Assembly (NCBI GenBank): GCA_028287925.1 | Contig: JAQBOS010000645.1 | Span: 1 to 32,582 of the forward strand | DNA: 32,582 bases | Origin: Mucilaginibacter sp. | GTDB lineage: Bacteria; Bacteroidota; Bacteroidia; Sphingobacteriales; Sphingobacteriaceae | Direction of reading: 5' to 3' | Shown here: positions 1 to 32,582 of the stretch, one piece after another | Numbering within the stretch: position 1 is the first letter of the stretch | Layout: the number at the start of each line of letters is the position of its first letter | Program-made: the position numbers and the translations under genes | The notes under the pieces: model-generated | Told to the model about the DNA's origin: nothing | Seen by the model: the letters and a program-made list of their open reading frames with translations, nothing else | The model's database searches: none

Positions 1-1
1 G

Positions 2-598
2 GTTGAGGCTAACAGTATGGCAGAAGCGATAGAAAATATTGCAAAGCTCCCTATAGAGGGCGAGCCAGGTAAAACATTTCATTACAGTAATGTTGGCCTG
101 CAAATAGCCGGGGCAGTTTTAGAAAAGATCAGCGGCAAAAGCTTTGAAACCTTATTTGCCGAAAGAATTGCCGGTCCGCTAAATATGAAGAACACCGATT
201 TTGGGAAAGGCAAAGTTGCTTTACCCGCTGGCGGGGCCATAAGCACACCTGAAGATTATCTTAATTTTTTGGTGATGATAATGAACAAGGGCACGTTTAA
301 TAACAAAAGAATCCTGAGCGAAAGCAGCATAGCCCAAATGCAGGTTAACCGCATTACGCCTGATGTAAAAATTGCTTACGCGCCGGCAGAGGCGAAAGGT
401 TTGGGCTACGGATTCGGCGAATGGACAATGGGCGATAATACGGTTAGCAGTCCCGGGTTATTCGGCAGTTTTCCGTGGGTAAATAATAATAAAAAATACG
501 CCGCCTTTTTGATGACCTTCTATATAAAAAACACAGGCCGTAACGAGCGTTATTTTGAATTGAAAAAATTGGTTGATGACGCGGTAACGGTACAGTAA
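2..598 (+). CDS. Serine hydrolase / beta-lactamase family (class C-like), C-terminal part, truncated at left window edge
   Basis: Frame stays open to the window edge upstream of the ATG at 17. Protein has the GEPGKTFHYSNVGLQIAGAVLEKISGKSFE block (YSN motif) and PLNMKNTDF typical of this family. The SxxK nucleophile would lie outside the window. Confidence 0.85.
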   Translation, partial: VEANSMAEAIENIAKLPIEGEPGKTFHYSNVGLQIAGAVLEKISGKSFETLFAERIAGPLNMKNTDFGKGKVALPAGGAISTPEDYLNFLVMIMNKGTFNNKRILSESSIAQMQVNRITPDVKIAYAPAEAKGLGYGFGEWTMGDNTVSSPGLFGSFPWVNNNKKYAAFLMTFYIKNTGRNERYFELKKLVDDAVTVQ

Positions 599-680
599 AT
601 AAAATTCGGTCATGTTTTTTGTTGATTGATTTTATTTACATTTATTGTAATATTCATTATCATAAAAGCCTTTAACCTGT

Positions 681-1592
681 ATGGAACAGCCTGTAAGCCA
701 AAATCGTAAAGCCATTACTTTATTTTTATTGATAACATTTGGCATAAGCTCCATTTATTATTTTTTGGTGATCCATACGGGGAAGCTTGGCAGCGGATAC
801 GGCCTTTATGTTACCGGGTTAATGTGGGCGCCTGCCATGTCGGCTTTTATAACCAGTAAAATATTAAAACGGAAAATTGCCAATCTTGGCTGGGGAGGAT
901 GGAATAACCCCCGCTACATGTTATGGGCCTACCTGGTGCCATTGATCTACAGCCTGGTGGCCTATTTAGTAATCTGGGTAACCGGCTGGGGTGGCTTTTA
1001 TAATACAGAAGCCATTACGCAAATAGCAAAATCGTTCGGGTGGGATCATTTGCCTGCAGGGCTGGTCATATTGCTTTATTTTATTTTTACGGGGATAATA
1101 GGCATGGCTGGAAGCGTGTCGACCGGCCTGGGCGAGGAAATTGGCTGGCGCGGATTTTTAGTGCCCGAATTGTATAAAAACGCCAGCTATACCAAAACTT
1201 CGTTAATAGTAGGTTTTATATGGGCCTTTTGGCATTTCCCAATCCTTATTTTTGCCGATTATAACAGCGGTACGCCTGCCTGGTACGGGCTTACCTGTTT
1301 TACGGTTATGGTGGTAAGCATCAGCTTTATTTTTACGTGGTTCAGGTTAAAATCAGGCAGCTTATGGACAGGGGCCATACTGCATGCAAGCCACAATCTG
1401 TTTATCCAGAACTTTTTTTCGCCGCTTACAAAAGATACAGGGCACACCAAATATTTTATTGATGAATTTGGCGCTGTGCTCCCGGTTATATGCCTTATTG
1501 CCGCAATCTATTTTTGGAGCAGGAGAGGGGAATTAACACAATCAGGCGCTAATAGTTACCTGGCGACAGGGGCAGAAGCTGCACAATATTAA
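681..1592 (+). CDS. CPBP (Abi/CAAX-like) family intramembrane glutamic metalloprotease
   Basis: Multi-TM protein with GLGEEIGWRGFLVPEL and later FWAFWHFP and HASHN motifs typical of CPBP proteases. Confidence 0.85.
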   Translation: MEQPVSQNRKAITLFLLITFGISSIYYFLVIHTGKLGSGYGLYVTGLMWAPAMSAFITSKILKRKIANLGWGGWNNPRYMLWAYLVPLIYSLVAYLVIWVTGWGGFYNTEAITQIAKSFGWDHLPAGLVILLYFIFTGIIGMAGSVSTGLGEEIGWRGFLVPELYKNASYTKTSLIVGFIWAFWHFPILIFADYNSGTPAWYGLTCFTVMVVSISFIFTWFRLKSGSLWTGAILHASHNLFIQNFFSPLTKDTGHTKYFIDEFGAVLPVICLIAAIYFWSRRGELTQSGANSYLATGAEAAQY

Positions 1593-1724
1593 ATATAGTT
1601 AGACACTTAATTAAAAAATTAACAGCCATTTAGCATTTATAGATTATGATGATATAAAATTGATATCATTATTGATAATAACTATAATAATATTAGATCC
1701 CTGTAATCAGGATGAAAAAATAGC

Positions 1725-4646
1725 TTAATTCGTTATATCTATCAAAAAATCATACAGATGTATATCTGTTGAAAGGTTTAGCTTTTTGCGTACCCGGTAC
1801 CTGCTGATCTCAACACCTTTAAGGGAGATGTTAAGCAATTGCGCTATTTCTTTTGATGTAAGGTTAAGCCTTAAATAGGCGCAAAGCTTTAAATCGGTTG
1901 AGCTAAGGCCCGGGAACTTGGTTTTCATAGTGCTCAGGAAGTTGTTATGTACCTGGTCAAAGTAGATAGCAAAATGGTTCCAGTCGTCGTCGTTTTTATC
2001 GGTATCGCTCAATAGCTTAAATACGCTTCTGAATTGGTAAACCGGATCAGGAATGTTTAGCTTCTTTGTTAAAGTCATTAGCTCATCCTTAATGTTCAGC
2101 AGCAAACGGCCCCGGTCAACCAGGTGCATGGTTAGCGTGGCCAGCTCTTTGTTTTTATAATTTATCTCTGTTTCAAGATTATCATTCTTTAGGGCGATGA
2201 TCTCTTTTTCGTTCCTGTCGAGCTCAAGGCTGTGTAAGTACTGAAGTCTTTTTTGTTCATCCTCGTGTCTTTTTTGATGCGCTTTGAATTTTTTGTGCTG
2301 TGCTCTTGCCGCTGCGAAAATGGCGCAGGTTATTATCAAAACATAAAAGAAATATGCCCAGGGAGTTTGATAGGATGCAGGCTCAACAGTAAAAGTGTAG
2401 TTTACCGGGGCAGACGCATTACCCAGGTTGTTACGCGCTTTTACCGAGAATGTATAAGTGCCGTATGGCAAATTCGTATAATCTTTCTCGGTTTTTACCG
2501 ACCAATTTGACCACTCTTTATCAAACCCAATCAACTTATAAGTAAACTCCTCATTGCTTTTTTGAGCAAATAAAGTTGAGGAATATTCAAAATGGAATGA
2601 GTTCCAGTGATTGGTTACTGTGGGGATATGTTTAGTGTGTTGAACATCGGTTATCCGATTGTTTTTCATAAAATAACCACCAAAAATAAGACTGTCCTTT
2701 TCGGCAATTGTTTTAACCGTGGTTAACAATACGTTTAGCTTGCTTTCAGTAGAAACATACTGCCGGTAGTTTAAATGGAAGACCCCATTGGTTGAGCCTA
2801 CAAATATATTTTCCGCATCATAAGGATATATAAACCCTGAGCCTTTCACCATTTGACCGGCCAGCTCAGGGAAATAGATAACATTATAAGGTTTATTTGC
2901 TGAAGGCTTTGTAAAATCAATAACACCAACCCGCTGATTGCTGATAAACCAGATATTGCCGCTCTTGTCTTCTGTCAGGTACTCAATAACGGCATCGCCA
3001 AAAATAGGATTGAAATAAGCAGAGCGGATAAATTTGTTATTAACAGTGCTGTATTCAAAAATGCCTTTTTCAGTACCGGCAATAATTTTATTTTTTATAA
3101 AATATACATGGTTGTTCAGGATGGAAGGGAGCCCGCTTTTTTCGGTATATTGCGTATAGATAGCAATCTTTTTTCTATCGGGCGAAAGCTGGATCTTGTA
3201 GATGCCCCTGTATGGATGTGAAGCCCATATAGTGTTGTTATTATCCCTGGCAATGGTTGACAGGGACTCATAGATCCCTGAAATTTTCCCAGCATTGGTG
3301 AAACTTCCGTTAACAGATTGCAAAAGCTGCAAGCCTGTATAGGTGCTGGTAATAATATCATGCGAGTTGGGGATAGGTTTAAACATCCATGCCCCCTGCC
3401 CGGTATATATTGGTTCTGTATGGTTGTTACGCAATAACATAACGCCATCCTGGTGCCCTATTATAAGGTTGCGCTCTATTTCGCTAAAGCTCCACACCTG
3501 GCCCCTGGTGTTGTCAACCTCGGTAAAAGTTCCTTTGCATTTGCTGATGTCATTTTGCTGCTCATCCAGCGGAATGCTATATAAACCATTTGACGTGCCG
3601 ATAAACAGTTTTTTATCAAATACAATTGCGGCATTGCTTTTTAGCTGGTTTTCTTTCTCAGGGTAAATATGCTTAACCGATGAGTTATAGTTTATAAAAT
3701 CGAGCCCGTCTTCGAGGCCAAGCCATAGGTTTTTATCATGATCAATCAGCACCGCATGGATGTTATTATTTTGCAGTCCCTCGTTGTTTGAAATGCGCTC
3801 AACCAGGTTTCCCTTTCCATCAATTATAAAAAGGCCTTTTGCCGCGCTGGCTATAGCGTACCTGTCATCTCCTACCTTTTTTGTACAGGTAACCAGGTCG
3901 TTATTTAAAATATTATCAATTGCCGTGTTTTTTTTGATAAGGGATGATCCTGTTAATAAAAACAATCCCTTTTTTAATGTGGTAACAAGCAGTGTATCTT
4001 CCTTGTATTCAATTATTCCGGTTACCTGCAGGCCGGCTGTTGGCAATGTGCCGCAGCAGTGTTGCCATTGGTTCCCCTTGAAGATCATGAAGCCCGAATC
4101 TTTATCGTCTGCATACAATTGCGGGCCCGCCTTTGACAGCATCCGCCAGCCCCCTGGCGCATCGAATGTTTTTATCTCATTATCTTTTAGTTCAAAAATG
4201 CACTCTATAGTACGGAAGAACACCTCGTTATTAAAAAGGACAACATTCCAGATATCCGCAAATTGCCGGGCTTTTTGGGGCAGCAGATTTTTTAATGAAT
4301 GAAATTGCAGGATGCCATCCTTATCAGGGAAAAAATAACCGATCTCATCCTGTCCGCCACAATAGATCTTTCCGGACGGATCAATCGCCAATGATTTAAT
4401 GGCAGCCTTGTTGGGCATCTGGTAAATTTTCCAGTAGCTTCCGTCGAAAGATAATAACCCGTCGTTATTGGCGAAGTAAAGAATGCCGTTTTTGTCCTGG
4501 TTAATATCCCAAATTTCTGTAGCCGCATCGTAATCCGCATGGGTATAATTTTTAATCGCCGGGATCCCAATAGTTGGCTGTGCAATAGCCGGGCAGGTTA
4601 AAGCAAGGAATACAATAATTAATAAAGCATTTTTCTTAATTAACAT
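1725..4646 (-). CDS. Two-component-regulator-propeller / Y_Y_Y domain sensor with one TM segment, coiled coil and C-terminal LuxR-type HTH (no kinase domain)
   Basis: Signal peptide; propeller repeats (DKNGILYFANNDGLLSFDG, DHDKNLWLGLEDGLDFI, DKSGNIWFISNQRVGVIDF); Y_Y_Y region (EFTYKLIGFDKEWSNWS...YTNLPYGTYTFSVKARN); TM (WAYFFYVLIITCAIFAAA); C-terminal HTH (LTSKEIAQLLNISLKGVEISRYRVRKKLNL). Confidence 0.9.
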   Translation of the reverse strand: MLIKKNALLIIVFLALTCPAIAQPTIGIPAIKNYTHADYDAATEIWDINQDKNGILYFANNDGLLSFDGSYWKIYQMPNKAAIKSLAIDPSGKIYCGGQDEIGYFFPDKDGILQFHSLKNLLPQKARQFADIWNVVLFNNEVFFRTIECIFELKDNEIKTFDAPGGWRMLSKAGPQLYADDKDSGFMIFKGNQWQHCCGTLPTAGLQVTGIIEYKEDTLLVTTLKKGLFLLTGSSLIKKNTAIDNILNNDLVTCTKKVGDDRYAIASAAKGLFIIDGKGNLVERISNNEGLQNNNIHAVLIDHDKNLWLGLEDGLDFINYNSSVKHIYPEKENQLKSNAAIVFDKKLFIGTSNGLYSIPLDEQQNDISKCKGTFTEVDNTRGQVWSFSEIERNLIIGHQDGVMLLRNNHTEPIYTGQGAWMFKPIPNSHDIITSTYTGLQLLQSVNGSFTNAGKISGIYESLSTIARDNNNTIWASHPYRGIYKIQLSPDRKKIAIYTQYTEKSGLPSILNNHVYFIKNKIIAGTEKGIFEYSTVNNKFIRSAYFNPIFGDAVIEYLTEDKSGNIWFISNQRVGVIDFTKPSANKPYNVIYFPELAGQMVKGSGFIYPYDAENIFVGSTNGVFHLNYRQYVSTESKLNVLLTTVKTIAEKDSLIFGGYFMKNNRITDVQHTKHIPTVTNHWNSFHFEYSSTLFAQKSNEEFTYKLIGFDKEWSNWSVKTEKDYTNLPYGTYTFSVKARNNLGNASAPVNYTFTVEPASYQTPWAYFFYVLIITCAIFAAARAQHKKFKAHQKRHEDEQKRLQYLHSLELDRNEKEIIALKNDNLETEINYKNKELATLTMHLVDRGRLLLNIKDELMTLTKKLNIPDPVYQFRSVFKLLSDTDKNDDDWNHFAIYFDQVHNNFLSTMKTKFPGLSSTDLKLCAYLRLNLTSKEIAQLLNISLKGVEISRYRVRKKLNLSTDIHLYDFLIDITN

Positions 4647-4766
4647 TCCGGTTAAATAATTAGTACCGTAAATTAATGAAGATTTTATATAAACAGGTAG
4701 GAATTTGATTTAGAAAAGCTTGTAGGGGTATTTTTGCTGCTTTTTAGCTATGTTTTAGTAAATCTT

Positions 4767-4783
4767 GTAGTGGTAATGTAGGG
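4767..4783 (+). promoter_or_regulatory. Candidate regulator binding site (GTAGTGGTAATGTAGGG)
   Basis: Matches the bipartite motif found twice in the ThuA/SusC intergenic region; lies upstream of the Y_Y_Y/LuxR regulator (start 4646, minus). Confidence 0.5.
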
Positions 4784-4795
4784 AAGGGGGGAGAG

Positions 4796-4848
4796 AGTCA
4801 GGAATCAAGATGTCAAGAGTCATGAATCAAGAGGGCAAGAGTCAGGAA
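4796..4848 (+). repeat. 22-bp direct repeat, 2.4 copies (AGTCANGAATCAAGAKGYCAAG)
   Basis: Units agtcaggaatcaagatgtcaag (4796-4817), agtcatgaatcaagagggcaag (4818-4839), agtcaggaa (4840-4848). Confidence 0.8.
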
Positions 4849-4970
4849 GTAAATTCACTAACGTGATGCCCGGATAAGTTTCATATCAATATGTGGTACC
4901 TCATGCTCACTTTGTCAGATTTTCTTGAGTTTATTTCCCGTTGTTACATCCTAATTGTTAATCTCTGATT

Positions 4971-5771
4971 TTATCTTGATTCTTGACCTCTTGAATCTTG
5001 ACTCTTTCCAACCGCCCAAAATATTGCGTTACGGACTAAAGTGGTATAATTGCCGTCATCAAAAAGCTCGGGGAAATGTCCCATGGCTATGTAAATGTTT
5101 TTTGCCTTTACATGTTCATTGGTCCATATAACGGGATGGTCGCCCATTTTAACATCTTTTGGCGGGTTGTAGGTAGTTTCATCAATACTTGCCAGCACAT
5201 GTACATTTTCGCGCGGGCTTTTATTATAGATATACCATTCGTCTTTTGTAGTGAAGGATGCCGGTATTCCGCTCATAACAGGATGGGCGGGATCTTCAAC
5301 AGTAAGTTTGGCTGCCGTGCCGCCGGGAATGTGCCGCTTAAACTCAATATCGCCCATGAAGCCTGAATACCATTGCCACATTGGGTAACCATCAAACACG
5401 CCTAATAAAGTAGGGTGATGAAAACCTACCCATCCGCCACGGCCATTTTTTATATAATCTTCAAAAGCATCCTGCGCATCTTTTTCCCATGGATAGGGAG
5501 GATAATCAAGCTGGATAAAAAGCTGGTATTGTTTCAGGAAATCTTTGTTTATTGATTTTGTATCACTGATATAATCTATGGTAAAATTGCTATCGGCAGC
5601 CAGTTTATTTAACCAGGCTTTTGCGGCTACATCAAATAAAGCGTGCCCGCCGCCAATTTCTGCAATAGCTACGGCTTTAAACCTGGGCTTTTGAGCTGTT
5701 TGCGCAATAGCGAAATGAATGCTGCAAATAAAAAATAGGTAAAGGATCAGGCTTATTAAATGTTTTTTCAT
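4971..5771 (-). CDS. ThuA domain-containing secreted protein
   Basis: Signal peptide. ThuA-like blocks KSINKDFLKQYQLFIQLDYPPYPW, NGRGGWVGFHHPTL, VEDPAHPVMSGIP, DEWYIYNKSPRENVHVLASID, GDHPVIWTNEHVKAKNIYIAMGHFPELF. Confidence 0.88.
   Translation of the reverse strand: MKKHLISLILYLFFICSIHFAIAQTAQKPRFKAVAIAEIGGGHALFDVAAKAWLNKLAADSNFTIDYISDTKSINKDFLKQYQLFIQLDYPPYPWEKDAQDAFEDYIKNGRGGWVGFHHPTLLGVFDGYPMWQWYSGFMGDIEFKRHIPGGTAAKLTVEDPAHPVMSGIPASFTTKDEWYIYNKSPRENVHVLASIDETTYNPPKDVKMGDHPVIWTNEHVKAKNIYIAMGHFPELFDDGNYTTLVRNAIFWAVGKSQDSRGQESR
4973..5007 (-). repeat. Inverted copy of the 22-bp intergenic repeat, overlapping the 3' end of the ThuA gene
   Basis: Reverse complement AAAGAGTCAAGATTCAAGAGGTCAAGAATCAAGAT matches the 4817-4848 repeat at 27 of 32 positions by hand alignment. 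Confidence 0.8.
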
Positions 5772-5863
5772 TGTCGGTTCAATATATCATATGATGCCTA
5801 AGCGTTGCCACTTGTGACAAGTATATATGAAACTTTTTGTTTATGGCCCTTTTACAACTTAAA

Positions 5864-5880
5864 GTAGTGGTATTGTAGTG
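5864..5880 (+). promoter_or_regulatory. Candidate regulator binding site (GTAGTGGTATTGTAGTG)
   Basis: GTAGTG half-site repeated with 11-bp start-to-start spacing; in the divergent ThuA/SusC intergenic region. Confidence 0.55.
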
Positions 5881-5975
5881 CAACTCTCAAATTTTGCTTA
5901 ATCTCAATTATTTGCCGTTCAGGAGTTGTACAAATTGAAACATAAAATGCAGTTTATCCGCTATAATTGATAAGC

Positions 5976-5992
5976 CACTACATTACCTCTAC
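5976..5992 (-). promoter_or_regulatory. Candidate regulator binding site (GTAGAGGTAATGTAGTG on minus strand)
   Basis: Plus-strand cactacattacctctac is the reverse complement of the same motif; inverted relative to 5864-5880. Confidence 0.55.
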
Positions 5993-6081
5993 CAGCCTCT
6001 AAAAGTCATACAATCGTAAATATTTCATTGTAAGTTCGGTGAAACTAACATCCTAATACTCACTTTAAAAAACTTATTTTT

Positions 6082-9000
6082 ATGAAAAAACTCTACATGT
6101 TAGTTACGTTTCTGCTGGGCTGCTTTATGTATGCTTCTGCGCAAAATGTAACTGTAAAGGGTACTGTGACAGATGATCACAACCTGCCCCTGCCGGGGGT
6201 AAACGTTAAGGTATCCGGAACCACTGGCGGTACCTCAACCAGTGTTGACGGAAATTATTCCATTAGTGCGCCAGCCGGCTCATCATTGGTGTTTAGCTTT
6301 ATCGGGTTTGTTACCCAAACCGTAAAGGCAAACAAGGTAGTGATCAACATTGTTCTGCAGACCGACCAGCACATACTGGAAACAGTAACGGTAACGGCGC
6401 TGGGCATTGAGCAAAAAACCAAATCACTAACGTATGCAACACAGAATGTTGGCGGCGCCGAACTTGAAAAGGCAAAAGACCCGAACTTTGTAAATTCACT
6501 TGCCGGTAAAGCTGCCGGTTTGGTAATTACTAAAGGTACCGGTGGCCCCGGCAGCGCATCAAGAATTGAATTGAGAGGCGCCAAATCAATAGGCGGCAAC
6601 AGCGCCCCTATTTATGTAATTGACGGGATCCCTATTGGCCAGGGCGCGGGCGGCACAATGGCCGGCCTTGGTGATGGCGCGGGTATAGACCCGTTATCAA
6701 ACCTTAACCCTGATGATATTGAAAGTATCCAGGTATTAAAAGGAGCCAGCGCGGCAGCGCTATATGGCAGTGCGGCGGCAAACGGCGCTTTGCTTATTGT
6801 AACCAAAAAAGGTAAAGCCGGCGCTACAAAGATAGATTTCAATTCATCTACCAGTTTTGACACGCCTACAGGTTTGCCATCGCCGCAAACAACGTACGGA
6901 CGCACCACTCCGGGCGCGGATGATATGTGGGGTGCAAAATCAAGTGGTGCAAGCAACGCTTTCATCAAAAACTTTTTTAATACCGGTAAAACTTATATCA
7001 ATGGCGTATCGCTTTCAGGCGGCAGCGAGAAGGCTTTGTTCTATGCATCATATGCCAATACCAAAGCAACGGGTATTGTACCCAACAACTCGCTGTTAAA
7101 GCACAACTTTACGTTAAGGGGATCCGGTAAGTTTTTAAACGACAAGCTAACGCTTGATGCTTCGGTTAACTACATCTATCAAAAACAGGAAAACCCGCCA
7201 AAAGCTGGTTTGACGTTTAGCCCGATGTTTGGTTTATACCAGTTCCCAACCGACGATAATTTTGGCAACTACGACAAAAATCATTTTGAAACATATGACG
7301 CTACCCGTAAGTTAAGTCAGCAGAACTGGCCTTATGAAAAAAATGAGTTCAGTTCAAACCAAAACCCTTACTGGATTGCATACCGGGATTTGAATGAACG
7401 CTCTTCAGGCCGCTACATTTCATCATTTAAAGCAAAGTATAACTTTGCCAGCTGGCTTAACCTGCAGGCGCGTACTACTTTAGATGGTTATAACTATCGC
7501 AACCAGGCTGAAAATTATGCAACTACCGATCCTGTTGCACAAAGCGCACAGCAAAGTATTAACGGATCATATTTTACAGGCCAGGGCTACGGAACACATT
7601 TATACTCGGATCTGTTGCTTTCTGTTGATACCAAAGTTGGCCGCGATTTCTCATTAGAAGCTACGTTAGGTGTAACAGACGACAGGAGCTATGATTACAG
7701 TACCAGCCTTTCAAGCACCAATCAGTATGGATTAAGCTTGGCTAATTATTTCTCGGCCAATAACTATGATCTAACGCACCCGCTGGCAGTTGGTGAGAAT
7801 GAATCTAAAGGCATCACACAATCTGCATTGGCTACGGCTACCATTGGATATAAAGAAACGCTGTTTTTAAATGTAACCGGGCGTAATGAATGGGCTTATA
7901 CTACACCTACTTCATTCTTTTACCCGTCAGTAGGCTTGTCATACGTGCTGACCAATACAATCGGTACATCTGATGTATTATCATACGCCAAGTTAAGGGC
8001 ATCATATGCCAACGTTGGTGCAGCACCGGGCCAGGGTGCTAATAATAGTAACCCGCCATACTCGCTTAATAACCTGCAGCCAATAGTAGGAACAAACCCA
8101 ATAAGTCAGTTGCCTTTCCGTGATGGCACCAATCCACCAGTTGAGATAAAACCTGAACGTACAAAAACGCTGGAGTTTGGCGCACAGGTTACTTTATTTA
8201 CTAAACTGAATGTTGACCTTGCTTATTATGACGCGCGTACCAGCGATCAGATTATTAGTATCGCAGCACCATCAGGAGCAGGCGCACAGACCTTTATATT
8301 GAATGGCGGCGAGATCAGGAACTATGGTTTTGAGGGTACCATTAGCTATAATGCAAGCTTCGGCGATTTAAAATGGATGCCGTCTTTAAACTTTTCGCAC
8401 AATATAAACCAGATCCGTGCGCTTAGCCCTTTATACACAGCAGACCATTACGTAATTTCGAGTCAGGATAATACACGCCTGGTTGCAACCTGGTTAGTAA
8501 GGCCAAAAGATGGTAAATACAGCGCCTTTGGCGACTATTATGGCAGAATTATAGATAAAAACCCTGATGGATCAATAAAAGTTGATAACAATGGGGTGCC
8601 GGTTTTAACGTCTGCAGACGATCCACGGTATGTGGGTAATCCAAATCCTAAATTCTTAGCCGGTTTTAATAACAGCTTCCGTTATAAGAACATCAACCTT
8701 TCGTTTTTGGTTGACAGCCGTTTTGGCGGACAGACATTTTCAATGACCAATACCTGGTTTGACTATAAAGGCATTTCGCAGCGTACAGCGGATGCACGTA
8801 ATGCAGGCGGAGTGGTAGTTAACGGTAAGAAAGTTGATGCGCAGGCTTACTACACAGCAATATCCGGCGGTGCCGATGGTGGAGCAGTGCCCGAGTATAC
8901 CTACAGCGCTACAAACGTGCGTTTAAGGGAACTTGCCCTGGGGTATACCTTCCCACTGGTTGGCAAAACCTTTAAAAACTTAAATATCTCGTTAACCGGC

Positions 9001-9141
9001 CATAACCTGTTTTTCTTTTACAAGAAAGCACCTTATGACCCGGAACAGGCAATTTCAACAGCAACTAATACCATGGGCATTGATGGCTTTGGCGTACCGG
9101 CCACCCGCACCTTCGGTTTTAGTGTCAGAACTTCGCTTTAA
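6082..9141 (+). CDS. SusC/RagA family TonB-linked outer membrane protein
   Basis: Signal peptide; CarboxypepD_reg-like region (VTDDHNLPLPGVNVKVSGTTGGTSTSVDGNYSI); plug (APIYVIDGIPIG...IESIQVLKGASAAALYGSAAANGALLIVTKKG); C-terminal beta-barrel end. Confidence 0.96.
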   Translation: MKKLYMLVTFLLGCFMYASAQNVTVKGTVTDDHNLPLPGVNVKVSGTTGGTSTSVDGNYSISAPAGSSLVFSFIGFVTQTVKANKVVINIVLQTDQHILETVTVTALGIEQKTKSLTYATQNVGGAELEKAKDPNFVNSLAGKAAGLVITKGTGGPGSASRIELRGAKSIGGNSAPIYVIDGIPIGQGAGGTMAGLGDGAGIDPLSNLNPDDIESIQVLKGASAAALYGSAAANGALLIVTKKGKAGATKIDFNSSTSFDTPTGLPSPQTTYGRTTPGADDMWGAKSSGASNAFIKNFFNTGKTYINGVSLSGGSEKALFYASYANTKATGIVPNNSLLKHNFTLRGSGKFLNDKLTLDASVNYIYQKQENPPKAGLTFSPMFGLYQFPTDDNFGNYDKNHFETYDATRKLSQQNWPYEKNEFSSNQNPYWIAYRDLNERSSGRYISSFKAKYNFASWLNLQARTTLDGYNYRNQAENYATTDPVAQSAQQSINGSYFTGQGYGTHLYSDLLLSVDTKVGRDFSLEATLGVTDDRSYDYSTSLSSTNQYGLSLANYFSANNYDLTHPLAVGENESKGITQSALATATIGYKETLFLNVTGRNEWAYTTPTSFFYPSVGLSYVLTNTIGTSDVLSYAKLRASYANVGAAPGQGANNSNPPYSLNNLQPIVGTNPISQLPFRDGTNPPVEIKPERTKTLEFGAQVTLFTKLNVDLAYYDARTSDQIISIAAPSGAGAQTFILNGGEIRNYGFEGTISYNASFGDLKWMPSLNFSHNINQIRALSPLYTADHYVISSQDNTRLVATWLVRPKDGKYSAFGDYYGRIIDKNPDGSIKVDNNGVPVLTSADDPRYVGNPNPKFLAGFNNSFRYKNINLSFLVDSRFGGQTFSMTNTWFDYKGISQRTADARNAGGVVVNGKKVDAQAYYTAISGGADGGAVPEYTYSATNVRLRELALGYTFPLVGKTFKNLNISLTGHNLFFFYKKAPYDPEQAISTATNTMGIDGFGVPATRTFGFSVRTSL

Positions 9142-9164
9142 TTATAATATTAACCAGTATAACG

Positions 9165-10754
9165 ATGAAAAAATTAAAAAATATAAAAAGTGCGATCACG
9201 CTTAGCGCAATTGCCCTGCTTTCCTTCGCTACTTCTTGCAGGAAGGATATGAACGGCCTTAATCAGGACCTTAAACAAATACCACAGCCGTTGCTGAGCA
9301 TTGATGGTAAAGAAGCAAGTATTTTACTGCCCGGCATGATGACCAATATCGAATCCCCAACAAATTATATTTACCAGGGCCAGCAGGATTTGGGCCAGGA
9401 TGAATATGCAGGTTATACTGCTGTGCCTTCGGTGTTTTTGGGTAACGTAAACAACTTTACTTACAGCTTTGTAAGCGACTGGGTTGATTATTGCTGGGAT
9501 ACCCCGCAGCAAAATATACTGAACACCTGGCTGCAGTGGAAATTAAAGGGATTTGATACAAAATATCCCGATCTGTATGGAATAGCCTTAATTTGTAAAG
9601 TATTTGGCGCCAGCAGGGCAGCAGATACGTTTGGCCCTATTCCTTACAGTAAAATAGGGACAACGGCAAATGTTCCGTTTGATACTGTGCAGGATGCATA
9701 CAACGCATTTTTCGCTGATCTTGACCAAGCAATTGCCGCTTTGTCTGCTATTGAAGATAAAGATCCGAATGCTTACAAGCTTCGTTTCCAGGCGTTTGAT
9801 AACAGTCTCTTTAAAGGGGATTATGCCAAGTGGATCAGGGCCGCCAACACGCTGAAATTGCGTTTGGCTATCCGGATCTCAAATATTGATGCTGCTAAAT
9901 CAAAAACAGAAGCAGAATCTGCAGTTAGTAATAAATATGGCGTTCTGGAAGCTGCCGATGGCGGGTTCTTTATGAATGTATCCGGCGAAAATCCTATTGA
10001 TGAGATCGTAACTTCATGGGGCGATATGCGTTTAGGCGCCCCTGTTGGTTCAATATTAGGCGGCTTAAAAGACCCAAGGCTTGCTAAAATGGCTTTACCT
10101 GCTGATGATCCTGCTCTTAACGGCCAGGTTGAAGGTATAAGAACAGGCATCCCGCTTACTACCGGTACCTATAGCAACTTTTCAAAGCTTGCAACCTCAT
10201 TTGGCGCGCCGCTAAAAATTATGAGTGTGGCCGAAAGTTTCTTTCTGCGTTCAGAGGGTGTGCTTAGGGGCTGGAATATGGGCGGAGGCTCGGCCCAGAG
10301 CTTTTACGAAGATGGCGTTAAAGCATCGTTCAGTGAATATGGTGCAGGTGGGGTAGATGCTTATCTTGCAGATGCTACCTCAACTCCTGCTGCTTACGTT
10401 GATCCTAAAAACGCAGCTAACAATGCGCCGCCGCTTTCAAACATCACCGTTAAATGGAATGATGGCGACCCAATGGCCAGGAAACTGGAACGCATTATTA
10501 CACAAAAATGGATAGCCATATACCCAGAAGGTTACGAAGGTTGGGCTGAATTTAGAAGAACCGGTTACCCGCACCAATATCCTATAACAAAGAATGATAG
10601 CCAGGGCAAAGTAGCAAATGGCGACTTTGTAAAACGGATGCCGTATTCGGCAACGTTTACCAACGCATCAAAAGCACAGGTTGATGCCGCCGTGGCCAAA
10701 GAGTTTGGCGGCGATGACAGCCCCGGCAAACGCTTGTGGTGGGATATAAATTAA
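9165..10754 (+). CDS. SusD/RagB family nutrient-binding outer membrane lipoprotein (SusD-like variant)
   Basis: Lipoprotein signal (LLSFATSCRKD); SusD-like blocks (YPDLYGIALICKVFGASRAADTFGPIPYS, EGYEGWAEFRRTGYP); directly downstream of SusC. Confidence 0.93.
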   Translation: MKKLKNIKSAITLSAIALLSFATSCRKDMNGLNQDLKQIPQPLLSIDGKEASILLPGMMTNIESPTNYIYQGQQDLGQDEYAGYTAVPSVFLGNVNNFTYSFVSDWVDYCWDTPQQNILNTWLQWKLKGFDTKYPDLYGIALICKVFGASRAADTFGPIPYSKIGTTANVPFDTVQDAYNAFFADLDQAIAALSAIEDKDPNAYKLRFQAFDNSLFKGDYAKWIRAANTLKLRLAIRISNIDAAKSKTEAESAVSNKYGVLEAADGGFFMNVSGENPIDEIVTSWGDMRLGAPVGSILGGLKDPRLAKMALPADDPALNGQVEGIRTGIPLTTGTYSNFSKLATSFGAPLKIMSVAESFFLRSEGVLRGWNMGGGSAQSFYEDGVKASFSEYGAGGVDAYLADATSTPAAYVDPKNAANNAPPLSNITVKWNDGDPMARKLERIITQKWIAIYPEGYEGWAEFRRTGYPHQYPITKNDSQGKVANGDFVKRMPYSATFTNASKAQVDAAVAKEFGGDDSPGKRLWWDIN

Positions 10755-10793
10755 GATAATAGATTGATTGGTTAATTAAGTAAAGTTGGAAAT

Positions 10794-10830
10794 CCCTCTC
10801 ATCGGAAACGGTGAGGGGGTATTTTTTTAT
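10794..10830 (+). terminator. Intrinsic terminator after SusC/SusD pair
   Basis: ccctctca-tcggaaacgg-tgaggggg stem-loop followed by tatttttttat. Confidence 0.8.
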
Positions 10831-10905
10831 AAGGGTCTGTTTGTTGGTAGATTGACTGTTTTTTATTTGATAAAAGCGATTATTTGGAGAATTTGAAACA
10901 GTTTG

Positions 10906-10925
10906 AATAATAACGCGTTATTATT
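10906..10925. repeat. Perfect 20-bp palindrome AATAATAACGCGTTATTATT
   Basis: Direct read; outer CAGT/ACTG also pair with 3-nt asymmetry. Lies about 117 bp upstream of the CheB/CheR kinase start. Confidence 0.85.
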
Positions 10926-11041
10926 ACTGTAAGGCATACGTTTATTTCATAGTCATCCTTTATTAAAATGTTATACCTTTAGCTTTGTTCAGATAGCTAA
11001 TCTTATCCCATCTGCTCTGTCATGTCTATAATTCATCCATT

Positions 11042-14000
11042 ATGTCTTTACATGGTTCCGTCCTTCCCGATAATGTCAATTCAGAAAAGCAATTCCCTGT
11101 GGTCGGGATCGGTGCATCAGCAGGGGGCATAGAGGCATTTAAACTTTTTTTGAAGTCGATACCTGAAAAATCAGGCATGGCTTACGTATTTGTTCAGCAC
11201 CTGCATCCGGAATATGATAGCTATTTGCCCGAAATTTTTCAAAAATCTACCAAAATTCCGGTTAGTTTAATAGAAGATAATATACACTTAGAACCCAATC
11301 ATATCTATGTTATTCCTCCCGGTAATATCCTTACAGCTACAGATGGGGTACTAAAACTCGATCCGTTAAAAAATAAAAAAGTTAAAACTATTGATGTTTT
11401 CTTTTCGTCACTGGCCATTGTTCATCAAAGCTTTGCTATTGGCGTGGTATTGTCTGGTGCATTAAATGACGGTACGCTTGGCCTGCAGGTAATTAAATCA
11501 CACGGGGGATTAACATTTGCCCAGAGTGAGGATTCGGCTATTTTTGACAGCATGCCCAAAAGCGCTATCAGGTCGGGAGCTGTTGATTTTATTTTGCCTG
11601 CCGGTCAGATCATCGAAAAGCTAATCTCTATTAATCAGCCATTTCGCACAAATTATACAAAATCAGAGATCAAACAAAACGAGCCGGAACAGGATGAAGA
11701 AGTTTTCAGGCAGCTGCTTACCGTATTGCGCATCAGGCGGGGGGTTGATTTTACCAACTATAAACAAAGTACTATTAAACGGCGCATTATTAGGCGAATG
11801 GCCCTTAGTAAATTTGAAAAACCCAAAGATTATTTAATTTTTTTACGGGAAAATAAAAGCGAGCAGGATGCATTATATAATGATATGCTGATATCAGTAA
11901 CTGATTTTTTCAGAGATCCGAAAAGCTTTGAAATGTTATGCACCTCTATATTTCCCGGGCTTTTGCTTCACAAAACCGCTACTGAACCACTCCGGATCTG
12001 GGTGGCGGGTTGTGCTACCGGCGAAGAGGCCTATTCAATGGCTATTTGTCTGCAGGAGTATTTAGGCGACAAAGTATCGGCCCGAAAGATCCAAATCTTT
12101 GCTACGGATGTATCTGAAATGGCCATTTCGAGGGCAAGGACGGGTATTTACCGCCAAACGGAGCTTGAAGGCCTTTCCTCGTTCCAGGTACAGCAATTTT
12201 TTAACAAGGTGGATGGCAGTTACCAGGTAAATAAATCAATAAGGGATATGTGTGTGTTTGCGCACCATAATTTGCTAAAGGATCCTCCTTTTTCAAAAAT
12301 AGATTTGGTGAGCTGCCGCAATGTAATGATATACCTGGAGCCGGTGCTTCAAAAAAGAGCATTAAATACCTTTCATTACGCACTGAATGAAAAGGGTTAT
12401 TTAATGATGGGAAAATCAGAAACCATCGGGTCGAGCACTGACCTGTTTTTGCCTGTTGATAAGAATCAGAAGCTCTACCAGTCAAAAGGCCCGCATGGAA
12501 AATTCAGGAATGTAACATCTGAAAGGAGTGAGCAAACATTAAAAGATATTGACCAGGTAAACGCTGACAATGGCGGGGAAAGGGACATCAATAAAATTGC
12601 AGATGCCTTATTATTATCAAAATATACACCAGCGGGTGTTATGGTTAACCAGGCGTTTGATATTATTCAATTTCGCGGTAAAACAGATGCCTGGCTCGCG
12701 GTTTCGCCAGGTAAACCAAGCTTCAATGTGTTGAAAATGGCCCGCGAAGGCCTTTCATTCGAGATCAGGAACTTACTGCACATGGCTAAAACCAGGCAAG
12801 CTGCGGTTCGTAAAGAGGGCATTTCATTTAAGGTAGATGAGGGGCAGCAGCAGTATGTTAATATTGAGGTGGTGCAATTGTCAGACAACGAAGAGGCTTA
12901 TTATTTAATACTTTTCCAAAACAGCATTCTTTCAGGAACTTCATTTTTAGCTGAAAATGGGGCATCGTCTCTGCATCCGCAGGAAAATGTAAATGCCTGG
13001 GCACAACGGATTGAGCAACTGGAAAAAGAGCTGAGCCAAAGCCGCGAGGATATGCGGTCGATAACTGAAATGCAGGAAGCAGCCAATGAAGAGCTGCAAA
13101 GCGCCAATGAAGAGCTGTTATCCGGCAGCGAGGAACTGCGCAGCCTGAACGAAGAACTGGAAACCTCGACAGAGGAGCTGCAAAGCACCAACGAGGAAAT
13201 AACTATTGTAAATAATGAGCTCCTTGACAGAAACGATCAGCTGAATAATTCCAGAAGATATACCGAGGAGATCTTTAATACTATCCATGACCCGTTGGTT
13301 ATTTTGGATAAAGAACTTATAGTATTACGCGCAACTGATGGATTTTACAATATGTTCAGGGTAAATGAAGAGGATACCGAAGGACAATTTGTATATGACC
13401 TGGGCAATAAACAATGGAACATCCCCGCATTGCGGCACCTGTTAGAAGATATATTACCAGAACAGGGCTTTTTTAAGGCTTTTGAAGTTGACCATGTTTT
13501 TAAAACCATTGGCCGCAGGATAATGCAATTAACCGCAAGGCAATTTGATACCTATACCAATGAAAAATTGACCCTGCTGGCCATACATGACATAACGGAC
13601 AAACGAAAAGTAGAGGAAGGGCTTGCCGAAGCTGAACGTTTACTGGCTGAGAGTAAGGAGAGGCTGCATTTTGCCATTGAATCTGCCGGGATAGGAGCAT
13701 GGGATTTTAACCCGATAACCAGGGAATTGATTTGGGATAACCGGAACAAAGAGTTATTTGGCCTTGCACCGGCAGATGAAATTGATTTTGATGCTTTTTT
13801 AAAGCTTATTCACCCTGATGACCGTGATGCTACCGCTGATGCCATAAGTAAGGCATTGAAAGGCATAAATGACGGTGAGTTTAACATTGAATACCGTTCT
13901 ATTGGTAAAAATGATCAGAAGCTGCGATGGATAAAATCAAAAGGGAAAGCTTATTTTGATAAAGATAAAAAGCCCACCCGTTTTATCGGTACTGTTTTAG

Positions 14001-14710
14001 ATGTTTCAATTGAAAAGGAACTGGAGCAAACAACATTGGGCTTGCTGCGAAAGAAGGATGAATTTATAAGCATAGCCAGTCACGAGCTAAAAACTCCGAT
14101 CACAACCCTTAGAGCATCATTGCAATTACTGGACAGGATGAAAAATAACCCGTCGCCAATGCTGCCCAAATTTTTGGACCAGGCCAGCAGGAGCGTGGAA
14201 AGGATAACCCGCCTTATTGATGAGCTGCTGAATGTTAACAGCATGAAAGAGGGCCAGTTAAGATTAAATAAACACTCATTTCCCATTGCAGATCTGCTAA
14301 AGGAATGCTGCAGCCATGTAAGGGCGATAGGTAAATATGACCTGATTATACAGGGTGATGAAACCCTGCTGGTAAATGCCGATGAAGACAGGGTTGACCA
14401 GGTAGTGGTTAACCTGGTGAACAACGCTGTTAAATATGCGCCGGACGGCAAAAATATTTATTTGATTATTGAGAAGGAAGGTAATGCAGTTAAGGTCTCC
14501 GTAAAAGATTCCGGTCCGGGCATCCCGAAGGATAAGATCCCTCATTTATTTGACCGTTATTACCGGGCAGATTATAATGGCGGCCAATATTCAGGAATGG
14601 GGTTAGGCCTTTATATCTGCTCTGAGATCATTAAACGGCATGGCGGAACCATTGGTGTTGATAGTAAAATAGGAGAGGGGGCAACATTTTGGTTTACGTT
14701 GCCGTTGTAA
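11042..14710 (+). CDS. CheB methylesterase-CheR methyltransferase-coiled coil-PAS-PAS-histidine kinase fusion protein
   Basis: CheB: VVGIGASAGGIEAF, FVQHLHPEYDSYLPEI, VLSGALNDGTLGLQVIKSHGGLTFAQ. CheR: LRIWVAGCATGEEAYSMAICLQEYL, LVSCRNVMIYL. Coiled coil ELQSANEELLSGSEELRSLNEELETSTEELQSTNEE. HisKA FISIASHELKTPITTLRASLQLL. HATPase VNLVNNAVKYAPDG, KDSGPGIPKDKIPHLFDRYYR, GMGLGLYICSEIIKRHGG. Confidence 0.95.
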   Translation: MSLHGSVLPDNVNSEKQFPVVGIGASAGGIEAFKLFLKSIPEKSGMAYVFVQHLHPEYDSYLPEIFQKSTKIPVSLIEDNIHLEPNHIYVIPPGNILTATDGVLKLDPLKNKKVKTIDVFFSSLAIVHQSFAIGVVLSGALNDGTLGLQVIKSHGGLTFAQSEDSAIFDSMPKSAIRSGAVDFILPAGQIIEKLISINQPFRTNYTKSEIKQNEPEQDEEVFRQLLTVLRIRRGVDFTNYKQSTIKRRIIRRMALSKFEKPKDYLIFLRENKSEQDALYNDMLISVTDFFRDPKSFEMLCTSIFPGLLLHKTATEPLRIWVAGCATGEEAYSMAICLQEYLGDKVSARKIQIFATDVSEMAISRARTGIYRQTELEGLSSFQVQQFFNKVDGSYQVNKSIRDMCVFAHHNLLKDPPFSKIDLVSCRNVMIYLEPVLQKRALNTFHYALNEKGYLMMGKSETIGSSTDLFLPVDKNQKLYQSKGPHGKFRNVTSERSEQTLKDIDQVNADNGGERDINKIADALLLSKYTPAGVMVNQAFDIIQFRGKTDAWLAVSPGKPSFNVLKMAREGLSFEIRNLLHMAKTRQAAVRKEGISFKVDEGQQQYVNIEVVQLSDNEEAYYLILFQNSILSGTSFLAENGASSLHPQENVNAWAQRIEQLEKELSQSREDMRSITEMQEAANEELQSANEELLSGSEELRSLNEELETSTEELQSTNEEITIVNNELLDRNDQLNNSRRYTEEIFNTIHDPLVILDKELIVLRATDGFYNMFRVNEEDTEGQFVYDLGNKQWNIPALRHLLEDILPEQGFFKAFEVDHVFKTIGRRIMQLTARQFDTYTNEKLTLLAIHDITDKRKVEEGLAEAERLLAESKERLHFAIESAGIGAWDFNPITRELIWDNRNKELFGLAPADEIDFDAFLKLIHPDDRDATADAISKALKGINDGEFNIEYRSIGKNDQKLRWIKSKGKAYFDKDKKPTRFIGTVLDVSIEKELEQTTLGLLRKKDEFISIASHELKTPITTLRASLQLLDRMKNNPSPMLPKFLDQASRSVERITRLIDELLNVNSMKEGQLRLNKHSFPIADLLKECCSHVRAIGKYDLIIQGDETLLVNADEDRVDQVVVNLVNNAVKYAPDGKNIYLIIEKEGNAVKVSVKDSGPGIPKDKIPHLFDRYYRADYNGGQYSGMGLGLYICSEIIKRHGGTIGVDSKIGEGATFWFTLPL

Positions 14711-14714
14711 AATC

Positions 14715-14829
14715 CTTGTCATTGCGAGGTACGAAGCAATCGCGAACTATGTAGTTACGCCTTGCAGATTCAACACCTTTCTGCTCGCTCTGTATAGTAT
14801 GCGATTGCTTCGTACCTCGCAATGACAAG
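14715..14829. repeat. Inverted-repeat element with perfect 29-bp arms, between convergent genes
   Basis: Left arm cttgtcattgcgaggtacgaagcaatcgc (14715-14743); right arm gcgattgcttcgtacctcgcaatgacaag (14801-14829), its exact reverse complement. Confidence 0.95.
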
Positions 14830-14830
14830 T

Positions 14831-17113
14831 TTATTTTTCGTTCGACATTGAATAAGGTACATCACTCTTATCAATCCCCCTTTGTTTATTGGGCGTGGCC
14901 TGCATATCAAAATTAAGATCAGCTCCTTCAAGCAATGCTTTGTGGCTTAGCCAGTTAAATTGATAAGGTTTGCCATTAACCCGCAGGCTGTTCACATATT
15001 TGTTTTCGGCGCTGTTATTGGCAGCGTTAATGATGATGGTTTTACCATTTTCTAAATTAATGGTTAGCTTTTTAAACAACGGTGCGCCTAATACATACTG
15101 ATCGCTTGCCGGTGTAACCGGGTAAAAGCCCATTGCCGAAAATACATACCAGGCCGATGTTTGCCCGTTATCTTCGTCACCACAATAACCATCGGGCGTG
15201 GCTCTATACATCCTGTTCATGGTTTCGCGGGCCCAATATTGAGTTTTCCATGGCTCACCGGCAAAATTGTACAGGTAGATCATATGCTGAATAGGCTGAT
15301 TACCATGTGCATACTGGCCCATGTCGGCTATCTGCATCTCGCGGATCTCGTGGATCACCGTACCGTAATAGCTGTCATCAAAAACGGGGGGCAGAATAAA
15401 TACCGAATCCAGTTTGGCTACAAATTGTTGTTTGCCGCCCATTAGGTTTATAAGGCCCTGGATATCATGAAAAACGCCCCAGCTGTAATGCCAGCTGTTT
15501 CCCTCGGTAAAGGCATCGCCCCATTTAAAAGGGTTGAACGGGGTTTCAAACGATCCATCTTTGTTTTTGCCACGCATTAAACCGGTTTGCTTATCGTACA
15601 GGTTCCGGTAGTTCTGGCTGCGTTTTTTATAAACATCAATTTCTGCAGCCGGGCGGCCAAGCGCCTTACCAAGCTGGTAAATAGCAAAGTCATCATAAGC
15701 ATATTCCAGGGTGCGGGCAGCATTTTCATTGATCTTTACATCATAAGGGACATAGCCAAGAGTATTATAATATTGTACACCCCTGCGACCGGCTGCATTT
15801 GGTCCCTCATTATTGGCGCCGTGTTTTAAGGCCTCATACAGGGTTTTAATATCATAACCGCGCATCCCTTTTAAATAGGCCTCGGCAACTACTGATGCTG
15901 AATTATTGCCTATCATACAATCGGCATAGCCCGGACTTGACCACTCGGGCAGCCAGCCGCCTTCTTTATAATCATTCACCAGGCCTTCCTGCATTTCTTT
16001 ATTTATAGATGGATAAACCAGATTAAGAAAGGGGTACAATGCCCTGAAGGTATCCCAAAAACCGGTGCCCGCGAAAAGGTAACCCGGCATAACCTTACCA
16101 TTAAACGGACTGTAATGGATGTTTTGCCCCCTGGCATCAACTTCATACATTTTATTAGGGAAGAAGAGCATGCGGTAAAGGCAGGAATAAAAAGTACGGG
16201 TTTGATCAATAGTGCCGCCTTCAACATTTAAACGGCTCAGTGTTTTGTTCCAGGTTGCTTTTGCTTTTTGTTCGGTTGTCGTAAAGCTGTCATTTGCAAG
16301 CTCGCGCTTTAAATTAAGCTCAGCCTGTTCAATGCTTACAAATGATGAAGCAACCCTAAGGTGAATCTGCTCGCCTTTTTTTGTTTTAAAGCTGATAACC
16401 GCGCCGGCATGGTCGCCGGTATATTCCAGTTTGCCGCCATCCGTTTGCTTATCATGCCAGGCCGATGCCAGCTCAAAGTCCTTATCGATATAAATAACAA
16501 AATAGTTTTTAAAGTTTGCCGGTACCGCCCCGCTGTTTTTGGTGCTGTAGCCAACAATCTTTCGCTCGCCGGGAATGATCTTCACGTACGATCCTTTATC
16601 AAAAGCATCAATTAAAATATGCGAGCTGTCGCTTTTAGGGAAAGTAAACCTGAAGCTGGCTGCCCGCTCCGTTGGTGTAATTTCGGTAGTAACATCATAA
16701 TCGGCTAAATAAACACTGTAATAATAGGGTTTTGCTATCTCCGCTTTATGCGAGAACCAGCTGGCGCGTTTGCCTTCGTCAAGTACCAGCTTGCCGGTTT
16801 CGGGAAAGATAGAGAACATGCCATAATCATTCATCCATGGTGATGGCTGATGTGTTTGTTTAAAGCCCAGGATCTTGTCGGCGTCATAAGTATATTGCCA
16901 GCCGTTGCCCATTTTACCGGTTTGCGGTGTCCAGAAATTCATTCCCCAGGGCAGTGCTATTGCAGGGTAAGTATTACCGTTCGAGATGGTTGGTTTTGAA
17001 GCGGTTCCCATTAACGGATTGATCAGATCGGCAGGATCTGTAACATTGCCGGCTGATTGTGCGAATATGGAAAGAGGAAAAAGTAATGCAGCTAATAAAG
17101 TAACTTTTTTCAT
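14831..17113 (-). CDS. GH92 family glycosyl hydrolase (alpha-mannosidase family)
   Basis: GH92-like blocks: NTYPAIALPWGMNFWTPQTG, GFKQTHQPSPWMNDYGMFSIFP, GTGFWDTFRALYPFLNLVYP, GGWLPEWSSPGYADCMIGNNSASVVAEAYLKG, EGNSWHYSWGVFHDIQGLINLMGG, GNQPIQHMIYLYNFAGEPWKTQYWARETMNRMY, GYCGDEDNGQTSAWYVFSAMGFYPVTP. Confidence 0.96.
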   Translation of the reverse strand: MKKVTLLAALLFPLSIFAQSAGNVTDPADLINPLMGTASKPTISNGNTYPAIALPWGMNFWTPQTGKMGNGWQYTYDADKILGFKQTHQPSPWMNDYGMFSIFPETGKLVLDEGKRASWFSHKAEIAKPYYYSVYLADYDVTTEITPTERAASFRFTFPKSDSSHILIDAFDKGSYVKIIPGERKIVGYSTKNSGAVPANFKNYFVIYIDKDFELASAWHDKQTDGGKLEYTGDHAGAVISFKTKKGEQIHLRVASSFVSIEQAELNLKRELANDSFTTTEQKAKATWNKTLSRLNVEGGTIDQTRTFYSCLYRMLFFPNKMYEVDARGQNIHYSPFNGKVMPGYLFAGTGFWDTFRALYPFLNLVYPSINKEMQEGLVNDYKEGGWLPEWSSPGYADCMIGNNSASVVAEAYLKGMRGYDIKTLYEALKHGANNEGPNAAGRRGVQYYNTLGYVPYDVKINENAARTLEYAYDDFAIYQLGKALGRPAAEIDVYKKRSQNYRNLYDKQTGLMRGKNKDGSFETPFNPFKWGDAFTEGNSWHYSWGVFHDIQGLINLMGGKQQFVAKLDSVFILPPVFDDSYYGTVIHEIREMQIADMGQYAHGNQPIQHMIYLYNFAGEPWKTQYWARETMNRMYRATPDGYCGDEDNGQTSAWYVFSAMGFYPVTPASDQYVLGAPLFKKLTINLENGKTIIINAANNSAENKYVNSLRVNGKPYQFNWLSHKALLEGADLNFDMQATPNKQRGIDKSDVPYSMSNEK

Positions 17114-17160
17114 GTAGTACTGTGTTCTTAATAAGAGGGCCTGGGTTGTATGTTAAAGGA

Positions 17161-18168
17161 TTAAATTTTCTTGTAATAGATCAGCTCCCCGGCTTCGCCG
17201 CTTGCTGAACCTTGCGAGGGAATAAATTGGGTCATAACTATTGCCGGCTGACCGCCAACGGTTAACATAGTGAGGGTGGGATTTGCAAATGCAGCACTGC
17301 CGCCATCGGTATGAATATTTAATTTATCAGCATTGCCGGTTTGGTAATCATACAGGTAGCATCGCCAGGTTCCAAAATCGCCCTTAGTGCCCTGGCCTTC
17401 AATCACACCAAAATTATAGGTTTGGAAATTCAGGTAGCCGTCACGGTCGCCAATGTTGCCTTTAACGCCCCAGTATAAAATGGCATTATCAATTTGTGTT
17501 TGCGCGCCTGCACTCCATGACGTCCAGTTGGTGGTACCGCGTGCCTGGCGGTCAACGTCACAATTGCTCCAGTAATGAAAGCCAACATCAACCGAGGTGC
17601 TGCTTGCCGAATAAATATTGGGTGTGCCCTCCGCACAGGTTGAAAGCGTATGCGGGGCTTCGTATGTTTTAGCAACTGCACCGTTTTTCAGGTCAGTCCA
17701 GCTGTTAAAATAACTGAATTTAAGGTGATTGTTTGGCTCCTGTTCCCATACCATAACAAATCCACCGGTGGCGGTAGCCGCAATGGTAGGTTGTGAGGCA
17801 CCGCCGGTAACGCTCCCGGCAAGCTCCCTGATCCATGTCCAGTGAAGCAGGTCTGTTGAGGATGCTACGTTTGTTTTAAATGTATCGGCTATCATGGTAT
17901 GGTACACACCAATATAGCCGCCCGAGGGGTTTGCAATTATTTTAAGGCAATCCATAGTTTTGCCCGTATTGTCTTTAGCTGCATAAACTTTACCATCAGC
18001 AGTAGTTACATTTTCAAGATATCCTCTCAGGATGGCTCTTGGCCCATCAGACGGCGGGGCAGAAGGCAGCTGCTGTTTCGTGTTTACATTAACCGTATTG
18101 CTTTTTTGGCATGAAATAAATAGCAGCAGGATTGCTATGCTATTGATAATAAATGTGCGCTTTCCCAT
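17161..18168 (-). CDS. Secreted lipoprotein, probable beta-propeller (sialidase/GH43-like fold), function unassigned
   Basis: Lipobox LLLFISCQKS; propeller-like repeats (ASSTDLLHWTWIREL, KFSYFNSWTDLKNG, GFHYWSNCDVDRQARGTTNWTSW, GDRDGYLNFQTYNFG). No family assigned with certainty. Confidence 0.6.
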   Translation of the reverse strand: MGKRTFIINSIAILLLFISCQKSNTVNVNTKQQLPSAPPSDGPRAILRGYLENVTTADGKVYAAKDNTGKTMDCLKIIANPSGGYIGVYHTMIADTFKTNVASSTDLLHWTWIRELAGSVTGGASQPTIAATATGGFVMVWEQEPNNHLKFSYFNSWTDLKNGAVAKTYEAPHTLSTCAEGTPNIYSASSTSVDVGFHYWSNCDVDRQARGTTNWTSWSAGAQTQIDNAILYWGVKGNIGDRDGYLNFQTYNFGVIEGQGTKGDFGTWRCYLYDYQTGNADKLNIHTDGGSAAFANPTLTMLTVGGQPAIVMTQFIPSQGSASGEAGELIYYKKI

Positions 18169-18231
18169 AACTCTTCCTGGTTAATTTATTAACTCAATTT
18201 GATTAGTACATTATAGGAAACCCTGGCCTTC

Positions 18232-18268
18232 AAAAAACTCCCGCGCACAATTGCCTGTGCACGGAAGT
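18232..18268 (-). terminator. Intrinsic terminator between GH-like gene and propeller gene
   Basis: Minus strand: ACTTCCGTGCAC-AGGCAATT-GTGCGCGGGAGT-TTTTT; 12-bp stem with two G.U pairs, then a T-tract. Confidence 0.85.
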
Positions 18269-18295
18269 AACCAACCTTTCCTCAAAAAAGCTCTT

Positions 18296-20482
18296 TTACC
18301 ATTGCAGATCAACCTTTATACCGTCGGGGCTGTTGGCAAAGCCGAGGTATAGCGTATTTGATGAGCTGTCCCACGATGTTTTAACATCAGTAATGGTTTG
18401 TCCTTTGCTATCGGTAACGGTAGTTGCCTTTGGTTCTGCAGGCAATAATACACGTACGCTGTTTAATGTTTTTACAGGGCTTTTGGCGATGAAAGAATAG
18501 CTGCCGCTTTTGATCTTCGCTTCATAAATCCTGGAAGCTGATGCTAAAACCTGCGGTTTTGTTTTATCGGCAACACGATTCACTACATATAATAATGCCT
18601 GTTCGCCAGGGTTAACCGTTTTTTCGGCAAGTACCGGCAATTGCGGATCAAAAAGGTCAATAACAGGGCCCTTTATTGCGTAAGGTTTGCTGTCGGCATT
18701 TTCATCAAGTACTGAAACCACATCATACGGGCCCCTTTCCAAATACAGGCTGTTTTTAAATACCAGCTCTCCGGCTTTGGCATCGTTTTCATATCCCTTT
18801 TTTACCAGGTTGATGAACGTATTGTCATTATTAGCCTGTATTACAAACTCTTTAGGGTTTTGCCTTAACACATAAACCGCGCCTTTACCAACTTTGAATT
18901 TTTCATTCTCTTTTGTTGGTTTGATGCCAAGCAGCTTGAACAGGTGCTGTGATGGCGCTGTAAACTTATTGCCTTTGGTATCCCACCATTCCATTACAGA
19001 TTGGTAGGGGTCATCATCCCTGCCGCAATAAATTAATACGCCACCTTTTTTAACCCAGCTTGCTAACTCGGTATGGATCTCTGCAGATACCGGTTTCATG
19101 TTTGAGTAGCTCATCACCAAAACCTTAATGTCTTTTAATGAGGCCGCATAGCTAAGGTTTTCCATGTGCACGGTTTGTACCGGCACTCCGCGTTTTAACA
19201 GCGGCAGCGTTTGCCCGTAAAAGTTGGAGAACTGCGGGTCTTCGAATCCGTTATGAGTAGGGAAGCGCTGGAACATCAATGTATTGCTCATTAACACCCC
19301 AACACCATTTACGCCCGATACCTGGTTGGCTGATTTTGGCATGCTGTTCAAAGCATTAACCATTATCTGCATTTGGGTTGAGTAAAATTGTGGGATCAGG
19401 ATCTTTTCGTTGCTGCCCAATACCGGGTATGGATGGGTATAGATCCGCTCGGGCCATGGCATTACCTCGTAATCAGCAACCATGGGGTATAAAAGTTTGG
19501 CAGTAAATGTAGCCTGGTAGTTGCGCTTGTAATCGCTCCAGTCATGCACGCGGTCTTCAATCGGGTCTGTTAAAAGGAACATTTTGCGTTTGGTTGGCGC
19601 CGTCATTGAAACGGCTGAGCCGTATTCAAGGAATGCATTTTCAAAAACACGTTCTTTTTGGATCCCGTTAAAGTAAGTAGGTTCACGGGCGGTGCCGGTC
19701 CACACCTGGGCTATGTAGCCATCAATGCTCGGTAATGAGGCCAGGCTTGCTTCCGGACTTACAATTTGCCATGATGAATAATTAACAAGGGAGTGCGTTG
19801 CTATAAAAACCTTAACGTCCACCCCTTTACTTTTGCCATATGATTTGGCGTATTCGGATACCTGTTTTATGGCGTCGTAATATAAATGGTATTTTAGCTT
19901 GCTCGATAAGTAGGTGTTTTCGGCTGATGCATCCTGGGGTTTCCATGGAAAACCGTAATATTTTTGCCATTCTTCTTTAAATGGCGCGCTGTAACCAGCG
20001 CGTGCCCAAAATTCGGGCTCTTCTAAAAATATGGTGCTGATGTTTGCATCAATCACCCTTTTAACAACAGCCGTTTTCATATAATCAATAAACGACTGTA
20101 CCGGTACAACATAAGGCATGTTCCGGCCATGCATAATAGTGTCGCCCTTCATGGTCACCTGGCCAACGCCCAGGTGGTTTTTGCCATCCCACTTGCCCAA
20201 AAAATAATCGAAATACTGGCCCCAGGCAATGCCTGTCATAAAGTTTACCTGGTAGCCATGGTCGCGCCATGATTGTACGCGTTGTTCAAAGGTCATTCCG
20301 GCGCGATCATTAGCGCCATAAACAATGGCAATGTCTGATCGTACATCAATCTCCGGCATCCAGGGGCTGCTGGTTTGAAAAGCGGTTTTTTGGGGAAGCT
20401 GCCCGGTAGCCTGGTCATTTTGCTGTGCAAGCAGGGAAAGTGATGTAACCATCAGGCTATAAAACAGGATAGATCTTTTCAT
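18296..20482 (-). CDS. Putative secreted glycoside-hydrolase-like protein (TIM-barrel-like N-terminal region plus GH42 trimerisation/GATase-like region), family unassigned
   Basis: Signal peptide; barrel-like segments (RVIDANISTIFLEEPEFWARAGYS, VDVKVFIATHSLVNYSSW, IDGYIAQVWTGTAREPTYF); C-terminal KVLVMSYSNMKPVSAEIHTELASWVKKGGVLIYCGRDDDPY resembles a GATase-like fold. Located in a GH92 PUL. Confidence 0.6.
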   Translation of the reverse strand: MKRSILFYSLMVTSLSLLAQQNDQATGQLPQKTAFQTSSPWMPEIDVRSDIAIVYGANDRAGMTFEQRVQSWRDHGYQVNFMTGIAWGQYFDYFLGKWDGKNHLGVGQVTMKGDTIMHGRNMPYVVPVQSFIDYMKTAVVKRVIDANISTIFLEEPEFWARAGYSAPFKEEWQKYYGFPWKPQDASAENTYLSSKLKYHLYYDAIKQVSEYAKSYGKSKGVDVKVFIATHSLVNYSSWQIVSPEASLASLPSIDGYIAQVWTGTAREPTYFNGIQKERVFENAFLEYGSAVSMTAPTKRKMFLLTDPIEDRVHDWSDYKRNYQATFTAKLLYPMVADYEVMPWPERIYTHPYPVLGSNEKILIPQFYSTQMQIMVNALNSMPKSANQVSGVNGVGVLMSNTLMFQRFPTHNGFEDPQFSNFYGQTLPLLKRGVPVQTVHMENLSYAASLKDIKVLVMSYSNMKPVSAEIHTELASWVKKGGVLIYCGRDDDPYQSVMEWWDTKGNKFTAPSQHLFKLLGIKPTKENEKFKVGKGAVYVLRQNPKEFVIQANNDNTFINLVKKGYENDAKAGELVFKNSLYLERGPYDVVSVLDENADSKPYAIKGPVIDLFDPQLPVLAEKTVNPGEQALLYVVNRVADKTKPQVLASASRIYEAKIKSGSYSFIAKSPVKTLNSVRVLLPAEPKATTVTDSKGQTITDVKTSWDSSSNTLYLGFANSPDGIKVDLQW

Positions 20483-20514
20483 TAAATAATAATTTATAAT
20501 AAGTAGCTGTAGGG

Positions 20515-20541
20515 TAAAAAAGCAGGGCCGAAGCCCTGCTT
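20515..20541 (-). terminator. Intrinsic terminator with UUCG tetraloop after DUF3823-like gene
   Basis: Minus strand: AAGCAGGGC-TTCG-GCCCTGCTT-TTTT, perfect stem followed by a T-tract. Confidence 0.9.
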
Positions 20542-20551
20542 AAAACATTTA

Positions 20552-21304
20552 TCACGGATATGGTACAGTAACTGGCGTGCTGTAATTGTATTCGTCAAGA
20601 CCAGCGTTTATCCTGGCGCCAACCCTGAAGTAAACATCCTGTGCCGGCATCGCGCCGCCAATAGTGGTTATAGTAATGGTTTGCCCTAAAAGGCTGGTGC
20701 CGGTTGAACCACTATACGAAACAAGGGTTGAATACCTTGGATCGTAATTGTTGTTACCATCGTATTGGGTATTGCTTACATACAGGTTAATGTTGGTTAC
20801 ATCAAGCTGGTAAGCCGCATTGTTGGTACCACGGGTAATTTTAACCTGGACGGTAACCGTTTTGTCGGCATTAAACACAGGTTTGCCAACCCACTCAATC
20901 CTTAAAAATGGCTGAACTTTAAAGTTAACGGTTGCCGAACCTTTCAAAACAATGGTTTGGCTGGCGTCTGACGTAACGGTGCCTGTATTATCGGTTTGTA
21001 CAATCGGTACAAAAGGCCCCTCTACCGAAACTTTATAGGTTGCGGCAAATAATTTGGTATTGTTAAAAGTGCCATCCTGCATCGACTGGAAATAATAGGG
21101 CGTAGGATTGGCGCTATAGCTTGTTTCAAGCAGTTTAACGCGTGTGCCGCCGCCACCAATTTCTGTTTGCACGGTTTGCCCGGTTGCCTCGTCAATAGTA
21201 CTGCCTGATAACGTAGACGATGGCGGTGCGTAGTTGTCTACCTTGCTGCATGAGCTGGCAACAACCACTACCAGGCACATTGCTGTATAAAATAGCTTTT
21301 TCAT
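20552..21304 (-). CDS. DUF3823-like secreted lipoprotein of a PUL
   Basis: Lipobox VVVASSCSKVDNYAPPSSTLSGSTIDEATGQTVQTE, then DGTFNNTKLFAATYKVSVEGPFVP; immediately downstream of SusD. Confidence 0.75.
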   Translation of the reverse strand: MKKLFYTAMCLVVVVASSCSKVDNYAPPSSTLSGSTIDEATGQTVQTEIGGGGTRVKLLETSYSANPTPYYFQSMQDGTFNNTKLFAATYKVSVEGPFVPIVQTDNTGTVTSDASQTIVLKGSATVNFKVQPFLRIEWVGKPVFNADKTVTVQVKITRGTNNAAYQLDVTNINLYVSNTQYDGNNNYDPRYSTLVSYSGSTGTSLLGQTITITTIGGAMPAQDVYFRVGARINAGLDEYNYSTPVTVPYP

Positions 21305-21314
21305 TTTTTATGTA

Positions 21315-23252
21315 TTAATAACCTGGGTTCTGAATTAAGTTAGTGCTTTTTTGTATGGCGCCCTGCGGAATCTGCTCATAATACCACCTTGGGTCGTAGG
21401 TATAAGTGTCATTCCTTTCGTCGGTACGCGCGTCAAAGAAGAATTTACCGGCATCTGACGAATAAAATGGCATTAATATTTTATAAATAGTTCCGTTTTG
21501 CTCCTTGTCAAATATTCTCCATCTCTTTAAATCCCAATAGGTTTTATTTTCAAAGGCAAGCTCTTTTCTTCTTTCCATACGTAAAGTATCAATAGTAAGT
21601 GAACCTGTACCGGCTAATAGAGTTGCTCCTGCCCTTGAACGGATCTGGTTGATAACGGTAAAAGCATCTGCCGCATTCGCGCCATTGGTGCCTGCGCTGC
21701 CCAGTTCAAGTTCGGCTTCGGCGCGGTTTAACAATACCTCGGCGTAGCGCATCTCTATCCAGGTTTGGGTTTCGTTATTTTCCTTTGCCTGGGAAGTCGG
21801 CAGGTTCGGATCGAGCCATTTTCTCACAGAAAAGCCTGAAATAGCACAGGTTTGATCGCCTGTAAAAATTCCGCTTAATCCGGCCGGGTTCATTAACGTA
21901 CCATTTGGCAGCTTATAAGCTGTTTGGGTAGAGGTAGATGAGATTACAAGATTTGTAAGCGGATACTGTGACCTTGAACCGGCAGGCAGCAACGGACTGA
22001 TCCCTCCTGCAGATGAGCCGGTATAAATACCGCGGCGAATCTCGATGTTTTGCCCTTTAAAGGCATCACCCGGAAATATCACCGTAGCCCTTAGCCTTGG
22101 CTCGGCATTTGCAAAAAGGTCCATTGTATTGTTGTACAGGATATAGTGCCCGCTCGCATCAAGTGTTTTAAGGGTGCCATCGGCATTTTTAGGTAAGCCG
22201 CCAAACATCTCAACAAAATTTAGCGATGGGTTTACTTCAGATGAATAGCCATTTGGCCCTATCAACTGGCGTGGAACATTGTAAGCATCGTAACCGTGTA
22301 CCGAGTTTGGATAATTGTATTCGCGTACAAAAATATTCTCCTTGCTTGCTGCATCAAAAAACATGTTTATGAAGTTCTGATATTGCGCGGTTTTGTCTGT
22401 TGCAGACCATGCCGATAGATATAGGCTGTAAGCACCATCAAGAATTTTTGCCGCATCATAGGCCTTTTGAAAATACGAAGCCGCAGCGCTTGCCGGAATA
22501 CCGCAAAGCTGGTTCTTATTAGCATCAAATAAAGTAGCGGTGTTATACTTCGCTATAGAACCGGCGTATAACATAGCTCTTGACTTGAATGCCGCTGCAA
22601 CATATTTATTTGCACGGCTTCCATCACTATAATCAGTATTTACTGCAGGCAGGTTAGCTATTGCAAAATCAAAATCGCTGCCTACCTGGTCCCAAACCGC
22701 CTGTTCAGATGAACGGGGAACTTTAAGATCAGTAACATCAGATCCCGGTGTGTAATTTAAAACTGTATTTACAATCGGAACGCCGCCTACACGTTTTACG
22801 AGTGCAAAGTAAGTCATGCCGCGGATAAAGTAAGCTTCGCCCAACCAGGCGTTTACCTGTGCTGTGCTGTAAGTGCTTGCGTATTTAGGCAAGGTTTGAA
22901 TAAAGTAATCACAATCGTGTATTATAGTATATGAACCTCCCCAGAAATTCCAATTCCATCCACCAAGATTTTCCTGCATCGAGCCTGTTTGGTCACGGCT
23001 TAATGCCTCACCGGTTGTAGCCGGGGTTGGGCTGATGATCCAAAAAAAGTTCAACCCTCTTTGAGGTGAATACCTGAAATCTTCAATAGGCAATTCGCTG
23101 TAAAGGCGTGCCATATAAGCCTGGATCCCACCGTTTGAAGTGAAAACGTCCTGATCCTGGATGATATTTTTAGGAGGGATATTAAGCTTTCTACAAGCCT
23201 GGATCCCCGCCATTAAGAATACCAATAATATTAAATATTTATATTTTTTCAT
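21315..23252 (-). CDS. SusD/RagB family nutrient-binding outer membrane lipoprotein
   Basis: Start at MKKYKYLILLVFLMAGIQACRKLN (lipobox) preferred over the ORF-track start at 23288, which overlaps SusC. SusD blocks: AQVNAWLGEAYFIRGMTYFALVKRVGGVPIV, ETQTWIEMRYAEVLLNRAEAELELG, RMERRKELAFENKTYWDLKRWRIF. Confidence 0.94.
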   Translation of the reverse strand: MKKYKYLILLVFLMAGIQACRKLNIPPKNIIQDQDVFTSNGGIQAYMARLYSELPIEDFRYSPQRGLNFFWIISPTPATTGEALSRDQTGSMQENLGGWNWNFWGGSYTIIHDCDYFIQTLPKYASTYSTAQVNAWLGEAYFIRGMTYFALVKRVGGVPIVNTVLNYTPGSDVTDLKVPRSSEQAVWDQVGSDFDFAIANLPAVNTDYSDGSRANKYVAAAFKSRAMLYAGSIAKYNTATLFDANKNQLCGIPASAAASYFQKAYDAAKILDGAYSLYLSAWSATDKTAQYQNFINMFFDAASKENIFVREYNYPNSVHGYDAYNVPRQLIGPNGYSSEVNPSLNFVEMFGGLPKNADGTLKTLDASGHYILYNNTMDLFANAEPRLRATVIFPGDAFKGQNIEIRRGIYTGSSAGGISPLLPAGSRSQYPLTNLVISSTSTQTAYKLPNGTLMNPAGLSGIFTGDQTCAISGFSVRKWLDPNLPTSQAKENNETQTWIEMRYAEVLLNRAEAELELGSAGTNGANAADAFTVINQIRSRAGATLLAGTGSLTIDTLRMERRKELAFENKTYWDLKRWRIFDKEQNGTIYKILMPFYSSDAGKFFFDARTDERNDTYTYDPRWYYEQIPQGAIQKSTNLIQNPGY

Positions 23253-23265
23253 GATCTGTTGCTGA

Positions 23266-26200
23266 TTAGAATTTGACATCCAAGCCAATGTTAAACAATT
23301 TGTCGAGCGGGTATAAATAACCGTAAGTACCTGATGGATGTTCCGGATCGACGTATTTTACATTTGTGATAGTAAACAGGTTATAACCGTTTGCAAATAT
23401 CCTTACACTCCTAACGCCTATTACCTTTAATGCCCTGCCTGGCAAGCTATAGCCTATTTCAGCGCTCTTTAGCCTTAAATAAGCAGCATTAACAAAATTG
23501 AATGATGAGTTGGTATTGGCAGTTGTGCCGGTGTAGGCAAATTTGCCGGGTACCCATACGGTATTCGGATTGTAAGGGTCGGCAGTTGGATCAGCCGGAT
23601 GCCAGTCGTTGGTAAACTGTGTAAGGGCGCTGCCTCCACCCCAAAGCGGGATGTTTAACTGCTCGATGTATGAAACGCTGTACATCCCGGTTCCCTGGAA
23701 CAACAGGTTAAAGTCAAGATTTCCATACGAACCACCAAGGGTAAGGCCGTAAGTTATTTTTGGGATTGCCGGTCCGCCGTTAGGGTTGCCGCCGTAGGCT
23801 ATAGGGTGCACATCATTACCATCAATTTGCCCATCGCCATTCCAGTCTTGGTAAATGTAATCGCCCACTACTACGGCCCTGTTAGCATAAACCGGGCTGT
23901 TTAAAATTTGCTGATAGTTCTGATATTGTCCCGCGCTACCATAACCCATCTGGATTCCCTGGTTCCTGTTGGTATTCATACCCTGCCAATCGAGGTAGGA
24001 ATTGCCTTTTTTGGATTCAGCAAATGTGGTGTTCATGGTATTGGTGTATAGGAATGTACCTTTTACGTTATACCTGAACTTGCCTATGCTGCCTCTGTGG
24101 CCAACTTCAAAATCAAATCCTTTGGTCCTGTCGCCATTTAGATTGTCCTGTGGCAGCGGAGCTCCGAGCACATCAGGTACCTGCAAAACTGCTGATGCAA
24201 GCAAACCTTTCCTGTCGCGGATAAAATAATCAAAGGTAATGTTGAATAACCCCTTCCAGGCATCAATATCAATACCCGCATCAAAGGTATGCGAGGTTGA
24301 CCAGGTGATGTTAGGGTTAGGGATCCCCTTGCTTTGAACAGCGTTTATATACGTATTGCCAAATACGGCGCCGCCGGGCAACTGGTTATTTGAACCACCT
24401 GCCGGATAATTATACCCGGTTAAAAACTGGTAGTATAATGAGCCGTCATCACCCAATACACCATAAGAGCCGCGAAGCTTTAAATTATCAATAAATGATA
24501 AGGCAGATGAGTTTTTCCAGAAATCTTCTTCAGATACACGCCATCCTAAGGAAGCTGAAGGGAAAAATCCCCATCCCTGGCTTGGCGCAAACCTTGATGA
24601 CTTATCATCCCTGAAGCTAAACTCAGCCAGGTATTTGCCCTTATAATCATAGGTGACACGACCTACAATTGAGTTGGTTGCATATTGATATAAAGCGGTA
24701 TTGCTGCCGTCCTGGCTGGCATTCTGGTTTGATGCATTACCCGCAATTATCTGGTCAACAGGTATCGCCAGCTGCCTGTAGGCACCAAAGTTATCGCCGC
24801 TTTGCTCGTTTCCTTCATATAGCAGCAATGCGCTTATGTTATGCGAACCAAAGCTGTGGGCATAATTGATGGAGAACTGATCGGTATTTTTTGGATAATC
24901 ATAATACTGCCTTTGTACAAACGCAGGCGAATTATTAAGCGATGGGATGTATGTTTTTGTTGCATCGTCATAACTATAAAGGTTATATGATTTTTGGAAC
25001 AGCTTATTGTCCTGGATCTGTTCGTCATAGCTATATAAACCCTTTATAGAAAGGCCCGGAACAAATGGCACTTTATATTCAATGCTTAATGATCCGTCAA
25101 AGAATTTATTGGTTTGTGTGCTGTAGCCATTAATATCCGAGCTGCCGTAGGCAAGGGGGTTGCCACCGTCAACCGTACCATTAAACAAGTACTGCGAATT
25201 GTTGTTGGCATAAAAAGGCTGGGTAGGCAGCTCGCGCCAGGCTTCTCTTGTAGTGTACCAGAACGACTGTGCAGGTGAGTTCTTTTTATCATAAATGGCG
25301 CTCATATTTAAATTAACCGTAATGTTTTTACCTACTTTACTGGTAATATTTGAACGCACATTGTAACGCTTGTAATTAAGATCGTTGCTTTGTAAAATAC
25401 CGTCCTGATCGGTAAAACCACCACTTAACAAGTACTGCGTACTTTCGGTACCGCCGGTTGCGGTAAGGTTATGCTGTTGCTGCATAGCCGATTTTTTGAA
25501 AGTAGCATCATACCAATCGGTACTTTGTTTGGTGCCATTGGCATAAGCTGCAAAATCTGCCGGGGTGTAAACCAGGTTTCCACCGTTTGCCTGGTGCAAA
25601 GCCTGTTGGTTAACAAGCGTCATATAATCTGTAGCATTTACCGGTTTGGGTAATCCCGAGGGCACCTGCCAGCCGTAGGTTCCGGTATAGCTTAGCTGAA
25701 GCGTTCCGGGTTTTCCTTTTTTGGTGGTGATGAGTATTACGCCATTTGCAGCCTTAACACCGTAAACTGCGGCGGAGGCATCTTTCAGAACGGAAATACT
25801 TTCAACATCGTTCGGATCAATTCTTGAAAATATATTGCTTGAGCCCACATTGTTATCACCATTGCCGCCTGTAACAGAAAAATCAGGTTGTTCAACACCA
25901 TCAATTACAATTAACGGGTTGCCCATACCGCGGATGGAAATGTTGTTTGAAAAGTCTCCGGGTTCGGATGTGTTTTGTACTACCTGTAAACCTGCAACCT
26001 TACCAGTGAGCATGTTTTCAATGTTCTCATTTTTGGTAGTCACAATCTCATGGCTGCTCACCGAAGTAACTGCGCCTGTTAAGGATGCCTTTTTTTGCGT
26101 ACCATAACCTACCACCACAACTTCATTAAGTGTTGAAGAGGAAGGCTCCAGTGACACATTGTAAGTTTTTTGGTCGGTAATCTTAACGTTTTTTTCCTCG

Positions 26201-26490
26201 TAACCTAAAAATGTGAACACTAATGTTGCGCCTTTGTCAGCGGCGATGGAAAATTTCCCGTTAACATCCGTTATCGTGCCGGCAGTTGTGCCTTTAACTT
26301 TTACGGTTACGCCGGGAATGGATTGCCCTTTTTCGTCATTAACTGTACCTTGTACCGTGCTTTGTGCGAAAGTGGAGAGGGAGAGAAGTAAAAGCATGAG
26401 CAGTGTCCCGTATCTAAACAGTCCCTTCATGAATTTACCCCGATGATGGACGTCATAGCAGCCACCATAATTGGTAAAAGTTTTTTTCAT
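23266..26490 (-). CDS. SusC/RagA family TonB-linked outer membrane protein
   Basis: CarboxypepD_reg-like region (GTVNDEKGQSIPGVTVKVKGTTAGTITDVNGKFSI); SusC signature LNEVVVVGYGTQKKASLTGAV; plug NPLIVIDGVEQ...DPNDVESISVLKDASAAVYGVKAANGVILITTKKG. Start MKKTFTNYGG gives an extended signal leader; MKGLFRYG (26430) is an alternative. Confidence 0.96.
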   Translation of the reverse strand: MKKTFTNYGGCYDVHHRGKFMKGLFRYGTLLMLLLLSLSTFAQSTVQGTVNDEKGQSIPGVTVKVKGTTAGTITDVNGKFSIAADKGATLVFTFLGYEEKNVKITDQKTYNVSLEPSSSTLNEVVVVGYGTQKKASLTGAVTSVSSHEIVTTKNENIENMLTGKVAGLQVVQNTSEPGDFSNNISIRGMGNPLIVIDGVEQPDFSVTGGNGDNNVGSSNIFSRIDPNDVESISVLKDASAAVYGVKAANGVILITTKKGKPGTLQLSYTGTYGWQVPSGLPKPVNATDYMTLVNQQALHQANGGNLVYTPADFAAYANGTKQSTDWYDATFKKSAMQQQHNLTATGGTESTQYLLSGGFTDQDGILQSNDLNYKRYNVRSNITSKVGKNITVNLNMSAIYDKKNSPAQSFWYTTREAWRELPTQPFYANNNSQYLFNGTVDGGNPLAYGSSDINGYSTQTNKFFDGSLSIEYKVPFVPGLSIKGLYSYDEQIQDNKLFQKSYNLYSYDDATKTYIPSLNNSPAFVQRQYYDYPKNTDQFSINYAHSFGSHNISALLLYEGNEQSGDNFGAYRQLAIPVDQIIAGNASNQNASQDGSNTALYQYATNSIVGRVTYDYKGKYLAEFSFRDDKSSRFAPSQGWGFFPSASLGWRVSEEDFWKNSSALSFIDNLKLRGSYGVLGDDGSLYYQFLTGYNYPAGGSNNQLPGGAVFGNTYINAVQSKGIPNPNITWSTSHTFDAGIDIDAWKGLFNITFDYFIRDRKGLLASAVLQVPDVLGAPLPQDNLNGDRTKGFDFEVGHRGSIGKFRYNVKGTFLYTNTMNTTFAESKKGNSYLDWQGMNTNRNQGIQMGYGSAGQYQNYQQILNSPVYANRAVVVGDYIYQDWNGDGQIDGNDVHPIAYGGNPNGGPAIPKITYGLTLGGSYGNLDFNLLFQGTGMYSVSYIEQLNIPLWGGGSALTQFTNDWHPADPTADPYNPNTVWVPGKFAYTGTTANTNSSFNFVNAAYLRLKSAEIGYSLPGRALKVIGVRSVRIFANGYNLFTITNVKYVDPEHPSGTYGYLYPLDKLFNIGLDVKF

Positions 26491-26591
26491 AAAATAAATT
26501 AATTGGTTTATAATAATTTCTCGCCAATCAGAAAATGCAAGGCTGGTTAAACCCCGGGTTCTTCAATTGGTGAAACAATATTAAATGGGAC

Positions 26592-26660
26592 GGTATTAAA
26601 GGATGGGTTAAAATTGGGGTTAATAGCATATAAATTTTATTAACCGGGGGATGTTAACCC
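26592..26660. promoter_or_regulatory. Cluster of (G)GGTTAA half-sites upstream of SusC (possible operator region)
   Basis: GGGTTAA at 26605 and 26617 (12-bp spacing), GGTATTAA at 26592, inverted TTAACC at 26640 and TTAACCC at 26654; another GGTTAA at 26545. Confidence 0.35.
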
Positions 26661-26795
26661 ATTTATTAAGGGGAAGGAGTTAGGAATAGTAGCGTTTGGG
26701 AAAGTCAGTAAAGTCGCGAGGTCTGAAAGATTGGGAGAGGGGAGGCTTTTGTGCAAATCACCACCACATGGGCCTTGACAATTGGTTATTGAAAT

Positions 26796-26841
26796 GGCCG
26801 GGGCGTATGCCAATCTTTGCTTGCGAGGCATACCCACGGCC
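26796..26841 (-). terminator. Strong hairpin just downstream of the Y-x4-D lipoprotein gene (possible terminator or 3' stabiliser, no T-tract)
   Basis: Arms ggccggggcgtatgcc (26796-26811) and ggcatacccacggcc (26827-26841); about 14 pairs with one bulge and one mismatch, 15-nt loop. Confidence 0.5.
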
Positions 26842-26860
26842 AAAACAGAATACTTTAACG

Positions 26861-27715
26861 TTAAAGCGATGGTGTAACACTATTAGTGATCTTCCAGATA
26901 GCAAGGTCCGGTGTAGGGTAACTAACACCTTTTGTGCTTCCCCGTAAAGCATTGTCCTTACCAAAGTAGTATAATGGATGCCCTTTATAAACTAACTGGG
27001 TCTTATTAAAAACCGTGATCGTTTCAAACTGCGTTTTATCAAGGATGGAAGGAATGCTCTTTATAGTTGAAGCACTATCTACCGGCCAATTAGCGTCATG
27101 AGCAGGATTGTTGTTTGAAAATGTATTTGTTTTAGAAAGGTCATGGGTGAACATATACAGTGTTTGACCATTACCATCAGTAATAAATTGGGATATTTCT
27201 GTACCTGCTGTGCCGTCGCTTTTGTATTGCGCGCCATCATTGCCTACCAGCTGCATATGCCCCAGCATTACCGTATAATCTGTTTTACCGATAAACCATG
27301 TACTATCCACCGCATCGCCATTGGTATCACCAGCAATTTTGTCGTTTTTAAAATAGTATAATGGCCACCCTTTAAAGGCGATTTGTTTTGTGCCATCAGT
27401 TCTGGTTATGACAGTAAAATCTGCTGCATTAAGGCCAGCCCCAATTGTCAGGTTATCCTTGTAAAATGAAGGCCAAAATGTTAAACACTGACCTGTGCAG
27501 GCCGAAGCGCCGTTAGCATCATCGGCAAAAAAGTAAAGAGAATGCCCTAAGTTATCCGTTATAATGCTGCCAAATTTGGCATTGGCTGATAACTGAACTC
27601 CAGTTACAACCTGTGCCGGCATCTGGGATTTTTTGTCTTTTTTACACGATGCACCTAAAAACGTTAAGATTGTTGTTGCCACCAGTAGTAAATAGTTAAT
27701 TTTTTTTGTTTTCAT
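26861..27715 (-). CDS. COG4315-type lipoprotein with secreted Y-x4-D repeats
   Basis: Lipobox TFLGASCKKDKKS; repeated units GHSLYFFADDANGASACTGQCLTFWPSF, GWPLYYFKNDKIAGDTNG, GQTLYMFTHDLSKTNTFSNNNPAHDANWP, GHPLYYFGKDNALRGSTKG. Confidence 0.85.
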   Translation of the reverse strand: MKTKKINYLLLVATTILTFLGASCKKDKKSQMPAQVVTGVQLSANAKFGSIITDNLGHSLYFFADDANGASACTGQCLTFWPSFYKDNLTIGAGLNAADFTVITRTDGTKQIAFKGWPLYYFKNDKIAGDTNGDAVDSTWFIGKTDYTVMLGHMQLVGNDGAQYKSDGTAGTEISQFITDGNGQTLYMFTHDLSKTNTFSNNNPAHDANWPVDSASTIKSIPSILDKTQFETITVFNKTQLVYKGHPLYYFGKDNALRGSTKGVSYPTPDLAIWKITNSVTPSL

Positions 27716-27958
27716 AATGGTAATTATTAAGTTTTATAATAACTACCTGTATTTTTTTTGATAGGTTGCTTATAACGAAAAAATTAACTGATGTGATAGG
27801 TTTAGATTTTGAAAGCCCGTTTCTGCAGGAGCCCCTCCAATGACAAAAGTGGCCGTCCGCTAGTTTATCCATGAGTTCCCGGACGGATGTTTTTATAATT
27901 TCATTTTTGAGGCCTTTGCCCTGCTTCCCGTTTTCCGGAGGGTCTCTCAAAAAGGACC

Positions 27959-28012
27959 TTGTAATGGATAGCGTTCTTTAGATGAAAATAGCCGCATGCT
28001 ATTCCATTACAA
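27959..28012. repeat. Inverted repeat / hairpin downstream of the kelch regulator gene
   Basis: ttgtaatggatagc (27959-27972) versus gctattccattacaa (27998-28012): complementary with a single-nt bulge. Confidence 0.6.
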
Positions 28013-28075
28013 TGAGATTTTGGTAACCACAAACATTGCACAGAATACTATATGAGATTTGTGGGGACATTAACT

Positions 28076-28113
28076 TAATCTAACTCAGTCAACCTAATCC
28101 AACTCAATCAACC
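28076..28113. repeat. Two tandem 19-bp repeats overlapping the stop codon of the kelch regulator gene
   Basis: taatctaactcagtcaacc (28076-28094) and taatccaactcaatcaacc (28095-28113), 17 of 19 identical. Confidence 0.75.
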
Positions 28114-30693
28114 CTGCTTCACCGCGCAAATCTTCTCAAAGGGAATAGGATAATGCTCACCTAATGATTTTTCATATTCAGCGATAAAATCATTGTAGAT
28201 CTTATGGGCGTACTCTATGCCTTTAATGCGGCGAAGCGCTTTCAGTTTGTATTTTATAGCCTCATCATTAAACGGATCGATATTTAAAACCACCCGGGCT
28301 ATTTCAATAGTTTTGCGGAAATCGCCGCTTTCGTAAACTTTTTTTACCTCGGGTAAAATTACGGGCATCAGCGTTTCCTCATAATTTTGCTTAATATCAT
28401 CCAGCCAGGTTTCGGGGATGTGCTGTAATAAACCGCCGCGTGCAATCAGGTCAAAATGAGTTAATATACTTTCATCAGCATGTTTAACTGCATTATTTAA
28501 CACCTGAATAGCATCTGTTACAATAAAGTAATCGCAAAAAAGCGTATCGCTTAATTTAAAGCCGTAGGTGTCGTTTAAAAAAGTAAGCTCAAGGCCATCA
28601 AGATCTGCAACAATATTGCGCAGGTGGTTAATGGTAACGCCTTTTATGTTTTTTGTTTTGGCGATGTCTTTATCGGGCCATAAGGTAGTCGAGATCTTTT
28701 TTGATACCACCCCGCTTTCATCTTTGCTGTTTAATAATACCAGGATAAACAGCTGCTTTATTTTAGGGCTGAACATGTAGGTGATATCCCTGCTGTTTTT
28801 ATCGTACACCGTAAACTCGCCCAATAAGTAAATGGCATTGGCCCTTTTTTCGTCCTCCTTTTTATGGATGGCAACAACGGCTGAATCCCTGTCGATTTCT
28901 TCGGGTATTACTTCAGGTTTATTCTTCTTTCGTTTGAAATATATAAATGCTGATATAATAATAGTAATTATAGCCAAAATGATTATCCACTTTGGAACCA
29001 AAAATTTAAAATACCAGCCAGATGATACATTTGTTTGTTGTGATGCTAAATAATCCTGCTCCCGTACCGGTGGGGAAGCCAGGGAATATACCCTTACGGT
29101 TGAATAATCGGGTGTGGTAAATTCCTGTATGGCACAATAAAAGGTTTCCTGCTTATGATTGTAAAAAAGATTAACGTCGGTTTCAATCCGCTCGCCTTTG
29201 GCGGGGATGTTACCGCTCACTACCTCGTACGAACCATCTTTTATAGAGAACTTATAGAGCATCAAGCTGGTCTTAGGCTTTTCATGTGCGTAGCATAAAG
29301 CGTAAAAATATTTTTTATCGCTGGAGATGATCAGGTTGTTGGCTGCTACAAAATCCTCAGCAGGCGGCTTTATTTCCCAGCATTTTTTTATGGTGCGGGT
29401 TGTTAAGTTAACACAATACAGGTCATAAAAATGCTTGCCGCCAACTATCTGGTTACCACTTTGATTGCCGTATCCGCCGAAAATATATACGTTGTTGTTT
29501 TCATCGGCCTGGCTATAGCCCGAAAAAAAGCGCGGCATTATCTTATCGCCGCTGAACTCAATTTTATCCCAGGTATCGGTCTTTTTATTGTACTCAAAAA
29601 AATCTTTATAGTATTTAAACGAGCCATATCCGCCAAACAGGTAAAATTTATCCTGTGTATTATCATAAAATATATTGTGATGATGCCTTTGCTCGGTAAT
29701 AGTGCCAAGCCCGCTTACTTCCCATTTTAGGGTGTTCAGGTCAAGCGAGGCAATGCTGGGCGCCGGTTTTGGCGCCCTTAAAGTTTCATAAGCATACAAC
29801 TTGTTTTCTTTTGTATTGATAATGCTTTTGCCCAGGTGCAGAGGGATGGGGCATTTGTTTTGATAAGCCTGTTCTGATAAGTAATTTCGCTGTAAATCAT
29901 ATGTTATTAACGAGTCGCTTTTAAACATTAGTAGTTTTTGGGCCGCCTCATTAAAATTAATACCTGTTACCTCGGTAAAATTTCGCGTAAACTTTAGCGC
30001 CCAGAAATAAGATTCATTAATGAGCCAAACAGGATTATCAACCAGGCCCAGATCATCTCCGTCACTACTATACACATTTTTTCCGCTCCATTCATTTAAC
30101 GGGAATGTATAGTTCTTATGCCCATCGCCAACGGTCAAATTCCTTATGGCCATTTTGGGCACATCGGAGTAATTTTCGTTTTTTCCGAAGTATATTTTAG
30201 GGGTAATGGCGCCATCAAAGTTAAACCCGCCCGCCCTGTACCACTTACCAATTATAAAAATACCTACTGTATTGGCTTTTAAATCAATATCAATTTTAAC
30301 CGGCACCCAGTTGCGTTTTTTCAACTGGTTAGCGGTGAGCGGGATATTGATCTTATTGCTTTTACTATCGATATTAAAGTTTAATGAAGGCGAACCATTG
30401 TAGATAGAGCTTAAACTATAAGAGTTGTTTTTGGTGTCAGTTATATTTAAGATATAGCCCAGATGTTCATTATCCCAAAGGGAAAGATCAAAATTTATAT
30501 ATAAATGACCTGAGAATGTAGGGGGATCTGTTTTAAAAACCGAGTAGGAGGTACGCTTGCTCAGCAAGCTATCGTTTGAGTTAAATTGCAGCCCCTGGCC
30601 TTTGCTTTTAAAGGCGATCAGCATTAAAATAAAAAGAAATACAATCTTACATACCTTAAATCGCAGTATTAAAAACTTACTTTTTCTGATCAT
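28108..30693 (-). CDS. Membrane-anchored regulator: extracytoplasmic LamG-like/kelch region, one TM helix, cytoplasmic OmpR/SARP-like winged helix and BTAD-like C-terminus
   Basis: Signal peptide/TM; kelch motifs (NIFYDNTQDKFYLFGGYGSFKYYKDFFEYNKKTDTWDKIE, NNVYIFGGYG); TM WIIILAIITIIISAFIYFKRKKNK; LGEFTVYDKNSRDITYMFSPKIKQLFILVLLNS...STTLWPDKDIAKTKNIKGVTINHLRNIVADLDGLELTF; BTAD-like SGDFRKTIEIARVVLNIDPFNDEAIKYKLKALRRI. Confidence 0.8.
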   Translation of the reverse strand: MIRKSKFLILRFKVCKIVFLFILMLIAFKSKGQGLQFNSNDSLLSKRTSYSVFKTDPPTFSGHLYINFDLSLWDNEHLGYILNITDTKNNSYSLSSIYNGSPSLNFNIDSKSNKINIPLTANQLKKRNWVPVKIDIDLKANTVGIFIIGKWYRAGGFNFDGAITPKIYFGKNENYSDVPKMAIRNLTVGDGHKNYTFPLNEWSGKNVYSSDGDDLGLVDNPVWLINESYFWALKFTRNFTEVTGINFNEAAQKLLMFKSDSLITYDLQRNYLSEQAYQNKCPIPLHLGKSIINTKENKLYAYETLRAPKPAPSIASLDLNTLKWEVSGLGTITEQRHHHNIFYDNTQDKFYLFGGYGSFKYYKDFFEYNKKTDTWDKIEFSGDKIMPRFFSGYSQADENNNVYIFGGYGNQSGNQIVGGKHFYDLYCVNLTTRTIKKCWEIKPPAEDFVAANNLIISSDKKYFYALCYAHEKPKTSLMLYKFSIKDGSYEVVSGNIPAKGERIETDVNLFYNHKQETFYCAIQEFTTPDYSTVRVYSLASPPVREQDYLASQQTNVSSGWYFKFLVPKWIIILAIITIIISAFIYFKRKKNKPEVIPEEIDRDSAVVAIHKKEDEKRANAIYLLGEFTVYDKNSRDITYMFSPKIKQLFILVLLNSKDESGVVSKKISTTLWPDKDIAKTKNIKGVTINHLRNIVADLDGLELTFLNDTYGFKLSDTLFCDYFIVTDAIQVLNNAVKHADESILTHFDLIARGGLLQHIPETWLDDIKQNYEETLMPVILPEVKKVYESGDFRKTIEIARVVLNIDPFNDEAIKYKLKALRRIKGIEYAHKIYNDFIAEYEKSLGEHYPIPFEKICAVKQG

Positions 30694-30827
30694 TTAACCA
30701 CGTAAACTAAAAAGGACAGCCTTCTATAAATAACCTAGCTAAATTATGACTTTTTTAGCAGGTAATGTGTTACAGGAATTAAAGATATAACAGACGGGAG
30801 ATTGACGGCTTTAGTTAATTTACCAAA

Positions 30828-31145
30828 CTATTTCTTTTGTAATGCGGAAAGCAGGTCGCCAAATTCGCCGGTGTACTGTCCCCAACTGTTCCAGTTCACT
30901 TCGTATAACGACTTTTTACCCTCATTTATAACCGTGATCAGGTCTGTTGTGAGCAATTCTTTTAAATGATGTGATATAGTTGGCTGCGAGAGCGGCAGGA
31001 TCTCCACAATTTCGCCGCAGGTACATTTTGGGTGCTGAGCCAAAATACGAAGAATTGCAATGCGGGCAGGGTGCGACATTGCCTTAGCAACTTCCGAGAT
31101 CCGTTGATCAATTGAGGTGAACTCACCTTTTTTGTGGTTAGCCAT
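30828..31145 (-). CDS. ArsR-family winged-helix transcriptional regulator
   Basis: AMSHPARIAILRILAQHPKCTCGEIVEILPLSQPTISHHLKELLTTDLITVINEGKKSLYEVN. Confidence 0.93.
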   Translation of the reverse strand: MANHKKGEFTSIDQRISEVAKAMSHPARIAILRILAQHPKCTCGEIVEILPLSQPTISHHLKELLTTDLITVINEGKKSLYEVNWNSWGQYTGEFGDLLSALQKK

Positions 31146-31244
31146 AAAGTGCTCAAATATAGTGGCTATTAACTAAATATTATTTAACTGCCCAAAAGTT
31201 AATAAGTTTTTTACAAAAGCAACGCGGCTGATCCGTATTCCTTT

Positions 31245-31271
31245 AAATCTAATATTCAAGATATTCGATTT
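31245..31271. promoter_or_regulatory. Imperfect inverted repeat in the ArsR/TonB-receptor divergent intergenic region
   Basis: aaatctaatat-tcaag-atattcgattt, 10 of 11 arm positions complementary. Confidence 0.4.
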
Positions 31272-31334
31272 GATAACTTTCAATTAACATTGACTTAACT
31301 ATGCCCCAATACTTTTGTGGTGTTATTTAAAGTT

Positions 31335-32582
31335 ATGTTCATCAATAAGTATTTTTTTGCTGCATTCATTATTCTGTTTTTAGGTTGTTCATTATCATTA
31401 TTTGCCCAAAATACCGGGAAGATCGGCGGTAAGATCCTTGATGAGAAAACCGGCGAAACACTGATAGGCGCAACGGTTGGCATCCAAAGCACTACTACCG
31501 GTGTTGCTGCCGATGTTGAAGGCAGATACCTGATCCATGGCCTGCAACCGGGCAAATACACCATTGTTATAAAGTATATAGGTTACCAAACTAAATCAAT
31601 ATCAGATATTGAAGTAAAGGAAGGCGCTGTTACACCGCTTGATATTACACTTGGTTTAGCCGCCTTGCAAAACCTTAATGAAGTTGTTATTAAGGCAACC
31701 TTTAAGCAGGAATCGGTAAACGCGCTTTATGCAAGGCGGAAAAACGATGTCCAGGTTACCGATGGGATCTCTGCAGATGTTATCCGCCGGTCGCCCGACC
31801 GTAATACAGGGGATGTTTTAAAACGCATAAGCGGTACTTCAGTTCAGGACGGAAAGTTTGTGGTTATCAGGGGCCTGGCTGAACGCTATAATAATAATCT
31901 TTTAAATAATGCGGTTCTTCCAAGCTCGGAGCCCGATAAAAAAGCTTTTTCTTTTGATATTATCCCTTCAAGCCTGGTTGATAACATTGTAGTGTACAAA
32001 ACCGCCACGCCCGATCTTCCCGGTGATTTTTCGGGTGGCACCATTAACACCGTTACAAAAGATATCCCCGACAGTAAATATTTAGAGGCTGCATTAAGCA
32101 TAGGTTATAATTCAAAAACCACTTTCAGAAATAACTTTATTGATGCAAGCCCGTCAGGCAAGTATGATTTCCTTGGCTTTGATGACGGATCGAGAAAACT
32201 ACCAGATGCTTATTCCAAGATTAAATCAAACTATACATCAGGCACCACCAGTGCCGAAAAAGTAGCTATAGCGCAACAGTTTCCAAATACGTTTGGCTAC
32301 ACCGAAGGGCAAGGCAGTTTGCCTAATATTGGCTTTCAATTATCAACAGGCAATTCGGTCACCACTAAAAACAATAACCGGTTTGGCTATAATTTTAGTT
32401 TAAATTATACCAATGGCCATAAAGCATCATTTGGGAACCGGGTTGGATATTTTGGCTTTAACAATTCTGCTGCCGAACTCCCTGTATATAGTTATGATCG
32501 CAACATATTTACCAGCTATAAAAACCTGGGCGGCCTGTTAAATTTTGCCTACACATTTGGTAAAAATAAAATCGCCTTAAGG
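31335..32582 (+). CDS. TonB-dependent receptor with N-terminal carboxypeptidase-like domain, truncated at right window edge
   Basis: Manual translation from ATG 31335: MFINKYFFAAFIILFLGCSLSLFAQNTGKIGGKILDEKTGETLIGATVGIQSTTTGVAADVEGRYLIHGLQPGKYTIVIKYIGYQTKS...; plug RNTGDVLKRISGTSVQDGKFVVIRGLAERYNNNLLNNAVLPSSEPDKKAFSFDIIPSSLVDNIVVYKTATPDLPGDFSGG. Absent from ORF track because no stop lies in the window. Confidence 0.93.
   Translation, partial: MFINKYFFAAFIILFLGCSLSLFAQNTGKIGGKILDEKTGETLIGATVGIQSTTTGVAADVEGRYLIHGLQPGKYTIVIKYIGYQTKSISDIEVKEGAVTPLDITLGLAALQNLNEVVIKATFKQESVNALYARRKNDVQVTDGISADVIRRSPDRNTGDVLKRISGTSVQDGKFVVIRGLAERYNNNLLNNAVLPSSEPDKKAFSFDIIPSSLVDNIVVYKTATPDLPGDFSGGTINTVTKDIPDSKYLEAALSIGYNSKTTFRNNFIDASPSGKYDFLGFDDGSRKLPDAYSKIKSNYTSGTTSAEKVAIAQQFPNTFGYTEGQGSLPNIGFQLSTGNSVTTKNNNRFGYNFSLNYTNGHKASFGNRVGYFGFNNSAAELPVYSYDRNIFTSYKNLGGLLNFAYTFGKNKIALR

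Follow-up and report, generated by a model that had tools for sequence, protein, structure and literature searches.

Spaced direct repeats as probable operators of a membrane-spanning, sugar-sensing LuxR-type regulator in Mucilaginibacter

The window analysed here, a stretch of 32,582 nucleotides from Mucilaginibacter sp. (contig JAQBOS010000645.1), contains three near-copies of a 17-bp sequence around the genes for a regulator, a ThuA-domain protein and a SusC/SusD pair, which raises the question of which protein reads them and which genes it controls. We addressed this computationally, from the sites, their spacing and conservation, their co-occurrence with the regulator, promoter geometry and gene content. 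Our reading is that the 17-mers are very probably the docking site of the membrane-spanning, sugar-sensing regulator encoded beside them (REG; 1725–4646, minus strand).

All three 17-mers noted in the preliminary description were recovered as exact matches, at 4767–4783 (plus strand), 5864–5880 (plus strand) and 5976–5992 (minus strand), and its claim of intergenic-only placement held for 3/3. Operator 1 (GTAGTG-GTAAT-GTAGGG) is centred 128 bp upstream of the REG start and runs antisense to REG. The other two lie, as had been described, between the divergent ThuA and SusC genes: operator 2 (GTAGTG-GTATT-GTAGTG) is ThuA-proximal, 93 bp upstream of ThuA (antisense to it) and 202 bp upstream of SusC, and operator 3 (GTAGAG-GTAAT-GTAGTG) is SusC-proximal, 90 bp upstream of SusC and antisense to it. 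Distances in relatives, in most of which the SusC site lies 78–91 bp upstream, assign the 5976(−) site to SusC and the 5864(+) site to ThuA. The predicted targets are a ThuA-domain protein (4971–5771, minus strand; Pfam ThuA, 147 bits) and a SusC/RagA TonB-dependent transporter (6082–9141, plus strand; Pfam, and NCBIfam TIGR04056 at 618 bits), which is followed, in what is predicted to be one operon, by a SusD-like lipoprotein (9165–10754, plus strand; Pfam SusD-like, 492 bits).

Allowing up to three mismatches, the window holds one further match, a single three-mismatch site at 16951; dinucleotide shuffles of the window (n = 100) gave a mean of 0.61 matches at this threshold, and none of the 100 reached four. 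The 6.2-Mb genome (675 contigs, with the assembly 86% complete) has four exact matches to the pattern, of which the window accounts for three, and with up to two mismatches the pattern occurs 20 times against 21 for the reversed control. The signal therefore resides in near-exact sites, and conservation must separate sites from noise; whole-genome scoring by mismatches to the 17-mer was dropped, and sites were sorted instead by conservation with the spacer freed. The free-spacer form GTAGWGN5GTAGKG matched nine times in the genome against one control match. One weak, unassigned site each was also seen on contig C642, where it precedes an ECF sigma gene, and on contig C601.

The motif had been described as bipartite, GTAGNG-GTAWT-GTAGKG, and here the outer hexamers stand, being kept in relatives, and the middle GTAWT does not: it appears as GTGAT, CTAAT, TTAAT, GTAAA or CTTTT while the GTAGWG and GTAGKG hexamers persist, which rules it out as a third conserved box. 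What is conserved is GTAGWG-N5-GTAGKG, a direct repeat with an 11-bp period. When the window promoters were aligned with those of five relatives, the sites stood out as islands amid diverged flanks. Separately, repeats of type AGAGTCAAGATTCAAGAGGTCAAGA lie between REG and ThuA (4793–4850 and 4972–5012), with an inverted counterpart at the ThuA 3′ end and similar words in relatives, and are possibly a dispersed repeat family.

By its predicted domain architecture, REG (973 aa) is a one-component transcription factor that joins a periplasmic sugar sensor like that of hybrid two-component systems (HTCS) through one transmembrane helix to a LuxR/NarL-type helix-turn-helix (HTH). A signal peptide, the periplasmic propeller/Y_Y_Y sensor, the transmembrane helix, a linker and the C-terminal HTH follow one another, with hydrophobic segments at aa 1–28 and 761–782. 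Only Reg_prop (45.7 bits), Y_Y_Y (44.1 bits) and GerE (24.4 bits) pass the Pfam cut-offs, and no kinase, receiver or AraC HTH was found among them; the GerE match (aa 927–967) exceeds the curated cut-off of 23.5 bits and places REG in the LuxR/NarL family. The sensor resembles the HTCS sensor structures 4a2l (E = 1.5e-20) and 3v9f. Within the HTH region (approximately aa 911–968; 1743–1916, minus strand), the recognition helix SLKGVEISRYRVRKKL is almost constant among REG orthologs and becomes SVRGVEISRYRLRKKL in paralogs of 38–48% identity.

Upstream of the predicted targets, GTAG-Nk-GTAG peaks only at k = 7, the 6-5-6 arrangement, and hardly occurs at other k. With target classes assigned by similarity to proteins of the window and its neighbourhood, the k = 7 form precedes 33/47 REG, 24/30 ThuA, 12/13 SusC, 25/32 GH9a, 25/25 PTS EIIA, 9/10 RHGA and 9/9 ECF sigma genes; among REG promoters of at least 56% identity, the exact form is absent from 6/38. 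The motif lies 44–185 bp upstream of REG, ThuA and SusC genes. A single fixed orientation relative to the target gene is ruled out: orientation is constant for each orthologous gene and differs between genes.

Among 45 deduplicated promoters with sense sites, 15 have an exact Bacteroidota −7 box, TAnnTTTG, that begins 32 bp past the site end, whereas in 200 shuffles no offset gathered more than 2; if one mismatch is tolerated, sense sites give 31 matches at offset 32–33. For antisense sites the peak moves to 37–38 (17 matches in 46 promoters), so that reversing the asymmetric site shifts its placement by about half a helical turn. Candidate boxes in the window are TAAGTTCG for SusC (6031–6038, plus strand), 38 bp past operator 3, and, on sequence and offset statistics, TATACTTG for ThuA (5818–5825, minus strand), 38 bp from operator 2; no consistent −7 box offset was found at REG promoters. 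Since the sites lie directly upstream of the core promoter, they occupy the usual activator position, and from the fixed offsets we infer that the bound protein behaves as an activator. Around the candidate −7 box of SusC, the leader AATATTTCATTGTAAGTTCGGTGAAAC (6017–6046) is near-invariant in relatives despite diverged flanks and may contain more than a promoter box.

We think it highly likely that the 17-mers are operators through which REG activates ThuA, SusC/SusD, itself and unlinked operons. That REG instead represses from these operators and is released by ligand is improbable but deserves some weight, as the sites closely precede the promoter and extra half-sites at REG's own gene could serve auto-repression. 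Such a half-site had been described at 4722–4732 and is indeed present (GTAGGG at 4722–4727, plus strand), 45 bp from operator 1 and between it and the REG start; three of five close relatives share the half-site. Across 32 REG promoters (at least 56% identity) there are 16 to 17 extra GTAGKG copies between operator and gene on the strand of the site, where about one is expected, compared with one on the far side of the operator and two on the opposite strand. Their distances from the operator are 21, 34, 44/45, 54/55, 73 or 76 bp, which in nearly every case match a multiple of the 11-bp turn to within 1 bp, and grouping by relatedness (our own grouping) leaves 7 of 8 positions in phase. This post hoc pattern is suggestive of a cooperating or auto-regulatory subunit. 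Against repression, the operators end 32–38 bp upstream of the −7 box, where activators usually bind, and neither overlap nor follow the box, and the membrane regulator SusR, which governs a locus of this kind, is an activator (PMC3878776).

The pairing of the site with the Y_Y_Y/LuxR protein, proposed at the outset, gained support from three sides: co-occurrence across genomes, promoters in genomes that lack REG, and the promoters of paralogs with a nearly identical recognition helix. In a sample of 150 genomes of the soil bacterial genus Mucilaginibacter, 42 with a REG ortholog (at least 56% identity) and 108 without, the exact motif was present in 29/42 and 0/108, respectively (Fisher 3e-21), and the relaxed motif GTAGWGNTRWWGTAGKG, a pattern derived from the same sites later counted with it, in 42/42 and 7/108 (Fisher 3e-30), although both values overstate independence because the genomes are related. 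Two of the seven relaxed matches without REG fall in the divergent promoter between a REG paralog of approximately 46% identity and its own SusC gene, and three fall within reading frames, where they look like chance occurrences and were rejected as true sites.

Another transcription factor, encoded elsewhere, could bind the motif and have REG as merely one of its targets. REG, GH9 and PTS genes co-occur, so co-occurrence alone is unable to single out REG, and an AraC-family gene adjoins some REG loci; that gene is, however, absent at the window locus. The PTS promoters speak more directly to the point. The EIID component of the PTS was found in 42 of the 150 genomes, 36 of which also have REG; the spaced repeat stands at the PTS promoter in 25/25 REG-linked loci examined and in 0/6 PTS-positive genomes lacking REG (Fisher 1.4e-6), which argues that the operator follows the regulator and not the target gene. 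Paralogous regulators (38–48% identity) near different SusC genes also keep the same spacing upstream of themselves, with GTAG-N7-GTAG before their own gene in 12/25 cases, always antisense, and its exact form absent from 13/25; among homologs below 38% identity it was seen in 1/9. We therefore regard a separate factor as quite unlikely, somewhat more so than repression, and retain REG as the protein most probably bound.

Since ECF sigma genes are among the predicted targets, the motif might itself be taken for part of a promoter read by an alternative (ECF) sigma factor. This is very improbable, because the sites face either way relative to their genes, and a sigma promoter is not readable backwards, and because a distinct TAnnTTTG box follows them at a constant distance. 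It is hardly credible that the sites are chance resemblances or belong to a dispersed repeat element, a reading for which the parity of two-mismatch matches with the reversed control in this genome would speak: the motif is not equally common elsewhere, the exact form having no reversed-control match in 150 Mucilaginibacter genomes and 134/139 collected distinct relaxed sites being intergenic, while conservation in orthologous promoters, with site positions retained as flanks diverge, the co-occurrence of the relaxed motif with REG and the spacing peak at k = 7 all contradict it.

The regulon had been given as REG's own gene, ThuA and SusC/SusD, which is correct as far as it goes and incomplete, because an unlinked GH9, a GH2, a PTS and other operons bear the same site. 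Predicted unlinked targets include a GH9-thioredoxin-ThuA operon, a pectate-lyase-like protein, two other GH9s, DUF5009 genes and ECF sigma factors, together with a mannose-class PTS (EIIA, EIIB, fused EIICD, EI and HPr) whose last gene encodes a NagB-like glucosamine-6-phosphate deaminase. The GH9 has full-length similarity to the exo-acting Vibrio/Photobacterium enzymes VC0615, PBPRA0520 and VP2484 (the VC0615/5dgq group; E from 5.6e-130 to 2.4e-127), the next GH9 structure after this group being at E = 3.7e-14; VC0615, from V. cholerae, acts not only on chitosan oligomers but on beta-glucosides too (PMC6096475). The GH2, on another contig, is nearest to the exo-beta-D-glucosaminidase CsxA (E = 3.5e-155; next, a beta-mannosidase at 6.6e-28), and its site lies 113–121 bp upstream in 7/7 closest genomes, with a freely varying spacer, and is absent in five more distant relatives. 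As the GH9, the CsxA-like GH2 and the deaminase of the PTS operon suggest, beta-linked glucosamine saccharides (chitosan-like) are the most likely substrates of the regulon, and glucosamine is our best guess for the ligand; the RHGA-like, ThuA and ECF genes alone do not indicate glucosamine.

The PTS belongs to the mannose class by its EIIA-man, EIIB-sorbose, EIIC and EIID components with EI and HPr, on contigs C549 and C407 of the window's own genome. The operon with fused EIICD, EI, HPr and the NagB-like deaminase is seen at L110:13885–17458 and at L284:2–4302 (the latter being contig C407), and about a quarter of Mucilaginibacter genomes carry it complete. Searches outside the genus covered REG relatives and the EIID family; EIID was found in 0 of 296 other, evenly sampled Bacteroidota genomes, which makes horizontal acquisition of this PTS, now under a Sus-type regulator, probable. 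In several relatives, operators also stand 29–82 bp upstream of ECF sigma genes (L117:5954, L120:6058, L129:5819, L114:5809, L228:4288, L229:4374 and L231:4071), which suggests a regulatory cascade. Elsewhere in the window, a single protein with CheB, CheR, PAS, HisKA and HATPase domains is encoded directly downstream of SusC/SusD (11042–14710), followed by a second SusC/SusD locus (14831–26490) with GH92, DUF3823 and two proteins without a Pfam match (17161–18168 and 18296–20482); the window scan found no near-exact operator of this motif at that second locus.

In the mechanism that we favour, two REG HTH domains would bind both hexamers of GTAGWG-N5-GTAGKG head to tail on one helix face, in a ComA-like manner. 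Bound directly upstream of a TAnnTTTG promoter, REG would activate its own gene, ThuA and SusC/SusD, and also the unlinked operons for the GH9 exo-glucosaminidase-like enzyme, the CsxA-like GH2 and the mannose-class PTS with its deaminase. Uptake through SusC/D would then be followed by glucosamine release, PTS import as GlcN-6-P and deamination to fructose-6-P.

This arrangement has parallels in several known systems. ComA of Bacillus subtilis binds TTGCGG-N5-TTGCGG, for which N5 is optimal and most other spacer lengths abolish binding (PMC4797271), and the repeats described here show the same two direct-repeat hexamers and strict 5-nt spacer (k = 7 and hardly any other k). Both proteins have a LuxR/NarL-type HTH and an activator position near the promoter, but ComA, a response regulator of quorum sensing, is soluble, recognises another hexamer and can bind inverted repeats as well, whereas REG spans the membrane and carries a sugar-type sensor. 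The SusR-like regulators of sus loci in Bacteroides are one-component and membrane-spanning like REG, and their operators, too, are direct repeats in phase with the helix, as HTCS operators are direct repeats. The centres of SusR repeats are 67 or 77 bp apart (PMC3878776), unlike the main repeat here with its period of 11 bp, and the extra half-sites at REG promoters lie 21–76 bp from the operator. The SusR C-terminal domain resembles no known family (PMC3878776), whereas REG has a GerE HTH. The HTCS of Bacteroides have the same periplasmic propeller and Y_Y_Y sensor, but their kinase, receiver and AraC HTH are missing from REG, which is therefore not itself an HTCS. Vibrio chitosan/(GlcN)2 catabolism (VC0615, PMC6096475) is linked to this regulon by a GH9 of the same exo-acting subgroup on full-length match, and differs in phylum, regulator and transporters, the Mucilaginibacter regulon using SusC/D and a mannose-class PTS.

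Glycan loci in Bacteroidota are known to be regulated by SusR-like proteins, hybrid two-component systems and ECF sigma/anti-sigma pairs. On balance, REG probably represents a further type, in which an HTCS-type sensor sits directly on a LuxR HTH without a phosphorelay, acts through a ComA-like 6-5-6 repeat with phased half-sites, and to whose Sus-type glucosamine regulon a mannose-class PTS, all but absent elsewhere in the phylum, has been recruited. The searchable literature yielded no published operator for a regulator of the propeller/Y_Y_Y-LuxR class; the class now gains a candidate operator with a concrete consensus, a spacing rule and a promoter geometry, and the target list renders the ligand and mechanism of REG directly testable. 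A complete PTS under a Sus-type regulator would further suggest how a foreign import system joined the sugar network of its host.
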